A DNA stretch of 64,000 nucleotides from a virus: positions 1 to 64,000 of the IMG/VR virus record IMGVR_UViG_3300009163_000026; one strand, written 5' to 3'. Positions within the stretch are counted from its first letter, which is position 1; each line of letters begins with the position of its first letter. The position numbers were made by a program, and so were the translations under genes. Positions 1-64,000 of this stretch are shown one piece after another. The notes under the pieces were generated by a model. That model saw only the letters and a program-made list of their open reading frames with translations, was not told the DNA's origin and ran no database searches.

Positions 1-15
1 AAAAAAGCTAGAGGT

Positions 16-216
16 ATGAAAAATAAAAGTACTAAAGTCAAAAGTACTAAAGTCAAAAAGAAGGTGATGAAAGAATCTACGTCTATATCAACTGCTGACT
101 TTGTTAGTGCAGTTTTATCTAAAAACTATGCTGTAGCGCATAAATACTTACAAGGTATAATAGAAAGTAAAATCGAACAGAGAATTACGACTGCCTTAGA
201 ACAATCACTTTTTTAA
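16..216 (+). CDS. Small prohead-core-like protein (gp67-like candidate)
   Basis: A 66-residue protein directly upstream of the scaffold gene (1-nt gap). The N-terminus (about 1-20) is Lys-rich and comes from a short direct DNA repeat coding STKVK twice. The rest is predicted helical, with ADFVSAVLSKNY-type spacing. In T4-like phages the genes just before the scaffold encode small charged prohead-core proteins (gp67/gp68), and the position fits that role, but I see no decisive motif. The start has a GAGG ribosome-binding sequence 3 nt upstream, unlike most genes in this window. Confidence 0.6.
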   Translation: MKNKSTKVKSTKVKKKVMKESTSISTADFVSAVLSKNYAVAHKYLQGIIESKIEQRITTALEQSLF

Positions 217-217
217 T

Positions 218-1072
218 ATGAGCATTAAAACTATACTACCGGATGAAGCTACTGAAATTCTAACTGAAGAATCCTTTAAAGTAATTGAAGAAGCTTTTAA
301 CACTAAACTTCAACTAGCTGTAGAAGCTGCTCTTACGGAGCAGGATGATTTATACTCTGCAAAGCTTGTAGAACTTATTAGTGCTATTGACAAAGATCAT
401 ACTACGAAACTCAAAAGAGTGGTAGAGGCTGTTGATAAGAATAACGCAAATAAACTCGTCAAAGTTATTAAGAAATATGAGCGGGAGATTAATACTGAAG
501 CAAAAGTGTTTAAGGTAACTCTCACAGAGTCAATTTCTAACTATTTAGAAGAATTTCTTGAAGAGTCCATCCCTACAGCTGCAATTATTGAAGCTACTAA
601 AAACAGAACAGCAAGAGAAGTTCTTAATAATCTTCGTAGGGTACTAGCTATTGATTCAGCTCTTATGAGTGAGTCTGTACAAGGTGCAGTTGTTGACGGT
701 AAGAATCAAATTGACATTCTTACAGAGCAAGTTAAAGTTCTTACTAAAGAAAATACTCTTGTTAAAGAAAGTTACTTTAAGACAAAAGCTTCGTTACTTA
801 TTGAAACAAAAACCGCAGGTCTTTCTGATAAAAAGAAAGCATATATTAAAAGAGTACTAGGTGATAAGACAGCGAAATTTATTGAAGAAAACTTCGATTA
901 TACTCTCAGATTGTTTGATAAGAAAGAAACAGAGAGTATCAACATTTTACGTGAAGAAGCCTTTAACACTCGTAGTGTTAAAGCAGATGCACCAATCTTA
1001 ACAGAAAAAGTGCAAGCAGGTAAACAAGTTTCAGTAAATCCTTATTTAGCTGAAATGAATAGATATAAATAA
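218..1072 (+). CDS. Prohead core scaffolding protein (gp22-like)
   Basis: 284 residues, almost entirely charged helix/coiled coil (many Lys/Glu heptads), lying immediately before the major capsid gene. This is the position and character of the T4 gp22 scaffold, the inner core on which the capsid shell assembles and which the prohead protease later degrades. The last 30 residues are Pro/Val-containing and less helical, as in scaffold tails that contact the shell. Family assignment rests on synteny and composition, not on a catalytic motif. Confidence 0.7.
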   Translation: MSIKTILPDEATEILTEESFKVIEEAFNTKLQLAVEAALTEQDDLYSAKLVELISAIDKDHTTKLKRVVEAVDKNNANKLVKVIKKYEREINTEAKVFKVTLTESISNYLEEFLEESIPTAAIIEATKNRTAREVLNNLRRVLAIDSALMSESVQGAVVDGKNQIDILTEQVKVLTKENTLVKESYFKTKASLLIETKTAGLSDKKKAYIKRVLGDKTAKFIEENFDYTLRLFDKKETESINILREEAFNTRSVKADAPILTEKVQAGKQVSVNPYLAEMNRYK

Positions 1073-1151
1073 GGTGTACAGAGTTTCTAACCCTGAACAA
1101 TGAGGTCCATCTTAGTGACCTGAGTTATTTGAAAGGAAAAAAAAATAAATT

Positions 1152-2615
1152 ATGAAAAATATACGTCCAACACAATCATTCGTAGATAAAACCAGAGCTG
1201 ACCAACTTCTTGAGAAGTGGGCTCCAATTCTTGATTTTAAATCCGATTCCGTTAAGGAGATTAGAGATGAAAATACCCGATTGAACACAGCTATGCTTCT
1301 TGAAAACCAAGAAGCGTGGTGTATCCAAGAGACCAACTCCAATGGTGGCGGTGTCTTTGGTGCAAACGCAACCCCGGGCGGATTCTCCAACACAGCCATC
1401 AACAGCACAGATTCCTATGCTAGTGGTGATGCTCGTTTACCGAAAATCCTCATTCCTATGATCCGTCGTACTTTTCCAGAACTTATCTCTAACGAGATTG
1501 TAGGTGTTCAACCTATGTCAGGACCAGTAGGCCTTGCTTTCGCCCTTCGTTATGCTTATCAGTCTCAGAACCTCGGTTCCGGTATTGACGGTGGCGCGAC
1601 CGGTGGTGGTACAGGTGGTAACTATCCTGGTAACCAAGGTTCACAATATGCAGGTACAGTGGCTTCCGCTGAACTTGGATATCAATACCTTGACACTCGC
1701 TTCACTGGTGCAAGCTCATCGAGCTTGTCTGGTAACAGCACGTGGACTTTCGCAGATCAGGATAAAGGCGTTGCTCAAATCCTTAAGAACTTCGAAATCA
1801 CAGGTAACATCCCACAAATCGAAGTTAAGTTTGAGAAGACAGCTGTTGAAGCTGGTACTCGCAGACTTGGCGCTCGTTGGTCCGTTGAACTTGAGCAAGA
1901 CCTTAAGAACATGAATGGTATCGATATCGATGCTGAAATCACAAACGCTATGTCGTATGAGATTCAAGCAGAAATCGACCGTGAAATGATCATGAGAATG
2001 ATTCAGTCCGCCCTTAATGGTGGTAACTATTCGTTCTGGTCCCCTGCTTCTGCTGACGGCCGCTGGCTCGTTGAGAGAAATAGAGACTTCTATCAAAAGC
2101 TTATCATTGAAGCAAACAGAATCGCTGTACGTAACCGTCGCGGCGCTGCTAACTTCATCGTTGCAACACCACGTGTTTGCGCCATTCTTGAAATGCTCCC
2201 TGAATTCCAGTGGGTACCTGTTCAAGGTGACGTTTCGACACAACCTGTTGGAATCGGCAAGGTAGGCTCTGTTGGTGGAAGATTCGCGGTTTACCGTGAT
2301 ACTCGTACTGAAGTTCAGAACACTGCTAGCTATACCGTAACACCGGCTTACTCGAACCAAACTGTTGGTATTGAGTATGCGTTACTTGGCTATAAAGGTT
2401 CTGAGTTTTATGATACTGGTATCATCTACTGCCCATACATTCCTATCATGGTTCAAAGAACTATTGGTCCAAATGACTTCGCACCGCGTGTAGGCTTGCT
2501 TACCCGTTATGGTGTGGTTGATAACATTTTTGGAGCAAATCTTTACTACCATGTTATTATTGTTCAGGGTCTTGGTACTGCGTTTAGTCCGGCTAATCAG
2601 TCGGTCTACTTCTAA
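1152..2615 (+). CDS. Major capsid protein (T4 gp23-like)
   Basis: 487 residues, close to T4 gp23 (521). The N-terminus (FVDKTRADQLLEKWAPIL) and the LIPMIRRTFPELISNEIVGVQPM stretch near residues 95-118 are typical of gp23-family shell proteins, followed by a Gly-rich insertion (residues about 145-165) and a beta-rich core. It forms the hexameric capsid lattice. As in T4, the N-terminal region is probably removed by the prohead protease. The codon choice is more GC-rich at third positions than the neighbours, as expected for a highly expressed gene. The start is preceded by a purine-rich GAAAGGAAAAA stretch. A strong hairpin terminator follows. Confidence 0.93.
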   Translation: MKNIRPTQSFVDKTRADQLLEKWAPILDFKSDSVKEIRDENTRLNTAMLLENQEAWCIQETNSNGGGVFGANATPGGFSNTAINSTDSYASGDARLPKILIPMIRRTFPELISNEIVGVQPMSGPVGLAFALRYAYQSQNLGSGIDGGATGGGTGGNYPGNQGSQYAGTVASAELGYQYLDTRFTGASSSSLSGNSTWTFADQDKGVAQILKNFEITGNIPQIEVKFEKTAVEAGTRRLGARWSVELEQDLKNMNGIDIDAEITNAMSYEIQAEIDREMIMRMIQSALNGGNYSFWSPASADGRWLVERNRDFYQKLIIEANRIAVRNRRGAANFIVATPRVCAILEMLPEFQWVPVQGDVSTQPVGIGKVGSVGGRFAVYRDTRTEVQNTASYTVTPAYSNQTVGIEYALLGYKGSEFYDTGIIYCPYIPIMVQRTIGPNDFAPRVGLLTRYGVVDNIFGANLYYHVIIVQGLGTAFSPANQSVYF

Positions 2616-2639
2616 ATAAAAGAGATACAACGACTTATA

Positions 2640-2678
2640 GACCTAGGAGCACCGAAGAGCTCCTAGGTCTTCTTGTAT
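2640..2678 (+). terminator. Rho-independent-type terminator after the capsid gene
   Basis: An 11-bp perfect stem (GACCTAGGAGC paired with GCTCCTAGGTC, 8-nt loop) 24 nt after the capsid stop, followed by a T-rich stretch (TTCTTGTATACATTTT). Confidence 0.85.
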
Positions 2679-2753
2679 ACATTTTACTCAAGCGCTTATA
2701 CTAGGTCTGAGGTTTAATTTGTATTTTTATTAAGTTGATAATATATTCGGTTT

Positions 2754-2771
2754 GATTAAATATTAATATGG
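2754..2771 (+). repeat. Left copy of 18-bp direct repeat flanking the HNH/methylase pair
   Basis: GATTAAATATTAATATGG occurs here and again at 4485-4502. Each copy ends in the start codon of the following gene. Only the two genes at 2768-4490 lie between the copies. Confidence 0.8.
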
Positions 2772-3541
2772 AAAAGGTGTTTAGACGGAATAAGAAATAT
2801 ACTGAGGTCGAAAAGAAAGAAATTATTGAATATGCGCAAAAATACGGTATGTGGACCGTTAAGGAAAAATTTAATATTTGGCCTGAGAATGTACGTTACT
2901 GGTTATCATCAGAGAAAGTAAAGCTAGAGATATCTGAAAAAGGTAAAAAGAGGCATCAAGAAGCAAAGCTTAATTTAGAGCTAGAGCAGAAAAATAAAGA
3001 ATATAGAGAATATCGTAAGCTACAGGGCATTACGACTGCTAAGTGGAAAGAGTGGTATGATGATATGTCTCCCTTAGACCGTGAGAGTCATAACCAACGT
3101 ATTAAGCAACACAGACTAGATAATCTACAATACTACAAAGCAAAAGCAAAAGATCGATATTTAAAGGATAAGGAGAGCGGTATATCGCGAAAAAAATATA
3201 AAGAAGATCCGCTTCACAAGATGAGATGTAATATACGAGAGCACATTAGACAAGCGGTTAAATACGCTAAAATATCCAAATCACATCCTTCAATTACATA
3301 TCTTGGCTGTAGTATAGAGGAGTTTAAAGTACATATAGAGGTTCAATTTACAGAAGGAATGAATTGGGATAATCACGGTCGTGGTGATAGGTGCTGGCAT
3401 CTAGACCATATACAACCCTTAGCGTGCTTATCATCATTAGGTGATCTCGCTTTGCTACAAAAGATATGTCATTATTCAAATTATCAGCCACTGTGGGAGA
3501 TAGATAACCTATCAAAGAATAGTAAATATGCAGAGCCGTGA
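2768..3541 (+). CDS. HNH endonuclease with N-terminal helix-turn-helix
   Basis: 257 residues. The N-terminus (EIIEYAQKYGMWTVKEKF, then NVRYWL) resembles a transposase-type helix-turn-helix. The middle is charged helix. The C-terminal 75 residues carry an HNH nuclease core: WHLDHIQPL (catalytic His pair) followed by NYQPLWEIDN and K. This architecture is common in phage free-standing homing endonucleases inserted next to conserved structural genes. It overlaps the start of the methylase gene by 14 nt, so the two are translationally linked. Whether it cuts DNA that lacks the gene is not testable here. Confidence 0.8.
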   Translation: MEKVFRRNKKYTEVEKKEIIEYAQKYGMWTVKEKFNIWPENVRYWLSSEKVKLEISEKGKKRHQEAKLNLELEQKNKEYREYRKLQGITTAKWKEWYDDMSPLDRESHNQRIKQHRLDNLQYYKAKAKDRYLKDKESGISRKKYKEDPLHKMRCNIREHIRQAVKYAKISKSHPSITYLGCSIEEFKVHIEVQFTEGMNWDNHGRGDRCWHLDHIQPLACLSSLGDLALLQKICHYSNYQPLWEIDNLSKNSKYAEP

Positions 3542-4490
3542 GATACGAGAAGCAGTTTGCAGCTCTGCGTTGTTGTGGCCTGTAAAGACAGTCATTCAGT
3601 TATTTACCGGTATTGTCTCACCATCTACTGTATATAAGTGGGTAAATCAGCAGAATACACTTAACCACTCATATACCATGGAGGAGTGTTATAGTGAGTG
3701 GAAAAGGATCAAATCATATAGCGGTAGTTATGATGCAAGACCATCTCACAATAGAATTACCACGACATTTTTACCACACTTTTATAATATTGAGCAGGAG
3801 CTCTATAAAGATATAGTTATAAGAAAAAGACTGATAGAGAATCGAAAAAAATATTTACTTAAAGATAACTTTACATCGAGAGAGCTTTTACGTGGGTTTA
3901 AAATATCAGGAATACACACTGGTTATTCGCACTTCTCACCTTTATGGATTAAGCGATTTATTACCGATCTACAGGTAAAGACCGTTTACGACCCGTGTGG
4001 TGGTTGGGGGCACAGGCTAGTAGGGGCCGCGAGTTCAGGTTGTAATTATATTTATAATGATATATGGAAACTCTCATACAATGGTATTAAAAAAATTGTT
4101 AAGTTTTTAGATATACAAGTTACAACATATAATAACGATTGCACAAAGTTTATACCACAAGAGGATTATGATTGTGTTTTTACGTGTCCGCCATATTACA
4201 ATGTTGAAATATATGAAACCTCATTTAAGAGCTTAGAAATATATAATAACTTTATACACTTAATGCTAAAGAACGCTTGTAAACCATGTGTTAATTATAT
4301 TGGCGTTGTTATTAATTCCACCTATAAACATATTATACAAAATAATATACCTGATGATTTTGTTCTTTATGCAGATGAGACGCTAGGAAGTACTAGTGCT
4401 ATATCTCACTTCAACACCAAACAATCTACAAAAAGAGAAATGTTACTCATCTTTAAGAGGATTATTAGGAAAAAAGATACAGAAGATTAA
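3528..4490 (+). CDS. DNA methyltransferase-like protein (N4/N6-type)
   Basis: 320 residues. The N-terminal HTH-like segment (WPVKTVIQLFTGIVSPSTV) is of the same style as in the preceding HNH gene. SAM-binding motif I is PCGGWGHRLVGA (about 150-161) and the catalytic motif IV is FTCPPYYNVE (about 213-222), an amino-methylase SPPY variant. It probably methylates adenine or cytosine N4 in DNA. Paired with the HNH nuclease it could be a homing cassette or a minimal nuclease/protection pair; the sequence cannot separate these. It ends inside the right copy of the flanking repeat. Confidence 0.75.
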   Translation: MQSREIREAVCSSALLWPVKTVIQLFTGIVSPSTVYKWVNQQNTLNHSYTMEECYSEWKRIKSYSGSYDARPSHNRITTTFLPHFYNIEQELYKDIVIRKRLIENRKKYLLKDNFTSRELLRGFKISGIHTGYSHFSPLWIKRFITDLQVKTVYDPCGGWGHRLVGAASSGCNYIYNDIWKLSYNGIKKIVKFLDIQVTTYNNDCTKFIPQEDYDCVFTCPPYYNVEIYETSFKSLEIYNNFIHLMLKNACKPCVNYIGVVINSTYKHIIQNNIPDDFVLYADETLGSTSAISHFNTKQSTKREMLLIFKRIIRKKDTED

Positions 4491-4502
4491 ATATTAATAT
4501 GG
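4485..4502 (+). repeat. Right copy of 18-bp direct repeat
   Basis: Identical to 2754-2771. It contains the methylase stop codon (TAA at 4488-4490) and the start codon of the next gene. Confidence 0.8.
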
Positions 4503-4894
4503 CACTAATAGGATTCAACAACCAAGCTCTTTCATCGTTTGATACACCGAGAAATCTTTTCTGGTCACTTTCAAATACCGGTACAACTAAAACAGTTGTG
4601 CTTACATCAGTAGGTGTTCATCAAAGCAAACAAATATATGGTGTAGCATTCAACTCCTTGACAGGTACAGCTGCGTCTTCATTTCAAAACTTATCAGTAG
4701 CTACCGGTACTGTTATTAATGTTGATAAAGCACATAATGGACAAAAGTTTGCAGTTCTATTTACTGATCATACATCTTCTCTCTTTACGTGTGTTACTGC
4801 ATCAGGTATGGGTACTGTTCAATCGCTTACAGCTAACGGCTTTGATACTAGCTTTCCTGAAATTCGTAGACTAGTGACTCTCGGTTACCTTTAA
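4499..4894 (+). CDS. Putative virion structural protein
   Basis: 131 residues, Ser/Thr/Gly-rich and predicted all-beta, with no charged coiled coil. It lies on the capsid-gene strand after the endonuclease/methylase insertion, so it probably followed the capsid gene originally. Such small beta proteins are often capsid decoration or head-fibre proteins. I recognise no family motif. Confidence 0.5.
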   Translation: MALIGFNNQALSSFDTPRNLFWSLSNTGTTKTVVLTSVGVHQSKQIYGVAFNSLTGTAASSFQNLSVATGTVINVDKAHNGQKFAVLFTDHTSSLFTCVTASGMGTVQSLTANGFDTSFPEIRRLVTLGYL

Positions 4895-4910
4895 TTTATA
4901 TTTATTAAAC

Positions 4911-4946
4911 AAAAAAAGCCTAGTATTAAGTTACTAGGCTTTTTTG
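4911..4946. terminator. Bidirectional terminator between convergent genes
   Basis: A 9-bp stem (AGCCTAGTA/TACTAGGCT, 6-nt loop) flanked by A7 on the left and T6 on the right, so it can stop transcripts from both the capsid side and the fibre/sulfotransferase side. Confidence 0.92.
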
Positions 4947-4975
4947 TTAACTGGAGCTAGAAAGAGTGGAGTATA

Positions 4976-5221
4976 TTATGCAATGCCAAAATGGGTTTTA
5001 ACAGCGTTAACTACATCGTCATTTGTCCACTCTGCTGGAGTATCATAATTATCACCAGATAGAGCATCGAGCTCTATTCTCTCACCCTCTACGAATACTG
5101 CGACTTTACGTTGTGATGGAAAATCTATAATTCTCTCTATAGAGAGGGCAGTGATAGTTTTCCTTACTTCTGGTTGTACTACCACACTAAGTGGTGCTGT
5201 AAGATTGATATCTAAACTCAT
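4976..5221 (-). CDS. Small protein of unknown function
   Basis: 81 residues from the ATG at 5221 (MSLDINLTAPLSVVVQPE). An upstream in-frame start at 5254 is rejected because a TATAAATA late-promoter element (5227-5234) lies between them and would leave the transcript without it. The protein has beta-rich and charged parts and a C-terminal PAEWTNDDVVNAVKTHF helix. No family recognised. It shares its position with virion-associated late genes. Confidence 0.6.
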   Translation of the reverse strand: MSLDINLTAPLSVVVQPEVRKTITALSIERIIDFPSQRKVAVFVEGERIELDALSGDNYDTPAEWTNDDVVNAVKTHFGIA

Positions 5222-5226
5222 ACAAG

Positions 5227-5234
5227 TATTTATA
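5227..5234 (-). promoter_or_regulatory. T4-type late promoter element TATAAATA
   Basis: TATAAATA with 5 nt to the ATG at 5221, so the expected start of transcription coincides with the start codon. Confidence 0.6.
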
Positions 5235-5258
5235 CGTACGTTATAGTTTCTCAACTAC

Positions 5259-6077
5259 TTAATATTTAAAAATATCATTATACCACTTAAAGTTAGTATC
5301 TATCCACTTACATATATCACTACCTAGAATATTTTTAGGCTTGTTATCTGTTAAAGTAAGCTTTGGTCGTATGTTATGATCACCAAAGATGCCATATAAA
5401 CTATCATCCTCCTTTGTTAGCTGATCAATATAGTTAAAGTTATGATGGTTATACACAGGCAACTCAAAGTAATTATATATTTTTTCAAGTTGTCTTTCAG
5501 GTGAATTACACAGATCCTCATATTTAATAAAGAGCATATGCTCATTGATACCTTGTTTAAATATCTCAGTTAACCGCTCTATAGCTAGTCCAAGTGGTTG
5601 AGTAGATAGATAGTGATCTACACGCTTTGCAGTAGTTGTATTAGCAAGCTGTGCGTGATTGACGATACCGGGATCATTCTCTGGAGCTTCACGGAATTTT
5701 TTCTCCATAGAAGTAATAATCTGCTTTAAATCTCTTACCATGCACACTACTTTAGGCTTCTCAGCTAGAGTGAATTCAAGTAAATTATAATGAATGCCCC
5801 AACCTCTTGACTTCTCTAAGACACACGGCTTATCGGTAATAGCGTCATAATAACCATATAGTCCTTGCTGACAGAATCCCTGAAAGCCCTTCCGCATTAG
5901 CTCAGCATCCTGCGCTTTAAATGTTGGATCATTACTATAGTTAGCTCTTGCACCATATATAAGTTCAAGAGTTCCTGAGGTAGGGGTAGAGTAAAAATTA
6001 GGATTTTGAGCTACTATATTTTGTAATAATGTAGACCCTGCGCGTGGTAGAGATGAGTTAAAGAATAATTGTTTCAT
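5259..6077 (-). CDS. Sulfotransferase family protein
   Basis: 272 residues. The N-terminal SSLPRAGSTLLQNIV (about 8-22) is the 5'-phosphosulfate-binding loop of PAPS-dependent sulfotransferases, and VCMVRDLKQIITSMEKKF (about 111-128) is the 3'-phosphate-binding segment. It would move sulfate from PAPS to a hydroxyl of a glycan or protein. It overlaps the glycosyltransferase gene by 4 nt and sits beside the large fibre gene, so modification of a virion or host-surface glycan is a reasonable inference. The substrate is unknown. Confidence 0.85.
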   Translation of the reverse strand: MKQLFFNSSLPRAGSTLLQNIVAQNPNFYSTPTSGTLELIYGARANYSNDPTFKAQDAELMRKGFQGFCQQGLYGYYDAITDKPCVLEKSRGWGIHYNLLEFTLAEKPKVVCMVRDLKQIITSMEKKFREAPENDPGIVNHAQLANTTTAKRVDHYLSTQPLGLAIERLTEIFKQGINEHMLFIKYEDLCNSPERQLEKIYNYFELPVYNHHNFNYIDQLTKEDDSLYGIFGDHNIRPKLTLTDNKPKNILGSDICKWIDTNFKWYNDIFKY

Positions 6078-6967
6078 AGTAATGTGCTTATTATAGTCTC
6101 TACATCAAAGATTTGCAATGGGTCAGTATAAGGACATTCGTGGATAGCACCAGTAAAGTTATAATCATAGAGATACGAGTCTACAGTACCAGCAGGAAAC
6201 TCTACATTTGGTGTAATATTGTTATGAATATTATAGCCGAATATTTTTGGCTGTGTAGCTACCCATACAACTGTTGATGGCAGACCCATTGCTGCAGCTG
6301 CATGCTGTAAGGATGAATCAATAAGTAAACGAGCTTGTGAATATAGCAGTGTACTGAATAATACTTTCTTTTGAAGATTTTGATCTATCCTTAAGCAGTT
6401 ATTAAGTACAGGATGATTATCATAACAAATATGAACTATATTATACTTAGCACTAAGTCTATCTACTATTTGCTGAGCAATAGCCGGATGAATATCTCTC
6501 ATCCATGAATACGGTGTTTCCTGATGACCTTTACCAGGTCCACCAAAAGGTTGAAATAATAGAACAGGTCTATCATCTGTTACTTTAAATACAGTTCTAC
6601 CTAGTTCACGTTCTCTAAAGTTAAAGGTTATTCTAGGCTGTTCATTACTATATTCAAGTCCAATCATATTACACCATGAATCAATGATATGCTTTTGTTT
6701 TGTAATATGAGAGGTTGTTTTATATGGCTCATGAGCAAATACCTCCACGTCTTTATCATAGATGTAATCTTCGTAGAAGTAGGGAGAAGTACCTGCTTTA
6801 TATACTCTGTATATAAACGGATTATTTAAGAAAACCTCAGCCCACGCACACACTACAATAATATCTGTATCAGGGTACTTTTTCTTGTAACACTCAACTA
6901 CAGCAGTTGCGGCAATATGCTTACCTATACCCCCTTCAATATGAAAAACAGCTTTTTTTCTACTCAT
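6074..6967 (-). CDS. Glycosyltransferase, GT9/heptosyltransferase-like
   Basis: 297 residues with a GT-B-like layout. The N-terminal GGIGKHIAATAVVECYKKKYPD resembles the GDxxxxTP-type start of ADP-heptose transferases. A linker around PFGGPGKGH opens the second domain, followed by DSSLQHAAAAMGLPSTVVW (about 227-245), the nucleotide-sugar-binding DSG(x)HxA signature of GT9. It is translationally coupled to the sulfotransferase, suggesting sequential glycosylation and sulfation of one product. Substrate and acceptor are unknown. Confidence 0.82.
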   Translation of the reverse strand: MSRKKAVFHIEGGIGKHIAATAVVECYKKKYPDTDIIVVCAWAEVFLNNPFIYRVYKAGTSPYFYEDYIYDKDVEVFAHEPYKTTSHITKQKHIIDSWCNMIGLEYSNEQPRITFNFRERELGRTVFKVTDDRPVLLFQPFGGPGKGHQETPYSWMRDIHPAIAQQIVDRLSAKYNIVHICYDNHPVLNNCLRIDQNLQKKVLFSTLLYSQARLLIDSSLQHAAAAMGLPSTVVWVATQPKIFGYNIHNNITPNVEFPAGTVDSYLYDYNFTGAIHECPYTDPLQIFDVETIISTLL

Positions 6968-7019
6968 ATATTATATAGTATATTATACCCCGGCTAAATC
7001 CACAGTCTACTAATTTATC

Positions 7020-10000
7020 TTACCAATCAAACGAACAATTTTGTACAATTATGCCAATTTGACTCGTTATTGCAGTACTATCAACTAAAACAGCAGCAAC
7101 CAGACCTTTAGATGTAGTTGGTGCACCTGTTAAAGTGCCAAGTAGAGTAGAAGAAGAATTATACAAATATATTGTTCCACTTAAAATTTCAAGCCTATAC
7201 CCCTTATTATTATAACCATTTTGCCATGTATCTACAGTACTAGATGTTTGTAGTGCGTTCGTGCCGTTTGCCGTAACTATAGTCACGTTACCACTCAAAC
7301 ACTGTAAACCGACCCAACCTATAGATGAGCCTGCTCCTGCTATTATATGTGACGACAGACCAGCGGTAGCAGTTGAGCCGCTTAGCTCTCCGAAAATAAA
7401 CGCCCAATTTATACTGGTTGCAATGTTAAAACTTCGACTTACTGCTGCAAAGTTGCAATTAACCTTATTAGCGAAATCAATACCTGTGAATGTACCTGTT
7501 GGTGCAATACCAACATAATGCCTAGTGTTAGAAGAAAAGCTCGCCAACGCCTTACCTGCAGACGAGCCATTACCTGCTTCAACACGTAATACCGATCCTG
7601 CAGTCTGTATGCTACCGCCTGTAGTCGTAGTACTACTCCAGTAAGACCAGTTGTTAAATGAAATTTGTCGAAGAGGGCTTATAGCGTACCTAAAATCACC
7701 GTCACTACGTGTAATAAGACTCGCTGATAATGGTACACCAGTACCATTACTTGTTGGGCGAGTTGTAGATGAAAAGGTATAATTATTAGGCAGTGTTGTG
7801 GATAGACTGATGACACCATTCGTTACAACGATAGGCGTACTTGCTAACATTCCGAGATAAGTTTTTGCAGAAAGAGTACCTTGAACAGTAAGATCACCAC
7901 TTGTCTGTACATTATTCATATATGTAGTATTTGCTGCTGTAGATGTGAGACTAGATCCTATGGTAAAAGAATTTATATGACTAACTTGATTACTACAACC
8001 TCCAAGTATACCTGAATAGTTTCCTGTAGCTGTAATATTATTATTAAGTCCTCCAGCAACAATAGAGTAACAACTAGAAGTTGAATTATCCTGACCTCCA
8101 GCTACAGTAGAGTAATAACTAGAAGCTGAATTCCCACGTCCTCCAGTTATAGTAGACCAATAACCAGAACATGTAATTGTATTACCAAATCCTCCACCTA
8201 TTGTAGAATACAGTCCGCACGCCTTGTTTGTACTCCCACCGCCTATTGTGGCATAACTATTAGAAGCTGTATTAGTGCTTCCTCCACCTATAGTGGAGAC
8301 CCAGCCCCAAGCCTCATTACTATTTCCCCCACCAATAGTACTGTAACCACACTTAACACTATTATACGCTCCTCCACCAATAGCACCCCCAAATTGAGGG
8401 CCAGATACACAGACGCAATTGCAAAAGCCGCCGCCGATTGTATGGCAAGCATAATAACTACTAATAGTATTACTGCTACCGCCACCTATAGTATTAGATC
8501 CATAGTAGCAACTGCTGGTACATGTTAAGTTACACCATCCACCACCAATAGTGTCATGGTCACTTTTAGTAGTATTCCACCGTCCTCCAGCTATATTAGA
8601 ATAACTACCGCTAGCTGCATTACAAGACCCACCAGTTATAGTAGAATACTGACCATAAGCTATACTACTAAGACCTCCTAGTACACTAGAATATACACCA
8701 CAAGTAGTATTATAACACCCACCAGCTACAGTAGAGTAATCACCAGAAGCTGTATTACAATACCCACCACCTACGGTAGACATATACGCACAAGTTTTAT
8801 TAAAACATCCCCCAGCTATGGTAGAGTAGTAACCAGAAGCTGTATTAAACTTCCCACCCGCTATGGTAGACCCCGGACTAAACCAACAAATCGTATTCTC
8901 AAAACCACCGCCTATACTTGTGTAGGCGGTATAGTCACCACTACTTGTATTACAATACCCACCAGCTATATTAGAAAAACTACCGCAAACAGTATTATAA
9001 TACCCACCAGCTACATTAGAACCAGGCGTCCAGCAAATATTATTACTGCACCCGCCCGCTATACTAGAATAATCACTACAATTTACTTTATTACTAAGAC
9101 CGCCTACTACACTAGAATAGTTACCATAAACTGTATTATTACATCCACCAGCTACATTAGAATAAATGCAAGAAGCTGTATTAAAACCTCTTACTGGCTG
9201 AATTGAAGAAGTAGCATTAACAAGGGTATAAGCACCGCCCCCACCTCCTATTAATGTTAAAATATCAACACCATTTTTGAATATAGTACCTGTAACATTT
9301 AAGTTACCGTTCATCGTGCCGCCGTTAGCGAACTGCTTTGCAACAGAACCTCCTCCAGATGACATCTCGATGAGTCGTTTGAGTGCACTTATTTCTGTTG
9401 TAAATTTAGTACCAATAATCTTCTCTAACTCTGACTTAACGCCTTTGAGATCTACTTCTTGACTGCCATTAGATTGCTCAACAATAATATTAGGTACATC
9501 AACCTTAATGTTACTAATTTGCTCTAACAGTGCTTGCTTGCTCTCCTCTATGAGATTGATAAAATACTGCTTATTCTCTTCTGTAAGATCTGTTACTTTA
9601 GTTTCTACAAGATTAATTCTCTCATCGTAAAAGGTTATAATATTATCCTCTGCTAGAATAATTTTATCTTCGAGCTCCTTTATATTAGAGTCTAAACTAA
9701 TACTCTTTACCGTCAATCTATCGATTGAGTTGGTGACTACTCCGAGTTGCTCTGTTATATTTTTTGATACTGACTTAATCTTCTTATCTACTGATACAAC
9801 ATTCGCATCTACATTATGTATTAAAGCGTTGAACCTATCATCAGTATCAGTCGCACTCTTATCAACGGTCCGTTTTAATACATGTACTTCTTGCTCAACT
9901 AAAGTTGTATTTTTACCGGTTAAATCAACTTTATCTTCTGTAATAGATATTTGCTCAGTAAGGTCTTTCTTAAGTTTTGTTATATCTTTCTTAATGTCCG

Positions 10001-11261
10001 TTGAGATAAGACCGGAAATATTATGAATAGACTCTTGTAACTCAGTACGTACCGTGTCGAGCTTAGCGTCAGAATTATTAACAATATCTACTGCAGCATT
10101 TATTTCATCTTTAGCTGCATTAACAGTCCTCTCTACTACAGTAAATTTATTTGTAATAATATCTGCTGTTTTTTCTACAGCATCAATTTTGTTTTCTGTA
10201 AATTGTATTTTATCTAAGAGCTCTTCCTTTGTATTTGTAATGGTAGACTTAAGATCGTTACCTGTATATAAAATAGATTCTTCTAGTTGTGTCTTAACAT
10301 TACCGATACGGCTAAGAGCCTTATTGCTACTCTTGTTTATAAGATCGTTTAATTCAACGTTGGCCTGCTCTAAGCCATTCAGAGAACCACTGTATTCACC
10401 TAATATCTCTTTCATCTCCCCTTTCAACCGACTATCTCTTTGTTCGGTTAGCTTATTTAGGGAAGTTGTGATAGCTTCAAAACGAGAGGTAATATCCTTA
10501 TTTGTCTTCTTATTATTAGAGTCAATCTCTTTAAGCAGAACACCAGATAAGACATTTGTAGCGAGCTCATTTATCTTCTCACTAAATACTTTCTCAGCTT
10601 GCTCATTCTTGTCTTCTATGTCCTTAGACAAGCCATCTGATAAACTATCTAAAGACTCCTTAATAAACAAAACAAGTCTCGTCTTTTCACCTTCGTTGAA
10701 TTCATAAAACTCACTCTTTACATTTTCAACTAACGAGAGGAATTCATTTAGCAAGCTCTTCCTAGACTCACCTATCTCCTCATCAAGAATTTGCTGCTTA
10801 TCATTAAAAAATTTAGTAGTCTCTCTAAGCTTCTGCTGCTTGAGCTCCTTTACATATTGTTCTGCTGATTGCTTAGCTTGATGAATCTCTTTAAGAATAG
10901 ACTCCTTTTTCTCAAAGACAATATCCTCAATTTCATTCTCATGCTCTACAAACTGAATAATTGACTCCTTAGCCTCTTGTACAGCAGGTCCAACAAACGT
11001 AGAGTTAGCCTTGTTAAATAAAATTTCAAATTTGCCTCGTTGTAATACAAACGATGCCGTAAATTCCTTACCTTCCAATACTAGCGGAATATCTACGACA
11101 GGCGATCCCTTATATGTGGATACTTTTTCTGCAATAAACTTTTTCCCGTTTATCTCAAACTCAAAAACATCGAAAAAGACTTCATTGTAGTCTTTAACTG
11201 TTAAGATGTTAAGGTTTGAGCTAGTATAGGTAGGTACTACCTTTTCGCTAAACAGTCTCAT
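7020..11261 (-). CDS. Large tail-fibre/adhesin with YadA-like head repeats
   Basis: 1413 residues. Residues 1-90 form a small beta N-terminal domain (virion attachment). About 95-640 is a very long coiled coil. A Gly-rich hinge (SSGGGS) near 650 follows. About 690-1090 holds more than 20 imperfect 14-residue repeats of the type GGxxNTASxYSTIxG, as in trimeric autotransporter adhesin heads, in which three chains form a left-handed beta roll. The last 300 residues are beta-rich and likely bind the receptor. The repeats are Cys-rich (SCYSTI, NTTCG), which is unusual for such heads. TATAAATA lies 5 nt upstream of the ATG. Confidence 0.85.
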   Translation of the reverse strand: MRLFSEKVVPTYTSSNLNILTVKDYNEVFFDVFEFEINGKKFIAEKVSTYKGSPVVDIPLVLEGKEFTASFVLQRGKFEILFNKANSTFVGPAVQEAKESIIQFVEHENEIEDIVFEKKESILKEIHQAKQSAEQYVKELKQQKLRETTKFFNDKQQILDEEIGESRKSLLNEFLSLVENVKSEFYEFNEGEKTRLVLFIKESLDSLSDGLSKDIEDKNEQAEKVFSEKINELATNVLSGVLLKEIDSNNKKTNKDITSRFEAITTSLNKLTEQRDSRLKGEMKEILGEYSGSLNGLEQANVELNDLINKSSNKALSRIGNVKTQLEESILYTGNDLKSTITNTKEELLDKIQFTENKIDAVEKTADIITNKFTVVERTVNAAKDEINAAVDIVNNSDAKLDTVRTELQESIHNISGLISTDIKKDITKLKKDLTEQISITEDKVDLTGKNTTLVEQEVHVLKRTVDKSATDTDDRFNALIHNVDANVVSVDKKIKSVSKNITEQLGVVTNSIDRLTVKSISLDSNIKELEDKIILAEDNIITFYDERINLVETKVTDLTEENKQYFINLIEESKQALLEQISNIKVDVPNIIVEQSNGSQEVDLKGVKSELEKIIGTKFTTEISALKRLIEMSSGGGSVAKQFANGGTMNGNLNVTGTIFKNGVDILTLIGGGGGAYTLVNATSSIQPVRGFNTASCIYSNVAGGCNNTVYGNYSSVVGGLSNKVNCSDYSSIAGGCSNNICWTPGSNVAGGYYNTVCGSFSNIAGGYCNTSSGDYTAYTSIGGGFENTICWFSPGSTIAGGKFNTASGYYSTIAGGCFNKTCAYMSTVGGGYCNTASGDYSTVAGGCYNTTCGVYSSVLGGLSSIAYGQYSTITGGSCNAASGSYSNIAGGRWNTTKSDHDTIGGGWCNLTCTSSCYYGSNTIGGGSSNTISSYYACHTIGGGFCNCVCVSGPQFGGAIGGGAYNSVKCGYSTIGGGNSNEAWGWVSTIGGGSTNTASNSYATIGGGSTNKACGLYSTIGGGFGNTITCSGYWSTITGGRGNSASSYYSTVAGGQDNSTSSCYSIVAGGLNNNITATGNYSGILGGCSNQVSHINSFTIGSSLTSTAANTTYMNNVQTSGDLTVQGTLSAKTYLGMLASTPIVVTNGVISLSTTLPNNYTFSSTTRPTSNGTGVPLSASLITRSDGDFRYAISPLRQISFNNWSYWSSTTTTGGSIQTAGSVLRVEAGNGSSAGKALASFSSNTRHYVGIAPTGTFTGIDFANKVNCNFAAVSRSFNIATSINWAFIFGELSGSTATAGLSSHIIAGAGSSIGWVGLQCLSGNVTIVTANGTNALQTSSTVDTWQNGYNNKGYRLEILSGTIYLYNSSSTLLGTLTGAPTTSKGLVAAVLVDSTAITSQIGIIVQNCSFDW
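8080..9190 (-). repeat. Tandem 42-bp-type coding repeats in the fibre
   Basis: Imperfect repeats of about 42 bp coding for GG-x-x-N-T-x-x-x-x-Y-S-x-I units. Many units differ by silent as well as coding changes, so the array is old rather than freshly duplicated. Confidence 0.75.
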
Positions 11262-11266
11262 AACTG

Positions 11267-11274
11267 TATTTATA
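11267..11274 (-). promoter_or_regulatory. Late promoter element TATAAATA (fibre gene)
   Basis: TATAAATA, then 5 nt, then the ATG at 11261; no Shine-Dalgarno sequence in between. Confidence 0.65.
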
Positions 11275-11309
11275 TATAAGGGTAAAATATACTACCCTTT
11301 ATTATAGCA

Positions 11310-11630
11310 TTACCTAATCGGATTAGAACTAAAGAATTGAGTCCTGTAGTATATCTTCCCTGCGGTTGCTGCTTTAGCAGAGACCTCACTAGCATTAGTA
11401 AGGCCGAGTATTGCTACTCTTTCACCAATATCTATTTGAAATGCAAACGGCTCAGCGCTAAACCCGTTATCATAAACACTAAGAAGGCCAGTGGTGGTGT
11501 TATGTATCGTAAGTTGCGAGCAAGGCTGTGTAGAGAGCTGAGTCATACTCGTATTAATAGTTAAATTAAATGATCTACATACATTACTATTATAAAAGGT
11601 AGAACCGTTATTACTTGTTGGTACAGGCAT
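11310..11630 (-). CDS. Small virion-associated protein candidate
   Basis: 106 residues, beta-rich, with TSNNGSTFYNSNVCRSFNLTIN at the N-terminus and a middle segment (TIHNTTTGLLSVYDNG, GERVAILGLTN) typical of small phage decoration or fibre-tip domains. It lies directly upstream of the fibre gene on the same strand. No family assigned. Confidence 0.5.
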   Translation of the reverse strand: MPVPTSNNGSTFYNSNVCRSFNLTINTSMTQLSTQPCSQLTIHNTTTGLLSVYDNGFSAEPFAFQIDIGERVAILGLTNASEVSAKAATAGKIYYRTQFFSSNPIR

Positions 11631-11645
11631 TTAATTATTTAGTCT

Positions 11646-11684
11646 AAAAATAAAAAACCCCGCTGTAATTAATTACAGCGGGGG
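11646..11684 (-). terminator. Terminator closing the DNA-modification operon
   Basis: A perfect palindrome CCCCGCTGTAATT/AATTACAGCGGGG (11658-11683) followed on the minus strand by TTTTTTATTTTT. It separates the operon from the late fibre genes. Confidence 0.92.
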
Positions 11685-11698
11685 TAAGTTAAAGTAAT

Positions 11699-12643
11699 TT
11701 ACTGCTTAGGTGTCTTAACATGTAGGATAGTTTCATCACTTAATGTATAATGAAGTCGACTTTTATTAGAAACTCGTTCCGGGTTAATATCCCAACCTCC
11801 ACGCCTTGCATATAAACACTTTACAGATAATTCATCGGGTTGTAATACATCCCATAAGCGTTTATATATGGCCTCGCAAATCTCCTCATGAAAATGACAC
11901 TCATCACGAAATGATACAATATATCTTAGTAAGGAGATAGGATCAACAGTCTTCTTACCTTTAATTGTAATATAAACATCTCCAGTATCAGGCTGAGCTG
12001 TAACCCTACATCTCGATCTTAATAAGGCACTATGGTATCTATCCTTATCACTAACAACAGAATCAATTACAGTAAGTAGCTCCGGTGACTCAACATATAC
12101 ATCAAACACTTCATTCTCTATAGGATACTCATCTTCTAACGTAATGAATGAAGTCTTAAGTTCACGTTGATGTGACCACTCATTAGTTGCAAGAGTAAAC
12201 TCTCGAAGCGCTTCATAGTTAGAATGCACCTTAACAGCTACTTTAGTTTCAAGCAATTCAGAAAGATCTTTAATAGCTTTTTCTGTAATATTAGCAAGTA
12301 CCTCAGCTGCCGTTCTACCTAGCTTAGTCATACTAAACGAGTTAAAATAAAGCTTTGTCGATTTAGACTCAACAATATACTTACTACTACAATCATAAAC
12401 AAACTTACAAATACCGACTACAGGTAAACCATTATCAGTAAGACCTGTAACTTCATATCCATTCCAGGTATCACTACCTTCAAACGGAAGATCTTCATCT
12501 TCAAGACCGAGATGAGTTCTATTTGACTGACGAGGTTCGCGTACTAGTAATTGAGGATCATATACAGATGCATACTCTGATGATTTACCTAAATGCTTAC
12601 TAATGTTAGAATTATCTAATACTATTTGTTGTTGTTTTGCCAT
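11699..12643 (-). CDS. queF: 7-cyano-7-deazaguanine reductase (QueF)
   Basis: 314 residues, the length of the two-module (E. coli-type) QueF rather than the short Bacillus form. It reduces preQ0 to preQ1 with NADPH. The visible signature is VESKSTKLYFNSFSMT in the N-terminal half. The C-terminal half has SRCRVTAQPDTGD, whose Cys should form the thioimide with the nitrile, then FHEEICEAI and YARRGGWDINPERV. It is the last gene of a four-gene operon with a DpdA-like transglycosylase, which points to DNA modification rather than tRNA queuosine. FolE, QueD, QueE and QueC are not in this window, so preQ0 must come from elsewhere in the phage or from the host. Confidence 0.93.
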   Translation of the reverse strand: MAKQQQIVLDNSNISKHLGKSSEYASVYDPQLLVREPRQSNRTHLGLEDEDLPFEGSDTWNGYEVTGLTDNGLPVVGICKFVYDCSSKYIVESKSTKLYFNSFSMTKLGRTAAEVLANITEKAIKDLSELLETKVAVKVHSNYEALREFTLATNEWSHQRELKTSFITLEDEYPIENEVFDVYVESPELLTVIDSVVSDKDRYHSALLRSRCRVTAQPDTGDVYITIKGKKTVDPISLLRYIVSFRDECHFHEEICEAIYKRLWDVLQPDELSVKCLYARRGGWDINPERVSNKSRLHYTLSDETILHVKTPKQ

Positions 12644-12649
12644 AAATTA

Positions 12650-13243
12650 TTATATTTTAGTCTTATAAGGATGCAAGTTTCTATTAAACACTGTGTTTAA
12701 TCCCATTGTCTCGAACTTACTCATCATAAACGTCATTCGATCTCTAACTGGACCTGCAACTCTTAAAACCTTTGATTGCGGAATAGTAGACATATACTTT
12801 TCGAACAGTTCGATTATTTGATTCCTAAATTCTACATTAATACTTCTCTCACCATCATTATCAACCGGTACGTCTTCTGGTTGCGTATACACAATGAGAT
12901 CATACTTATCTATAGTATTATCAAATACCCAACGCGCATGAGTATAAGCCCCCATAGAAACACTTCCATACTCACACAGCCAATGAGTATAAACTAAACC
13001 ATCTAAAGAGCATCTATCAAGAACAGTAGGTATATCGCGCTTAGTATAAGCATTCCGCAAATGCTCACCTGCAATCATCATTTGCGTTACATCATTACCA
13101 CCCTCATTAATCGGTAAGTCATACTCCCTCTTTACAAGTCTTGTAATCTCAGGAATATAGTTCCACTCAGGAATTATATCTTGACATACCTTTAGTAGAG
13201 TACTCTTACCCGTACTTTGCGCACCACTAAAGCTAATTAACAT
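12650..13243 (-). CDS. P-loop kinase of the NadR/AAA_28 type in the 7-deazaguanine operon
   Basis: 197 residues. Walker A is SGAQSTGKSTLL (about 6-17). TVLDRCSLDGLVYTHWL (about 73-89) carries a DR-type Walker B/phosphate-acceptor region and DLIVYTQPEDVPVDNDG a lid-like region, as in the NadR kinase domain and related small-molecule kinases. It overlaps the formyltransferase gene by 7 nt and precedes queF by 6 nt, so it is co-expressed with the modification enzymes. Its substrate is unknown; phosphorylation of a modified nucleoside or base intermediate is possible but inferred only from context. Confidence 0.75.
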   Translation of the reverse strand: MLISFSGAQSTGKSTLLKVCQDIIPEWNYIPEITRLVKREYDLPINEGGNDVTQMMIAGEHLRNAYTKRDIPTVLDRCSLDGLVYTHWLCEYGSVSMGAYTHARWVFDNTIDKYDLIVYTQPEDVPVDNDGERSINVEFRNQIIELFEKYMSTIPQSKVLRVAGPVRDRMTFMMSKFETMGLNTVFNRNLHPYKTKI

Positions 13244-13800
13244 ACAGTATTATAGTACTCTTTAGTAAAAAAATCAATCCATGATGTTAACGATGTTCGA
13301 CGCGCAACATTATATGTCTCCTCTAATGAGGTACAGTTAACATAGGATAGCTGTGACGCACATATTATGTCACCGCAATCTACTTCTGCAGTAACCTTAT
13401 GGATTACACTACCCACATACATAAAGTCAGAGATATTCGCCCACACTTTATCAACCGGATCCTTACCTTTAAGTTGCGGGTAGTAATTAATCAACCCAGG
13501 ATGTCCGTTGTATATTGTAAACTCCTCGCATATCTCAGGCGGTATAATATTAAGCCATCCATGCAAGGTAATAATATCGTAGTCACCTAAAAAATTTCTG
13601 AAGTAATCAAGCTTCGCAGCAGGGGTAAGCTTTCTATAAGCCCGCCACATTACCTTCTTGCAATTTTGCTCAATGCGTTCATCTACCTTATTATCAACTT
13701 TAACATTATCAGAAATAACAAGGTCAGGGTATCTACCTATAGCTTCAGACAAATTACATATCTCTGAACCCGTCTGTGAAAAGAGAGCTAACCAGGTCAT
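13237..13800 (-). CDS. dpdN: Formyltransferase, DpdN-like (predicted dPreQ1 formyltransferase)
   Basis: 187 residues. The core TLHGWLNIIPPEICEEF then IYNGHPGLINYYPQLKGKDP (about 95-131) carries the Asn-His of the formyltransferase active site and the LPxYxGxxP-like loop. EVDCGDII further on supplies the Asp. It is shorter than methionyl-tRNA or GAR formyltransferases and lacks their C-terminal domains. In phages with 7-(formylaminomethyl)-7-deazaguanine a DpdN formyltransferase has been predicted, and the position between DpdA and QueF fits that. Formylation of preQ1 in DNA is inferred. Confidence 0.75.
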   Translation of the reverse strand: MTWLALFSQTGSEICNLSEAIGRYPDLVISDNVKVDNKVDERIEQNCKKVMWRAYRKLTPAAKLDYFRNFLGDYDIITLHGWLNIIPPEICEEFTIYNGHPGLINYYPQLKGKDPVDKVWANISDFMYVGSVIHKVTAEVDCGDIICASQLSYVNCTSLEETYNVARRTSLTSWIDFFTKEYYNTVC

Positions 13801-14606
13801 CCGTTACAGATCTTACTAAATTCTTCAATATTATAAAAAATATCGTCTTCTTGTTCTCCCGTTAGTTCGCAATTAATTAGATCTGCAAGCATTACTTTCG
13901 GCTTATTATACAGGCCAATACCTTTTAGGTACCGTTGATTTAGTATACCAGCAACAACAGGGTTTGAGGTATCAACGCTACGAATATTTGTAATATTCTT
14001 ATAATACTGATACTTAAATTCACGAGCTAAAGAGCATCCAAGTAAGTGAGTTGGTTTTTCATTATTCCAGATACCATCCGCTATCAACATACTAATAAAC
14101 TTACGACGACCATCGGCCATCCTCTCAAGCGTAGCTAGAGCAGGGTCTATACTCGTCGACTTACCTATGACTTGGTAATATGAATAATCAAACGAAATAG
14201 CAATATAATCAGAATACTCTTCCATATATCTATAGCATTTTACCAACTCATCATACGTCTTACCCTGCACTACCCCCACCTTAAGCCCAGGTAAATGCGG
14301 GTAGTTCATTACAAACTTATGATAAGATGCAATAGTATCGTTGCACTCTTCCAGAACATCAGGTATGATATAGTAAGTTGGCTTTAGCTCCTCAATATAT
14401 TTAGCAAACTTTGAACCATCAAATGCAACACCGAGCTCGAAGATTGAGTTATCAAGCATTACTTCACGTCCTAGGAATAGTGTGGATTTAAAAAAGGTAT
14501 AGTATTTAGGATGAGACTCGAAGAGGTGAACGAGTGCGTACTGAAAGTCAGTCTTTCGACCGACTTCTCCTAATATAGAAATAGGCGCTTCATGTGCAAT
14601 TAACAT
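13797..14606 (-). CDS. dpdA: DNA-guanine transglycosylase, DpdA family
   Basis: 269 residues, first gene of the operon. The (beta/alpha)8 tRNA-guanine-transglycosylase-like pattern is visible: LDNSIFELG (about 51-59), YIIPDVLEECNDT (about 79-91), LKVGVVQGKTYDEL (about 109-122) and ISFDYSYY. The TGT zinc site (CxC...H) is absent, as in phage DpdA proteins. It would exchange guanine in DNA for a 7-deazaguanine base made with QueF. The next gene overlaps by 4 nt. A GGAAC-N5-TATAAT element lies immediately upstream. Confidence 0.85.
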   Translation of the reverse strand: MLIAHEAPISILGEVGRKTDFQYALVHLFESHPKYYTFFKSTLFLGREVMLDNSIFELGVAFDGSKFAKYIEELKPTYYIIPDVLEECNDTIASYHKFVMNYPHLPGLKVGVVQGKTYDELVKCYRYMEEYSDYIAISFDYSYYQVIGKSTSIDPALATLERMADGRRKFISMLIADGIWNNEKPTHLLGCSLAREFKYQYYKNITNIRSVDTSNPVVAGILNQRYLKGIGLYNKPKVMLADLINCELTGEQEDDIFYNIEEFSKICNG

Positions 14607-14612
14607 AATATT

Positions 14613-14628
14613 ATTATAATATAGTTCC
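14613..14628 (-). promoter_or_regulatory. Early-type element before dpdA
   Basis: GGAAC-TATAT-TATAAT; 6 nt to the dpdA ATG. It faces away from the TATAAATA element at 14683. Confidence 0.65.
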
Positions 14629-14682
14629 TTATCAAACTCAAGTAATAAAATAAGTATAAATGTGGTTAAATGTGGAGCTGTA

Positions 14683-14690
14683 TATAAATA
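14683..14690 (+). promoter_or_regulatory. Late promoter element TATAAATA (baseplate operon)
   Basis: TATAAATA with 6 nt to the ATG at 14697; divergent from the early-type dpdA element in a 90-bp gap. Confidence 0.7.
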
Positions 14691-14696
14691 ATAATT

Positions 14697-15572
14697 ATGG
14701 CTGGCTTTTCTTTCGACTTCGACCCTGCAGCATTTTTAGAATCAGCTGTAGGTAAAGCAACTGAAGCAGTTAAAGCGCAAGTAGCAGGTCAAATAGCAAT
14801 TGCTAAGGGTGCTCTTGCTGGTGTAACTAGTATAGCTTCTGGTATAGCCTCAGGTGTAACAGGGGTAGCTGCCAGTGTAGGTGGGTTGGCTGCTGGTGTA
14901 GGTGGGTTAGCTTCTGGTGTAGGTGGGTTAGCTTCTGGTGTAGGTGGGTTAGCTTCTGGCTTAGGGACAATGAGTGCAATGTCTAATATATTATCGCTAG
15001 GCGGAGCATTGATTAACAAAGTAAATTCAATAACATCAGTTGCAAAAGGTATTTTATGCTTACCATCAATAATTTCAGGGCTACCAGGTATTCTAGGGAA
15101 TGTAGCAGGTCAATTATTAAATTCGCTTACGGGTCGTATAAACGGTATTGTATCTGGAATGGTTGGTTTAGTTTCAAGTATTATAGATGAGCAGATTAAT
15201 AAGGTGCTCGGTGTGGTTAATAAGCTACTACAATTCGAAGCGTTAATACTTGCAACGATAGGTGTTATTGAACAAACAATTCTCGGTATTTTAGGACTTG
15301 TTAATGACGCATTTAATTTTACTAAAGATCAAGAGAATTGTAGGTTTGCAGCAGCAGAACTACTTAAATGTATTACAGGCTCTATTGTAAATGATATGAG
15401 CAATAAGCTTGCTTTAAACGCAGCTACTAATGCAAACGTCAAATCTAATATATTTAATAACGCGTTACAAAAAATGAAAGCGCCAGGTAATGTTATTGAA
15501 AGACATGTAGGTAAAATAAGTAACTCTGTGGATAAAGCTGTAAGGCAAGTAGCTGCATCAAGACTTTTGTAA
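14697..15572 (+). CDS. Baseplate/tail structural protein upstream of gp5 module
   Basis: 291 residues. It is Gly/Ala/Val/Ser-rich in the first 110, with four GVGGLAS/A-type heptads (about 61-88), then amphipathic helices (residues 105-200) and a polar C-terminal helix. The stop codon overlaps the next start (ATGA-type). Its place directly before the gp5-like genes suggests a baseplate hub or internal tail component, possibly membrane-active during DNA injection because of the long hydrophobic helices. No family motif recognised. Confidence 0.6.
   Translation: MAGFSFDFDPAAFLESAVGKATEAVKAQVAGQIAIAKGALAGVTSIASGIASGVTGVAASVGGLAAGVGGLASGVGGLASGVGGLASGLGTMSAMSNILSLGGALINKVNSITSVAKGILCLPSIISGLPGILGNVAGQLLNSLTGRINGIVSGMVGLVSSIIDEQINKVLGVVNKLLQFEALILATIGVIEQTILGILGLVNDAFNFTKDQENCRFAAAELLKCITGSIVNDMSNKLALNAATNANVKSNIFNNALQKMKAPGNVIERHVGKISNSVDKAVRQVAASRLL
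14877..14960 (+). repeat. 21-bp tandem repeat, four copies
   Basis: Unit GTAGGTGGGTTAGCTTCTGG(T/C). Units 2-4 are nearly identical and unit 1 differs at two positions. It codes for GVGGLAS heptads. Confidence 0.9.
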
Positions 15573-16261
15573 TGATAAATACACTATACATAGGAACAGT
15601 TATAAGTAACGCTGATTATACACAGAATGTCAACGCGCAGTATCAAGGTAAGGTGTTGGTAAAAATTCCTGGCTTATCAATAACAGGTATAGATAAGATG
15701 CAATATAAGACTGCTGGTGCAGGGGGTGATTTAACTGCAGGTGTTATAAGTAAGCTCGAAGAATCGGAAGTATGGGCATATGTAATATCACCTATAACGG
15801 GTGAAAGTTCGCAAGGTAAATATAATAGATCGAAGGATATCTCTTCGCTTAGTGATGGTAATATAATGTCTACGTTTAATGAATGTAGTCGGTACTCTAG
15901 TCCTCCTTCTGAGCAATTTAAATCACAGACGTTTGATGGTCATGCTGCAGGACCTGCTGTAAATATGTCAGCAGGTGTTAATCCTTACGGTAATAGTTAC
16001 GTAACAGAAAATTATGGTAATTCAGGCAAAGGTTCTTTTAGTGTGCCAGGTATAAATTCAAAAGTTTTAGTCGGGTTTATAGGTGGTGCAAGAGGTCTTC
16101 CTGTTGTATTAGGTAAGTTAAACTCAAGTACTGAATTTGAACAGATATATGGATCTGGAAATGCTTACCCTGACTATCCTAATATATTTGAGAATACCTC
16201 TGTTACGCCACCTGGTGCAATAACACCTAATAGCACCACAGTTACTATAGCAACACCATAA
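15572..16261 (+). CDS. Baseplate central spike, gp5 N-terminal OB-domain type
   Basis: 229 residues. The N-terminal GTVISNADYTQNVNAQYQGK then VLVKIPGLSITG, and the later FSVPGINSKVLVGFIGG...GLPVVLG (about 153-176), are the hallmarks of the phage gp5/VgrG OB-fold. In T4, OB, lysozyme and beta-helix form one protein. Here the OB part is a separate gene and I see no lysozyme domain. Residues after about 185 are Thr/Pro-rich. Confidence 0.78.
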   Translation: MINTLYIGTVISNADYTQNVNAQYQGKVLVKIPGLSITGIDKMQYKTAGAGGDLTAGVISKLEESEVWAYVISPITGESSQGKYNRSKDISSLSDGNIMSTFNECSRYSSPPSEQFKSQTFDGHAAGPAVNMSAGVNPYGNSYVTENYGNSGKGSFSVPGINSKVLVGFIGGARGLPVVLGKLNSSTEFEQIYGSGNAYPDYPNIFENTSVTPPGAITPNSTTVTIATP

Positions 16262-16328
16262 ATTGCAGTTATTAGTGCTTGAGGAATAAATGTTTGTATA
16301 AGCTATAATAATATCAACCGTTAATACT

Positions 16329-17702
16329 ATGAAAACACCGTCTCCAAAAGATATACCAAACAACAATCCCAACGAAACTGATAACTATAGAAACAAGCAT
16401 GTTGAAAATCATACCGCAGGAGCTATAACAGTTAATAATTCTACAGGTAGAGAGTATATACATCTAGCGCATAAATCAGGCAGTCACCTGACAATGGCTA
16501 ACCAAGCAACATCTGAATTTAATCCTAATAATAGACAGACATTAACAAACGGTGATACATACCATACTACAAAGGGTAGTAACTACGTAATGGCGCAGCA
16601 GTCAGAGCACAGAATCTTTGGCGATTTAACATTTATTACAGGTGATAATAATCTGTTTACTACTCCTTTAGTTGATAACTATATGAAGGAGCAAAATAAG
16701 CTAGCAGCTGCTAAATCAAGTCCAGAAGTATTACAACCAGGATTTGGTAACGTTACAGGAGCATCACACAAAGCTGTGGGTGGCATACCTGATCCGAAAA
16801 CTGGTTCTACACAAGATGTTAATTTTTCACCAAACCCCGTTCATACAAATATTCAAGAGTTGTATAAAGATACACAAAAAAAACTTACACCTTATGAAAA
16901 ACAAATGGGTAACGGTGGTAGTATTAAATTTCAATCTGGTAAAGATATATTGATACAAGCAGGTACTGCTGCAACTAACTTCGATACTGTCTTTATAAAT
17001 CCTATCGGTCGTAAAGTAGTTTCAAACTTAAAATCAGATGGTACCAAAATTACTAAAATTGAAACTTCTGCCCCTTATTTTGAAGAAAAAGATGTCGCAT
17101 CAGGAATACCATTTGGTAATATACATATATTAGCGAGTAATAAGTTAGATTTTAACTCTGCAGCAGGTGGTATAGCGTTCGGCACATCGGGGCCGATAAG
17201 ACTTGCAGGTAAGGGCATAACTACTATCGGAGGCGCTCAGGTTAATATTACCGGAAGTGCAGGTGGAGGTGCGACAGGACATGTGTTTATAGCTGCAGGA
17301 GATTTATTAGAACTTGAAGGTGGTAATATAAATATAAAATCAGCTGTTGATGTAGTCATCGAGCCTGGCTTAAGTGTAATTGGTAATCAGATAGTTAATG
17401 GAGATCTTACTGTAGGGGGTAATTTAACAGTCATGGGTAATATTAAATGCCTTGGAGATATATTAGCAGTTAAAAACATAACTACTAACAAAAATTTACA
17501 AGTTGACATAGATACAAATATTAAAGGTGATTTAAATGTTAAGGGTAGTGTACGTGTTGATCGAAATGTAGAAGTGAAAGGTACAATAAAAGCCAAGGGT
17601 AATATATCGTCTGATGTTGATGTAAAGGCTGGTAATATATCATTAAAAAATCATAGACATCAAGAACAAGGTGATGGGAATTTAGTTAGCGCACCTATTT
17701 AG
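16329..17702 (+). CDS. Baseplate spike beta-helix protein (gp5 C-terminal type)
   Basis: 457 residues. The N-terminal part (NHTAGAITVNNSTGREYIHLAHKSGSHL, about 28-55) matches the segment that follows the OB fold in T4-like spikes. The last 130 residues are a regular beta-helix with short repeats such as NGDLTVGGNLTVMGNI and KGDLNVKGSVRV, expected to trimerise into the membrane-piercing needle. It continues the module started by the OB-domain gene, so the spike seems to be assembled from two chains. Confidence 0.75.
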   Translation: MKTPSPKDIPNNNPNETDNYRNKHVENHTAGAITVNNSTGREYIHLAHKSGSHLTMANQATSEFNPNNRQTLTNGDTYHTTKGSNYVMAQQSEHRIFGDLTFITGDNNLFTTPLVDNYMKEQNKLAAAKSSPEVLQPGFGNVTGASHKAVGGIPDPKTGSTQDVNFSPNPVHTNIQELYKDTQKKLTPYEKQMGNGGSIKFQSGKDILIQAGTAATNFDTVFINPIGRKVVSNLKSDGTKITKIETSAPYFEEKDVASGIPFGNIHILASNKLDFNSAAGGIAFGTSGPIRLAGKGITTIGGAQVNITGSAGGGATGHVFIAAGDLLELEGGNINIKSAVDVVIEPGLSVIGNQIVNGDLTVGGNLTVMGNIKCLGDILAVKNITTNKNLQVDIDTNIKGDLNVKGSVRVDRNVEVKGTIKAKGNISSDVDVKAGNISLKNHRHQEQGDGNLVSAPI

Positions 17703-17730
17703 TCTTAGTTAATTAGTCATTTGCTAGCTA

Positions 17731-18375
17731 TTATAAAATCTGATCAATTAGTCCGAACTCTAAGCATTTAGCAGCATCAAACCAAAGATCGTGCTTTAAT
17801 ATCTCATCGATTTGCTTCATTGGTACTTTTGTGTACTGTTTATATACATCCTTTATCATTTTCATAATACGGCGATTGCTTTCCATCTCATCTTCCATTT
17901 CAGAAAACTTACCGTAGACGCCAGATGATAGTTGATGAATTAGCATCATTGAATTTTTACCTATAAACCGCTTCTTACCTGCTACAGAAATAATTGTTGC
18001 AGCTGAGGCGGCAGCTCCATCGATATAAGTATGTACATCACAACTAAGACTTCTAATTGCATCTAAGATAGCCATACCTGCAAATACAGAGCCGCCATAT
18101 GAATTAATTCTTAGCTTAATGTGTGGTGTAAAATCAGGCCCAAGAAAATTGAGTGTATTTTTAAGCTTAATATCAAGTTCGTAGAGTATAGTATTAAGAT
18201 CGAGAGCAGATTGCTCTGTTATATCTGAATAAAAGAAAATACAATTTTCTACTACCCGTATATTACTATTTACAGCTCCGCCAGATGCAGCTGTATTAAT
18301 AAAGATCTGCTGATTTTTATTTTCTGCATCTAATTCAGCTTCCTCGTTACCATTTAGGTTATATTTCCATTTCAT
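17731..18375 (-). CDS. ClpP-like serine protease
   Basis: 214 residues. The core is ClpP-like: LRINSYGGSVFAGMAILDAI (about 88-107), IDGAAASAATIIS with the nucleophile Ser124, MMLIHQLSSG with His147, and DLWFDAAKCLEFGLIDQIL at the C-terminus. The N-terminal 35 residues are not conserved. In phages, ClpP-like proteins act either as prohead proteases or as free proteases; the position downstream of nrdA rather than near the capsid genes leaves this open. Gap to nrdA is 9 nt. Confidence 0.85.
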   Translation of the reverse strand: MKWKYNLNGNEEAELDAENKNQQIFINTAASGGAVNSNIRVVENCIFFYSDITEQSALDLNTILYELDIKLKNTLNFLGPDFTPHIKLRINSYGGSVFAGMAILDAIRSLSCDVHTYIDGAAASAATIISVAGKKRFIGKNSMMLIHQLSSGVYGKFSEMEDEMESNRRIMKMIKDVYKQYTKVPMKQIDEILKHDLWFDAAKCLEFGLIDQIL

Positions 18376-18384
18376 AAGATTTAA

Positions 18385-20034
18385 TTACGATTCACAGTTT
18401 GCACAATTCAAAATATTTCTAGCAAGCTCTTGCGAAGGATTCGCAGAACGTTGATAATATAATGACTTGATGCCCTCTCTCCAAGCATATATAAGCAACT
18501 CGCTTACTTCTTTTGGTTTTGCATTAGGGGGGATCATCAGATTAATTGATTGTCCTTGATCAATAAACTTCTGCCTTTGTGCAGCTTGTATGATAATCTC
18601 TTTTTGTGAGATCTCACCAAAAGTTTTAAACACATCCTTTTCTTCACGAGTAAGAAATTTTATGTGCTGGACAGAACCACCATGGGAAAGAATATCCTTC
18701 CACACATCAAGACTATCTTTATCCTTCAACTTCAACACCTTGGCTAAGTAAGGGTTTTTATAAGTGAACTTACCTTTAGCAAGATCCTTCACAAAGTAAT
18801 TACTATTGTGTGGTTCAATAGATGGAGATACTTGACCTAAAATAAACGAACTCGAGGTAGTAGGAGCAATTGCAAGCGTAGTTGTATTACGTCTTTTATA
18901 ACCTTCAAGTAAAGGAGGCTCTCCGAATATGGTTGCAAGCTCTGTAGTAGCTAGATCTGCTCTGTGTCTAATAGTATGCCAGATATCATTGTTGAGCATC
19001 TTTGCTTCTATTGATTCAAATGGTACAAGCTTTGATTGCAGAAAGGAATGCCAGCCTAAAACACCTACTCCTAATGCTCGTTGATTAATAGCGAACTTTC
19101 TAGGCGCTTCCATAAACGGCACACCTTCTGTCTTATGAATAAACTCAGTCATTACTGCATCTAAGAAGTATACAAGCGTTTCAATTGCATCAGTAGTCTC
19201 GAGTTCATCCCAACGTTCAAGATTAATAGAAGAAAGGTCACAAACAAACGATTCATCATCCTGATTGGAAAGGAATATCTCTGTACAAAGATTAGAATTA
19301 TTAATCTTAAGTCCTTTATCCTTATAGACTTGTGGAGCTTGATTATTAACATTATCAGTAAAGAAAATATACGGGTAGCCTGATTCAAAGCGCTTCTTAA
19401 TAACAAGACCCCAAATCCTTCGTTTAGACTTATCACCCTCTAACATACTCTCCATCCACTCATCGGTAATTGTAACTCCGATAGACAAATCTTGAATATC
19501 ATTACCTTCACCGCGAATAGCTAGAAACTCTTCAATATCACCGTGATCAATAGGAAGATAAGCAGCAAACGAACCACGACGAACATTACCTTGAGATACA
19601 TAGTTAACAAGAGAATCAAATACGGTTAGCTGATGATGCACACCTGTAGCTGTACCACCGGAACTAATAGCTGAACCTCGAGGTCTGATAGCGCCAAAGT
19701 AACCAGAGGTACCACCGCCAATCTTAGACATAGCACCAACCTCACCTAACTTACAGAGAATACTATTCATATCATCAGGAATATAACTTCCGAAGCATGA
19801 AATAGGAGCACCACGCTCTCTACCAAAGTTACTCCAGATAGGAGTAGATAGAGAATAAAAACCACGATGCATATACGATTCAAACTTATCAGCAAAACCG
19901 GCTATACTCAGATATCTTTCAGCAGCATCAGCAATATCTCTAATGCGTTGCTCAGGTGTCTCATCTTTCGTCAGGTAGTCTCTCTCTAGAAATTTTCTAG
20001 AGTCCTTATTAAGCCAGTATATATCTTTACTCAT
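18385..20034 (-). CDS. nrdA: Ribonucleotide reductase class I large subunit
   Basis: 549 residues, much shorter than E. coli NrdA (761): the N-terminal ATP-cone (activity site) is missing, so dATP feedback inhibition is probably lost. Active-site cysteines are visible in APISCFGSYIPD, NLCTEIFL and FVCDLSSINL. The C-terminal NCANCES supplies the redox Cys pair for reactivation. It makes dNDPs for phage DNA synthesis together with NrdB, whose gene lies 5 nt upstream. Confidence 0.95.
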   Translation of the reverse strand: MSKDIYWLNKDSRKFLERDYLTKDETPEQRIRDIADAAERYLSIAGFADKFESYMHRGFYSLSTPIWSNFGRERGAPISCFGSYIPDDMNSILCKLGEVGAMSKIGGGTSGYFGAIRPRGSAISSGGTATGVHHQLTVFDSLVNYVSQGNVRRGSFAAYLPIDHGDIEEFLAIRGEGNDIQDLSIGVTITDEWMESMLEGDKSKRRIWGLVIKKRFESGYPYIFFTDNVNNQAPQVYKDKGLKINNSNLCTEIFLSNQDDESFVCDLSSINLERWDELETTDAIETLVYFLDAVMTEFIHKTEGVPFMEAPRKFAINQRALGVGVLGWHSFLQSKLVPFESIEAKMLNNDIWHTIRHRADLATTELATIFGEPPLLEGYKRRNTTTLAIAPTTSSSFILGQVSPSIEPHNSNYFVKDLAKGKFTYKNPYLAKVLKLKDKDSLDVWKDILSHGGSVQHIKFLTREEKDVFKTFGEISQKEIIIQAAQRQKFIDQGQSINLMIPPNAKPKEVSELLIYAWREGIKSLYYQRSANPSQELARNILNCANCES

Positions 20035-20039
20035 ATAAA

Positions 20040-21017
20040 TTAAAATAAATCGTCTTCGCTGAATGATTGACTCTTCTTAGAATACTCAACAGGACGTGAG
20101 TGAAAAAAGTCGGTCATACTATTTCCTAATAGGTCTTCAGAGAACCACATTGTAGACTCAAGAATAGTAGAATCTACTTCAAAGGGCTTAGGAAGACCAA
20201 TTTGTGTAAGCGATTCGTTAATGCGATTTTTAATAAATTCCTTAAGAATCGGAGCAGATAATCCTGGCTCATCTATACCGTTAATCATCCAATCAATAAT
20301 TTTACTTTCTGATTTAAATGCCTCGTGAGCAGCAGTTACAATCCGATCCGTTAACTCCTCATCAAACAGCTCAGGATGTTCATCACGTATAGTATTGATA
20401 ATCTGAATACCTACAAGAGCGTGAATGTTTTCTTCATTACGGGTATACTTAACCTGTTGATCAGTATCCTTTAAGACATTCTTAAAACGAGCAAAATGAT
20501 TGATAACGTAAAACTGTGAAAACAGAGAAACATTCTCCACGAATAAAGTAAACAGCGTCAACGCGTAGAGGTATTGCTTCTTCGAGTCCTTGTAGAACCT
20601 ATGGGTATACTTACGGAGATACTTGACTCTCCCCTGTATCCATTCTAGCTTAAGGTTCTCTTCAAAAATATCCTCTAACTCGAGAACACAGAGCAAACGT
20701 TCATAAGCGTTGTTATGAATAACCTCAGTATTAGACATAACGATACCGAGATCATATAGAGCTGGGTGTGGTAAGTTTTCACCGAGCTTAGCCCAGAATG
20801 TCTTAACTGCTACTTCAATCTGACCAATGGCAGAGAGAGTGCGAACTACGATTTCTCTTTCCTGATCAGTCAGCTCAACTTTAAACTGCTGAACATCAGA
20901 CTTAAAGTTAAACTCCTTATCGGTCCAAAAACCATTATGCATTGCTTCAATGAACTGCTCAGTCCATGGATACAAATTTGGCTTGCGACTAATCTGCTCT
21001 TCAAAAATACTAGGCAT
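20040..21017 (-). CDS. nrdB: Ribonucleotide reductase class I small subunit
   Basis: 325 residues. Diiron and radical ligands are visible: NTEVIHNNAYERLL gives the Glu-x-x-His pair and the tyrosyl-radical Tyr four residues later; NEENIHALVG gives the second Glu-x-x-His. The N-terminus (FEEQISRKPNLYPWTEQFIEAM) is typical. First gene of the nrdB-nrdA-clpP-like run. Confidence 0.95.
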   Translation of the reverse strand: MPSIFEEQISRKPNLYPWTEQFIEAMHNGFWTDKEFNFKSDVQQFKVELTDQEREIVVRTLSAIGQIEVAVKTFWAKLGENLPHPALYDLGIVMSNTEVIHNNAYERLLCVLELEDIFEENLKLEWIQGRVKYLRKYTHRFYKDSKKQYLYALTLFTLFVENVSLFSQFYVINHFARFKNVLKDTDQQVKYTRNEENIHALVGIQIINTIRDEHPELFDEELTDRIVTAAHEAFKSESKIIDWMINGIDEPGLSAPILKEFIKNRINESLTQIGLPKPFEVDSTILESTMWFSEDLLGNSMTDFFHSRPVEYSKKSQSFSEDDLF

Positions 21018-21038
21018 ATATGTTAGTATGCAGTAGGA

Positions 21039-21266
21039 TTATTGAAGCGGCAGACTGGTTTTAAGGCTACCACTAGAAACATTATATAATTTTATAGTTT
21101 TAACTGTACCGGTCTGAACCATTACAGATAACTCACTTTCTGATATAATTGGTTGTGATATAATAGTACCACTGACATTAATTATTCTGTGCAAGTTACC
21201 TGTAGTAGCATCATATATTTTCACTGTATTATTACTTCCTGTTTGTGCGATAAATTTTTTAGTCAT
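21039..21266 (-). CDS. Short beta-repeat protein, unknown function
   Basis: 75 residues with two blade-like repeats (KIYDATTGNLHRIINVSG and KLYNVSSGSLKTSL), as in PQQ/WD-type propeller blades, but too short for a full propeller. It overlaps the preceding gene by 8 nt. Function unknown. Confidence 0.6.
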   Translation of the reverse strand: MTKKFIAQTGSNNTVKIYDATTGNLHRIINVSGTIISQPIISESELSVMVQTGTVKTIKLYNVSSGSLKTSLPLQ

Positions 21267-21618
21267 AATTTAAATTCTTAATATTATTTATGAAGATAGA
21301 TACAACATCATCGGACTTATCTTCACTAAATCCATATGTCTTCTTTTTCTGCAGCTTAGTATCTTGAAGCTTATGATAATTAATAACGTCTTTAACCTCT
21401 TGAGAATCAGCTGGTAATACATCTGTATTACGAATATCAAGAATATTCCGTATTTCATTAACATCATAACCTCTTATAATTAAAGACTTTACCTTTTTTG
21501 TAACATAATACTTTAAGAGGGTGGTAGCGTCGCCATATTCTGCGGCACGCTTTTCAAAATATACTTTTGAAAACAAAAAACTTTTACCGGATAGTAGACA
21601 AGTAATACGGGAAGACAT
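21259..21618 (-). CDS. Small protein of unknown function, early-type start
   Basis: 119 residues. The N-terminus CLLSGKSFLFSKVYFEKRAAEYG resembles short zinc-less tRNA-synthetase-appendix or phage coat-nucleotide proteins, but I do not recognise a family. The C-terminal half is charged helix. The ATG is preceded by CAACACTATTATATAATAATAT, a diverged form of the early-type element. Confidence 0.6.
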   Translation of the reverse strand: MSSRITCLLSGKSFLFSKVYFEKRAAEYGDATTLLKYYVTKKVKSLIIRGYDVNEIRNILDIRNTDVLPADSQEVKDVINYHKLQDTKLQKKKTYGFSEDKSDDVVSIFINNIKNLNYD

Positions 21619-21658
21619 ATATTATTATATAATAGTGTTGAGTAGATACAAGCTATTT

Positions 21659-22096
21659 TTAGGATTCTTCCCATGGAAATGTTAACCACGTTTCTTCAGG
21701 TACAGAAAACCCATAACAGTTAACCATATGAGATGATTTGTCTTTAACAAATAGTGAAGCATAGTCAAAGGTGTGAATAGTATTACTATACATACCTTTA
21801 AATATATTAAACGTATTACCTGTATCGCATATATCATCTACTACTAAAAATTTCGAAGGAGCTGTTGGTAGTGTCACTGGCTGATAAATGGTCCATTTGC
21901 CTGTGTGTATAGTATTATTATATGTATTGATTCCAAAAACCAATACCTTTTTGTTAAGTTTATATGCTAGCATAGTAGCAGGTATAAGACCTCCACGACC
22001 AATACCGATAATATAATCGTAGTTTGAACCAACCCGCTGCGCCAGTAAATCTATGATAAATGACATATATTCATAACTTACAGCTTTTTTATTCAT
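21659..22096 (-). CDS. Phosphoribosyltransferase
   Basis: 145 residues. The PRPP-binding loop is KFLVVDDICDTGNTFN (about 84-99), with two acidic residues followed by DTGNT. An upstream IIGIGRGGLIPATMLAYKL segment (about 30-48) is characteristic of type I purine phosphoribosyltransferases (xanthine/hypoxanthine type). It probably salvages a purine base into a nucleotide during infection. Given the 7-deazaguanine operon 8 kb away, an unusual base as substrate cannot be excluded. Confidence 0.85.
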   Translation of the reverse strand: MNKKAVSYEYMSFIIDLLAQRVGSNYDYIIGIGRGGLIPATMLAYKLNKKVLVFGINTYNNTIHTGKWTIYQPVTLPTAPSKFLVVDDICDTGNTFNIFKGMYSNTIHTFDYASLFVKDKSSHMVNCYGFSVPEETWLTFPWEES

Positions 22097-22145
22097 TATT
22101 TAATATTATAAGCTGATATTGTAGTTAATCTACTAAATAACAATG

Positions 22146-22511
22146 ATGAGCAAATATGGTTATAGTGAGCTTGAGGCATTATATGAAAACAATCTAGCGT
22201 CAGGATATTCAGATACACGCTATATTCCAAATAATACAATAGGTGATAAAAACTCTTACGGTACAAAGGGTATGATACCTACAACAGTAGCAGGTAATGC
22301 AGGAACTGCTTGGAGTGTAAATTTAACTAATTCAAACGATAGCTTTAGATCTTTTAGCGAAGAGGAAGATGAGCGTGTCAAAGATCGGCAGATATCAGTA
22401 CAGGCTGTCGTAGATGAAGTAAATAAAAAGTTAGCTGAAGCTTCGGAGATAGGTATGATTTATGCGTGTGAGTATCTTACCGATATACTTAACTTTTTAA
22501 AATCGGAGTGA
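22146..22511 (+). CDS. Protein of unknown function
   Basis: 121 residues from the second Met (MSKYGYSELEALYENN); an ATG one codon earlier (22143) is equally possible. Polar N-terminal half with NNTIGDKNSYGTKGMIP, C-terminal helix. It lies alone on the plus strand between minus-strand genes, just before the lysis region. No family recognised. Confidence 0.55.
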   Translation: MSKYGYSELEALYENNLASGYSDTRYIPNNTIGDKNSYGTKGMIPTTVAGNAGTAWSVNLTNSNDSFRSFSEEEDERVKDRQISVQAVVDEVNKKLAEASEIGMIYACEYLTDILNFLKSE

Positions 22512-22515
22512 TTAA

Positions 22516-22785
22516 TTACTCTGACTTAGCAATAATAAGACTTAAAAGGTGATCTGCATACCAGCAAACCGCAGCACCATATGTCGCAAAAATTACTGGA
22601 TTATATGGTCCGAGGAGACCTGTAAGAACTCCCGACCAAAATCCAAGACAGAGAGAGCACGAAAAAAGATCTTTAAAGAAAGGATAAGCTATCAGCCTAT
22701 TACGCGGAACGGATAATATACTACCGTACTTTAGTATAAAACTTAAACCTATACACGATATAGTATATAAAATAAGATCAACCAC
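22516..22785 (-). CDS. Small membrane protein, DUF1360-like
   Basis: 89 residues with a first membrane helix (about 4-20), a Cys-containing segment FKDLFSCSLCLGFWSG and a second/third hydrophobic segment (LLGPYNPVIFATYGAAVCWYADHLL). The SC..C-x-G-FW motif between helices is like that of DUF1360-type phage membrane proteins. Overlaps its upstream neighbour by 8 nt. Role unknown; proximity to lysis genes noted. Confidence 0.65.
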   Translation of the reverse strand: MVDLILYTISCIGLSFILKYGSILSVPRNRLIAYPFFKDLFSCSLCLGFWSGVLTGLLGPYNPVIFATYGAAVCWYADHLLSLIIAKSE

Positions 22786-22984
22786 AAATTAGTTGTTCGT
22801 CTCTTGGTTTATCTAGATTTTTAACTGCGTCGGATACCATTTCAAGTTCACTTTTCTTAACTATAATCTTATTACCATAGTCATCAAGAACCTCGTAGTT
22901 ATCATCGTCGAGTTTTGTAATAATGGGGCAGCAGTTACCTTTGCCACATAATTGGATTTCATTTTCAGATAGTCGTTTAAGCAT
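22778..22984 (-). CDS. Small protein of unknown function
   Basis: 68 residues from the ATG at 22984 (MLKRLSENEIQLCGKGNCCP). A longer frame starting at 23074 overlaps the lysozyme gene and is less likely, since a TATAAATA element (23002-23009) sits between the two starts. It contains LCGKGNCCPIITKLDD, a Cys cluster that may bind metal. Confidence 0.6.
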   Translation of the reverse strand: MLKRLSENEIQLCGKGNCCPIITKLDDDNYEVLDDYGNKIIVKKSELEMVSDAVKNLDKPRDEQLICG

Positions 22985-23001
22985 ACCAGTATTTAGTTTA
23001 T

Positions 23002-23009
23002 TATTTATA
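23002..23009 (-). promoter_or_regulatory. Late promoter element TATAAATA
   Basis: 17 nt upstream of the ATG at 22984. Confidence 0.5.
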
Positions 23010-23036
23010 TAAACAACTAATATTTTTAAAAAGATA

Positions 23037-23813
23037 TTATACGCAAGACATGACAAGCGCTGCTTCTTCATCACGCCGCTTTAATAATCCATCTAAACCC
23101 TTACCTACCCACAACCGCTTCATACTAAGAATCTGCTGTGCAATATATGGGTATATATTTTTGCTGCCCGATTTTATAGTTGTTTGAATATTAAACATTT
23201 CTACCCTACTCGGACCGGTGGTTGAAGCACCTCTATTAAAAACAACACTCACAAGAGCGCCAAACGCATCAGGGTGCAACTTGTCTGCTCCAGGAAACGC
23301 CTTTATTGTTTCAGCGATAAATCTAGGCAAAGTATTTTTATTAAAGACAATCAGAGCATTCTCCCACGGTATATCAATATTCTTTACAGATGCGACTTGC
23401 TTACGAGCAGATTCACTTTTGTATCCAAGTACTGTAGTAAGTCGGTTAAAATCGGTAGGTGGTAGCAATTCTTTCCAGTCGCGGGTAAACTGACCTGTCG
23501 TATTATAACCTAAATCATATCCAATACCTATTGTTACGCCTGAGGCTCCGCCAGGCCAACAAGGGTGTTTTAGTTGCTTATTATAATAAACTGAACCTCC
23601 ACCTACTTCATAATCTATTATCAATTGTAATGCGCGATCAGATAGAGGATTAAAACTTACTGTACTTAGAGTAGATGTAGGCAACTCTTTTTCTAAAGGA
23701 CATATTCGCTTACTTATAGCGAGCCATGTCTGCATACCATCAATACCATCCTCTACTATTCCAAGTTCACGTTGAACCTGTTTGACTAATATCTCGCGGT
23801 CTGTTGAGCTCAT
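23037..23813 (-). CDS. Endolysin: peptidoglycan-binding domain plus lysozyme-like domain
   Basis: 258 residues. About 1-40 (VKQVQRELGIVEDGIDGMQTWLAI) is a peptidoglycan-binding type 1 module. About 60-250 is lysozyme-like: IIDYEVGGG supplies the catalytic Glu, GVTIGIGYDLGY the Thr/Gly/Asp stretch of GH24/pesticin-type muramidases, and VVFNRGAS a conserved core. It would cleave cell-wall glycan at lysis. The gene is divergent from the holin/spanin genes; both starts sit in one perfect inverted repeat. Confidence 0.82.
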   Translation of the reverse strand: MSSTDREILVKQVQRELGIVEDGIDGMQTWLAISKRICPLEKELPTSTLSTVSFNPLSDRALQLIIDYEVGGGSVYYNKQLKHPCWPGGASGVTIGIGYDLGYNTTGQFTRDWKELLPPTDFNRLTTVLGYKSESARKQVASVKNIDIPWENALIVFNKNTLPRFIAETIKAFPGADKLHPDAFGALVSVVFNRGASTTGPSRVEMFNIQTTIKSGSKNIYPYIAQQILSMKRLWVGKGLDGLLKRRDEEAALVMSCV

Positions 23814-23857
23814 AACATTTATATTTAAGCAGTAGTAGACTAAATATAAATGTTATG
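23811..23857. repeat. Perfect 16-bp inverted repeat containing both divergent start codons
   Basis: CATAACATTTATATTT at 23811-23826 is the exact reverse complement of 23842-23857, with a 15-nt centre. Each arm holds TATAAATG, TT and an ATG, that is, a late-promoter-like element fused to a start codon, one for the lysozyme and one for the holin candidate. Confidence 0.9.
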
Positions 23858-24052
23858 GAAATTATATTAAACTTAATAAAAGACTATCCTTGGTTCACAA
23901 TCGTATCAGCTGTTGTTACGCTTGCTTCTGCAATAGCAGCTGCTACACCTACCCCGAAAGCAGGTACCCCGCTCGCTAAAGTATATTTCTTCATCGATCT
24001 TCTTGCTTTGAACATCGGTAAGGCTAAAGACACCGGTGCAGGAAAGAAATAA
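23855..24052 (+). CDS. Holin-like small membrane protein
   Basis: 65 residues with one hydrophobic helix (WFTIVSAVVTLASAIAAATP, about 13-32), a turn, and a second amphipathic segment (VYFFIDLLALNIGKAKD) with a Lys-rich tail. Size, topology and position directly before the spanin pair suggest a holin, though a single clear transmembrane helix keeps this tentative. Confidence 0.6.
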   Translation: MEIILNLIKDYPWFTIVSAVVTLASAIAAATPTPKAGTPLAKVYFFIDLLALNIGKAKDTGAGKK

Positions 24053-24064
24053 ATATTACAACCG

Positions 24065-24325
24065 ATGGATATAATCGGTCTCATCAAGAACGCCCTGTTA
24101 GCTTTAACTGCTTTTTTAGAGTTAAAGAACAAGGCGTTCTATTATGATATACTCAGATCATCAAAAACAAGACAAAAAGAACTTATAAATGAAATTGAAT
24201 CTCTTCGCACTAAGACTAATAATGCTGATAGTGATTATGCAGACCTCTTGCGGTCTGAACTTCTCGACGAAAAAAGAAACGCTGAACATCTATCAGCCTT
24301 CTATTCTATCACTGGAAAAAAGTAA
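24065..24325 (+). CDS. Inner-membrane spanin (Rz-like)
   Basis: 86 residues: an N-terminal hydrophobic segment (about 2-18), then a long charged coiled coil. The next gene is embedded out of frame, the classic Rz/Rz1 arrangement. It would link to the outer-membrane spanin to fuse the two membranes in the last step of lysis. Confidence 0.75.
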   Translation: MDIIGLIKNALLALTAFLELKNKAFYYDILRSSKTRQKELINEIESLRTKTNNADSDYADLLRSELLDEKRNAEHLSAFYSITGKK

Positions 24326-24428
24326 GCCAGTAATTACTAAAGACGGTATATATACACCGAGTACAGATGAAATATGGCATTCAGATAAGCGGTTCCGTTT
24401 ATTAGAGCGTGAGATTTACTATAAGTAA
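24189..24428 (+). CDS. Outer-membrane lipoprotein spanin (Rz1-like)
   Basis: 79 residues overlapping the i-spanin gene by 137 nt in another frame. A Lys-containing start and a hydrophobic signal (LFALRLIMLIVIMQTSC) end in a Cys at 21; the lipobox MQTSC is imperfect. The mature part is polar. Partner of the preceding protein. Confidence 0.7.
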   Translation: MKLNLFALRLIMLIVIMQTSCGLNFSTKKETLNIYQPSILSLEKSKPVITKDGIYTPSTDEIWHSDKRFRLLEREIYYK

Positions 24429-24441
24429 TATTTTACTTTAG

Positions 24442-24564
24442 TTATCGTCCTTGACCGCGGTATTTTTTCTTGTAATTTTTTGATTGCTTAAGGTGTGACG
24501 TTTTTGCTTTTGCGTGAATGCCTTTACGTTTAATTTTTTTATTTTTTTGTGCTAAGAATTTCAT
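24442..24564 (-). CDS. Tiny very basic protein
   Basis: 40 residues, start ATG at 24564. About half Lys/Arg/His, with KRKGIHAKAKTSHLKQS and KKKYRGQGR. Small basic phage proteins of this kind with a GQGR-type tail are common next to structural or chaperone genes; nucleic-acid binding is likely from charge alone. Confidence 0.55.
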   Translation of the reverse strand: MKFLAQKNKKIKRKGIHAKAKTSHLKQSKNYKKKYRGQGR

Positions 24565-24598
24565 ACCATATTATATAATGTGAATCATATTTAGCTAC

Positions 24599-24606
24599 CA
24601 TAAATA
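24599..24606 (+). promoter_or_regulatory. Late-promoter-like CATAAATA
   Basis: 6 nt upstream of the ATG at 24613. Confidence 0.45.
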
Positions 24607-24612
24607 AAAGAT

Positions 24613-24708
24613 ATGGAGCTATTTGACGAGGGTGTAAAGAGAATGCAAAAAATGCAAAAAATATTCAAATTCAATAGTGATTTTTTAGATTTATACACTA
24701 TATATTAG
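24613..24708 (+). CDS. 31-residue peptide candidate
   Basis: MELFDEGVKRMQKMQKIFK followed by FNSDFLDLYTIY. Amphipathic helix. Supported by a CATAAATA element in the usual place and by close packing (5 nt) with the next small gene. No homology claim. Confidence 0.4.
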   Translation: MELFDEGVKRMQKMQKIFKFNSDFLDLYTIY

Positions 24709-24713
24709 TATCT

Positions 24714-24893
24714 ATGACAGACAAAGTATATATCAACAATATATTCAAACAGGAGCTCTCTAACTTAAAATGCGGAACAGCAGATGACTTCATTATTGTT
24801 ACACGGATTGAAGGTGGTAAGGTGTTTTTTACCTATGGTGATTGTAAGCTACACGTCACAACGGCTGAGCTAGAGGAAGCTAGAGTTAATTAA
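24714..24893 (+). CDS. 59-residue protein of unknown function
   Basis: Starts MTDKVYINNIFKQELSNLKC and ends TTAELEEARVN. It reads like a small beta-strand protein (FIIVTRIEGGKVFFTYGDCKLHV). It is tightly spaced before dnaJ (22 nt) on the same strand. Confidence 0.6.
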   Translation: MTDKVYINNIFKQELSNLKCGTADDFIIVTRIEGGKVFFTYGDCKLHVTTAELEEARVN

Positions 24894-24915
24894 TTTAAAC
24901 AAGCACACATAAGAA

Positions 24916-26025
24916 ATGTCGGATAAGCGTGATTACTATGTAGTGCTAGAGGTAGATCGTAATGTCGATGCAGAGGGTATTAAAAAAGCATATCGTCGAC
25001 TTGCTATTAAGCATCACCCAGATAAAAATCAAGGTGATAGTGCTGCAGAAGAGAAATTCAAAGAGTTAGGTGAAGCATATGAGATTCTAAGTGATCAAGA
25101 TAAGCGAGCTGCTTACGATAGACACGGTCACGCTGCCTTCGTAGGTGGAGGTAGACCGCAAAGTCACTCACATCAAGATATTTTCGCTCAGATGTTCGGT
25201 GGTGGATTTGGTAGCTTCTTTGGCGGTCACGCTGGGCCTAGACAGCAGAAGGGTGAAGATATACGTTGTGATATATCTCTTAATCTAGAAGAAGTAATAC
25301 ACTCAACTGCAAAAGAAATTACCATTCCACGGTTCGTTGGCTGTGAGGCGTGTAGTTCAAACGGTACACAGTCGACAAATGGCCTACAGACTTGTACGAC
25401 GTGCAGTGGTAACGGTGTTGTTATTCAACAGTCTGGTATGTTTGTCCAGCAAACCACATGCCCTGAATGTCGTGGTGCGGGTGAGATAATTACAGACCCA
25501 TGTAACGTTTGCAGCGGTGAAGGCCGTGTACAATGTAACACTCAGATACAGGTGAATATACCTGCAGGGGTTGATGCAGATACGCGTATGTGTATGCAAG
25601 GCAATGGTAACAGTGGTAGAAGAGGTAGTCCAAGTGGCGACCTCTATATACACACTAATATTGTGCAACACAGTGTCTTTAGGAGAGAAGGAACTGAGCT
25701 GTTCTGCGATGTACTGTTGGATATTAAAACCGCTACCCTAGGCGGTACACTAACCGTGCCTACGTTTGAAGGAGGAGTAGTAATAAAAATACCAACTGGT
25801 ACGCAAAGCGGTTCTGTGTTTAAGTTAAGTCATAGAGGTTCACCAATGATTAATTCAAGCGATAGAGGTAGTCTGAATATTACAGTACAGGTCGAAATAC
25901 CAGTAGAGCTTGATAGCTATCAACAAGAGTTATTAAATGCATTTACTAACTCACTAGCACCAGTAAACACCCCTTTACATAAAGGCTTTACTACAGTAGC
26001 GGAAAGATTCCTGAACAAGATTTAA
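24916..26025 (+). CDS. dnaJ: DnaJ (Hsp40) co-chaperone, type I
   Basis: 369 residues with the complete DnaJ plan: J domain (1-70) with HHPDKNQ carrying HPD, a Gly/Phe-rich linker (QMFGGGFGSFFGGHAG), four zinc-finger repeats of the CxxCxGxG type (CEACSSNG, CTTCSGNG, CPECRGAG, CNVCSGEG) and the C-terminal substrate-binding domain. It should stimulate a DnaK ATPase. A dnaK gene is present at 48378-50246, so the phage brings a matched Hsp70/Hsp40 pair, presumably for virion or phage-enzyme folding. Confidence 0.95.
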   Translation: MSDKRDYYVVLEVDRNVDAEGIKKAYRRLAIKHHPDKNQGDSAAEEKFKELGEAYEILSDQDKRAAYDRHGHAAFVGGGRPQSHSHQDIFAQMFGGGFGSFFGGHAGPRQQKGEDIRCDISLNLEEVIHSTAKEITIPRFVGCEACSSNGTQSTNGLQTCTTCSGNGVVIQQSGMFVQQTTCPECRGAGEIITDPCNVCSGEGRVQCNTQIQVNIPAGVDADTRMCMQGNGNSGRRGSPSGDLYIHTNIVQHSVFRREGTELFCDVLLDIKTATLGGTLTVPTFEGGVVIKIPTGTQSGSVFKLSHRGSPMINSSDRGSLNITVQVEIPVELDSYQQELLNAFTNSLAPVNTPLHKGFTTVAERFLNKI

Positions 26026-26038
26026 TTTTAAGATTATA

Positions 26039-26377
26039 TTATAATATCTCGTTATCTTTATAATATACATGAATTGCGGGGAAATGTTCAAGTATAAAAT
26101 TATTTAGTCTCTCTGTACCAGGACGGAAATCGCGACTTTCTCCTTCATCACCCTCTTCGTCGAGAGTATCTGACCTGTGCCACAAATCAAAGTTAAAATT
26201 AGGATGGTCTTCCGCTACCATTATCTCCCTTTCAAATTTGAACCTCCTAGGATTAGGGGTAGGTCCCATATAGGTAACGTCTACATAAATATTTCCTAAT
26301 TCCGGTAAGTCACCATCCTCACCATACATTTCGTGCGAAACAACATCAGCCTCAATTTCAAATATTTTATATCTCAT
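26039..26377 (-). CDS. MRY-family paralog (array member 1)
   Basis: 112 residues. It belongs to a family repeated through this window: start MRYK plus a beta strand, a variable beta-rich middle, a core P/A-E-x-H-P-x-F-N motif, then a C-terminal helix of 25-40 residues. Here the core is AEDHPNFNFDLW (about 55-66). The family is not one I can name, and no signal peptide, membrane helix or catalytic triad is obvious. It is the last gene of the minus-strand run and overlaps the next paralog's end by 11 nt. Confidence 0.7.
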   Translation of the reverse strand: MRYKIFEIEADVVSHEMYGEDGDLPELGNIYVDVTYMGPTPNPRRFKFEREIMVAEDHPNFNFDLWHRSDTLDEEGDEGESRDFRPGTERLNNFILEHFPAIHVYYKDNEIL

Positions 26378-26825
26378 TGTCGTATGTATTTAAATTTACA
26401 AAGTCAGGAAGACATTTGTGTAGTATAGTACGTGTCATATCACGTGCAGCTTCTTTATCATCAGTAATAAAATAATATAGTTCGGCATCCTTCCTACGGG
26501 CGGCGTTTAGAACATCAAAATTAAAGCTGGGGTGTGATTCAGGTAGTATGTAATAGTACCGTGTTGCGTTACCGTATTGTGCATCTGTATTGCTACCACC
26601 ATCAACCATCCTATATAGGTATTGAGCAACCCTAATAAATTCATATTTTGATAGATCATCATCCTCATCGGTTCCTGCTGGACTCCAGTGGCTATTCAAA
26701 GCATTTTCTGGTACTCGGTCATACTTGAGTATACTACCATCGACTATCTTAACGTCTTCTATATGTAGTGTCTCAACTTCATCGAGATCAACAGCGCCTT
26801 GTATTTGAAATTTCTTGTATCTCAT
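26367..26825 (-). CDS. MRY-family paralog (member 2, long)
   Basis: 152 residues; start MRYKKFQIQ, core LPESHPSFNFDVL. Longer than most because of an acidic insertion (GTDEDDDLSKYEF). Confidence 0.7.
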   Translation of the reverse strand: MRYKKFQIQGAVDLDEVETLHIEDVKIVDGSILKYDRVPENALNSHWSPAGTDEDDDLSKYEFIRVAQYLYRMVDGGSNTDAQYGNATRYYYILPESHPSFNFDVLNAARRKDAELYYFITDDKEAARDMTRTILHKCLPDFVNLNTYDNEI

Positions 26826-26826
26826 T

Positions 26827-27210
26827 TTAAAAGTAGTTACGTAACAAGTTATTAAATTGCTTCCAAGCGGGGTGGTCTTTAGATATTATAGGCTTTACAG
26901 GTGTGTTATATGTACCACCTTCTCCAAGTACAACTCTATCTACTACATATATATTAAAGAATGGATGTGTCTCTGGTACAAAGAAAGCATTCCGAGAAAA
27001 CGTCCGTTGATATTCTAACAACTCGTAAATACCATCACGCCATAAGCGGTAGCGATTGTCTCTATATATCGGAGTATACGGAGGTGCACCAGGCTCCATT
27101 TTAAATTCGTCATCGGTTAGATAGAAAAAGCCATCAGGTATATCCGGATAGTTCATACGCACAGATCGCTGTTGATCATTATAGCCGAAAAAGTATAGCC
27201 TATATCTCAT
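26827..27210 (-). CDS. MRY-family paralog (member 3)
   Basis: 127 residues; start MRYRLYFFGYN, core VPETHPFFNIYVV. Preceded by the GTCTC repeat region, so it may be the first gene of a short transcript. Confidence 0.7.
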   Translation of the reverse strand: MRYRLYFFGYNDQQRSVRMNYPDIPDGFFYLTDDEFKMEPGAPPYTPIYRDNRYRLWRDGIYELLEYQRTFSRNAFFVPETHPFFNIYVVDRVVLGEGGTYNTPVKPIISKDHPAWKQFNNLLRNYF

Positions 27211-27243
27211 TTTTATAACCAGTTAAGTATATTTATAGTAAAA

Positions 27244-27309
27244 GCGTCCGAAGGACGCCCGGCACACACATCTTTGTCTCGTTGGTCTCGTTTGTCTCAC
27301 TGGTCTCGT
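27244..27309 (-). repeat. Hairpin plus four 9-bp GTCTC repeats
   Basis: Hairpin GCGTCC-GAA-GGACGC (27244-27258), then four 9-nt units of the form TKGTCTCRY at 27274-27309 between members 3 and 4. Non-coding. On the minus strand the repeats read as CGAGACCAA-type units and precede the hairpin, which could act as a weak terminator. Confidence 0.7.
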
Positions 27310-27321
27310 GTGGTCTTTTTA

Positions 27322-27888
27322 CTATCGCCCGAATTCAAAAGGCGTCCCGTTAGGTCCAGCGGTAGCCATTACTCTCCCAAAATCATCAGTGTCTTCATTC
27401 GCTACAAGCGAGTTGTATTGTTCGTGGGTGATAATTAAATCACGTAGTTGCCTCTTAGTATCGAGATTGTGAAACTCAGTTGAGGATATAAAATAATCAT
27501 CAACACAATTATACATTAAGTCTATATTAAACAAAGGATCTGTTTCATCTACTACCTTTATAAAGAACTGTGTCATGGTGAAATGAAGATCTTGTTTAAC
27601 GGATCGATCACCATATTCTTTCGATGTAGGTTGATCCTTACGTGTAACATAGTTATAGAACTGAGTTTTACCTAACTGAACATAGTATAGGTGTCGGAGA
27701 TTATAAGAGTAATTAGGAGAGATTATAATGTCGTCTCTACCATAAATGAACCTACCAGGCGGCTTCTTAAGTATACCGGCAAGAGCGCCTATAAAATCTA
27801 TTTCGGAGCCGTCGTGGATCTCGTCACCGTTAGTATCATAGGCAGCATCGTAAACCCTATAGGAAAAATCAATTGCTTTATATCTCAT
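27322..27888 (-). CDS. MRY-family paralog (member 4, longest)
   Basis: 188 residues from the ATG at 27888 (MRYKAIDFSYRVYD); a start five codons earlier is rejected by comparison with the paralogs. Core VDETDPLFNIDLM, where Thr-Asp replaces the usual Thr-His. The C-terminus has an extra 40 residues after the helix. Confidence 0.7.
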   Translation of the reverse strand: MRYKAIDFSYRVYDAAYDTNGDEIHDGSEIDFIGALAGILKKPPGRFIYGRDDIIISPNYSYNLRHLYYVQLGKTQFYNYVTRKDQPTSKEYGDRSVKQDLHFTMTQFFIKVVDETDPLFNIDLMYNCVDDYFISSTEFHNLDTKRQLRDLIITHEQYNSLVANEDTDDFGRVMATAGPNGTPFEFGR

Positions 27889-27896
27889 ATTATTTA

Positions 27897-28193
27897 TTAC
27901 CAATTTCTACACGACCAGTAACCGGCCGATGTCTTATCTTTCTTCTGAGAACACTTGTGTCTAGCTCTGAATGACTTGCGGCGCTTTGGATTAGACTTCT
28001 TAATACGTAGATTAGGGTCTCCGTAATGCACTCGCTTATAACCGGTCTTTGTCTTCACACACCGCATATATTTCTTATCGGATCTACTAGAGGACTGCTG
28101 ACCGGTTACCTTAGTGCATTGGGTGGCCTCTATGATAATAGAGGTATCAGCTAATGCTTCCAGTAACTCATAATACTCGATAAACGATATCAT
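27897..28193 (-). CDS. Small basic Cys protein with RARHxC...YWSCRNW tail
   Basis: 98 residues. The N-terminus MISFIEYYELLEALADTS is similar to that of the nucleotidyltransferase at 28881. The C-terminal half is Lys/Arg-rich (NPKRRKSFRARHKC) and ends KDKTSAGYWSCRNW, a tail I have seen described on several phage proteins, probably a small zinc- or nucleic-acid-binding module. TATAAATA lies 5 nt upstream of the ATG. Confidence 0.65.
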   Translation of the reverse strand: MISFIEYYELLEALADTSIIIEATQCTKVTGQQSSSRSDKKYMRCVKTKTGYKRVHYGDPNLRIKKSNPKRRKSFRARHKCSQKKDKTSAGYWSCRNW

Positions 28194-28198
28194 ATTAG

Positions 28199-28206
28199 TA
28201 TTTATA
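28199..28206 (-). promoter_or_regulatory. Late promoter element TATAAATA
   Basis: 5 nt upstream of the ATG at 28193 and overlapping the stop of the upstream MRY gene. Confidence 0.55.
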
Positions 28207-28540
28207 GCTTTAGGGATTGCAGATATTTAAATAGTAGACTTGACAGTATGGGTGCTAGATCTAGAGAGAGGGCCGTGTTTATTTGAGTTTGATAAGCAGG
28301 AATATCAAAGATTTCTGTTTTAATAGCAGAATAATTAAAGAATTTATTATCCTCTGGTACCATATATATATCACCGTACATAGAACCGAGGAACCAAACA
28401 CCATCTTTAGCCTCCTTAAATCCTTTAAGTACAAGGTTAGCCGGGTAGTTCACTCCTGCAAAGTTGCTTCCGTGTCTGATATATAATGTTTGATCATAAT
28501 CCATCATTCCTTTATGTTTAAAATATGATTTGTATCTCAT
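28202..28540 (-). CDS. MRY-family paralog (member 5)
   Basis: 112 residues; start MRYKSYFKHKG, core VPEDNKFFNYSAI. Closest relative is the adjacent member 6: both share a LYIRHGxxFxxVxxPxN segment and KEAKDGVWFxGSxYGD, so they are a recent tandem duplicate. Confidence 0.75.
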   Translation of the reverse strand: MRYKSYFKHKGMMDYDQTLYIRHGSNFAGVNYPANLVLKGFKEAKDGVWFLGSMYGDIYMVPEDNKFFNYSAIKTEIFDIPAYQTQINTALSLDLAPILSSLLFKYLQSLKL

Positions 28541-28545
28541 TGTTA

Positions 28546-28884
28546 TTAGAGCTTTAAGGAGAAGAAATATTTAAGTATTAAATTTGACACTCTACCAGAT
28601 ACATCAAACCCAAAGACCGCGTTTAGTTCAGTTCGATAAACAGAATAATCAAAGATTTCTTTTTTAAGAGGGTAAAAATTAAAGAATTCATTATCCTCTG
28701 GTACCAGATATGTATCACCGTACTGAGAACCGATGAACCAAACACCATCTTTAGCCTCCTTAGCTCTTTTAAGTCCAATGTTATTTGGGTTCTCCACGTC
28801 TACAAAGCTGTTTCCGTGTCTGATATATAATATCGAACCACAACTTATCGTTCTCCCCTCCACAAAATACGGTTTATATCTCAT
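28546..28884 (-). CDS. MRY-family paralog (member 6)
   Basis: 112 residues; start MRYKPYFVEG, core VPEDNEFFNFYPL. Same length as member 5 and clearly the same subfamily. Confidence 0.75.
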   Translation of the reverse strand: MRYKPYFVEGRTISCGSILYIRHGNSFVDVENPNNIGLKRAKEAKDGVWFIGSQYGDTYLVPEDNEFFNFYPLKKEIFDYSVYRTELNAVFGFDVSGRVSNLILKYFFSLKL

Positions 28885-29828
28885 CTTTTGGTTAAGTTTG
28901 AATTATCTGGCAAAAACTTGCCTTTGAGTTCTAAGCGTTCTTGGTTATCGATCCAATATTGCTGAAGGTCCTCAGGAATGTCGGCTCGGGTACTATCGAG
29001 GATTTTTAAGTATATATCATATACAGCGTGTAGGTCTCGGGCTGGTAAGCTATTCTTAAGCGCTCCAATTAGTTTAAAATAATCACCAGCTGTATCCGTG
29101 GTTAAATCTAAACCATATAGTCTATTAAGGAGACTTATAGCCTGGGGAGGACTCGATGCCGCAATCTCTTGAGTTGCCTTATTTTTGATTCCATAGTTGT
29201 GGGAGAATGTATATCCTTTGTGAGAGAAAAGAGCTACAATAAGCTGGGTTCTGTGTAACCCTTTAATACTTCCTTTATAAACTGCCGAGTGGTAGGCAAA
29301 CGATAACCAATCTATATCACCTACATTGATATCAATCTGAACATTCTGCCCTACTTCCCTACCCTGTTCATCATATTGAGGAAACTGACAGAAGAGAGAA
29401 CCAGAGGAAGAACCTTTAATGTCTACTAAAATCTGCTTATCAGAGGCTTGGAGTTTTTCTGCAATTGCTACAATAACTGCTCGCTTAAGAAGCTGGGTAT
29501 CTACAGCGGTCTTTGAGCGTTTCTTAAAACCAACAAAGAGGTCTTGAACTCTGTTATCATCTAATCCCCAATCAGAAATATCTTTGAAAGAGTCCTCTGA
29601 TAGAGCAAGATCTATGTCTCCTGAGTAGTCTTTTTTACCGACAGATCCAAGTGTGCGCACACCTTTAAAGTGTGGGTGTGCTTTAGGAAACACACCTCCA
29701 AACTGCTTAAAGAATTCTCGAAGAGTTGGATTTATATGCTCCTTTTTAATCGGACCAGTCTCATCAAAAACATTACCCCCCTCTGTGAGAATTTGTCTTG
29801 TAGTAAAGAACCTAGCAAACGATATCAT
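28881..29828 (-). CDS. Nucleotidyltransferase-fold protein
   Basis: 315 residues from the ATG at 29828 (MISFARFF); the frame also opens at a TTG two codons earlier. A polymerase-beta-like active site is visible: TLGSVGKKDYSGDIDLAL (GS followed by Asp-x-Asp) near residues 59-76 and a third acidic cluster in NVQIDINVGDIDW near 165-177. It could transfer a nucleotide to RNA, protein or an antibiotic-like substrate; the family resembles other phage nucleotidyltransferases but the target is unknown. It overlaps member 6 by 4 nt. Confidence 0.72.
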   Translation of the reverse strand: MISFARFFTTRQILTEGGNVFDETGPIKKEHINPTLREFFKQFGGVFPKAHPHFKGVRTLGSVGKKDYSGDIDLALSEDSFKDISDWGLDDNRVQDLFVGFKKRSKTAVDTQLLKRAVIVAIAEKLQASDKQILVDIKGSSSGSLFCQFPQYDEQGREVGQNVQIDINVGDIDWLSFAYHSAVYKGSIKGLHRTQLIVALFSHKGYTFSHNYGIKNKATQEIAASSPPQAISLLNRLYGLDLTTDTAGDYFKLIGALKNSLPARDLHAVYDIYLKILDSTRADIPEDLQQYWIDNQERLELKGKFLPDNSNLTKR

Positions 29829-29837
29829 ATACAAGTG

Positions 29838-29845
29838 TATTTATA
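29838..29845 (-). promoter_or_regulatory. Late promoter element TATAAATA
   Basis: 9 nt upstream of the nucleotidyltransferase ATG and just downstream of a sigma70-like promoter. Confidence 0.5.
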
Positions 29846-29853
29846 GGAGACCC

Positions 29854-29881
29854 ATTATAAAGAGCTCGAGAATTTTGGCAA
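29854..29881 (-). promoter_or_regulatory. Sigma70-like promoter P1
   Basis: TTGCCA, 16-bp spacer, TATAAT, preceded by an A/T-tract (up-element-like). The spacer starts AAATTCTCG, shared with P2 at 31052. Confidence 0.65.
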
Positions 29882-29891
29882 AAAAAATTTT

Positions 29892-30239
29892 TTAGGGCTT
29901 AAAATTGTCAATTGCTAGTTGCTGTATCTCACGGGTCCGGTGTATGACATGATTAGGATACATTTCATCGTTTGCTCTGATAAGACGATCTATATTAAAA
30001 AATGGGTTACTCTCTGGTACCATATAGACAGCACCATTTGAACGGCGTTCGCTAGGGACCCATATACCATTTTTAATCTCCGTACAATTAATAAGATTAA
30101 TACCCCATCTATAAGCCGGCTGATCGCTTTGCGGGTAGTGGAAGTTGTTACCCTGTTTTATAAACACCTCCCCACACCCCGCAAGCTCCGTCTGGTGAGT
30201 TATCTGTTCAACTTGAATTAAATATGCTTTGTATCTCAT
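29892..30239 (-). CDS. MRY-family paralog (member 7)
   Basis: 115 residues; start MRYKAYLIQV, core VPESNPFFNIDRLI preceded by NGIWVPSERRSNGAVYM. It ends just before P1. Confidence 0.7.
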   Translation of the reverse strand: MRYKAYLIQVEQITHQTELAGCGEVFIKQGNNFHYPQSDQPAYRWGINLINCTEIKNGIWVPSERRSNGAVYMVPESNPFFNIDRLIRANDEMYPNHVIHRTREIQQLAIDNFKP

Positions 30240-30248
30240 TATTACAAT

Positions 30249-30605
30249 TTAAGACTTTAAGGATTTGAGATATTTAATTACAAGAACCTTTACTCTAACC
30301 TGTAGATAAATAGGATCTGCATCCAATCCATTTATAATAACACCTGTAGTAAAAAATTGGTGGCTCTCTGGTAAAATAAAGATATCACCTACTTCATGTT
30401 TGAGGAAATAGACACCATCGTTAAGCTCTTCACAATTCTTAAGGTTACTCATGACAACGTTGCTTGTTTTATAATCAAAATGATCTCTATTGCTAATACC
30501 AGCGAGCTCCTTCATATCTACAAAGTCATTACCTTGTCTAGCTAACACCAACCCACCAGGATATAATGACCTGTACCCCTGTATAATGCATGCTTTGTAT
30601 CTCAT
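30249..30605 (-). CDS. MRY-family paralog (member 8)
   Basis: 118 residues; start MRYKACIIQGY, core LPESHQFFTTGVI; the Asn of the motif is replaced by Thr. DGVYFLKHEVGDIFI precedes the core. Confidence 0.7.
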   Translation of the reverse strand: MRYKACIIQGYRSLYPGGLVLARQGNDFVDMKELAGISNRDHFDYKTSNVVMSNLKNCEELNDGVYFLKHEVGDIFILPESHQFFTTGVIINGLDADPIYLQVRVKVLVIKYLKSLKS

Positions 30606-30614
30606 TATTAGTAT

Positions 30615-31022
30615 TTAAGACTTTATGGATTCGAGATACTTTATTGCTAAATTTCTTATTATATCTTTAGTGAGCAGCGTTTCGTCGATGTCCCGTAATT
30701 CATCCAACCCAACTAGAATAAGATCTACATTAAAGAAAGGATGAGTCTCTGGTATACAAAAGATAGCTGTTTCCCGTGCTCGGCCCGCTAAGCCCCTAGT
30801 TCCAGCAATCTCCTCTGCTGACGGAGGGTCAGCATGCATCCAGATACCATCTTCAACTTCGTGTAGATCTTCAAGCATCATACTACCTGAGGACCCCCAT
30901 TCAGTCCGAGAATTATTTACGAAGTTATTACCATTCCTAAACAGCATTGGCTCGTACCCTAATCTAAATCTAACGGTTCCGGTGCGCAAAAATGTCTCTA
31001 TAAGGTATCCTTTGTATCTCAT
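30615..31022 (-). CDS. MRY-family paralog (member 9)
   Basis: 135 residues from the ATG at 31022 (MRYKGYLIETFL). An upstream in-frame start at 31079 is rejected because promoter P2 and the TATAAATA element lie inside that extension. Core IPETHPFFNVDLIL. Confidence 0.7.
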   Translation of the reverse strand: MRYKGYLIETFLRTGTVRFRLGYEPMLFRNGNNFVNNSRTEWGSSGSMMLEDLHEVEDGIWMHADPPSAEEIAGTRGLAGRARETAIFCIPETHPFFNVDLILVGLDELRDIDETLLTKDIIRNLAIKYLESIKS

Positions 31023-31035
31023 CTTTGTGTGTGTA

Positions 31036-31043
31036 TATTTATA
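31036..31043 (-). promoter_or_regulatory. Late promoter element TATAAATA
   Basis: 13 nt upstream of the ATG at 31022, downstream of P2. Confidence 0.45.
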
Positions 31044-31051
31044 CAAAGCCC

Positions 31052-31079
31052 TATATAGAGACCACGAGAATTTTGACAA
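31052..31079 (-). promoter_or_regulatory. Sigma70-like promoter P2
   Basis: TTGTCA, 16-bp spacer (starting AAATTCTCG as in P1), TATATA. Same A/T tract upstream. P1 and P2 look like duplicated copies. Confidence 0.6.
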
Positions 31080-31156
31080 AAATTTTTGGACATGGGCTCA
31101 AACCCCGCCCTCCGGCGTCGCTATTATACACAATTCGGAGCGCTGGAGGCTCCATA

Positions 31157-31192
31157 GAGCGTCTCTCTCCAGCACCATAGAGAGAGACGCTC
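31157..31192 (-). terminator. Long GC-rich hairpin downstream of the early-type gene cluster
   Basis: A 12-bp perfect stem (GAGCGTCTCTCT/AGAGAGACGCTC, 12-nt loop) 12 nt after the stop of the gene at 31204. There is no T-run, so it may be a factor-assisted terminator or an mRNA 3'-end protector. The surrounding 31080-31203 holds no gene. Confidence 0.55.
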
Positions 31193-31203
31193 GCCCTCGG
31201 CGA

Positions 31204-31599
31204 TCACTTCGTACCATCAATCACTAGGCAGCCCATATCATCATCGTCCTCCCCCACAAAGGTTTCCGGTTCTTCTTTACCTTCAAACACTACTACCTTC
31301 TTTACTGGCTTAGGCTTAGCTTCTTTCTTCACGGCTGTCTTCTTTACCTTAGCCTTAGCTGCAGCTGGTAACGCCTCAACGATCTCACCGCGAGTAATCT
31401 TACCTACCTCCTTGAGGTGCTCAGCTACCATCTTGAGCTCTACTACCTCTTGGCGTAGATCATCAGTGTACTTCATTGCGACGTTCCACAGAGCTTGCAT
31501 CAACTGCTTATCAGTCGTCATCAGGTCTTGACGCACATAGGTAAACTCAGAGCGGACTTGTTCAGGTGCAACGATAGTAACGAATTTGCTTTTAGTCAT
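31204..31599 (-). CDS. Lys/Ala/Val-rich protein, unknown function
   Basis: 131 residues. The N-terminal half is helical (VRSEFTYVRQDLMTTDKQLMQALWNVAMKY). The middle is a KAKVKKTAVKKEAKPKPVKK basic, flexible linker and the C-terminus is acidic (EEPETFVGEDDDD). Such a histone-like tail between helical and acidic parts suggests nucleic-acid contact, but this is inferred from composition. Last gene of the small-gene run 33.8-31.2 kb; its early-type element sits 41 nt upstream. Confidence 0.6.
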   Translation of the reverse strand: MTKSKFVTIVAPEQVRSEFTYVRQDLMTTDKQLMQALWNVAMKYTDDLRQEVVELKMVAEHLKEVGKITRGEIVEALPAAAKAKVKKTAVKKEAKPKPVKKVVVFEGKEEPETFVGEDDDDMGCLVIDGTK

Positions 31600-31640
31600 T
31601 TGATTAATTTGGTTTTAAGTTTAGCTTCTCTCTTCGCCTT

Positions 31641-31656
31641 ATTATACGGCAGTTCC
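31641..31656 (-). promoter_or_regulatory. Early-type element
   Basis: GGAAC-TGCCG-TATAAT; 41 nt to the ATG at 31599, one of the few copies with a real leader. Confidence 0.6.
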
Positions 31657-31657
31657 C

Positions 31658-31783
31658 TTACAAGAGCTCATCAAGCCCAGCAATGAAGTTCTCCCAAGTC
31701 TCTTGCTCTTCGTCAGAGAACGAGTCCCAGTTTTGGTTGATTGCAGCGATGATGGCTTTGATTTGATCGATTGATTGTTTCAT
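31658..31783 (-). CDS. 41-residue peptide
   Basis: MKQSIDQIKAIIAAINQNWD, then an acidic amphipathic helix. Its stop codon TAA is the first base triplet of the next early-type element (TAAGGGAAC), as in most of these small genes. Confidence 0.6.
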   Translation of the reverse strand: MKQSIDQIKAIIAAINQNWDSFSDEEQETWENFIAGLDELL

Positions 31784-31791
31784 TACGCCTT

Positions 31792-31807
31792 ATTATAATA
31801 GAGTTCC
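31792..31807 (-). promoter_or_regulatory. Early-type element
   Basis: GGAAC-TCTAT-TATAAT; 8 nt to the ATG at 31783. Confidence 0.65.
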
Positions 31808-31808
31808 C

Positions 31809-32033
31809 TTAGCGGCGTTTGCTGACAACATAATGCCAGACTTCTTTTTCAGTAACAGGATCGTAACTTTCGCAATCCTTTCCACATTCCAAATCACCTT
31901 TCAGGTAGCAGACATATTGTCCGGATTGGGAGAAGTGCCAAGGCATATGCCATCCCTTTTCAACTTCATACTTTGCCTTCACATCTTTAAAGGTCTTAAA
32001 AATCTCTTCAGTGTGTTGATTAATTTCGGTCAT
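31809..32033 (-). CDS. Small protein of unknown function
   Basis: 74 residues; HMPWHFSQSGQYVCYLKGDLECGKDCESYD suggests a possible Cys/His metal site. No family recognised. Confidence 0.6.
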   Translation of the reverse strand: MTEINQHTEEIFKTFKDVKAKYEVEKGWHMPWHFSQSGQYVCYLKGDLECGKDCESYDPVTEKEVWHYVVSKRR

Positions 32034-32284
32034 ATCTTATTATAATAGAGTTCCCTTCGGCCAGTTACATCAGCAGCGGCATCAAGAATGAATTCAACGA
32101 TGCTATAGCCGTCGAATCCGGTTTTGTAAGGCGCGCGCTTTAAAAGGTCGTTGTCGTAAGTATCAACTGCAGCCTTGTAAGCATCAAGAGCAGACTCAGC
32201 CGCTTCCTTGGTGCTGTATGCACCTATTGCTTGTCCTCCCTCGTAATCAACGAGGCCTTCTAGTATGAATATTGATTGTTTCAT
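32030..32284 (-). CDS. Small protein of unknown function
   Basis: 84 residues, start MKQSIFILEGLVDYEGGQAI. Its last nine codons are themselves the early-type element of the downstream gene, so the protein tail reads GRRELYYNKI. This shows the element is constrained at the DNA level even inside a coding sequence. Upstream lies a diverged element (GGACATCTAATACA). Confidence 0.65.
   Translation of the reverse strand: MKQSIFILEGLVDYEGGQAIGAYSTKEAAESALDAYKAAVDTYDNDLLKRAPYKTGFDGYSIVEFILDAAADVTGRRELYYNKI
32039..32054 (-). promoter_or_regulatory. Early-type element inside a coding end
   Basis: GGAAC-TCTAT-TATAAT; 5 nt to the ATG at 32033; located within the 3' codons of the gene at 32030-32284. 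Confidence 0.65.
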
Positions 32285-32310
32285 TACCGTTAGTGTATTA
32301 GATGTCCATA

Positions 32311-32538
32311 TTAGGCATACATCACAGACTCATCAATGATGGCATAGAGTTCTTCCATGGCTGCTTGCTGCGAGCCATAGTCAGAGATGGTAACCTCCCA
32401 GCGGTCTCTGAGGAATGAGTTGTTGGTATATGTTCCGGTGACGAGCTTATCGCCTTCACGACGTACCTCAGTGTAGAGATAATCTCCATTTTCTAGCTTG
32501 ATCTCTATCGGCCCGATACTATAATTAGTTAATGACAT
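32311..32538 (-). CDS. Small protein of unknown function
   Basis: 75 residues, start MSLTNYSIGPIEIKLENGDY; beta-rich with a C-terminal helix (QQAAMEELYAIIDE). No family recognised. Confidence 0.6.
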   Translation of the reverse strand: MSLTNYSIGPIEIKLENGDYLYTEVRREGDKLVTGTYTNNSFLRDRWEVTISDYGSQQAAMEELYAIIDESVMYA

Positions 32539-32544
32539 ATCAGT

Positions 32545-32560
32545 ATTATACCTAAGTTCC
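32545..32560 (-). promoter_or_regulatory. Early-type element
   Basis: GGAAC-TTAGG-TATAAT; 6 nt to the ATG at 32538. Confidence 0.65.
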
Positions 32561-32561
32561 C

Positions 32562-32879
32562 TTACGCGGAGAAGACCATCTCTGCCTGCTCTTCCTGCTC
32601 AGTGGGGAGCTCTAGATCGTAGAAGAAGACCATCTCTTCCTGCTCAGTGGGACATCCTCGAGGTGTTTGGCTGAGGGGCAAGCATGGGCATGCCTTCTCT
32701 CCATCAGACCAGCCCCAGGAGTAGAGCTCTTCCACTAGCTCTCCAATTGGTCTAGCGGTGTATACTCCTTCAAAGAAATAGACGCCGAACACTGTCTTAC
32801 AGATGTTCAGGGGCAGACCACCAGTGATGTCCTTATACCAGCCCATACGCAGGGCTAAGCGATGTAGTGCAGTCTTCAT
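32562..32879 (-). CDS. Small protein of unknown function
   Basis: 105 residues from ATG 32879 (MKTALHRLALRMGWYKD); an in-frame start 57 nt upstream is rejected because it would lie in the promoter region. The C-terminus has a duplicated LPTEQEEQAEMVF/CPTEQEEMVFFYD stretch, a short internal coding repeat. Confidence 0.55.
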   Translation of the reverse strand: MKTALHRLALRMGWYKDITGGLPLNICKTVFGVYFFEGVYTARPIGELVEELYSWGWSDGEKACPCLPLSQTPRGCPTEQEEMVFFYDLELPTEQEEQAEMVFSA

Positions 32880-32889
32880 TAGTCGTGGA

Positions 32890-32912
32890 TATTTATATTG
32901 TATTAGAGTTCC
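32890..32912 (-). promoter_or_regulatory. Overlapping early-type element and TATAAATA
   Basis: GGAAC-TCTAA-TACAAT (32897-32912) immediately followed by TATAAATA (32890-32897); 10 nt from there to the ATG at 32879. Both promoter classes share one site. Confidence 0.6.
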
Positions 32913-32946
32913 CTTAGCGCCGCTCTTTAACGACATAATCTGTACG

Positions 32947-33222
32947 TTAAAGTTGTTTTGGTAATATCAATTTAGGAAGATCAATTCCATCAATACTTTT
33001 CAAACTTCCAATAACTAACCAAAAAGCTCCTTCATCGTAAACAGCCATTAAGATATTAGGAACCATTATTTCTAATCTATAAAAAATATGAGAAGTTGTA
33101 TCTTCAAAGAACTTTTTAATGTATGGATGATTAACTAATTCTTCTTGTGTTTCAAATAGAAATGGATCTGGTTCTTCGTCCATTTCGATGAAGTCTGGAA
33201 TATATGGCATGAATTTATTCAT
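32947..33222 (-). CDS. Small acidic protein of unknown function
   Basis: 91 residues; MNKFMPYIPDFIEMDEEPDP then a hydrophobic beta core. Its codon use is more AT-rich than its two neighbours, so it may have a separate origin. No family recognised. Confidence 0.6.
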   Translation of the reverse strand: MNKFMPYIPDFIEMDEEPDPFLFETQEELVNHPYIKKFFEDTTSHIFYRLEIMVPNILMAVYDEGAFWLVIGSLKSIDGIDLPKLILPKQL

Positions 33223-33227
33223 ACCTG

Positions 33228-33243
33228 ATGATATCAGAGTTCC
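33228..33243 (-). promoter_or_regulatory. Early-type element
   Basis: GGAAC-TCTGA-TATCAT; 5 nt to the ATG at 33222. Confidence 0.6.
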
Positions 33244-33244
33244 C

Positions 33245-33433
33245 TTAGCGGCTCTCCATCAGCCAGTCGACTGGGCTGCGGCTAACAGAGAGCGCCCAGT
33301 GGTCTGCGAATCGCGCAGCATAGACTAGGCGCTCTTCTGCTGTCAGAAGTTCCGATAAGGCTTTATTGGACGGGCATGCGGCGATCTTCTCATTGACCGA
33401 GCGCTTGAGTTTCTCTTTAGTTTTCCAATGCAT
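33245..33433 (-). CDS. Small protein of unknown function
   Basis: 62 residues from ATG 33433 (MHWKTKEKLKRSVNEKIAAC); a longer frame from 33523 would overlap the neighbouring gene and skip the element. Helical with C-terminal SVSRSPVDWLMESR. Confidence 0.55.
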   Translation of the reverse strand: MHWKTKEKLKRSVNEKIAACPSNKALSELLTAEERLVYAARFADHWALSVSRSPVDWLMESR

Positions 33434-33438
33434 GCCTG

Positions 33439-33454
33439 ATGGTATCGGAGTTCC
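33439..33454 (-). promoter_or_regulatory. Early-type element
   Basis: GGAAC-TCCGA-TACCAT; 5 nt to the ATG at 33433. Confidence 0.55.
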
Positions 33455-33455
33455 C

Positions 33456-33794
33456 TTAACCCTCGAACTCTGTCCACCAGATAGTATCGACGATGAGATC
33501 AAGCTGCATTCCGAACAGCTCACCTATCATATCAAGCGACTCATCATATGAGATATCCGCGGCATCATCACCGTATTTCTCATCGATGAACGCATCCCAA
33601 GCATCTACGCTGATGGCACCCTTCTGCCTTAGTGTGTTATAGACTCCTTCTTCTACGCTGCCAGGCTCAGGCACATAAGCACCGCCGCTATCGTCTTTAA
33701 ACTGACCCTTGAATGAGTATTCGTTCAGCAGATGATTCACGGTCTTATCGTATTCTTCTTGAATCTTAGAGTGGGATTGAGTTGATTTCTTCAT
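33456..33794 (-). CDS. Small acidic protein of unknown function
   Basis: 112 residues from ATG 33794 (MKKSTQSHSKIQEEYDKTV). Helical, acidic, with EEGVYNTLRQKGAISVDAWDAF. First gene of the run that extends to 31.2 kb. Confidence 0.55.
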   Translation of the reverse strand: MKKSTQSHSKIQEEYDKTVNHLLNEYSFKGQFKDDSGGAYVPEPGSVEEGVYNTLRQKGAISVDAWDAFIDEKYGDDAADISYDESLDMIGELFGMQLDLIVDTIWWTEFEG

Positions 33795-33805
33795 GTGTGT
33801 CACTA

Positions 33806-33823
33806 TATTTATATCAGAGTTCC
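33806..33823 (-). promoter_or_regulatory. Overlapping early-type element and TATAAATA
   Basis: GGAAC-TCTGA-TATAAA overlaps TATAAATA (33806-33813); about 11 nt to the ATG at 33794. Confidence 0.55.
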
Positions 33824-33828
33824 CTAAT

Positions 33829-33948
33829 GAGGAAACCAGTTTCCGCCTAGGCGTAGGAGTTTGGAGCTATAGGGAACACCGGGATAATGGGTCTCAGAAG
33901 TTCTGAGTGGCCGAGCTGGGAAAACCAGTTTCTGCCTGGGCGTCGGAG
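33829..33948. repeat. Two 31-bp hairpin-bearing direct repeats
   Basis: Copies at 33829-33859 and 33918-33948 share GAAACCAGTTTC-type hairpins followed by GCCTRGGCGTMGGAG, with a few substitutions. A TCAGAA-G-TTCTGA palindrome (33894-33906) lies between. Gene-free region 33824-34174; strand of any RNA unknown. Confidence 0.65.
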
Positions 33949-34035
33949 CGCAGAACCACAGAATACGGGGTATATTAGTATTTCAGGCCTATGCAGCATA
34001 AGCTCTAACTACTATATATCTATATAGACAGTGGT

Positions 34036-34074
34036 ATTAGATAACTTTTTTTATTAGATAACTTTTTTTATTAG
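34036..34074. repeat. 17-bp tandem repeat, 2.3 copies
   Basis: ATTAGATAACTTTTTTT occurs twice head to tail (34036-34052, 34053-34069), then ATTAG. The rest of 34075-34152 is T-rich and shows no gene. Confidence 0.85.
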
Positions 34075-34154
34075 TGTTACTTAACAGGTGACTTTTACCC
34101 TTTTTATGATAATATTTTAAGTATTTTTTTACTTTTTTAAATACCTCTGGGCAA

Positions 34155-34174
34155 GATAAGTCTCATATCTTATC
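34155..34174 (-). terminator. Weak hairpin at the end of the WCTA-motif gene
   Basis: GATAAG/CTTATC stem with an 8-nt loop directly after the stop codon, no T-run. Possible terminator only. Confidence 0.35.
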
Positions 34175-35383
34175 TTATTTAACGCCTAGTGTCATAAACC
34201 TCGATAAAGCAGACATCTTTCCTACCGGATAAGACTTATTACCCAATCCGTCGGATCTTAATACCATGCACTTTTCAATTGTTTCTTTACCTTCGTCGAA
34301 ATCAAAATCTACATTAATTTGCCAGATCCTATCAGGGTTGTCAGGGTGATCCCTATCCACTTTATAATAGTATGTACCACTGATACCATTATCATGGAAG
34401 GTTTTGAGTATGCAGTATGTAGGACTATAAGGATTTTCTGATTTAAGTGTAAAGTTATTAACAATCTCTTTACTACGAAAAACTCCTTCCTCATCGTCTT
34501 CTACCTCACCCTCTACAAGTGAATAGTTATCATTTATGTTACGCGGAGGTGTAGCTTTAAGGTCTGATATCTTCTCTCGGTCTTTTTCGCTAAGATATTT
34601 TTCAAACTCACTACCCATAATATGGTCTACTATTATTTTATTAAGGACAGCTACTCTACATCCAATACTCACATCCTCTTCATCCATATATTGTTCACCA
34701 GCGTAGTGAAGCTGATACTTAATACTGGGGTCTTTTTTGCTTATAAAAATTATTAATTGTCCTGATTTGGAATAATGTTCATAATAATTTAATCCTGGTG
34801 CAGCTGTACACCAGTCAGTATCCTTACCGAGTGAGCAGGCAGCACCTTTTGTTTGAGGAAAATACACCTGCCAAATATCGTTTTCATATACAAGAAGTTG
34901 TCCTTCACCTTTTGTGGATCTTTCTATTTTTTGAGAGTTATACTGCTGGTAAGGACCTTCTGCCTCGATTAAATCTACAACAAATTCTTCAAAAGTCTTA
35001 TATCTTTCAATAGCACTATACTTTAAAAACTTATCCGCAAGATTTTGTTGTTTTATTTGATAGAATAATTCTAGATATTTCCTTAACTCCATGTGATAGT
35101 TCGATAAGAGTGTCGCACCACCTGCTCTTATTATGTATTGCTTATTCTGCTTCTCGTTTTTAATAGAACTTATAAGCCAGTTTAGAGCATTAGCCTTGTC
35201 TTTTTCTCTAATATCATTAGGGATAATGCTCATTATTATATTCTTTACCGCTAGATATTCTATATCTGTGAATATTCCTTTAAACTTTTCACTATCCATT
35301 AACTTTGTTACTTCATCAAAAGAAAGTTCTAAAAGTAAAACCTTATATGTTTCATAAAATGTCTTCATATTATTTGTATTCAT
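34175..35383 (-). CDS. Phage protein with PcfJ-like GKxTxWCTA motif
   Basis: 402 residues from ATG 35383 (MNTNNMKTFYETYK); starts at 35368 or 35458 are possible, the latter overlapping the upstream gene. Helical N-terminal half. The motif CSLGKDTDWCTAAPGLNYYEHYSKSG near residue 190, followed by QLIIFISKKDP and KYQLHY, matches a module seen in PcfJ-like and other phage/plasmid proteins of unknown activity. The C-terminal third is acidic. It lies between MRY-family genes without separate promoter, so it is co-transcribed with them. Confidence 0.6.
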   Translation of the reverse strand: MNTNNMKTFYETYKVLLLELSFDEVTKLMDSEKFKGIFTDIEYLAVKNIIMSIIPNDIREKDKANALNWLISSIKNEKQNKQYIIRAGGATLLSNYHMELRKYLELFYQIKQQNLADKFLKYSAIERYKTFEEFVVDLIEAEGPYQQYNSQKIERSTKGEGQLLVYENDIWQVYFPQTKGAACSLGKDTDWCTAAPGLNYYEHYSKSGQLIIFISKKDPSIKYQLHYAGEQYMDEEDVSIGCRVAVLNKIIVDHIMGSEFEKYLSEKDREKISDLKATPPRNINDNYSLVEGEVEDDEEGVFRSKEIVNNFTLKSENPYSPTYCILKTFHDNGISGTYYYKVDRDHPDNPDRIWQINVDFDFDEGKETIEKCMVLRSDGLGNKSYPVGKMSALSRFMTLGVK

Positions 35384-35390
35384 CTTTCTT

Positions 35391-35741
35391 TTATAATGTT
35401 TTGCGTATGCTATCGTATAAATCATATAGTATCTCTGATACACGGTAACCTCCTTCAATATGACCTTCAGATACTCTACATCTTTTTATGAACATACCCG
35501 CATTGAAGTACTGGTGTGTCTCTGGTATAAGTAGTTTATCAACTATTGGGCGGTCATTAAGTCCTGGTACTATCATAGAATAAAATCTTATGCCATTCTC
35601 TTCTATCTTTCTCAGTTCAAACAATGAAAGGTCGCCGCCGTGTGTTAGCTCTATATCATCTCCATCGCTTATGCCTATTTCATATACTAGTGGTGTAGCT
35701 ACAAACGTCCCTGGTACAAATTTTATACTGCTGTATCTCAT
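35391..35741 (-). CDS. MRY-family paralog (member 10)
   Basis: 116 residues; start MRYSSIKFVPG, core IPETHQYFNAGMFI. Followed after 7 nt by the WCTA-motif gene. Confidence 0.7.
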   Translation of the reverse strand: MRYSSIKFVPGTFVATPLVYEIGISDGDDIELTHGGDLSLFELRKIEENGIRFYSMIVPGLNDRPIVDKLLIPETHQYFNAGMFIKRCRVSEGHIEGGYRVSEILYDLYDSIRKTL

Positions 35742-35746
35742 ATACT

Positions 35747-36127
35747 TTAAAATAATTCTGGTTGAGTGGTTACGCTCTTTAGATAGTTACCGAACATTCT
35801 AAAAAGAACTTTTAATATATCGCCATGAACATCGTTAATATCATTTTTGTCGTTAATTTGTGAAATTCCATACATAATAGAACCACAACCAAAGAGTGGG
35901 TTATCTTCCCGGGTAAGAACTACAAAATCATCTGAGCTACGATTACCCACATACACACTCAAGCTATCATCTGTTGTTGGTATTAGTTGGATACTGTTAA
36001 CCTGCCCTGTAATAAATGTGAATGGTAGGTCTTTTACAGCTGCTTCAAGTGAGGTATATACCCTAGATAATGGGTCGATATAACCACCTCCTGAATATTT
36101 AAAGTAACGTGTTATTGTGTATCTCAT
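35747..36127 (-). CDS. MRY-family paralog (member 11)
   Basis: 126 residues; start MRYTITRYFKY, diverged core TREDNPLFGCGSIM (Gly for Asn). Confidence 0.65.
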   Translation of the reverse strand: MRYTITRYFKYSGGGYIDPLSRVYTSLEAAVKDLPFTFITGQVNSIQLIPTTDDSLSVYVGNRSSDDFVVLTREDNPLFGCGSIMYGISQINDKNDINDVHGDILKVLFRMFGNYLKSVTTQPELF

Positions 36128-36131
36128 ATCG

Positions 36132-36500
36132 TTATTTTTTTTGTTTTGCGCGCCACTCTTTCATCACTCCTAGGTAAAGTTTATGTAGTATATCAATTAT
36201 TATATCATTAAAACTTATTGGAAGGTCATTTTCTACCTGAAGTATCACATAGCTGTTAAACAACGCGTGTGTCTCTGGGAGAAACATATGACACTCGGGC
36301 GCAACTGCAAAGGACAGTACAATGCCTTCCTTACTCACAAAGTTTACAGGAAATCGAATAATCTCTGGAATATAATCGCTATTTGTCCTCTTCTTACTAT
36401 AATAATATAGATTCATACTATCATCTTTTACTATAGATAATCCAGGTGATATATATAGATGATCCTTATTATTAGGGTATCCTATGTATGAGTATCTCAT
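36132..36500 (-). CDS. MRY-family paralog (member 12)
   Basis: 122 residues; start MRYSYIGYPNN, core LPETHALFNSYVIL. Confidence 0.7.
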   Translation of the reverse strand: MRYSYIGYPNNKDHLYISPGLSIVKDDSMNLYYYSKKRTNSDYIPEIIRFPVNFVSKEGIVLSFAVAPECHMFLPETHALFNSYVILQVENDLPISFNDIIIDILHKLYLGVMKEWRAKQKK

Positions 36501-36507
36501 ATCGCTT

Positions 36508-36834
36508 TTAATTATTTAACTCTCTCACTATGCCTTCTGATGTATTCTTCAAGAACGAATCTATCTTGTACAAATTAAATCTAAGGATACACACTGCACT
36601 GAACAGTGGGTGTGACTCTGGTATAAGAAGAAATATATCATATTTCAGGTTCGTGCTTGTACTGCCCAGTAGGTATACTCCATCCTTTTGCTTAATTAAA
36701 TCCAACATCCAACTCTTTGGGTTTCCGGTAATAGCGGTGAGCTTATTATACTCTGGATTAAAGTTATAGGTATACGGGCTCGTATTATTATAGACAGAAC
36801 CTTCCTTAGCAAATGTAATAACTGTGTATCTCAT
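36508..36834 (-). CDS. MRY-family paralog (member 13)
   Basis: 108 residues; start MRYTVITFAKEG, core IPESHPLFSAVCIL (Ser for Asn), preceded by DGVYLLGSTSTN. Confidence 0.7.
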   Translation of the reverse strand: MRYTVITFAKEGSVYNNTSPYTYNFNPEYNKLTAITGNPKSWMLDLIKQKDGVYLLGSTSTNLKYDIFLLIPESHPLFSAVCILRFNLYKIDSFLKNTSEGIVRELNN

Positions 36835-36840
36835 ATGCTT

Positions 36841-37194
36841 TTAATTTGTAGTAAACAACTCAGCGAGTTTTATTGCTTCTGGTAATAGGAACGCTCGTAC
36901 TTTCCCTCGTAAGCTATATAGATCAGTGCTATATAAGGCTGTGTAATAATTAAACAGTGGGTGTGTCTCTGGTATGACTAGATACTCATCCCTATGACTG
37001 TCTCTTCCATTAGCGACTGCAAAGCAAAAAAAGACACCAGAGACCTCGTCCGTTTTTATTAGCATCGTTGGTTGATCGGATCTGTTAAGCTCTTTAAAAG
37101 CACCATTGATTTTCTGAAACGGGCGGAACACTACCTGCGGTGAATGATTGCGCGCTGCTTCTCTTTTTGAATAGTGTATAGCTCTATATCTCAT
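36841..37194 (-). CDS. MRY-family paralog (member 14)
   Basis: 117 residues; start MRYRAIHYSKRE, core IPETHPLFNYYTAL. Confidence 0.7.
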   Translation of the reverse strand: MRYRAIHYSKREAARNHSPQVVFRPFQKINGAFKELNRSDQPTMLIKTDEVSGVFFCFAVANGRDSHRDEYLVIPETHPLFNYYTALYSTDLYSLRGKVRAFLLPEAIKLAELFTTN

Positions 37195-37198
37195 TTTT

Positions 37199-37534
37199 TT
37201 AAAAGGTTTTTACTAAGTTCTTAAGGACTAAATAGGTTATTTCAGGGTGGGACCACTGTCGGGGGAAGTTTGGACCTAGAGCTGCTATATACAGATTGAA
37301 TATAGGGTGTCTCTCATCTACTATAAAGCAATACTTCCCAAAAGTTCCTGGTGTCTTATATACTGTTAGACCTAGTTGACCGGTGTTAATCATTTTCATA
37401 TGCTTACCATATATTCCTTCGATGACATCAATAGCTTTCCCTCTTGTATTATAACAAAATCTATATGCGTCTGTATCGTGTGCTTCGCCTACTACTTTTG
37501 TAGTATTCTTGAGAGTGTATAAATGGTATCTCAT
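37199..37534 (-). CDS. MRY-family paralog (member 15)
   Basis: 111 residues; start MRYHLYTLKNTT, core VDERHPIFNLYIAA. Overlaps member 16 by 4 nt. Confidence 0.7.
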   Translation of the reverse strand: MRYHLYTLKNTTKVVGEAHDTDAYRFCYNTRGKAIDVIEGIYGKHMKMINTGQLGLTVYKTPGTFGKYCFIVDERHPIFNLYIAALGPNFPRQWSHPEITYLVLKNLVKTF

Positions 37535-37866
37535 AATGTTCCTTCTTCACCATACTTCTCTGCTTCATCTAGAGTTGTGGGTATACCAACCTTCCTAAAC
37601 TCCCTGGCTCCATAGAGATGAATCCTTCTAAAAAGCCTTTTTCGTGTACTAAACTCGCAATCTATTATAACACCAATGTTAAATAATGGATGTGTCTCAG
37701 GTACCTTAACATCTACTAAACGTAATGTAGGATCATCTTTTAGGTGTACGTAGTATCCAAGCCCATCTGACGTAAAGATCCATTCATTACCCATCTTGTC
37801 GTAGAGTTCTATTTCAATATCATTTAGACTCTCTTCTATATATACCTCAAGATAGCTGTATCTCAT
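37531..37866 (-). CDS. MRY-family paralog (member 16)
   Basis: 111 residues; start MRYSYLEVYIEE, core VPETHPLFNIGVII. First gene of the block 37.9-34.2 kb; TATAAATA lies 8 nt upstream of its ATG. Confidence 0.7.
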   Translation of the reverse strand: MRYSYLEVYIEESLNDIEIELYDKMGNEWIFTSDGLGYYVHLKDDPTLRLVDVKVPETHPLFNIGVIIDCEFSTRKRLFRRIHLYGAREFRKVGIPTTLDEAEKYGEEGTL

Positions 37867-37874
37867 ACTTTTTA

Positions 37875-37882
37875 TATTTATA
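37875..37882 (-). promoter_or_regulatory. Late promoter element TATAAATA (MRY block)
   Basis: 8 nt upstream of the ATG at 37866. The next seven paralogs follow with gaps of -4 to 7 nt, so this is the likely promoter for the block. Confidence 0.55.
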
Positions 37883-37929
37883 CTTTAATAGACACATAGG
37901 TTACTATTTATAATAGCTCTTGGGAGATA

Positions 37930-37968
37930 GACAAAGACTCCTGCAGAGCTAAACTCATACAGGAGTCC
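37930..37968 (-). terminator. Hairpin between the acidic protein gene and the MRY block
   Basis: GACTCCTG/CAGGAGTC stem (37936-37943 with 37960-37967), followed on the minus strand by CTTTGTCTATCTC, a weak T-rich tail. Confidence 0.5.
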
Positions 37969-38002
37969 TTACAAATAGGGAGATGCAAGAGCATCCTATG
38001 AA

Positions 38003-38530
38003 TTACATGCGACGTTGGGTGTCCTTAAGAGGGCGACCCATAGCGTCTAGCCTAGGAGTTTTCCTCGGTTTGTTAAGCTCTTCGTTTCCTAAACCTCTAA
38101 CGCCTTCAGGTTTAGGTCTAGGACTGTTCTTCGGTTCGTTGAGATCTTTGTTTCCTAAACCTCTAACACCAGCCGGGCGTTTGAATTTGCCAGCCGATGG
38201 ACGCCTAACGTTCTCAGCATCCTCTTCGTCATCGTACTCCTCATCTTCCATGTCTTGCTCTTCAGGAGATTCATCTTCCATCGCTTCTACCTCACCACTA
38301 AGAATCATCGAAAGGTGCTCGCAAGCTTCACCTTCATCAATCGATCCATCTTCAACACCCTGTAATAACTGGGCTAAGAGGCCCATCAATCCTGGTTCAT
38401 CAGACTCTTCTGAGTCATTACCACTTGATTGACCTGAAGAGGACGACTTCGAACTACCACCGAGAGGCCCGCCTTGAGATATTGAACCTTCAAAAGCTTC
38501 CCACATTAAAACCTGATCTGTTTTGCGCAT
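38003..38530 (-). CDS. Acidic low-complexity protein, possible structural
   Basis: 175 residues. Ser/Gly-rich N-terminus, a helical QLLQGVEDGSIDEGEACEHLS segment, a run of EDEEYDDEEDAE, then two repeats of VRGLGNxxLNxP. TATAAATA lies 5 nt before the ATG, suggesting late expression. No family recognised. Confidence 0.6.
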   Translation of the reverse strand: MRKTDQVLMWEAFEGSISQGGPLGGSSKSSSSGQSSGNDSEESDEPGLMGLLAQLLQGVEDGSIDEGEACEHLSMILSGEVEAMEDESPEEQDMEDEEYDDEEDAENVRRPSAGKFKRPAGVRGLGNKDLNEPKNSPRPKPEGVRGLGNEELNKPRKTPRLDAMGRPLKDTQRRM

Positions 38531-38535
38531 AATAT

Positions 38536-38543
38536 TATTTATA
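38536..38543 (-). promoter_or_regulatory. Late promoter element TATAAATA
   Basis: 5 nt upstream of the ATG at 38530. Confidence 0.55.
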
Positions 38544-38565
38544 CTAACAATAAAGATTTAATCTA

Positions 38566-38736
38566 TTACCCTACCTTGATAGAGCTTTTTAGTTCTCCGC
38601 AAAGGTCTGAGATTCGATGTCTTAAATACTCTAGAGTTTCATCAAGCTCAGATTTTGTTGGATAGTCGCATTCAAACAGCTCATTGACTGCATTATGAAT
38701 TATAAAATCAACCGCTAATATTTGTTCTTTCTGCAT
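38566..38736 (-). CDS. 56-residue helical protein
   Basis: MQKEQILAVDFIIHNAVNEL followed by a Glu-rich helix; starts exactly 6 nt after an early-type element. Confidence 0.6.
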   Translation of the reverse strand: MQKEQILAVDFIIHNAVNELFECDYPTKSELDETLEYLRHRISDLCGELKSSIKVG

Positions 38737-38742
38737 ATTCTT

Positions 38743-38758
38743 ATTATAAGAGAGTTCC
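38743..38758 (-). promoter_or_regulatory. Early-type element
   Basis: GGAAC-TCTCT-TATAAT; 6 nt to the ATG at 38736. Confidence 0.65.
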
Positions 38759-38770
38759 TATGCAGACAGA

Positions 38771-39082
38771 TCATACGGGCTTAGATTTTGCTTTAATCGT
38801 CACACGCAGTTTTTTAACTGCATCATGAAATAATTCTTCAGTACCGATTTTAATATAATCAGCTGTTTTAAGCACTAGTAATCCATAATTATAATACGGG
38901 TGGGTTTCAGGTATACCCATCCAATGTTCTGTAAGAAATATACCGGTTTCATCATCTGTTGAAATAATATCCCAGCTGCCATTCCTTGCAGCTAACACCA
39001 TATCATTCCCATCTCTATAGCAAAACGCAGACCTAAATTGTATCGGCCCATGCCGGCCAAAATATACAGCTGAATATCTCAT
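38771..39082 (-). CDS. MRY-family paralog (member 17)
   Basis: 103 residues from ATG 39082 (MRYSAVYFGRHG), chosen by family alignment over an upstream start at 39106. Core IPETHPYYNYGLLV, with TGIFLTEHWMG before it. Confidence 0.65.
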   Translation of the reverse strand: MRYSAVYFGRHGPIQFRSAFCYRDGNDMVLAARNGSWDIISTDDETGIFLTEHWMGIPETHPYYNYGLLVLKTADYIKIGTEELFHDAVKKLRVTIKAKSKPV

Positions 39083-39093
39083 CTGTAAGATAT

Positions 39094-39513
39094 TTACTCT
39101 AAACAAACCAATAAAGGTCGCAACCTGTACTCTATTGCTGATTCAATTATATACCACCTACCGTCCTCGAACAAGTAATTATACTCTTCTAGGTCCTGTG
39201 TTAGATCGCTGAGCGTATCATAATGAGAGATCACCATTGACTCGCCGCGGTCGCGATGATATGCTACCGTGACGTCATTGATAGGCTCTTTAAACGAATG
39301 ATTCTCATCAGCAGTTGGCGCGATACGCTCTCTGAGACAGCTTAGAGAACCCAGAGCAATTAAAGCTTCGACCTTCTCGTCCGTATCGTAATGCTTTAAC
39401 AGCATAGCGCCTACCCCTGATGGATATCCATCATAATGACAATAGATTGTCTTGTAGCCGAAATCGTTATACTCTTTATTTGAGCTGATTGTAATGGTTG
39501 ATCTTGTCGACAT
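39094..39513 (-). CDS. Conserved phage/bacterial hypothetical protein, MSTRS family
   Basis: 139 residues. The start MSTRSTITISSN, then YCHYDGYPSGVGAMLLKHY (about 24-42), KVEALIALGSLSCLRERI and VAYHRDRGES, are the hallmarks of a widespread family of unknown function that occurs in phages and bacteria. No catalytic role is established to my knowledge. Confidence 0.7.
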   Translation of the reverse strand: MSTRSTITISSNKEYNDFGYKTIYCHYDGYPSGVGAMLLKHYDTDEKVEALIALGSLSCLRERIAPTADENHSFKEPINDVTVAYHRDRGESMVISHYDTLSDLTQDLEEYNYLFEDGRWYIIESAIEYRLRPLLVCLE

Positions 39514-39524
39514 ATTTTGTTGGA

Positions 39525-39656
39525 TTATAATTCTGATACTTCAACACTAAAGCCATCCTGACGATAAGCAAGAGCGCATTCTGCGGCATTGCCATAATCG
39601 TCATAGTAAATAGTGAAAGCTTCGGGTCCGGAATTAACTGTTACTGCATAGGTCAT
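39525..39656 (-). CDS. 43-residue protein
   Basis: MTYAVTVNSGPEAFTIYYDD, then a short helix; starts 6 nt after an early-type element. Confidence 0.6.
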   Translation of the reverse strand: MTYAVTVNSGPEAFTIYYDDYGNAAECALAYRQDGFSVEVSEL

Positions 39657-39662
39657 AATATT

Positions 39663-39678
39663 ATTATATCAGAGTTCC
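39663..39678 (-). promoter_or_regulatory. Early-type element
   Basis: GGAAC-TCTGA-TATAAT; 6 nt to the ATG at 39656. Confidence 0.65.
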
Positions 39679-40037
39679 TTTCGCTTTTTACGTCGCTTAT
39701 AATTAGAAAGAAGCTTTACAAGCCAAGGTTCTACAACTTTACTAGCAGGTAAGACAGCATCATACGTATCTAATACTGTTACTAATTCTGAATAACGCAA
39801 AAGCGTGCAATTAAAAAACGGATGATTCTCAAAAAAAGCAATTATGTAGCTATGCTGATCTTCCTCACCGATAAAATTCGGACACCACGCAAAGTCTTTT
39901 TCCTTTATCCAACTGTAATAATCATCCTCTAGGTCCTCCAGACCTTTAATAGAACTACTACCCAGTCGTGTTGGATCTTGATAACGGTAGAAGCTGTCAG
40001 CTTCAGTCATATCAATTGCTATAAAGTTAACACGCAT
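39669..40037 (-). CDS. MRY-family-like paralog (member 18, diverged)
   Basis: 122 residues; start MRVNFIAIDMTE instead of MRY, core FFENHPFFNCTLLRY, basic C-terminus (KRRKKRKEL). Its stop region overlaps the next early-type element. Confidence 0.6.
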   Translation of the reverse strand: MRVNFIAIDMTEADSFYRYQDPTRLGSSSIKGLEDLEDDYYSWIKEKDFAWCPNFIGEEDQHSYIIAFFENHPFFNCTLLRYSELVTVLDTYDAVLPASKVVEPWLVKLLSNYKRRKKRKEL

Positions 40038-40054
40038 GTAAGATTATTTATTAA

Positions 40055-40348
40055 CTAAACATCTAATTCTCTACGTGTCTCAAAATCCCGAGGATCAATA
40101 CCAATCTCTTTTAGACGAGCATCATATGCATCGCTGCTTGCATCATAAGGATCTGGAAGGTTCCAATATCCAAACCATTCGTCTACTTGGCCTTCGAGAC
40201 GTTGACGCGCTCTCTTATCAAAGATTGTACGGTTGTTGTTGCAGTAACCGCAGCCGCCATGATTGCGGCAAGAGCAGTCAAAAACCTTCGCACCGCGGTA
40301 GGGCTTACGATACTCCTTGTTGTACTTGATTGCTTTTTCTAGACTCAT
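40055..40348 (-). CDS. Conserved phage protein with Cys-rich zinc-like motif
   Basis: 97 residues. RKPYRGAKVFDCSCRNHGGCGYCNNNR (about 15-41) has a CxC...CxxC arrangement typical of a widespread small phage protein of unknown role. Probably a zinc ribbon. Confidence 0.65.
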   Translation of the reverse strand: MSLEKAIKYNKEYRKPYRGAKVFDCSCRNHGGCGYCNNNRTIFDKRARQRLEGQVDEWFGYWNLPDPYDASSDAYDARLKEIGIDPRDFETRRELDV

Positions 40349-40353
40349 AACTG

Positions 40354-40369
40354 ATTATATCAGTGTTCC
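40354..40369 (-). promoter_or_regulatory. Early-type element
   Basis: GGAAC-ACTGA-TATAAT; 5 nt to the ATG at 40348. Confidence 0.65.
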
Positions 40370-40579
40370 TTAATGGCTCAGAGCTTCTTCTCTGTCGCAA
40401 GCGTCTTTGATAACGCTATCAAGACCGCATATATCCTTGTTAGCAGACTCAATATCAACTACGAGAGCCATGGACTGCTCTTGAAATGCTTGAATCAATG
40501 CTGTATATCTTTCAAGGAGCTCACACTTCTGCTGTATCAGCTTATCTTGCTTTTCCTGTAATTGTATAACACTCATCAT
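40370..40579 (-). CDS. Small coiled-coil protein
   Basis: 69 residues, mostly one heptad helix (LQEKQDKLIQQKCELLERY). An alternative ATG one codon later exists. Unknown function. Confidence 0.6.
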   Translation of the reverse strand: MMSVIQLQEKQDKLIQQKCELLERYTALIQAFQEQSMALVVDIESANKDICGLDSVIKDACDREEALSH

Positions 40580-40585
40580 ACATTT

Positions 40586-40601
40586 ATTATATCAGAGTTC
40601 C
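40586..40601 (-). promoter_or_regulatory. Early-type element
   Basis: GGAAC-TCTGA-TATAAT; 6 nt to the ATG at 40579. Confidence 0.65.
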
Positions 40602-40602
40602 T

Positions 40603-40797
40603 TTAACTATTAAAGTCTTCTGTCTTCTTCTTGATTAAATTCACTAGCTCCTTCTGCTTTAACACAAGGACAGCTAAGTCTTTTTTATCATCCTCTTTTG
40701 ATTTACCGAGCACATCACCGTAGTTTCTAAAGTTCATCAGCAATTTAATCTTCTTCTTAATCGTCAATAATTCCAACTGTAATGCGCCTTTATTCAT
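40603..40797 (-). CDS. Small basic helical protein
   Basis: 64 residues, Lys/Leu-rich. The upstream region has a TATAAT (in CAGTATATAATAACGT) without a clear GGAAC. Unknown function. Confidence 0.55.
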   Translation of the reverse strand: MNKGALQLELLTIKKKIKLLMNFRNYGDVLGKSKEDDKKDLAVLVLKQKELVNLIKKKTEDFNS

Positions 40798-40869
40798 ACG
40801 TTATTATATACTGGGTGAGGTAGTTAGCAAGTTAATAAGTTAACTACGAGTATACAAGTTATTTAACGC

Positions 40870-41781
40870 TTAGATAGCATTTGATAACGTCTTTTTAAAG
40901 ACAGCGTTCTCTCCTCGCCCGTAGCGTTTTAGTTTACCAGCATCTTGAAGCTCTTTTAATGCAAGGTATGCTTGAGAAGGTGTGAGATTGAATTGCTGCA
41001 TTACTGCTTGCTTAGTAATATTAGGCGGATCTAGTTCAAGAATCGCGTTAGCGATCTCAGCTTTACGATCACCCTTACTCTGCGATCTCGCAACTTCTTT
41101 TTTACCTGTAACCTCAATACCACGTGAAGTCATAATAGCCGAATAATCTCCAATTCTCCCGTAGCGATTCTTATAGACGCTCAATACGCGTTGAGTCTCG
41201 TCGCCATCAGGATCTAGAGTAATCATAAAGTTAACATCAACACTATGCGGCACTAAAGTACTGCCTTTCAATTGATTACCAGACTTAGTAAAGTGCATTA
41301 CAAAGACAACAGCGCAATTCGTACGCTTAGCAGCGCTAATTAAAGTCGTAACAGCATAGCGTTCAAGCTCGGAGCGATTGAGCTTATGCTCAGTAGTAAG
41401 CGCTTGAAAAGAATCGACAACGAGAATATCGAGATCATCCATAGCAGCAGCAAGACTATCAATATCAGTCTCGTTAGCAATTTGAACATTCTGAACGTTC
41501 AATCGCTTGCAAGTATAAGCAACTTGCTGCATACTCTCTTCACCGCTCGCATAGCCTACGCTATAGCCATTATTAGCGAGAGCTTCAGTTAATTGAAGCA
41601 ACGCTGTAGACTTACCCGCTCCTGCAGCTCCTGTAAACGTCATTGCACATCCAGGAAGAATTCCATCTCCGAAGAGATTATCAAACTCTTCAATTCCAGT
41701 TTTCATTCGGCAATAGAATGAGCTTGGAATCTCAATATCTGATACCTTTCTAAACGACGATTTAGTTAAATTTAAGTTCAT
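40870..41781 (-). CDS. RadA/Sms-like RecA-fold ATPase with C-terminal winged helix
   Basis: 303 residues. Walker A is FTGAAGAGKSTALLQL (about 49-64). SGEESMQQVAYTCKRL is the RadA sensor segment, LDILVVDSFQALT the Walker B and VYKNRYGRIGDY the KNRFG-type RadA motif. The RadA zinc finger and the Lon-like domain are absent. Residues about 250-300 look like a winged helix. It probably acts on branched DNA or as a hexameric helicase/recombination factor. The leader here is real: an early-type element, then an AGGAG sequence, then the ATG. Confidence 0.8.
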   Translation of the reverse strand: MNLNLTKSSFRKVSDIEIPSSFYCRMKTGIEEFDNLFGDGILPGCAMTFTGAAGAGKSTALLQLTEALANNGYSVGYASGEESMQQVAYTCKRLNVQNVQIANETDIDSLAAAMDDLDILVVDSFQALTTEHKLNRSELERYAVTTLISAAKRTNCAVVFVMHFTKSGNQLKGSTLVPHSVDVNFMITLDPDGDETQRVLSVYKNRYGRIGDYSAIMTSRGIEVTGKKEVARSQSKGDRKAEIANAILELDPPNITKQAVMQQFNLTPSQAYLALKELQDAGKLKRYGRGENAVFKKTLSNAI

Positions 41782-41802
41782 AATTTATTTTCTCTTCTCC
41801 TA

Positions 41803-41818
41803 ATTATACGAGTGTTCC
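41803..41818 (-). promoter_or_regulatory. Early-type element with Shine-Dalgarno leader
   Basis: GGAAC-ACTCG-TATAAT; 21 nt to the ATG at 41781, with AGGAG in the leader. Confidence 0.65.
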
Positions 41819-41840
41819 CTTTGCTAATCTCTTGAAACTA

Positions 41841-42062
41841 TTACTTATTATTGTAATAGTTCTCGAGCGGGTGCCGCAGGTTTACTTTAAAAGGAGTTTT
41901 ATACCAGCCACGAATCTGCTCACCGTTAACGTTGTAAAAGTTAGCAACTCTCCCGCTACCTGAGAGTTTAATGTAAGCTCTCATCGCTTTTGCATTATCA
42001 ATAGTAGCTTTGTAATTACTTCCAAGTTTTACTTTATAATACGCTCTCCAAAATATATTCAT
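41841..42062 (-). CDS. Small basic protein of unknown function
   Basis: 73 residues, basic and aromatic (MNIFWRAYYKVKLGSNYK, HPLENYYNNK). No family recognised. Confidence 0.6.
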   Translation of the reverse strand: MNIFWRAYYKVKLGSNYKATIDNAKAMRAYIKLSGSGRVANFYNVNGEQIRGWYKTPFKVNLRHPLENYYNNK

Positions 42063-42071
42063 TGTATCGCA

Positions 42072-42087
42072 ATTATACGATAGTTCC
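42072..42087 (-). promoter_or_regulatory. Early-type element
   Basis: GGAAC-TATCG-TATAAT; 9 nt to the ATG at 42062. Confidence 0.65.
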
Positions 42088-42088
42088 C

Positions 42089-42322
42089 TTACCAGGAAAT
42101 CGTTCGCGAAGAACCAAGCTCATTACCGCCTTCAAACTTATAACCAGCACGCTGAAGAAATTCTTCGACGCAAGGCGAAAGACTAGTTCGCGTAATATTA
42201 ATAGAGAATTTTCCCAAAACAGCTGCGCCCCAAATATCCCCATCCAGAGCTTTAAGTTGGTTCTGACTCTCAAGTGTTGTAATCTTGTTAGCGATGTCTC
42301 TTGCTTCTTGCGCTGTAATCAT
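42089..42322 (-). CDS. Small protein of unknown function
   Basis: 77 residues from ATG 42322 (MITAQEARDIANKITTLES), typical of phage small proteins starting MTAxEAR with two short helices. Longer starts are hydrophobic and unlikely. Confidence 0.6.
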   Translation of the reverse strand: MITAQEARDIANKITTLESQNQLKALDGDIWGAAVLGKFSINITRTSLSPCVEEFLQRAGYKFEGGNELGSSRTISW

Positions 42323-42365
42323 ACTTAATATTAGTATCAAATGTAGCAGAGTCAACTGTTTAAAA

Positions 42366-42405
42366 CAAAAAAAACTCCTGTAGATTAAATCTACAGGAGT
42401 TTTTA
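42366..42405. terminator. Bidirectional terminator
   Basis: ACTCCTGTAGAT/ATCTACAGGAGT 12-bp perfect stem with A-run before and T-run after; separates the early-type genes from the AAA+/VWA operon. Confidence 0.92.
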
Positions 42406-42417
42406 CTTTAATTTTCT

Positions 42418-42840
42418 TTACATGTTATCAAAATCAATTTCTGCTACACCTTTATCCTTTACTTCAATATCTGCCATGGTTTTGCCAGCGGATGCTTTAA
42501 AAGCATCTGTCCATTGTTTACTGTTGTGATCGATCTTCACATCATCGAGGAAGTAAAAAGCTAACTTAGGATCCTCCTGATCATACTCACCTTGTTCATT
42601 AGCAAAAACAATAGCAGGTCCTGCTGCGTTATGAAGAACATCATTTTCTGTATCACTTATCTTCTTTGTATAAAACATAACAATATTTTTTGAACCATCT
42701 TTAAAATCATTTAGTCTAAGATTTTGACCTTTTTGGTTATAAAGGTGACTGGCGGAATTATTAAGATTCTCTGCATCTGCAGTACCTTCTAGGATAAGAC
42801 GAGCAATGTCGCCTAGGGATTGGATGTCTGATTTTCTCAT
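42418..42840 (-). CDS. Protein of unknown function, end of AAA+/VWA operon
   Basis: 140 residues. MRKSDIQSLGDIARLILEGT then a polar middle, VLHNAAGPAIVFAN (similar to HN/HRxxGPA modules in phage proteins), acidic C-terminus. TATAAATA lies 7 nt upstream of the ATG. Function unknown. Confidence 0.55.
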   Translation of the reverse strand: MRKSDIQSLGDIARLILEGTADAENLNNSASHLYNQKGQNLRLNDFKDGSKNIVMFYTKKISDTENDVLHNAAGPAIVFANEQGEYDQEDPKLAFYFLDDVKIDHNSKQWTDAFKASAGKTMADIEVKDKGVAEIDFDNM

Positions 42841-42847
42841 ATGTTTA

Positions 42848-42855
42848 TATTTATA
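42848..42855 (-). promoter_or_regulatory. Late promoter element TATAAATA
   Basis: 7 nt upstream of the ATG at 42840. Confidence 0.55.
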
Positions 42856-42866
42856 TAGTCTGTTTA

Positions 42867-43964
42867 TTATTTATCAAGATTAATAGCGTTAAATTCTACA
42901 TCTGATCCATTATCTAATGCCCATTTAACAAACGGTAAACTACTACTACGATCTGTTCCGCCTGTCGGTATTAAGAATACAGTTTTTACCTCTGGCAGGT
43001 AGGACTTTTTAAAGTCAGCCTCTATACAATCTGTAAGGAATATAAATCCGTGAAATCTATCCATAGGCATATCAGTATCATCAAAATCAACGCGTTCACC
43101 AGTAATTGTATCTCTAAAGCCTTTCTCAAATATGCATTTCATTGTTGTTCCCCAGTCGTTACCACCAGAGAAGCCTGTTTCTATAGTCGGTCTAATAATA
43201 TCAATCATTGCATAGGGATCTTTATTGCCTTCAGATGGAGTAAAATCGATATAATGCCAGACATTACCACTGTAAAAAATAATACGAATGACACCTAGAC
43301 TACTTCGATGTTCTTCAGCGATGCTAAAGACAGCACCCATAAACGTTTCTAGCATTGGAGGATTACCAGCAGTAATAGAACCAGAAGTATCTATACATAT
43401 AGCAAGATTACCTAAGGTAGGCTTGCCTGGAACCTTTCCTGGTACACCTGAACTTCCCTGCTCTATACGATTTAAACTAGCTCTATGACTCTTCGAGTGA
43501 TCTCGACCACCTTTTGGTTTGAATGCTCCAAGCATGCCTTGAAGAATATAGCGCCAATCTGCTTCAGGTATTTCTATATCGTCTAAAATAGTTTTAGCCT
43601 TAGCGTTTTCTCTCTGAGCTCTAACCTGTTCAGCGTGTTTATGAGCTTTACGTATAATTTCTACTTCACTTTCCTGATCTTCATTATTTCCATCATTGGG
43701 TACATCAGAACCAGGTAGACCTTCAGCTCCATCACCTTCATGCATATCATTAACGGGTATAATACCTCCTGGAGTACCTGGAGGACCTTTACCTCCTCCT
43801 GGAGTACCTGGAGGACCTTTACCTCCTCCTGGAGTACCTGGAGGACCTTTACCTCCTCCTGGAGGACCGTCGCCCGGAGTACCGCTGCCACCGCCACCGC
43901 CCCCGCTTGGTACCCCACCACCTGGACCTACAACACCTTCTATTATAAACTTAAACTTCTTCAT
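42867..43964 (-). CDS. VWA-domain protein with collagen-like N-terminus
   Basis: 365 residues. About 12-75 is Gly/Pro-rich, including three exact GGGKGPPGTP decapeptides. The C-terminal half is a von Willebrand A fold: NLAICIDTSGSITAG (about 188-202) gives the MIDAS DxSGS, then FIFLTDCIEADF gives the later Asp. It is adjacent to a HExxH protein and a MoxR AAA+ ATPase. In bacteria this trio type (MoxR, a VWA/metallopeptidase-like pair) is thought to form a metal-dependent chaperone or remodelling complex. Client unknown. Confidence 0.8.
   Translation of the reverse strand: MKKFKFIIEGVVGPGGGVPSGGGGGGSGTPGDGPPGGGKGPPGTPGGGKGPPGTPGGGKGPPGTPGGIIPVNDMHEGDGAEGLPGSDVPNDGNNEDQESEVEIIRKAHKHAEQVRAQRENAKAKTILDDIEIPEADWRYILQGMLGAFKPKGGRDHSKSHRASLNRIEQGSSGVPGKVPGKPTLGNLAICIDTSGSITAGNPPMLETFMGAVFSIAEEHRSSLGVIRIIFYSGNVWHYIDFTPSEGNKDPYAMIDIIRPTIETGFSGGNDWGTTMKCIFEKGFRDTITGERVDFDDTDMPMDRFHGFIFLTDCIEADFKKSYLPEVKTVFLIPTGGTDRSSSLPFVKWALDNGSDVEFNAINLDK
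43771..43860 (-). repeat. Three exact 30-bp tandem repeats in the VWA gene
   Basis: Units 43771-43800, 43801-43830 and 43831-43860 are identical and code GGGKGPPGTP. Exact identity implies recent expansion or active slippage. Confidence 0.95.
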
Positions 43965-43970
43965 AATTCA

Positions 43971-44867
43971 TTAATATTTAATTACCTCTATAGGTATGGG
44001 AAATACAGGGACTTGAATAACAGGTTTTGTTTCATAATCTCCGTTTGGTAAGATACTTACAACTTCTTGCCAATCAGGAGGATCAGAGCCTTTAATCATA
44101 AGCTTATCACCTACTTTAAACTTATAATCTGCAGGTGCTAATAAATTAGGGGTAAGTGTCGGATTCTCTTTCTGTATTCTTTCTATCTCACGAGCATCTT
44201 TTAACATTAGAGTATATAATCTTTCTGCAGAGCTGCCCTTCACCATATACCTCTTCCCAGTGAAGAATACCGGAAACTGTGTAAGACCATCTGCACCACA
44301 TAACATACCGTCCTCGGGCGGTTTGAGACCATATGTATGCTCTAAATGATAATTCATCTCATAATCTGTAGCGATATTCCAAAGCCGGATTGGTCGCTTG
44401 TCATGGTCAAAGAGTACTATAGCTTGTCGTCCTCGCTTACGATCAAACGTTTGATTAAAAATATGATAAACTTCATGCGCGAGAACAAACGCTATTGGAT
44501 TATTTTGGTCAAGTATTTTAAAGCCCTTGTCACTCAGTTGTACACTACCTTTACCAATCTCGAGCATAAAATCAGGGTTAATATAAAGATTACGTTTATC
44601 ATCTACGGCCATAGTAGGTACATCAAAAGTTATTTGAATACTCATTTGTCTAAGGAGAAATCCAAAGTATGGATGAGTGTTATCCATATGATCTCTGAGT
44701 GCTGCTATTAAAGATTGTACAACGGTTGGATTATAATCAGAATGTCCAGGTGTATTGCTCTCATTAATAGCTTGTTTATAACGACGGGTAATGACTTGCT
44801 TACTCGGTAATGGTCTCTTATAAAGCTCATTTATAAGAAGGTTATATTGATTATTAAACTTAAGCAT
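43971..44867 (-). CDS. Putative HExxH metallopeptidase (DUF2201-like)
   Basis: 298 residues. FVLAHEVYHIFNQTFDRK (about 127-144) contains the zinc-binding HEVYH motif, followed by WNIATDYEMNYHLE, the usual third-ligand helix of this class. The N-terminus is helical. It would be the partner of the VWA protein. Whether it is proteolytic or only structural is not shown by sequence. It follows the AAA+ gene by 3 nt. Confidence 0.8.
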   Translation of the reverse strand: MLKFNNQYNLLINELYKRPLPSKQVITRRYKQAINESNTPGHSDYNPTVVQSLIAALRDHMDNTHPYFGFLLRQMSIQITFDVPTMAVDDKRNLYINPDFMLEIGKGSVQLSDKGFKILDQNNPIAFVLAHEVYHIFNQTFDRKRGRQAIVLFDHDKRPIRLWNIATDYEMNYHLEHTYGLKPPEDGMLCGADGLTQFPVFFTGKRYMVKGSSAERLYTLMLKDAREIERIQKENPTLTPNLLAPADYKFKVGDKLMIKGSDPPDWQEVVSILPNGDYETKPVIQVPVFPIPIEVIKY

Positions 44868-44870
44868 ATA

Positions 44871-46847
44871 TTATGGATGAGTTAAAAACTTAAGACTCTG
44901 TTGAACTAAAATGTTAATTTCTTCTAATGAAGCTCCTTCTTCTTCCTCGTCTTCTGATGAAGCTCCTTCTTCTTCCTCGTTATCGTCATTAAAATGTTCG
45001 CTCAGCTTACGTTGCAGCGACGCCATAGCGTCTTTCATTTCTTGCTGGCTAAATTCAATATCTTTGCCTCTATCATCTTTGATTTTCTGTTGTTGTGCTG
45101 GAGTGAGATTCTTATCTAGAGCGAGCTTGAATAAAGGAAATAGCTCTATATCATTATGCTTAGCATTTGCAAGATAGCTATATGTTACTGCCGCAAGATC
45201 TCTAGCATTTTCCGCTATCTGTGTATTTATAATACTATAAATTCTTGAGATAGTTTTAAATTCATTATCAATATCTTTATTAAAACTAACAGGTATGCTA
45301 TCAGCAAACTCTTTATACTTTTTCTCATTACCATGAGGGTGCGGGATTGGTACCTTACCAGTAACATAATCACCTAACCCACAGTTTGTAATAAACTGTC
45401 TCATGATTGATTGAAATAGATTTTTAAGTTGACCCATACCGCTAGTCACCTGCTGCGCTGTACCACCCTTACTTTTCCCAGTAGAAGTTTTTGAAGCGTA
45501 AGTCAGCTTTTGTATAATTGAATCCCTAGCTTCAGAATCACTACTAAACTTAAAGATACCCTTAATGTTATTATTTATACTCATTATGTATTCTTTAAAT
45601 CGACTGGCCCACTTCGAGTTAATTTTAGCTTGTGTGTCTTGTATTATATCCTTTAAATATGTCTCAGCGAGTATCTTGTCTAATTCACTCTTTTTACTTT
45701 GAAGTTGCGCATTCGCACGAGCCTTCTCCGGTGTACCATCAATAAGCGTCTCATAGTTTGATGTTAATTCAGCAATTTCACCTGTTAATCGCTTATTTGC
45801 CGCATTAGTTATAAAATCTTGCGTGTATATAAATTCAGAGAGAGCAACGAAGTTTCTCGGATTCGGGGCATTATGGCCGATTGATTTTTTGTTACCTCCC
45901 TGTTTAATGAATGTGGTTTTAAATTCCTCTTCAGACTGAGCTTCTTTCATTTGCTTTAAGAATCCCATTACAAGTGGATGAATCAGAGAGTGTTCAGTAC
46001 CATCTCTCTTGGTAACTTTTACAGTATCAGCCCATTCTTTCCAGCTTTTGAAATCTATTTCAAGCCATACCGATTTAAAGCGGTCCCGTAGAGCATCTAA
46101 CATCTTCTCTACTCCTAAACCACTTTCAGGAAGATTACCAGCACCATGAACTGTCCAAGCTTCTTTGTTAGCTATTCTTCGTCCAGAGATCATTCTCTCA
46201 TCCTTATGAAGAAGTCCGTATAGAGCTGTCTGTGTACCGGTCTCAGCTTGGTTGATCTCATCTAAGAATAACATACCTGCAGCATTAGGCAAGAATAAAA
46301 CTACCATCCAGGTTTCAAATAAAGAGTCCATTGTATCTTTTTTTGTTTGAGATTTAAATGGCGTGCCTTTTAGTTCATATTTTTCGTAAGCTGTCATACG
46401 AACATCAATAAAAATATAATACTTATCGGGGTTTTCGTAAACTTCGGTAAATTTATCCTCATTTGAGCCTAATTTTACAAGCTCGATAAATTCCCTTGTG
46501 CCGTTATACCTTGATTGACAAATATGTTTAGCAGTATCAAGTATAATAGCGGATTTACCCATCCCGGGATCACCTAATACACAAATAGAATGATTAAGAT
46601 CGTTATCATAACCGTTAGAATTTTTAAAGAGATATTCTCTTAAAGAAGGTATATCCATAACGGGTAATTCCATCCCGCCTCTGATTGCTGTCTTATCAAC
46701 TGTAGATCTAAACGGTATATTTTCCATAGATGAAGGTAGTAGACCTTCATCTGAATCCTCATAGTCAAAGGGAGCCTCAGTTAGTAATGATACTCGTTGA
46801 CCTTTGTTATTTTTCTCTAAAAATTGTAAATAGTAGTCAGTTGACAT
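44871..46847 (-). CDS. MoxR-type AAA+ ATPase
   Basis: 658 residues. Walker A is CVLGDPGMGKSAIIL (about 85-99); Walker B is GMLFLDEINQAETGTQTALYGLLH (about 195-218), with the MoxR-typical DEInrA sequence; RFKSVWLEIDF is sensor-like. The long C-terminal helical half and the acidic tail (EEEEGASSEDEEEEGAS, coded by a DNA repeat) are not part of the standard domain. It probably remodels a client with the two downstream proteins. Expressed from a CATAAATA element. Confidence 0.85.
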   Translation of the reverse strand: MSTDYYLQFLEKNNKGQRVSLLTEAPFDYEDSDEGLLPSSMENIPFRSTVDKTAIRGGMELPVMDIPSLREYLFKNSNGYDNDLNHSICVLGDPGMGKSAIILDTAKHICQSRYNGTREFIELVKLGSNEDKFTEVYENPDKYYIFIDVRMTAYEKYELKGTPFKSQTKKDTMDSLFETWMVVLFLPNAAGMLFLDEINQAETGTQTALYGLLHKDERMISGRRIANKEAWTVHGAGNLPESGLGVEKMLDALRDRFKSVWLEIDFKSWKEWADTVKVTKRDGTEHSLIHPLVMGFLKQMKEAQSEEEFKTTFIKQGGNKKSIGHNAPNPRNFVALSEFIYTQDFITNAANKRLTGEIAELTSNYETLIDGTPEKARANAQLQSKKSELDKILAETYLKDIIQDTQAKINSKWASRFKEYIMSINNNIKGIFKFSSDSEARDSIIQKLTYASKTSTGKSKGGTAQQVTSGMGQLKNLFQSIMRQFITNCGLGDYVTGKVPIPHPHGNEKKYKEFADSIPVSFNKDIDNEFKTISRIYSIINTQIAENARDLAAVTYSYLANAKHNDIELFPLFKLALDKNLTPAQQQKIKDDRGKDIEFSQQEMKDAMASLQRKLSEHFNDDNEEEEGASSEDEEEEGASLEEINILVQQSLKFLTHP

Positions 46848-46855
46848 GATATATC

Positions 46856-46863
46856 TATTTATG
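46856..46863 (-). promoter_or_regulatory. Late-promoter-like CATAAATA
   Basis: 8 nt upstream of the MoxR ATG. Confidence 0.45.
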
Positions 46864-46888
46864 CCTCGTGAGTAAATACTCTATAAAC

Positions 46889-47248
46889 TTAAAGCTTAAA
46901 ACTATTCGGCTTAACACTACGGATATACTGCTCACCATATGCCTCAAGTGTTCCAGAGATAAACTGAAACTGTCTCTGTGAGAGGGAGTCAATATCTTTT
47001 AACTTCTTATAGCTTATAAGGTATTCAGCTTTAAATTTATCCTCCCTATCCTCTCTCTTATACCATTTAAGTCCATTGGCGTAAGGCTTAACCTTACCAG
47101 CAAAGTGGAAAGCTGTTAATGTAGCGTAACCACCTTTCTTTTCTGCGGCTGCTTGTATCTTAGCAGCTCCAGAAGCCCGCTTCTTTATAAATTCAAGGAA
47201 ATCATCTACTGTATCTATAATTTTTTCAAAAAGTCCAATGAATTGCAT
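46889..47248 (-). CDS. Protein of unknown function next to MoxR
   Basis: 119 residues, basic and helical, start MQFIGLFEKIIDTVDDFLEF. TATAAATA 7 nt upstream. Its short gap to the MoxR gene suggests co-expression, but I cannot assign a role. Confidence 0.6.
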   Translation of the reverse strand: MQFIGLFEKIIDTVDDFLEFIKKRASGAAKIQAAAEKKGGYATLTAFHFAGKVKPYANGLKWYKREDREDKFKAEYLISYKKLKDIDSLSQRQFQFISGTLEAYGEQYIRSVKPNSFKL

Positions 47249-47255
47249 ATAGATA

Positions 47256-47263
47256 TATTTATA
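47256..47263 (-). promoter_or_regulatory. Late promoter element TATAAATA
   Basis: 7 nt upstream of the ATG at 47248. Confidence 0.55.
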
Positions 47264-47492
47264 GGTAAGGCTGTTGATTATAATTAATACCTTCAGTTAC
47301 TCCACATGAGAACATATGAAGAATAGCTTTTTCAAGCTGCTCGATAGTAAAGAGTTTCAGTGTCATAAAGTCTCTATAGGTGTTGAACTTGAATGCATTG
47401 CCTTCTAAGCATGTATATGCTGTATTAAATGCATCCTGCGTGTTAAACTTAATGTAGAGGCCTTCGAGCGGTTGGTTGATATCAATTGTCAT
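47259..47492 (-). CDS. Small protein of unknown function
   Basis: 77 residues, start MTIDINQPLEGLYIKFNTQD; a small alpha/beta protein. Its last codons overlap the late element of the next gene. Confidence 0.6.
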   Translation of the reverse strand: MTIDINQPLEGLYIKFNTQDAFNTAYTCLEGNAFKFNTYRDFMTLKLFTIEQLEKAILHMFSCGVTEGINYNQQPYL

Positions 47493-47498
47493 ATTATG

Positions 47499-47514
47499 AT
47501 TGTAAGTAAGTTCC
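47499..47514 (-). promoter_or_regulatory. Early-type element
   Basis: GGAAC-TTACT-TACAAT; 6 nt to the ATG at 47492. Confidence 0.65.
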
Positions 47515-47541
47515 TTTGTCGTAATTATTTGTAGAGAAAAT

Positions 47542-47574
47542 AAAACGCCCGGTACTAAGTACCGGGCGTTTTAT
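47542..47574. terminator. Bidirectional terminator
   Basis: ACGCCCGGTACT/AGTACCGGGCGT stem with flanking A/T runs. Confidence 0.92.
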
Positions 47575-47594
47575 TTAGTTATGCAATCAGTATA

Positions 47595-47822
47595 TTACTT
47601 AGTAGTAATGCCATTCATCTTGAGCGCACGTGCCAGGTCGCGTGGTGCGACTCGGACCCACTCAGACGATCCACCTGTCTTAGTCTCCATCAACGCACTA
47701 TGGCCTTGGATCTCAAACTCACCATTCGGCTGCCGCAGAAAGGTAACGTTGAAGTTCTTAGGGTTCTTAGTTGCATTGCGATTTGCGAGATACTCGCTCC
47801 ATGTTTCGTTTGTTTTCTTCAT
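47595..47822 (-). CDS. Small protein of unknown function
   Basis: 75 residues, start MKKTNETWSEYLANRNATKN; beta core FNVTFLRQPNGEFEIQGHSAL. Closed by the terminator at 47542. Confidence 0.6.
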   Translation of the reverse strand: MKKTNETWSEYLANRNATKNPKNFNVTFLRQPNGEFEIQGHSALMETKTGGSSEWVRVAPRDLARALKMNGITTK

Positions 47823-47859
47823 AAATTATATTATCATTATATGATCTATCCTATACAAA

Positions 47860-48108
47860 TCAAGAGATATTCTCAGATGATTTGACCTTCTCAATCCAGC
47901 CTTCCTGGATGATCATCCAATCGTGGATGCATGCACGCTCAGCAATTAACCGCTGAGCGCATCCCTGACGGGCATCGGTTATGTGAGTACGAGACCATCG
48001 AGTGAAGAAGCGCTCCAGTACCTCCTCACGCGTAAGGCGTACCGTCCTGGTGCCGATTGGATGATCGTTCTCAGCGTATTCAGGCTCTGTGTGGCAGTAG
48101 TAAATCAT
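47860..48108 (-). CDS. Small protein of unknown function
   Basis: 82 residues; RTVRLTREEVLERFFTRWSR then a Cys-containing helical region (ARQGCAQRLIAERACIHDW). Possibly DNA-binding by charge; unproven. Confidence 0.6.
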   Translation of the reverse strand: MIYYCHTEPEYAENDHPIGTRTVRLTREEVLERFFTRWSRTHITDARQGCAQRLIAERACIHDWMIIQEGWIEKVKSSENIS

Positions 48109-48114
48109 ATTATT

Positions 48115-48130
48115 ATTATATTAGAGTTCC
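48115..48130 (-). promoter_or_regulatory. Early-type element
   Basis: GGAAC-TCTAA-TATAAT; 6 nt to the ATG at 48108. Confidence 0.7.
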
Positions 48131-48131
48131 C

Positions 48132-48305
48132 TTAATAGCATTCACTATCTGTCATTCCTTTTAATGAGATTGACTTACGCTTACGATATGTTGGTGACCG
48201 CAGGTAGATATTCTCACGCTCCACTGGCTTGAAGATGACTGACGAGACGTCTTTATGCTTCAGCAGTGAGATTGGATCTGGCTTAATAACTTGTTTTACA
48301 AACAT
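48132..48305 (-). CDS. 57-residue basic protein
   Basis: MFVKQVIKPDPISLLKHKDV, then a basic segment YRKRKSISLKG. Start and stop both sit inside early-type elements, which supports the gene. Confidence 0.6.
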   Translation of the reverse strand: MFVKQVIKPDPISLLKHKDVSSVIFKPVERENIYLRSPTYRKRKSISLKGMTDSECY

Positions 48306-48310
48306 ACTTT

Positions 48311-48326
48311 ATTATATTGAAGTTCC
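48311..48326 (-). promoter_or_regulatory. Early-type element
   Basis: GGAAC-TTCAA-TATAAT; 5 nt to the ATG at 48305. Directly downstream of the dnaK terminator. Confidence 0.65.
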
Positions 48327-48361
48327 CAAAAAACCCCTACCTGGAAAACCAAGTAGGGGTA
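48326..48361 (-). terminator. dnaK terminator
   Basis: ACCCCTAC/GTAGGGGT stem followed on the minus strand by a T6 run. Confidence 0.88.
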
Positions 48362-48377
48362 AGTTAGTACTTACTTG

Positions 48378-50246
48378 TTATGCGGCAGTTTCCTCAACCA
48401 CTTCAGCATCGAACACACCATCTTTATCAGCTTGTGATTCATCTACTGGCTTAGGCATTGCTTGCGCTAATTGCATAAGCAATGCTTCAAGTTCACCTTG
48501 AGCAGCCTTAAGCGCATCAATATCTTCACCAGCTAAAGCTAGGTTACAAGCAGCAATCTTTTCTGTTACTGTCTCTTTAAGCTCACTCGGGATATTCTCT
48601 CCCAGCTCTCTTACCTGACCTTCAACATTAAACACAAGTGAACTACACTGATTGCGTTGATCGATCATATCTACGCGCAGCTTATCAGCATCAGCGTGCA
48701 GCTCTGCGTCAGCTTTTGCCTGCTCAATCTCTTCTTTTGATAGTCCAGACGATCCTTCAATTGAAATTTTCTGCTCCTTGCCGGACTGCTTATCTTTAGC
48801 AGACACATGCAGGATACCGTTTGCATCAATATCGAAGGTTACTTCAATTTGAGGTTCACCTCTACGCGCAGGTGCAATACCGTCTAGTTTAAATTGACCT
48901 AGTAATTTATTATCACTAAACATCTTACGCTCACCTTGACAGATTTGAATATCTACAGCGGGCTGATTATCAGCTGCTGTAGAGAACGTTTGACTTTTCT
49001 TAGCAGGTATAGTTGTATTACGTTCGATAATGTTAGTAGCGATGCCGCCCATTGTTTCAATTGAGAGTGAGAGAGGAGTAACATCAAGTAGTAGTACATC
49101 TGTTACATCTCCTGCTAACACACCGCCTTGAATAGCAGCACCTAACGCAACAACCTCATCAGGATTAACACCTTGGTTTGGTGCTTTACCTGCTAATGCA
49201 GCAGCGGTTTCAACAACCTTAGGCATACGCGTCATACCCCCTACCAAGACAAGTTCTACAGCACCTTTAATACCACCATCCTTTAAACATTCTTTAACAG
49301 GCTTTTTAGTGCGAGTAAACAATGAGTCAGTTAGCTGTTCGAGCTGTGATCTCGTCATTGTGAGGGAGATATGCTTAGGACCTGTAGCATCAGCCGTAAC
49401 AAACGGAATTGAAATATCATAAGTCTGTGCTGATGATAGAGCAATCTTAGCCTTCTCAGACTCCTCTTTGATTCGTTGCAACGCGTCGGGCTGATTAGAT
49501 AGATCAATGCCTTGATCCTTCTTAAACTCTCCTACAATCCATTCAATTAAAGCATTATCCCAATCATCGCCACCTAGTGAGGTATCACCGTTTGTAGATA
49601 GAACTTCAAATACTCCATCACCGATTTCGAGTACTGAGATGTCGAAGGTACCGCCACCTAAGTCATAGACAGCGATCTTACCGTCTGCCTTCTTATCTAA
49701 ACCGTAAGCCAAAGCAGCTGCAGTTGGTTCGTTAATGATACGTAACACTTCAAGACCGGCAATTTCTCCCGCTGCTTTAGTAGCGCTGCGTTGTGAATCA
49801 TTAAAGTAAGCTGGTACAGTGATGACTGCTTTAGTAATTTTCTCTCCGATCTTTGCTTCTGCATCTGCTTTTAGTTTACTTAGAAGCATTGCAGCAATTT
49901 CTTGTGGTGAGTATACTTTCTTTTGACCTTCAACTTCAACTTCAATATGTGCATCACCGTTAGCTGCTTCTACGATAGTATAAGGTACGCGCTTATCAGC
50001 GTCCTTAAGCTCGGAGAATTTGCGACCAATAAGTCGCTTTGCAGAGCTAATTGTATTTTTTGGATTGGTTACTGCTTGACGCTTAGCGGCTTGGCCTACA
50101 AGGCGTTCACCGTTCTTAGCGAACGCTACTACTGATGGAGTAGTGCGTGCGCCTTCTGCGTTTTCAAGAATGTTCGCATCTTTACCATCCATGATGGCCA
50201 TGCACGAGTTAGTAGTTCCTAGGTCGATTCCTAATATTTTTGACAT
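48378..50246 (-). CDS. dnaK: DnaK (Hsp70) chaperone
   Basis: 622 residues, full length (E. coli 638). The N-terminal [16 protein letters not shown], then [32 protein letters not shown] and the substrate domain ([32 protein letters not shown]) are all intact; the C-terminal tail is short and acidic ([12 protein letters not shown]). It is a foldase with ATP-driven substrate cycling, to be driven by the phage DnaJ at 24916. No GrpE is seen in this window, so nucleotide exchange may use the host protein. Codon use is less AT-rich than neighbours, consistent with high expression or more recent acquisition. Confidence 0.96.
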
Positions 50247-50330
50247 ATATACGAATTTATATTATCAAATGTATTTTTCAACTATTTTTAATAAGAAAAT
50301 CTAAGTACTATTGTTTTTTATAGTCGTATT

Positions 50331-51539
50331 TTAAGGAAGACTTCTAATCATCGCTCCCTCGAAGAATCCGGTTACCGTAACATTATTACTTGCTATGACC
50401 CAAATTTGCATTTTATCTCCCGCTGTACATGAAAGAATAGTTTGACAAGTGCTTCTAACTGTAGCCGCGCCCATTTGATTTCCTTCTATCATACTAACTC
50501 CATTTTGCTTAATCCTTGGATTTATGTTGGCGACTCCGGCGACGCTATTGTAAATCGTTGATAGAAATAAATAGTATCCCGTTATAGGTATTGTATACTC
50601 ACCGGCTGAAACTCCACTATTTGTATCATACATCACCGTAAAGTTTGTAAGTCTTTCATCAATATTCCCATTAGGCACAATGGTTGTTGTCGTCGTGGGT
50701 ACAATTGTAACCTTAAACAATGGTCCTTGACCAACGACGTTAGGGGCGAGTTTAACTTGAGTAATAGCTTGGTTGTTAATCCTATCAGTTGTAACAGCGC
50801 TTAAGGCTATTCTATCGGTTGTTACCGCAGTTAAAGCAAGCTTAGCTGTTGTGATCGCCTTATTGTTAATTACCTCGGTCGTCACTGCACTTAATGAGAT
50901 TTTGTCTGTTGTTATTGTAAGCCCAGCAAGTGCATCATTAAGTATGTTTGGAGCTAGTTTTGCTAGCGTGACAGATTGGTTGTTAATCCTGTCAGTTGTA
51001 ACAGCGCTTAAGGCTATCTTATCAGTTGTGATAGCGGTTAGAGCTATTCTATCAGTTGTAATAGCGCTTAAAGCTATCTTATCAGTTGTAATAGCTTTAT
51101 TGTTAATTACTGCGGTTGTTACTGCACTTAAAGCAATCTTCTCTGTTGTAACAGCCTGACTGTAAATCTTTGGTGTTATGACAGAGTCTACAGCAAGCTT
51201 ATCTGAATTAACAGCTTGATTTACAATTTTTACTGTTGTAACAGAATCAACAGCGAGCTTATCCGCTGTAACAGCGAGGTTGTTAATTCTATTAGTTGTG
51301 ACAGCACTTAAAGCAATTTTCTCTGTTGTTATAGCACTTAAAGCAATTTTCTCTGTTGTAATCTGTGATTCTGCAACTGCAGGAATTTGAGATATAATAG
51401 ATGCAGCAAAATTCGCTATTGTTATTTTTTTATTAGTACCACTTGTAGACATAGTTGTATCTGCAATGTCAACTAGTTGTAATACGTCTGTAGCTCTTAG
51501 GTTAGTTGCTGCTGTTAGTGACGTGATTTTGCGTGCCAT
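50331..51539 (-). CDS. Tail fibre with ALSAVTT-type repeats and C1q-like tip
   Basis: 402 residues from ATG 51539 (MARKITSLTAATNL); upstream in-frame extension to 51599 is rejected as the start context is worse. N-terminal TSLTAATNLRATDVLQLVDI is a common phage fibre-attachment start. About 55-265 holds around 20 short repeats of AxTTDKIALSAVTTxxINN, forming a triple-stranded rod. The last 125 residues (GEYTIPITGYYLFLSTIYN, AGDKMQIWVIASNN) look like a C1q/TNF-like receptor-binding tip. Confidence 0.8.
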   Translation of the reverse strand: MARKITSLTAATNLRATDVLQLVDIADTTMSTSGTNKKITIANFAASIISQIPAVAESQITTEKIALSAITTEKIALSAVTTNRINNLAVTADKLAVDSVTTVKIVNQAVNSDKLAVDSVITPKIYSQAVTTEKIALSAVTTAVINNKAITTDKIALSAITTDRIALTAITTDKIALSAVTTDRINNQSVTLAKLAPNILNDALAGLTITTDKISLSAVTTEVINNKAITTAKLALTAVTTDRIALSAVTTDRINNQAITQVKLAPNVVGQGPLFKVTIVPTTTTTIVPNGNIDERLTNFTVMYDTNSGVSAGEYTIPITGYYLFLSTIYNSVAGVANINPRIKQNGVSMIEGNQMGAATVRSTCQTILSCTAGDKMQIWVIASNNVTVTGFFEGAMIRSLP

Positions 51540-51583
51540 ATCTATATTTAGTCTAATAGGTAAACAACTAAACTGATTACTAA

Positions 51584-51623
51584 AACTATAGACCCTCACC
51601 TAGCGTTAGCCAAGTGAGGGTCT
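51584..51623 (-). terminator. Terminator after the porin-like gene
   Basis: GACCCTCAC/GTGAGGGTC stem (51591-51599 with 51614-51622), then TATAGTTTTAG on the minus strand. Confidence 0.75.
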
Positions 51624-51650
51624 TGTAATTGTTAATATTAACGTTACGTA

Positions 51651-52388
51651 TTAGAACGCACGCTTGAAGGCGATGCCGCCAAAGAATTCGTTCTCTGTAT
51701 TGCCGTTAGCGCCTTGAAAATCGCTCAGTGAGATTGAGTATGCCACAAACGGTACAGCAACAATGCCGCAGAATGTAGTATCGATTTCAGTAGACAGGGT
51801 TGTCTCTACATAAGTAGCCTCTCCTTGTTCTACGATATAACCAAGAGCTGTATTCAGATCAAGGGTAAAGGGCAGACCGAAGCTGTTTTTATAATCGACG
51901 CTGAATTCACCGTAGCTATTGTTGTCTCCTTCAACAGCGATATACTGTGTAAGGGATAGATCAACAGGACCAACAGCTCTCGAAACGCCAAGGCCAACCT
52001 CCTGAGCTGCACCGCCAGTGTTGGTGACGAAGCCAGAGCTAAACCAGGTATAGCTTGCCGAGAAGCGAAAGTCGGCGATGTCTTTAGAAAAGACAGCAGA
52101 CAGATCACCTTGATTATCCTCAATGGATTGCGAATTACTATAATCAGCAATCAAACTAAGGTTAATATCAGCAGGTAGAACGATTGAACCAGTAACAACA
52201 GCAGACGCTTCATTCTGACCAATGTCTTGACCACGCCACATGTTAGTTGAACTATAACCAACTTCAACGCTTGCATCAATTGTAGGTGATGGGCTTGGAG
52301 TTAGTTGAGGTGAACCAGCCGTAACGACTTGTACATTAGCGAGTGTAGCTAGAGCTACGATTGTAAACAGTGTGTTTAGTTTCTTCAT
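51651..52388 (-). CDS. TorF-like outer-membrane beta-barrel protein
   Basis: 245 residues with a signal peptide (MKKLNTLFTIVALATLANVQ, cleavage near VVTAG). The mature part has regularly spaced amphipathic strands. ASVEVGYSSTNMWRGQDIGQNEAS is the signature N-terminal segment of the TorF/Gcw_chp putative porin family, and the chain ends in Phe (GGIAFKRAF), as outer-membrane barrels do. Unusual in a phage. It could alter the host surface, for example to exclude superinfecting phage. Confidence 0.82.
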   Translation of the reverse strand: MKKLNTLFTIVALATLANVQVVTAGSPQLTPSPSPTIDASVEVGYSSTNMWRGQDIGQNEASAVVTGSIVLPADINLSLIADYSNSQSIEDNQGDLSAVFSKDIADFRFSASYTWFSSGFVTNTGGAAQEVGLGVSRAVGPVDLSLTQYIAVEGDNNSYGEFSVDYKNSFGLPFTLDLNTALGYIVEQGEATYVETTLSTEIDTTFCGIVAVPFVAYSISLSDFQGANGNTENEFFGGIAFKRAF

Positions 52389-52432
52389 ATAAGAATAATG
52401 TAAACACTGTAACTGTTAATGCAAGCAGAAAA

Positions 52433-52744
52433 TTAAATCTCTTTCCAGCCGCAACCACAGCATAAAAATTGCTTATCCATGTAAGAGCCATACCCTTTAG
52501 TTCTAACTAAAACAGCATCCCCTACAGAAAGAGCGCGATGTGATTTCCATCGTGTGCTAAGTATTTCAAGCTGCGATTGACTTAATAATGACTCTGGTGC
52601 ATTGGAGATATGAAAGGCTTCTTCTGCTGCAGCTTCACCCTGACACTCCGTCCAATACCATAACGCAAATGTACGATGCGCGTCGCGTTCTTCAGAAAAT
52701 AATTTTGTATTATCAATATTTAAATAAATCTCTACTTCCGTCAT
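52433..52744 (-). CDS. Protein of unknown function with Cys C-terminus
   Basis: 103 residues; helical with QLEILSTRWKSHRALSVGDAVLVRTKGYG and a C-terminal CCGCGW cluster that may bind metal. No family recognised. Confidence 0.6.
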   Translation of the reverse strand: MTEVEIYLNIDNTKLFSEERDAHRTFALWYWTECQGEAAAEEAFHISNAPESLLSQSQLEILSTRWKSHRALSVGDAVLVRTKGYGSYMDKQFLCCGCGWKEI

Positions 52745-52750
52745 ACCTTG

Positions 52751-52766
52751 ATTATAAGGATGTTCC
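52751..52766 (-). promoter_or_regulatory. Early-type element
   Basis: GGAAC-ATCCT-TATAAT; 6 nt to the ATG at 52744. Confidence 0.65.
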
Positions 52767-52793
52767 TTTCAACTAAGTTACGAGCCAAAAATA

Positions 52794-53006
52794 TTACCAA
52801 TAAGGACTTCTCCTAAGAGAGTAATAATAATTCAACGGCCTTGAATAGTATTCGTAAGGATAGGAATACCTTGGGTAAAATCTGTAATAATTAACACACG
52901 GATATTCTATGGGCTCAATATAAGCCGGGTCAATATATACATTACCTGTTGGTGTTATGACGCAAGAACACAATGCTAGTGATGCAAGTAAGGATAATAG
53001 TTTCAT
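52794..53006 (-). CDS. Tyr-rich small lipoprotein
   Basis: 70 residues: signal MKLLSLLASLALCSC with a lipobox Cys, then a Tyr/Pro-rich mature part (YYRFYPRYSYPYEYYSRPLN). Probably attached to the outer membrane. Possible superinfection-exclusion or surface protein by analogy with other phage lipoproteins; unproven. Confidence 0.65.
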   Translation of the reverse strand: MKLLSLLASLALCSCVITPTGNVYIDPAYIEPIEYPCVNYYRFYPRYSYPYEYYSRPLNYYYSLRRSPYW

Positions 53007-53024
53007 GTTGATATTTAGTATATA

Positions 53025-53101
53025 TGGTGAGAGTGGAGGAATTCGAATCCCCGACCTAAGGAGTAGAAATCCTTTGCTCTATCCAGCTGAGCTACACTCC
53101 C
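53025..53101 (-). tRNA. tRNA-Arg (TCT)
   Basis: A 77-nt cloverleaf with all arms: acceptor GGGAGTG/CACTCTC, anticodon stem AAGGA/TCCTT with loop TTTCTAC, T loop TTCGAAT. CCA is encoded (53025-53027). It reads AGA codons. Confidence 0.93.
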
Positions 53102-53112
53102 TTTTATAAATT

Positions 53113-53189
53113 TGGTACCCCCGCTTGGGCTTGAACCAAGGACCTGTCGATTATGAGTCGAATGCTCTAACCAGCTGAGCTACAAGGGT
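53113..53189 (-). tRNA. tRNA with CAT anticodon (Met or Ile2)
   Basis: 77 nt, acceptor ACCCTTG/CGGGGGT, anticodon loop CTCATAA, T loop TTCAAGC, encoded CCA. The anticodon stem (TTCGA/TCGAC) resembles tRNA-Ile2 (lysidine type) more than elongator Met; the 27-43 pair is mismatched. Amino acid not decidable without identity elements. Confidence 0.9.
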
Positions 53190-53238
53190 ATATAGAAAAT
53201 TATTCGAACCTTTTAAAGACATGCTCAGGTCTTACCTA

Positions 53239-53254
53239 AGTATATCGAAGTTCC
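53239..53254 (-). promoter_or_regulatory. Early-type element before the tRNA pair
   Basis: GGAAC-TTCGA-TATACT, in a region with no downstream ATG gene: it precedes tRNA-CAT and tRNA-Arg by about 50 nt, which argues that the element acts in transcription. Confidence 0.7.
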
Positions 53255-53452
53255 TTAAGCGGAAGCCTTAGCGTCTCGGCGTGCATTCTTCTCAGCAGTA
53301 ATCTCATTGCGGCGAGCTTTAGCAACAGCGATGATTTCCTGAAGAACCTTACGTGCACGTGTTGAAGCAGATGCATTACCATTAATAAACTTCTCATCAT
53401 CTACTGAGAAGGTACCTGCAAGTTGAATTAGTTGTTCTGTTGTCTTTGTCAT
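53255..53452 (-). CDS. Small basic protein of unknown function
   Basis: 65 residues, Ala/Arg/Lys-rich helical (STRARKVLQEIIAVAKARRNEIT). Its stop codon is fused to the early-type element of the tRNA transcript. Nucleic-acid binding inferred from charge only. Confidence 0.6.
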   Translation of the reverse strand: MTKTTEQLIQLAGTFSVDDEKFINGNASASTRARKVLQEIIAVAKARRNEITAEKNARRDAKASA

Positions 53453-53509
53453 ATGAGTTATTTTATAATAAAGCTCGTTGATATCAAGGAGGTATTTATA
53501 AGAAAGGTT

Positions 53510-53865
53510 TTATCTGCCAGACCTTAGAGTCCTATACCCCTCGCGCATAGGAAAGCATCTTCGCCGAGTCACGGAAGGGCCACTTTGTAGAAACTTTCGT
53601 TTCCTCAGACGGATCTTCGGCATAGGTCTTCACAGCTGTGTGTAGATATTCTCGACAGATAAAAATTGTGGAGGAAGCCCGTAACCTCCGTATGGCTTTT
53701 TAAGCAGTGAGAGAAGCTCGAAACTCTCAATAAGTGATTTGTCAGACTGGTTCACTCAGACCTTGATAGGCTTTTTATATTTACAATGTATGGTTATTAA
53801 CCCACACGGAATCTCAAGCCTGTAAGTATATTGCTATACTCCTAACTCACCGATTGGCATTGCAA
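53510..53865 (-). ncRNA. Candidate structured RNA of unknown class
   Basis: About 355 nt with no ORF over 60 codons and many hairpins: CCTAT/ATAGG (53531-53551), GAAAC/GTTTC with a GAAA tetraloop on the minus strand (53590-53603), GGAGG/CCTCC (53670-53689), TGAGAG/CTCTCA (53708-53729), AGTATA/TATACT with a GCAA tetraloop (53825-53840). Two GNRA loops and the tRNA context point to a stable minus-strand RNA transcribed from the element at 54365. I could not fit RNase P, tmRNA or a group I intron. Confidence 0.4.
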
Positions 53866-53869
53866 AAAA

Positions 53870-53972
53870 TGGTCAATGTAGACAGAATCGAACTGTCGCT
53901 TCGGCATGTTTGCCTATCCTATCGGACAAGAAACCCTTTGCTTGGGGTGTGCTACCACTACACTATACATTG
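53870..53972 (-). tRNA. tRNA-like RNA with long insertion, possibly degenerate
   Basis: 103 nt. Acceptor CAATGTA pairs fully with TACATTG, D-arm GTG/CAC, T arm GACAG/CTGTC with TTCGATT loop, encoded CCA (53870-53872). Between D and T arms there are 51 nt instead of about 23, with two extra small hairpins and no clean 7-nt anticodon loop with T33. Either a tRNA with a large variable arm or insertion, or a tRNA mimic. Confidence 0.55.
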
Positions 53973-53977
53973 AAAAT

Positions 53978-54051
53978 TGGAGCGTAATAAGAGAATCGAA
54001 CTCTTGACACCTACTTGGAAAGAAGGAGTTTTACCATTAAACTAATCACGC
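53978..54051 (-). tRNA. tRNA-Gly (TCC)
   Basis: 74 nt; acceptor GCGTGAT/ATTACGC, anticodon loop TTTCCAA, T arm AAGAG/CTCTT with TTCGATT, encoded CCA. Anticodon stem has one T-T mismatch. Reads GGA. Confidence 0.88.
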
Positions 54052-54059
54052 GAAAAAAG

Positions 54060-54134
54060 TTGCGGGTTTCGGAATTGCACCGAAACTATTTCTGCTTATG
54101 AGACAGATCCAGCACTGCTACTGATTGACCCGCG
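54060..54134 (-). tRNA. Initiator-like tRNA (CAT), divergent
   Basis: 75 nt. The acceptor starts CGCGGG and ends CCCGCA, giving the C1-A72 mismatch that marks bacterial initiator tRNA. Anticodon loop CTCATAA on TCTGT/GCAGA. But the D arm is irregular, the usual three G-C pairs are missing from the anticodon stem, and CCA is not encoded. Confidence 0.6.
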
Positions 54135-54364
54135 ATTTAAAAATTTAAAGAGCTTTAACAGGCATACGACCTCGACAGTCCGAAGACTAGAACTTAATCT
54201 AAATCGAGAGCATCGCCACTCTTCATGAGTCCGGTTGCATTTTATATCAAAGAGCGAAAATTAATCACTAACCTTTAGTTAGTGAGGATCTTTCAAGTCT
54301 GGCTAATCCCTACTCAATCGATCCGTTTATATTGTAAATACTATTTATACTTTATCTACTTCTA
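54135..54364 (-). other. Gene-free leader of the RNA cluster
   Basis: 230 nt between the early-type element and the first tRNA. Contains a perfect hairpin TCACTAAC/GTTAGTGA (54265-54285) with a T-rich tail on the minus strand, which may act as a terminator or processing signal, and no ORF of interest. Confidence 0.5.
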
Positions 54365-54380
54365 AGTATATCGAAGTTCC
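54365..54380 (-). promoter_or_regulatory. Early-type element for the structured RNA/tRNA cluster
   Basis: GGAAC-TTCGA-TATACT, identical in its 16 nt to the copy at 53239. Confidence 0.7.
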
Positions 54381-54548
54381 TTAACCTGGTTTCGATCCAA
54401 AGACAATTCGTGAGGAATATGAATGCTGATTGTATTCAAAATGCATCATATCACCAGCAAAGGTCTCTTCAATGTCGATAAATTCAGTGTCCTCAACGTT
54501 CACCCAACCGTAATGCTTATCCGTAAATACCCAAGTATTGTCTTTCAT
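54381..54548 (-). CDS. Small protein of unknown function
   Basis: 55 residues from ATG 54548 (MKDNTWVFTDKHYGWVNVED). The stop is fused to the RNA-cluster element. Acidic beta protein; no family recognised. Confidence 0.6.
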   Translation of the reverse strand: MKDNTWVFTDKHYGWVNVEDTEFIDIEETFAGDMMHFEYNQHSYSSRIVFGSKPG

Positions 54549-54554
54549 ATGATT

Positions 54555-54570
54555 ATTATAAGTAAGTTCC
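54555..54570 (-). promoter_or_regulatory. Early-type element
   Basis: GGAAC-TTACT-TATAAT; 6 nt to the ATG at 54548; lies in the 3' end of the SprT-like gene. Confidence 0.65.
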
Positions 54571-55041
54571 ATTGAAAATTAGCGGTGTTAATAATTCTGC
54601 TCGACTGATCGCTTCAGCCTCCCAAGGTAAGCTAGTATACTCTTCATCGCAAGAAGGTTTAACAGTCACAATATCCTTACCTTTCCATTTATAGCATTGA
54701 GCTTTGGAGCTATTTCCGAGTCTCTTAGCGTAAAATTGCTCGATATGCACGAGCTCATGTAACAACGTATCTTTAAAAGAGTCGAAATCTTGCCGCACAT
54801 CAACCTCAACAATATAATTCTTACCGTATGACGTTAAAGGTATGTGCTCCGTCGTAGCGCTGCCGTAAATATTGCGAATTGGTCGCAAGCGTATGAACAG
54901 ATTTCTAGGTAAGATCATATGCTTTCTAATATCCTTAAACCGCTCTTTGATGACATCAGCTAGAAGCCGTGCATATGCGCGGTGTTCTCTGTAGTTACCG
55001 GAAAGAATTGATGAAGATATGGTAATGGTGGGTAAACTCAT
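54556..55041 (-). CDS. SprT-like zinc metalloprotease
   Basis: 161 residues. KDTLLHELVHIEQFYAKR (about 89-106) has HELVH with an additional His-containing helix, as in SprT/Spartan-type proteases. The C-terminal EEYTSLPWEAEAISRA includes the typical E..A helix. May act on DNA-protein complexes by family analogy; substrate not shown. Confidence 0.72.
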   Translation of the reverse strand: MSLPTITISSSILSGNYREHRAYARLLADVIKERFKDIRKHMILPRNLFIRLRPIRNIYGSATTEHIPLTSYGKNYIVEVDVRQDFDSFKDTLLHELVHIEQFYAKRLGNSSKAQCYKWKGKDIVTVKPSCDEEYTSLPWEAEAISRAELLTPLIFNGTYL

Positions 55042-55214
55042 TATGCGGGTATAATTTTAATGATTTCGCTTATATCTGGGCATATTTCGTAAAAGAAATC
55101 ACGCGCTTCTGTCTTATCTGCAGCATAAACAATAATTGAATTCTCCAGCTGCGTCCGTGGTACAATAAATTTTACAAAATACATTCCTAAATTTTTAACC
55201 TTGGCTTCTCTCAT
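55041..55214 (-). CDS. 57-residue protein
   Basis: MREAKVKNLGMYFVKFIVPR, then an acidic alpha/beta domain. Its stop overlaps the next ATG (ATAATG). Confidence 0.6.
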   Translation of the reverse strand: MREAKVKNLGMYFVKFIVPRTQLENSIIVYAADKTEARDFFYEICPDISEIIKIIPA

Positions 55215-55220
55215 ACCATT

Positions 55221-55236
55221 ATTATATTAGAGTTCC
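55221..55236 (-). promoter_or_regulatory. Early-type element
   Basis: GGAAC-TCTAA-TATAAT; 6 nt to the ATG at 55214. Confidence 0.7.
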
Positions 55237-55237
55237 C

Positions 55238-55351
55238 TTAACTCTTAACTCTTAAACAACGCAGGTTGATCAGTTGTCTTGGTGAGATATAGAATGTATT
55301 CTCTGGATCGGAATATGATCTGAGCATATAACTTCTACCTTCTCTATTCAT
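55238..55351 (-). CDS. Possible 37-residue peptide
   Basis: Starts MNREGRSYMLRSYSDPENTF; its TAA is the usual stop fused to the next early-type element. The frame lies just after the truncated MRY copy, so it may be a remnant of the same gene. Confidence 0.35.
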   Translation of the reverse strand: MNREGRSYMLRSYSDPENTFYISPRQLINLRCLRVKS

Positions 55352-55357
55352 AGGATC

Positions 55358-55435
55358 TTACCAGAAGATCTCTCGTTCATATTGGTTATAAGCTATTTTG
55401 GTTCTTTCACTACGACTGCAAACTTTGTATCTCAT
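55358..55435 (-). pseudogene. Truncated MRY-family copy
   Basis: Only 25 codons: MRYKVCSRSERTKIAYNQYE and a stop at 55358. The start codon context and MRYK match the family, but the core motif is lost. It overlaps the end of the intact member 19. Confidence 0.55.
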
Positions 55436-55797
55436 AGCTTAACTCCTACCTTTGTTTGTATAAAATTGCGCATATACTTGTTAGCAAAATCACGAATGAC
55501 TTCCCGTTTATCTTTTGGTACATTATAATACAACATATCATAACACATTGATGCATTAAACAGAAAATGGGTCTCAGGCATCATAAAATATATTACAGGC
55601 TTTTTAAATCTTAGCTCCCTATCTGCGAAATAGATACCGTCAACATTGTTTTTAAAAACTACACCCATGCTATAGCCATCCTGCGATCGAAACTCACCTG
55701 TATCTTCATCTCTATACCACAACTGACCATCACGCTGCAGCAATGTCCCTTCATTAGTTCGCTTACCTCCAGAACATTCACATACAATATATCTCAT
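55432..55797 (-). CDS. MRY-family paralog (member 19, outlier)
   Basis: 121 residues; start MRYIVCECSGG, core MPETHFLFNASMCY. It sits 15 kb from the main array beside a truncated copy. TATAAATA lies 8 nt upstream. Confidence 0.7.
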   Translation of the reverse strand: MRYIVCECSGGKRTNEGTLLQRDGQLWYRDEDTGEFRSQDGYSMGVVFKNNVDGIYFADRELRFKKPVIYFMMPETHFLFNASMCYDMLYYNVPKDKREVIRDFANKYMRNFIQTKVGVKL

Positions 55798-55805
55798 CTT
55801 TTATA

Positions 55806-55813
55806 TATTTATA
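55806..55813 (-). promoter_or_regulatory. Late promoter element TATAAATA
   Basis: 8 nt upstream of the ATG at 55797. Confidence 0.55.
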
Positions 55814-55828
55814 AAGTTTTGTATAAAG

Positions 55829-55902
55829 TAGGAGTAGAGAGATTCGAACTCTCACTTTACGAATTTTAAGTTCGTTGGCTCTACCCGTTGGCCTATACTC
55901 CC
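55829..55902 (-). tRNA. tRNA with Leu anticodon (TAA) but short variable loop
   Basis: 74 nt; acceptor GGGAGTA/TACTCCT, anticodon stem ACGAA/TTCGT with loop CTTAAAA, T arm GAGAG/CTCTC with TTCGAAT. The variable region is only about 5 nt, whereas bacterial tRNA-Leu has a long variable arm. CCA not encoded. Reads UUA. Confidence 0.85.
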
Positions 55903-55921
55903 TTTATTATTCGAAGAGCAT

Positions 55922-56167
55922 TTAATCTCTCTTATGCCAAGGCCAATTAACTGCGACAGCCAAAGCAATTGAAAAGCTTGCTGCAATAGTTAAAAAGTTC
56001 ATAAAGCGATGTATCCGGTTAAATGTTTCTAAAGGTACATCATCAGCAAAGCTCGTGGCGTTAAAGTTATTGATAGCATCGTCAAGCAATGAAACCTCAA
56101 TAACGCCACGAACTGTAAAAATAACGATGCAGATTACAATTAGGTTAATTATAGTCTTATTACTCAT
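55922..56167 (-). CDS. Small two-helix membrane protein
   Basis: 81 residues with two hydrophobic helices (IINLIVICIVIFTVRGVI, about 6-23; FLTIAASFSIALAVAVNW, about 58-75) and a loop between, ending in WPWHKRD. Function unknown. Confidence 0.6.
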   Translation of the reverse strand: MSNKTIINLIVICIVIFTVRGVIEVSLLDDAINNFNATSFADDVPLETFNRIHRFMNFLTIAASFSIALAVAVNWPWHKRD

Positions 56168-57196
56168 TTAGTTTTTTGCGTAAATATCAACCAGCTTGTA
56201 CTCTAACGCAGGACCTTTAACAAACATATCGCCAGCTGCTTTATTAAGCTCAGCGCTTGCTTTAACACCAATCACTTCGCGTTGATGCGACGCAAGATTT
56301 GTAGCAAGATTAAAGACATCGTATAAATTTTCATCAGTATACATGAATCTCGTTTGCTTCGAATTAAGCTTTTCGATATTATAACCTCTCTCAGCAAATT
56401 CTTGTCGCATATTAGCATATTGCGGGAAGAAAGTAGACTTATTCTCTTTACTCAAGCTATCAGCAACAAGCTTAACCTCATACAACGACGCGCGACAATT
56501 GCGGAGACGGTCGACGCGAGGTTTAATTGCGCTAATTGCTTCGCGCGATGAAGAATATTTAAGAAACTGCCTACCAATATTAGTATTGTTATTACTATTT
56601 CGATATGCAATACCTTGCGATGTTGTCATACCGTTTGTGCAGATGAGTCTATTAAAGAACTGCTTAAACTGCTGATTGAGAGCGCCAATAGTAGTCGACG
56701 TACCGAAATTCCAAAGATCTCCTAAGCCGCAATCTACTTGATCAAGCAGCGCAGCATTAACTTCAACCTGGCAATTATGATTGAGGTTAATAGTTTGCAA
56801 ATTGTGAGTTGAGTTCGACATAATAGCATCAATCAAACTATCAATACGATTATCATAATTTAACTGCGTATTTTCTTGAACAGCTTTACTATTTAAAGTA
56901 ATCATCTGATTATTTTCATTAACAATACCAGAGAACTGTTTCTTTTTATCAATACTGCTAATTGCTGCTTGAATATAGTTCCAGTTCTCGTCTGGCTTAC
57001 TAAAAATATCTTTAGTTAGGTTAGAACGGATACCAAGAGAATCCATAATTTCTTTATTGTTACTCACTGCATATTTATCTTTGATATAGATAAAATTTGT
57101 ATTGTTAACACGTTCACACTTTACATCTGCTGCTGCAAATGGGATAATAGTGTGACGTTTTACTGCTTGCTTAATATTTTCAATTTGATCAATCAT
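56168..57196 (-). CDS. DUF932-like phage protein
   Basis: 342 residues. A central RLICTNGMTTSQGIAY segment (about 185-200) and the flanking alpha/beta pattern match DUF932-type proteins common in phages and plasmids. No activity is established. It has a real leader of 26 nt from an early-type element. Confidence 0.65.
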   Translation of the reverse strand: MIDQIENIKQAVKRHTIIPFAAADVKCERVNNTNFIYIKDKYAVSNNKEIMDSLGIRSNLTKDIFSKPDENWNYIQAAISSIDKKKQFSGIVNENNQMITLNSKAVQENTQLNYDNRIDSLIDAIMSNSTHNLQTINLNHNCQVEVNAALLDQVDCGLGDLWNFGTSTTIGALNQQFKQFFNRLICTNGMTTSQGIAYRNSNNNTNIGRQFLKYSSSREAISAIKPRVDRLRNCRASLYEVKLVADSLSKENKSTFFPQYANMRQEFAERGYNIEKLNSKQTRFMYTDENLYDVFNLATNLASHQREVIGVKASAELNKAAGDMFVKGPALEYKLVDIYAKN

Positions 57197-57222
57197 AATT
57201 TTAGGTTACTTCTTACAACCTC

Positions 57223-57238
57223 ATTATATGCTTGTTCC
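57223..57238 (-). promoter_or_regulatory. Early-type element
   Basis: GGAAC-AAGCA-TATAAT; 26 nt to the ATG at 57196. Confidence 0.6.
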
Positions 57239-57265
57239 CTTTAAAAAGCAACACTATTTAACTCA

Positions 57266-57586
57266 CTATTTACGTTTGAAGAAACTCAATGGATTCTTAG
57301 CAAACGCACGACCAAGATCTACGATACCATCAATAATCTCTGGTGAGATAACACCGATGATCCCGTAAACTATAGCTTTATATAGCGATGAAATATCTGT
57401 TTGCTCCAAAACAAACCAAGCAATACCTGCTGCAAGTGCAGCAGTTGTTACCCTTTTAAATTGATCAAGCAGGCTAATCTTTACATTAGAAGAGAGTAAG
57501 CGTGCAAGCATTGATGCAGCACCGATAACTGGCACAAGCCAACCTCCATTAATGAATTCTCGTATCAGAGATCTTTCCGGTTCCAT
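57266..57586 (-). CDS. Small membrane protein, holin-like candidate
   Basis: 106 residues with hydrophobic segments at about 14-30 (WLVPVIGAASMLARLL), 45-62 (VTTAALAAGIAWFVL) and 70-90 (YKAIVYGIIGVISPEIIDG) and a basic C-terminus. It could be a second holin or antiholin; the upstream CATAAATA and the adjacent 3D-domain protein fit late expression. Confidence 0.55.
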   Translation of the reverse strand: MEPERSLIREFINGGWLVPVIGAASMLARLLSSNVKISLLDQFKRVTTAALAAGIAWFVLEQTDISSLYKAIVYGIIGVISPEIIDGIVDLGRAFAKNPLSFFKRK

Positions 57587-57594
57587 TATGTTAT

Positions 57595-57602
57595 TATTTA
57601 TG
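57595..57602 (-). promoter_or_regulatory. Late-promoter-like CATAAATA
   Basis: 8 nt upstream of the ATG at 57586 and overlapping the stop of the lipoprotein gene. Confidence 0.45.
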
Positions 57603-58002
57603 GCTTTTCAACATAAACTTGCATGTATTGCGGGTTAGTTCGTGCGTTTAAACGTAATTTTGAGTGAGTGCTAACATAAACATCAAAGACATAACATTTA
57701 CCACGCGATGCCCTTTTCTTAGTTACTGCAGACCCTCGATCTTGTACGATAAATATACCATCATCAAACTTATTTTTAAGTTGCGGTATATATACTTTGG
57801 TTCCAAACGCAAAATCAGGGTGAGCAGCAATAGTTACGCTTTCTTTCGCATATCTTATTTTAGTATCTGCTACCCTGTTACCCCATTTCTTGTCACTACT
57901 ATAAAACGTTATTCTAGCTTTATATTCACGAACAACTTCTGCTTTACTCTGTATGCAACTCGTTAGAGTACATAGCAATAATAATATATAAATCATCTTC
58001 AC
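57598..58002 (-). CDS. 3D-domain (double-psi beta-barrel) lipoprotein
   Basis: 134 residues. Signal peptide MKMIYILLLLCTLTSC with a lipobox Cys. The mature domain carries KWGNRVADTKIRYAKESVTIAAHPDFAFGTKVYIP and FIVQDRGSAVTKK...VFDVYV, the pattern of 3D-type peptidoglycan-active domains (three Asp-based). Probably a cell-wall-acting lipoprotein; may help in lysis or entry. Activity unproven. Confidence 0.7.
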   Translation of the reverse strand: MKMIYILLLLCTLTSCIQSKAEVVREYKARITFYSSDKKWGNRVADTKIRYAKESVTIAAHPDFAFGTKVYIPQLKNKFDDGIFIVQDRGSAVTKKRASRGKCYVFDVYVSTHSKLRLNARTNPQYMQVYVEKP

Positions 58003-58040
58003 ACGAGAATTGTACTATAAAAAATTATTATAGCAACTAC

Positions 58041-58190
58041 TCAGACTTTAGACAACACATACCTATCAGTGAAGCCATTTAACGCAAGAGCGTAGTTTAG
58101 TAGGCTAGCAGTCCACTTATCTAACTTACAAGTCATACCTCTAAAGGTATAAGATTCTTGAATACAATCTCTATCTATTGGTTCTAACAT
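58041..58190 (-). CDS. 49-residue protein
   Basis: From ATG 58190 (MLEPIDRDCIQESYTFRGMT); a longer start at 58286 overlaps the upstream gene by 92 nt and is rejected. Two Cys in a small beta/helix protein. Function unknown. Confidence 0.5.
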   Translation of the reverse strand: MLEPIDRDCIQESYTFRGMTCKLDKWTASLLNYALALNGFTDRYVLSKV

Positions 58191-58194
58191 AATT

Positions 58195-58464
58195 TTATTT
58201 AATTTTAACGCCGATATACGCTGGTAAACTATACTTTGTGTCTCGTGGACAAACAAACCAACTATCAATAGTAGCTTTATTTTCACTGTGAGTTATGTCT
58301 GAAGCTCTAACCACATGACAAGGCTTCCAGCTCTTAACGGGAATGTTTATAAGATCACTAACTGTCTTAAAGTCACCTTCAAAGCGGTAAGGATCGATAT
58401 TGTATAGGAATCCGCTCTCCACAAAGTAGATATGCGAGTGTTTTTGGTTTGTAAGTAAATTCAT
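58195..58464 (-). CDS. Small protein of unknown function
   Basis: 89 residues with SWKPCHVVRASDITHSENK and SWFVCPRDTKYS; beta-rich with two Cys. No family recognised. Confidence 0.55.
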   Translation of the reverse strand: MNLLTNQKHSHIYFVESGFLYNIDPYRFEGDFKTVSDLINIPVKSWKPCHVVRASDITHSENKATIDSWFVCPRDTKYSLPAYIGVKIK

Positions 58465-58469
58465 AGTTG

Positions 58470-58703
58470 TTAATCTAAGTTTAGAGAATAGGCCTGAAGA
58501 GTTTGATAAATTTTTTCTCTTATCACGCTAGCAACATTTACCTCTTCGTTGGTCGCCTCTCTATTGTCAAATGTTGCGTACTTTGTAATGCTTCTTAGCT
58601 CCTGATCAAGATCCCAAAGCGCGCATTTCCATTTGCGACCATCTAAGGCTGTTCGTGCTTCGTCCTCTTCCTCTGTATCAAACTCAAGTGTTATTTTTGC
58701 CAT
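58470..58703 (-). CDS. Small acidic protein, conserved-looking start
   Basis: 77 residues; MAKITLEFDTEEEDEARTAL then WKCALWDLDQELRS, the pattern of short phage proteins in which an acidic strand precedes a helix. Function unknown. Confidence 0.6.
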   Translation of the reverse strand: MAKITLEFDTEEEDEARTALDGRKWKCALWDLDQELRSITKYATFDNREATNEEVNVASVIREKIYQTLQAYSLNLD

Positions 58704-58721
58704 ATTATAATTTATTTAGTT

Positions 58722-58997
58722 TTATAGAATACCGGTTGACAACTCTACGACAGTTATAATTACCAGCCACATAAAAGTATTAACGCGTAAAGCAGCTTTT
58801 AAATTATAGTCACACTTGATCAAAAGGTCAACAGAATTTAATACTAGAGCGCAAAGCCCAAGCAATAGAAAGAAATTAAAGTTGGTTTGCGGTAAGAATT
58901 CTCTAAGCAAAGCAGCTACAAGAGCTGTTGCCCAAACAGCTTCAAAAATCACATAAGCGCCAGCAAGGCAGCTTAATAGTATTGTTCTCATTGTCAT
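58722..58997 (-). CDS. Small membrane protein
   Basis: 91 residues with three or four hydrophobic helices (AGAYVIFEAVWATALVAALL, FFLLLGLCALVLNSVDLLI, FMWLVIITVVELSTGIL). Either of the first two ATGs (58997, 58991) may be used. Function unknown. Confidence 0.6.
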   Translation of the reverse strand: MTMRTILLSCLAGAYVIFEAVWATALVAALLREFLPQTNFNFFLLLGLCALVLNSVDLLIKCDYNLKAALRVNTFMWLVIITVVELSTGIL

Positions 58998-58999
58998 AA

Positions 59000-59395
59000 T
59001 TATTTTTGCAATAGTGCTTCGATGATTTTCTCAGCGTTTTCTTGAATGGACGGATATTCAAGAGTGGTAAATTGTTCTCCATGTTTAGCAATAAAGGCTT
59101 GCCAATCAGCGAGAGCTTCTGGGGTCAGTGGTCGTTGTTGTGGGCGAGCTTCAGAAGCTTTGCGAATGATTTCAACCAATTGATCTTCTTTATCTCGCGC
59201 TGCGGCAGAAATTTCTGATTTGTTGGGATAGACTTGCTGACGAATAGAAGTGCTTCCTGGAGCAACTTTAACTAACCACCAACCTTCACGTAAGCCATCA
59301 TAAACATAAGGGTCATTCTCCTGTACATACTTACGTCCGACTTTCTTGTAACGAATTTGGCTCATCTTATCATATATTCTTGTTTGTGCATTCAT
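59000..59395 (-). CDS. Small protein of unknown function
   Basis: 131 residues; VYDGLREGWWLVKVAPGSTSIRQ (about 32-54) and a helical C-terminus resemble a common phage protein type. An internal Met at residue 11 is an alternative start. Confidence 0.6.
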   Translation of the reverse strand: MNAQTRIYDKMSQIRYKKVGRKYVQENDPYVYDGLREGWWLVKVAPGSTSIRQQVYPNKSEISAAARDKEDQLVEIIRKASEARPQQRPLTPEALADWQAFIAKHGEQFTTLEYPSIQENAEKIIEALLQK

Positions 59396-59405
59396 ATTTT
59401 ATATT

Positions 59406-59421
59406 ATTTTATTGGTGTTCC
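59406..59421 (-). promoter_or_regulatory. Early-type element
   Basis: GGAAC-ACCAA-TAAAAT; 10 nt to the ATG at 59395. Confidence 0.55.
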
Positions 59422-59684
59422 GTAGCGCGGGGTTCCGTAGAGCCTCGAATACGATGAGCCGAAGTAACCCATTGCCCAATGCATGGATTTGTTTCACCTC
59501 GTTGTTGCATGATGATAGCTTCCTTGATCTTCTTAGCGTACTTAGCTGGGTCAAATTCAACCAAGCCAACATCATTGTAACCTCCACAGCTCAAAAAGAG
59601 TGCAATCTCACGCAGCGCGTCTTCCGCTAAGTAAGCTTTCTCTTCTGCTGCTTCAGCTCTTTTAAGTAATTGTTCTTTGGTCAT
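59409..59684 (-). CDS. Small helical protein
   Basis: 91 residues; MTKEQLLKRAEAAEEKAYLA then LSCGGYNDVGLVEFDPAKYAKK. No family recognised. Its 3' end contains the next early-type element. Confidence 0.6.
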   Translation of the reverse strand: MTKEQLLKRAEAAEEKAYLAEDALREIALFLSCGGYNDVGLVEFDPAKYAKKIKEAIIMQQRGETNPCIGQWVTSAHRIRGSTEPRATEHQ

Positions 59685-60376
59685 GCCTTATTATATCTTT
59701 GTTCCTTACTGTGTTCTAAGAATTCCAACTCCGCAAGTATCCTAGCACGGCATCCATTAAAGTCAGTACTAAAATGATTATGGAAATGTCCAGCGTAGCT
59801 TTTTTTCGGCCTTGCCAATTTAAACAAGATATCATGATCATATCTTTCTTGGAGACATTCATCCCAAAGTGTGGGATCGTCTTTTAACCAATGATAGAAC
59901 GGTTGTTTATCAGTTGGTCCCAGCCAAGACGGAACAGAGTGAGTAATCAAAACATCACACTCTTCAATCTTAGATTTATTAAGGACGAATGGCTCGTCTT
60001 TCCAATAAGAGAATCCTTCTCGCCGTATCTTTCGGTCAATAGAGATTGCTCCACCAACAAATAAAAACTTTTCATCGTTTATGATTTGTGTGTGGTAATC
60101 TGGAAGCAATTTAAAATGACTTAAATCTACTGAACCATCAAAGTAAGCGGGATCTGAGTGATTGCCTCTGATGCTCAAATACTCAATGTCTTTTGATTTT
60201 AAATAATCGTTGTATTCGTTAAATTGTTCTAGCTGTTTATCTCTAGGCACAAAGCCTTCACCGCCATCTCCAACATGAATCAAAATGCAATCTTTAATGC
60301 CATAAGCTTCAATAAGACGAAACATAACAGCATATTTGCCATGATTGTCACCAACAATATAAACTTTACGGTACAT
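59681..60376 (-). CDS. Calcineurin-like metallophosphoesterase
   Basis: 231 residues. All metal motifs are present: VGDNHGKYAVM (D-x-H), HVGDGGEGF (GD), LSIRGNHSDPAYF (GNHD/S), LITHSVPSW (H) and YAGHFHNHFS (GHxH). It probably hydrolyses a phosphodiester or cyclic/linear nucleotide; substrate unknown, an anti-defence cyclic-nucleotide role is possible. A second member of the fold lies at the right window edge. Confidence 0.85.
   Translation of the reverse strand: MYRKVYIVGDNHGKYAVMFRLIEAYGIKDCILIHVGDGGEGFVPRDKQLEQFNEYNDYLKSKDIEYLSIRGNHSDPAYFDGSVDLSHFKLLPDYHTQIINDEKFLFVGGAISIDRKIRREGFSYWKDEPFVLNKSKIEECDVLITHSVPSWLGPTDKQPFYHWLKDDPTLWDECLQERYDHDILFKLARPKKSYAGHFHNHFSTDFNGCRARILAELEFLEHSKEQRYNKA
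59690..59705 (-). promoter_or_regulatory. Early-type element
   Basis: GGAAC-AAAGA-TATAAT; 5 nt to the ATG at 59684. Confidence 0.65.
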
Positions 60377-60566
60377 CTTTAATATATTTTTCTTGTTTTA
60401 AATAATGCAAGATTTCGTCTTGCGGTCCATGAGTATAGCCTACCTTTTTTAATTTTCCACGTGCTTGTATTAGGGTAAGATCACGATAAGTCTCACCAAA
60501 AGAATGATAAAATATCATAGCGAACTTTGTAAACACGATGCTGTTGCCAGATTTATAGTATCTCAC
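60366..60566 (-). CDS. Small protein beginning MRYYKSGNS
   Basis: 66 residues, overlapping the phosphoesterase start by 11 nt. The MRY start is not followed by the MRY-family core motif, so I do not count it as a paralog. Confidence 0.5.
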   Translation of the reverse strand: MRYYKSGNSIVFTKFAMIFYHSFGETYRDLTLIQARGKLKKVGYTHGPQDEILHYLKQEKYIKDVP

Positions 60567-60576
60567 TCTATTATAA

Positions 60577-61266
60577 TTATGCTTTCATGTATCCTTGCTT
60601 TTTTGCTTCAGACGGAGATAACGTTGCATACCAGCTACCTCTCTTACATATATCTCCCGCCTTGCCGCTATCCTGACAAGTCTTTGAAGTAAGATACTCT
60701 GCAAAACGAATCATACCATCAATGGTCTTGTCTCCGCTGTCAACATATACTCTTAGAGTTCCAAACTTTTCTTTATACTGAGCAACCTTTACTTGGCGTG
60801 GTTTGACATAGATATACATCTCACTTATAAACCATGCCGTAATCCTTAGCGTGAGTCTTCTTACCTTCATTGCAAAACTTTTGTTCATCTTTTTTGTTTG
60901 CTCTTCATTTCTAGCAACAGTATAGTCAACCTTTTTGTATGGATTAAAGATGACATCTAGCCGCGCGTGAATCTTTCTCCAGATATTTTTATACACCCAA
61001 GCTTTGATCTTCTTGTCTGGATTGTCTTCAGTTTTGGTGGTGTACTTAATGTACTGATCGATGCTACCAAACAGATTATCCACAAGCGTCTCCCAACCCT
61101 TTGGGCAATCATTCCAGCATCGCTGAAATTGCGGCAGTAGTTGTCCATCTTCTCCAGTGTAGAAAAGATCAGGATACTTCTTAAATAAGTGTTGCTCAAA
61201 GTCAAATTCTGCTTTGGCCGTTGCTTCAATCTTTTCTTTTAGTTCTTTTGTGTTTTTTGCTTTCAT
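60577..61266 (-). CDS. Conserved phage hypothetical protein with EKFGTLRVY motif
   Basis: 229 residues. The C-terminal VAQYKEKFGTLRVYVDSGDKTIDGMIRFAE region with later Cys (TCQDSGKAGDIC) matches a family frequent in phages that often carries a zinc ribbon; here only two to three Cys remain. Helical N-terminus. Function unknown. Confidence 0.65.
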   Translation of the reverse strand: MKAKNTKELKEKIEATAKAEFDFEQHLFKKYPDLFYTGEDGQLLPQFQRCWNDCPKGWETLVDNLFGSIDQYIKYTTKTEDNPDKKIKAWVYKNIWRKIHARLDVIFNPYKKVDYTVARNEEQTKKMNKSFAMKVRRLTLRITAWFISEMYIYVKPRQVKVAQYKEKFGTLRVYVDSGDKTIDGMIRFAEYLTSKTCQDSGKAGDICKRGSWYATLSPSEAKKQGYMKA

Positions 61267-61601
61267 AATTTATTTAAATTTTTATCAAACAATCCAAGCA
61301 CCCAATTCAATCGGAATTGGCAATTAAAACGATCACTGGTGTAAAACAAATTACCAGCAATATCTTCCTCACTCTTATAGCCATAAGTATCTAACGGACT
61401 TCGCTCATCACGGCCATAATAATCATCAACGGCAAGCCACTTAGATTGTGCAGCAATCACTCCAACATAAGGACGAATAATATCTTTTGCAGTTTCTAGA
61501 GGTACTCCTTGGCGGTAGAAATTACTAAACACATGTTTAGTCAACAGCTTGTAACGTGCTGTTGCTTTTTTCTCAAGGCGATCCTTGGTCTTTTTTTTCA
61601 T
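61263..61601 (-). CDS. Protein of unknown function
   Basis: 112 residues; KKATARYKLLTKHVFSNFYRQ and DDYYGRDERSPLDTYGYKSEED. Overlaps the next gene by 4 nt. No family recognised. Confidence 0.6.
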   Translation of the reverse strand: MKKKTKDRLEKKATARYKLLTKHVFSNFYRQGVPLETAKDIIRPYVGVIAAQSKWLAVDDYYGRDERSPLDTYGYKSEEDIAGNLFYTSDRFNCQFRLNWVLGLFDKNLNKL

Positions 61602-61606
61602 ATCTT

Positions 61607-61622
61607 ATTGTATCAGTGTTTC
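61607..61622 (-). promoter_or_regulatory. Variant early-type element
   Basis: GAAAC-ACTGA-TACAAT, one mismatch in the GGAAC block; 5 nt to the ATG at 61601. Confidence 0.5.
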
Positions 61623-61630
61623 AGTTATTT

Positions 61631-61843
61631 TTAATGAATATAAATTGCTTCGCAGTCAAATGGATCGGTGTGGGAGTATGCTACGTCATGCTTACCATAA
61701 TACCATTCAGTGAACGTATTGAGCTTGATTTTGACTTGACCTGCGTGTTCAGCTTCATTTACGCCACCTTCATAGCCGCTAACAATTACCATAAGTTCTG
61801 GATCGTAGCCTTGCAGCTTTTCAATTAAATGTTTGACTTGCAT
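61631..61843 (-). CDS. Small conserved phage protein
   Basis: 70 residues; MQVKHLIEKLQGYDPELMVI then VSGYEGG, a pattern seen in many small phage proteins (LI..L...DP...V). Function unknown. Confidence 0.65.
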   Translation of the reverse strand: MQVKHLIEKLQGYDPELMVIVSGYEGGVNEAEHAGQVKIKLNTFTEWYYGKHDVAYSHTDPFDCEAIYIH

Positions 61844-61849
61844 AACTAT

Positions 61850-61865
61850 ATTATATCAAAGTTCC
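61850..61865 (-). promoter_or_regulatory. Early-type element
   Basis: GGAAC-TTTGA-TATAAT; 6 nt to the ATG at 61843. Confidence 0.65.
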
Positions 61866-61868
61866 TTC

Positions 61869-62261
61869 TCAAAGTAAAGGTTTATTTTCAAAAATGTTGC
61901 CGATTACTTCACAGCTGGCGAAGGCAGGAATACTACTGCTTCCAAAATTTCTATGCGTGACTATAGGATCTTGAATGAAGCAGCCAAGCATGTCGTCCTC
62001 ACCATTGGAGTATTGACCGATTCTGATTTCTCGATTCTTTTCTCTATAGACTACAATGTCACCTTCATAAATGTCAACTCCGTTCTTATCTTTAAGACCT
62101 GTATATTGTTGCACGATGCATTCATTACCACCAGATCCATTTTGAAGATTGTGAAATTCACCCTTCAAGGAAAGAACATAATGCCCTTGATAGCCTTCAT
62201 CGCATCGAGTGAATCGTTCTGCTAGTTTATCCCAAGCTCTAAATTTTAGTTCTCTTTGCAT
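61869..62261 (-). CDS. YopX-family protein
   Basis: 130 residues from ATG 62261. MQRELKFRAWDKLAERF and VQQYTGLKDKNGVDIYEGDIV are the YopX signature of phage proteins with unknown function. Longer starts upstream are hydrophobic and unlikely. Overlaps the preceding small gene's stop by its ATG context (TTAATATG). Confidence 0.85.
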   Translation of the reverse strand: MQRELKFRAWDKLAERFTRCDEGYQGHYVLSLKGEFHNLQNGSGGNECIVQQYTGLKDKNGVDIYEGDIVVYREKNREIRIGQYSNGEDDMLGCFIQDPIVTHRNFGSSSIPAFASCEVIGNIFENKPLL

Positions 62262-62262
62262 A

Positions 62263-62442
62263 TTAATTTCCGTCTTCTGCTGGATTTGCATACAGCTTAT
62301 CAATCTTACTAAGTTCGTCAAGGATTCCTTGACGATCCATACTAATATTTCGAGCAATATAAATTTTAGCACAAATATTGTCAAGCATAAGTAATTGCTC
62401 TTCTTTTGAATATTCGTGAATACGTTTGTATTTGTCTTCCAT
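62263..62442 (-). CDS. 59-residue acidic helical protein
   Basis: MEDKYKRIHEYSKEEQLLML with two helices; start is 5 nt after an early-type element, and the stop is 1 nt before the YopX-like ATG. Confidence 0.65.
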   Translation of the reverse strand: MEDKYKRIHEYSKEEQLLMLDNICAKIYIARNISMDRQGILDELSKIDKLYANPAEDGN

Positions 62443-62447
62443 ACTTG

Positions 62448-62463
62448 ATTATATTGGTGTTCC
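62448..62463 (-). promoter_or_regulatory. Early-type element
   Basis: GGAAC-ACCAA-TATAAT; 5 nt to the ATG at 62442. Confidence 0.65.
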
Positions 62464-62735
62464 TACTTTGTCTTAATCTCCCAATCAAAGCAAAGTAGAT
62501 TAAAGAATGGCAGGTCTCTCTCAGCGTCATACACCTCAATCTCTTCTAGCCAAACATAAGTAGATGAAGAATTAAGTTCTGTCTTGCGCACAGTGTATTC
62601 TTGATCCTTAACCAAATACTTTTGATCGTCAACTACATTAGAAAACCATGCGTGTTCGCACGGGTACTTAAATATAATTTTCTGACCATCTGCTGGGAAT
62701 CCCAGTCTTTCTTTATCGTCTTCATACGTATTCAT
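62463..62735 (-). CDS. Small protein of unknown function
   Basis: 90 residues; beta-rich: VDDQKYLVKDQEYTVRKTEL then VWLEEIEVYDAERDLPFFNLLCF. The last segment contains LPFFN, faintly like the MRY core, but the start and overall pattern differ. Confidence 0.6.
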   Translation of the reverse strand: MNTYEDDKERLGFPADGQKIIFKYPCEHAWFSNVVDDQKYLVKDQEYTVRKTELNSSSTYVWLEEIEVYDAERDLPFFNLLCFDWEIKTK

Positions 62736-62736
62736 A

Positions 62737-63063
62737 TTAATAATTTAATTTTAAAAAATCTGTATCTTTATCAAGCGTCTCGACAACATAATTAAAGCTC
62801 TGTGAATCTTTAGTTAATTTATCTAAAACGGATGCTCCATAAGAATGAAGTCCGTATCTAGTTTTGTTACACCTGTAAATTGAACCTGAATGGCCAGTAA
62901 ACTCGTATGCGTAACCAATGTCAGTGACTTTCTTAATACCGCTATTCAGCTGCCAACTTGCGCTGCCTGTATAACTGCCATTCCAGCAAGCAAAAACCTT
63001 GTAGTTTGCTTGCTTACCGTCAATTTTAATAACTACCCATTTATCTGGTTTATTTACGTCCAT
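62737..63063 (-). CDS. Small protein of unknown function
   Basis: 108 residues; KWVVIKIDGKQANYKVFACWNGSYTGSASW then YRCNKTRYGLHSY, beta-rich, resembling common phage hypothetical proteins. Overlaps the upstream gene by 10 nt. Confidence 0.6.
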   Translation of the reverse strand: MDVNKPDKWVVIKIDGKQANYKVFACWNGSYTGSASWQLNSGIKKVTDIGYAYEFTGHSGSIYRCNKTRYGLHSYGASVLDKLTKDSQSFNYVVETLDKDTDFLKLNY

Positions 63064-63548
63064 AATACTTGTCTTAATTCAAGTATAGTTGATAAAGTCT
63101 CATTATCAAGCCTTTCCATTTCTGCTTCAATACTAATTACTCCAGCATACCTTTTCAGATAATTGCTTTTATTATTAATCATGTCATCAATATTAGTAAA
63201 CTCAGGATAAGCCTTGTATAAATCTTTATCTAATTGTGGCCTTTGCTTTGTGATATAATCATAGCATTTAAGGATTTTTGCTTTTGTTTCTTTCTTCTCC
63301 TCAAATATTTTTTCCCAGTTTGGACTGCTATCCCTAAAATCTTCTTCGTCCCAAGCAACATTCTCAAAGCATTTTTCTCCGTCAACGTAATGCACCAAGC
63401 ATTCGAACAGTATCATTCGAATCAACTCTACTTTATCGCACCAATGATTAGGAATCTTTTTGGTGAGCCACCTTTGGCGGGGATTAAACATGCATTTAAA
63501 GTCTGACCAAGCATTACTCCAGAACCACCACTTAAATATTTTCTTCAT
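63054..63548 (-). CDS. Protein of unknown function
   Basis: 164 residues, start MKKIFKWWFWSNAWSDFKCM, mostly helical with HWCDKVELIRMILFECLVHYV. No family recognised. Confidence 0.6.
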   Translation of the reverse strand: MKKIFKWWFWSNAWSDFKCMFNPRQRWLTKKIPNHWCDKVELIRMILFECLVHYVDGEKCFENVAWDEEDFRDSSPNWEKIFEEKKETKAKILKCYDYITKQRPQLDKDLYKAYPEFTNIDDMINNKSNYLKRYAGVISIEAEMERLDNETLSTILELRQVLWT

Positions 63549-63554
63549 ACACCT

Positions 63555-63570
63555 ATGGTACTAGAGTTCC
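63555..63570 (-). promoter_or_regulatory. Early-type element
   Basis: GGAAC-TCTAG-TACCAT; 6 nt to the ATG at 63548. Confidence 0.6.
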
Positions 63571-63771
63571 TTATTTGGCACGCTTAGATTTTTTCCACCA
63601 TTTACACCATGCGGTTGGCTTAATAACTCCAGCAACAGCAGAACAACCATGGGGCGGTCTCCACATGGTGCAGGCTTGACAAGCCTGTCCTTTAACAGTG
63701 CGCGCTACATAACCAGCCTCTACTTTAGAATGCTTGACTTTTTCTAAAAAGTATTGTATAAACTTTTTCAT
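63571..63771 (-). CDS. Small Cys4 protein, HiPIP-like
   Basis: 66 residues with four Cys: GQACQACTMWRPPHGCSAV and TAWCKWW, spacing C-x2-C-x8-C then a distant C before W. This resembles high-potential iron-sulfur proteins. An electron-carrier or Fe-S role is a guess from the motif; a zinc knuckle is equally possible. Confidence 0.55.
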   Translation of the reverse strand: MKKFIQYFLEKVKHSKVEAGYVARTVKGQACQACTMWRPPHGCSAVAGVIKPTAWCKWWKKSKRAK

Positions 63772-63778
63772 ACTATAT

Positions 63779-63786
63779 TATTTATA
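63779..63786 (-). promoter_or_regulatory. Late promoter element TATAAATA
   Basis: 7 nt upstream of the ATG at 63771. Confidence 0.5.
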
Positions 63787-63798
63787 ACCACTTTGTGA

Positions 63799-64000
63799 TT
63801 AAATATAAACTAATTCAAAATCTCCGTAATCATCAATAATGCAATAAGAACATGACTCATCGCAAAAGCTACCAGTATTGATATATGTGCATTTTGCAAA
63901 GTGTCGTATCTCTGGATAGTGCGTATGACCAGCAATAAGTATCTCTGCTGTTTTTTGATGCTTTAAGACAAACTTTGAACGAACTAAATCTTTAGCTCTT
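63799..64000 (-). CDS. Metallophosphoesterase, C-terminal part (cut by window edge)
   Basis: The last 66 residues are visible, stop at 63799. ILIAGHTHYPEIRHF is the GHTH metal motif, and YINTGSFCDES the following strand of LpxH/YfcE-type phosphoesterases. The N-terminal half lies beyond the window, so full length and start are unknown. Cys are more frequent than usual (CDESCSYC). Confidence 0.75.
   Translation of the reverse strand, partial: RAKDLVRSKFVLKHQKTAEILIAGHTHYPEIRHFAKCTYINTGSFCDESCSYCIIDDYGDFELVYI

Follow-up and report, generated by a model that had tools for sequence, protein, structure and literature searches.

Work by Cui et al. in Nucleic Acids Res. in 2023 reportedly described formylated preQ1 in the DNA of phages that carry DpdA and predicted a formyltransferase, DpdN. 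The locus studied here resembles this fdPreQ1/DpdN pathway in that a DpdA phage carries a predicted formyltransferase that is a candidate DpdN. A small number of phages were already known to have the pathway. Streptococcus phage Dp-1 is similar in that a QueF-type enzyme and DpdA give dPreQ1, and in that phage only ∼1.7% of G is modified (PMC6884629). In Campylobacter phages CP220 and CPt10, dADG takes the place of all dG (PMC8306585, citing Crippen et al. 2019). Flavobacterium phage vB_FspM_immuto_2-6A (immuto; NC_055915, gp206-gp202) has the same four genes as our locus in the same order, and its DpdA and QueF are already annotated. What is new is the breadth of this four-gene signature, the kinship of its DpdA to a DpdA of full replacement, and the constant presence of a kinase and a phosphoribosyltransferase (PRT).

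Source phage

The window, by which we mean the whole stretch of DNA analyzed, covers positions 1 to 64,000 of an IMG/VR phage record of 86,855 bp, and a nucleotide-level search with it returned no nearby phage. Because the capsid gene at 1152-2615 encodes a distant gp23 relative (∼33% identity to marine T4-like phages) and the T4-type late motif TATAAATA is twofold enriched in the window (24 sites vs 11.3 ± 3.6 in shuffled sequences), we read the phage as a T4-superfamily myovirus. Sites of the late motif include 11267-11274 (minus strand) and 14683-14690 (plus strand), and the motif lies upstream of a tail fibre gene and of the gene at 14697. Of 43 listed starts, only 1 has a correctly spaced Shine-Dalgarno-like match by a simple pattern.

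The phage also encodes a full-length DnaK (Hsp70, 813 bits) at 48378-50246 (minus strand) and a DnaJ with all three domains at 24916-26025 (plus strand). A sulfotransferase gene (PF13469) is located at 5259-6077 (minus strand) just downstream of a tail-fibre-like gene, and the product of the adjoining stretch 6074-6967 looks by eye like a glycosyltransferase and has no Pfam match. The product of 51651-52388 (minus strand) has a signal-peptide-like start and the look of an outer-membrane protein by eye; it has no Pfam match and would be odd cargo for a phage. At least eight small proteins share an MRY start and a PETHPLFN-like motif at an overall identity of only ∼20%, and possibly constitute a multi-copy paralogous family; neither of the two that were scanned has a Pfam match.

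26367-27903, 30615-31079, 35747-36500, 39669-40037 and 55432-55797, minus strand: MRY/PETHPLFN-like small proteins (shared start and motif)

Operon layout

The operon sits on the minus strand between tail genes. Its features, and those of one probable distant partner gene, are as follows.

13797..14606, minus strand: DpdA, compact DNA-guanine transglycosylase, 269 aa (AlphaFold2 fold, homology, invariant residues)
13237..13800, minus strand: formyltransferase (GART/FMT fold), DpdN-like, 187 aa (PF00551, PDB profile matches, invariant N-H-D)
12650..13243, minus strand: P-loop nucleotide/nucleoside kinase, AAA_28, 197 aa (PF13521, AlphaFold2/Foldseek, 80 of 87 loci)
11699..12643, minus strand: QueF, two-domain NADPH-dependent preQ0 reductase, 314 aa (PF14819 and PF14489, invariant motifs)
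11658..11683, minus strand: intrinsic terminator at the operon end (11-pair stem, T-rich tail)
14613..14641, minus strand: sigma-70-like promoter match, doubtful (TTGAGT-17-TATAAT, 10/12)
21659..22096, minus strand: xanthine-guanine-type PRT, probable distant partner gene (PF00156)

Read 5' to 3', the order is DpdA, formyltransferase, kinase and QueF. The initial annotation described four overlapping genes. This is true of the first three, where DpdA and the formyltransferase share 4 bases and the formyltransferase and the kinase share 7, but QueF starts 6 bases after the kinase. The four minus-strand reading frames themselves are present where they had been placed and constitute a real operon, as identical gene order in dozens of non-redundant loci argues against a chance arrangement. 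The strong terminator that had been proposed was also recovered at 11683-11658 (minus strand), with 11 pairs (7 of them GC) and a 4-base loop followed by TTTTTTATTT. An early-type promoter had likewise been proposed, and this we could not uphold. The -10 box of the sigma-70-like match ends 6 bases ahead of the DpdA ATG, but the region contains 16 matches of 10/12 quality vs 13.4 ± 4.8 in shuffles, a count that does not rise above the shuffles, and a sigma-70 promoter upstream of DpdA was consequently rejected. A T4-type late motif was not found upstream of DpdA.

Distribution of the four-gene set

IMG/VR was scanned twice independently, with DpdA and with the formyltransferase, and each scan returned more than 140 relatives. 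Loci were counted after removal of near-identical copies. Among the 87 DpdA loci that extend 3.5 kb or more downstream, the formyltransferase is present in 82, QueF in 82 and the kinase in 80, and the order DpdA-formyltransferase-kinase-QueF is found in immuto and in dozens of non-redundant environmental phage loci. The four-gene set is a stable and widespread module. Between immuto and the window, tblastn identities are 46% for DpdA, 39% for the formyltransferase, 34% for the kinase and 44% for QueF. Immuto differs in having QueD, QueE, PRT and FolE directly upstream, genes that are not adjacent to the operon in the window, and in having a small ORF between DpdA and the formyltransferase.

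DpdA

The DpdA protein exceeded the cut-off of no Pfam family, its PHROGs matches were to unnamed families only, and its sequence profile matched nothing in the PDB even at E 1, which made a fold search necessary. The five best Foldseek matches of its AlphaFold2 model (pLDDT 95.7) to the PDB were all TGT/DpdA proteins (E 1.7e-06 to 1.6e-05) and include 7ui4, the solved DNA preQ0 insertase DpdA. The TGT-like residues D52, D83, Q114 and D212 are invariant in 39 sequences. Identity is 46% to the annotated DpdA of immuto and 42% over the full length to that of CP220, and CP220-type Campylobacter phages contain the nearest named relatives outside immuto. The modeled fold, together with homology, synteny and active-site residues, supports the earlier call of this protein as the DNA-guanine transglycosylase DpdA.

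As this fold is common to tRNA-guanine transglycosylases and at least four tRNA genes are present in the phage, the enzyme might instead act on host or phage tRNA in a queuosine-type modification. We regard this as very improbable. The protein has no TGT Pfam match, the four tRNAs found have the anticodons TCT, CAT, TCC and TAA, none of which is of the GUN type, and the queuosine pathway has no formylated preQ1 among its intermediates. Furthermore, DpdA relatives occur in phages with fully modified DNA (PMC8306585).

The extent of replacement has to be reconsidered, as the initial annotation had only some guanines replaced. The 42% identity to CP220 places the window protein by sequence with the compact DpdA of the fully replaced Campylobacter phages, the complete-replacement subfamily DpdA3. 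Because the closest characterized DpdA relatives are in phages with 100% of dG replaced (PMC8306585), replacement in the window phage may by analogy be complete rather than partial, and "some guanines" should be widened to possibly all.

QueF and preQ0 supply

Both QueF domains scored above cut-off (PF14819, 2e-30; PF14489, 1.3e-19). The NADPH motif ESKS (residues 92-95), the catalytic Cys and Asp (C212 and D219) and FHE (251-253) are invariant in 37 sequences. From these domains and intact reductase motifs the identification as QueF, already made in the initial annotation, is secure. A 2019 survey noted that QueF and an amidinotransferase-like form are hard to tell apart from sequence (PMC6884629); the window protein could in principle be of that form, although the phage proteins that have been tested gave dPreQ1.

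QueC, QueD, QueE and FolE were not found in the window's 86.9-kb record, which is probably a fragment. PreQ0 could be supplied either by genes in the missing part of the genome or by the host. QueC and QueD are present in 20 of 20 related records.

Formyltransferase

The formyltransferase matched PF00551 with 28.7 bits (cut-off 26.1), and a profile of its family ranked GAR transformylases first in the PDB (best 1.1e-15). N98, H100 and D141, which make up the Asn-His-Asp catalytic set, are invariant in 46 sequences. Given that GART is closest in the PDB and that the immuto homologue is annotated as phosphoribosylglycinamide formyltransferase, the gene could be an auxiliary PurN-type gene of purine synthesis that is merely located in the operon, in which case the DNA would carry plain dPreQ1. 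We believe this to be unlikely for three reasons. First, DpdA is present in all 69 formyltransferase loci that extend 1.5 kb or more upstream, a strict linkage by which we assign the gene to the module. Second, among named phages a close relative is found only in immuto (four immuto records). Third, the phosphate-binding loop that reads "GSN" in GART and PurN reads "GSE" in the window protein, with Glu13 invariant in the 46 sequences, and an invariant Glu in place of the phosphate-loop Asn argues against glycinamide ribonucleotide or another phosphate-bearing substrate. It is our speculation that Glu13 reads the guanine edge of preQ1.

These features support a formyltransferase dedicated to the 7-deazaguanine pathway. 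The DpdN-like formyltransferase of the initial annotation is thereby borne out as a PF00551-family protein with the N-H-D set that is tied to DpdA, and we regard it as a candidate DpdN that probably formylates preQ1 or dPreQ1.

A P-loop kinase as a constant partner of DpdA

The third gene of the operon figures in neither the title nor the interpretation of the initial annotation. Its product matched PF13521 (AAA_28) with 44.3 bits against a cut-off of 27, the sole family above cut-off. Foldseek matched its AlphaFold2 model (pLDDT 91.1) about equally to dCK, dAK, NadR and TMPK, the NadR match being to nicotinamide riboside kinase, and for this reason the substrate cannot be read from the fold. 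A plain thymidylate kinase was considered and rejected, as the Thymidylate_kin Pfam domain is lacking and the fold is common to dCK, NadR and TMPK.

Of the 87 loci, 80 have the kinase next to DpdA, which puts it on a par with the rest of the operon in conservation. It also accompanies DpdA without QueF or the formyltransferase. In CP220, where neither of these genes lies beside DpdA and the product is dADG at 100% of dG (PMC8306585), the DpdA is 42% identical and the adjoining AAA_28 kinase 28% identical to those of the window. In CC_R7 the order is QueC-DpdA-kinase-DNA polymerase. Cellulophaga phage phiST has an AAA_18 P-loop protein directly upstream of its DpdA homologue, and in Bacillus phage BSTP10 the gene of a P-loop protein overlaps that of DpdA; the latter protein was rejected as a kinase orthologue since it has only a weak P-loop match.

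T4 polymerase incorporates hydroxymethyl-dCTP directly, and a pre-replicative route modeled on this example deserves consideration. Here a compact DpdA would carry out the base exchange at the level of free dGMP or dGTP, the kinase would be dedicated to the modified deoxynucleotide, and the polymerase would incorporate it. Such a route would fit a kinase that stays with DpdA in CP220 and CC_R7, the unrelated or remote P-loop proteins beside DpdA in phiST and BSTP10, the DNA polymerase that often adjoins DpdA, the complete replacement known in CP220 (PMC8306585), and the small size of the window DpdA (269 aa vs 413 aa in 7ui4). In a Campylobacter study, however, infected cells reportedly contained no dADG phosphate, and the authors reportedly argued for insertion into existing DNA. 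To our knowledge all characterized DpdA enzymes act on DNA, and about ten loci without the kinase retain DpdA, the formyltransferase and QueF. We therefore consider the pre-replicative route improbable and prefer base exchange in existing DNA.

Phosphoribosyltransferase and possible guanine recycling

The PRT matched PF00156 with 36.1 bits (cut-off 26.3), and the best PDB matches of its family profile were purine/xanthine-guanine PRTs (6e-26 to 1e-19). Of 21 records, 19 have it, the window included. As it is absent from the other two, as well as from a DpdA-carrying Bacillus phage, recycling by a PRT would not be universal. QueE and FolE flank a PRT homologue in about 30 loci, and FolE carries a PRT-related domain as an N-terminal fusion in queuoviruses (for example VpKK5, MMDA13 and a Stenotrophomonas phage).

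3498-4400, 3489-4376 and 3471-4364 of three queuovirus-type phage loci: PRT-FolE fusions (PRT motifs)

The N-terminal ∼115 residues of the queuovirus FolE are PRT-like, with PRGG, DDxxDSG and WVVFPWE motifs, in proteins annotated as GTP cyclohydrolase I only. A further nucleotide enzyme tied to the cluster is a nucleotide pyrophosphohydrolase of MazG/PRA-PH type, flanked by FolE and DpdA in both immuto and phiST.

11273-11797 (immuto) and 5676-6263 (phiST): MazG/PRA-PH-type pyrophosphohydrolase

The kinase, the PRT or both are found in phage lineages of Flavobacterium, Cellulophaga, Campylobacter and Bacillus and in queuoviruses. The 2019 survey makes no mention of phosphoribosyltransferases or salvage (PMC6884629), and a full-text literature search for a kinase or PRT together with DpdA returned no relevant paper. 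An apparent co-loss of kinase and PRT (28/8 vs 0/6, Fisher p 0.0006) was set aside, as most of the loci that lack the kinase group together in the DpdA tree and are thus not independent.

One guanine is expelled per base inserted, and in many relatives a PRT that would make GMP stands beside the GTP-consuming FolE. This suggests, as a tentative proposal, that the kinase and PRT recycle the guanine expelled by DpdA. Put more broadly, they may form a guanine-handling module for replacement by DpdA, in which the kinase is tied to DpdA and the PRT is tied or fused to FolE and which would return expelled guanine to the nucleotide pool, allowing the guanines of an entire genome to be exchanged, or else the kinase may charge modified nucleotides prior to replication; we rate this broader statement as conceivable and short of an even chance.

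Proposed pathway

Gene content, gene order, folds, conserved residues and co-occurrence are what we observed, and from these we propose a scheme in which the chemistry, the order of steps, the extent of replacement, the protection and the recycling are inferred, with recycling the least certain of them. PreQ0 would be made by FolE, QueD, QueE and QueC from genes located elsewhere in the phage or in the host, and QueF would reduce it to preQ1. DpdA would cut guanine from the phage DNA and insert the 7-deazaguanine base. Before or after insertion, the formyltransferase would use 10-formyl-tetrahydrofolate to formylate the aminomethyl arm, giving 2'-deoxy-7-(formylamino)methyl-7-deazaguanosine, a bulky base that would conceal the DNA from guanine-reading host nucleases. 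The PRT and kinase would convert expelled guanine to GMP and then GDP, feeding dGTP and the GTP used by FolE.

Judging from sequence, we think it likely that the operon makes and inserts preQ1 or formyl-preQ1 in phage DNA, a reading that the gene order shared with immuto and dozens of other loci supports well by homology. The initial interpretation is of the right kind, and its details are probably correct as well. Its transglycosylase, its preQ1-giving nitrile reductase and its dedicated formyltransferase are upheld by fold, homology, synteny and active-site residues, while its restriction to some guanines and its omission of the kinase need to be changed.

The four-gene order provides a robust genomic signature of probable preQ1-formylating phages, which are far commoner among environmental phages than among isolates. 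If the kinship to CP220 holds for the chemistry, these phages may have no ordinary guanine at all, which bears on their resistance to restriction, cloning and sequencing. The constant kinase and PRT raise the question of the fate of the guanine expelled by DpdA, up to one for each G per genome copy. Either version of guanine handling, if true, would bring a new functional layer to the hypermodification of phage DNA.
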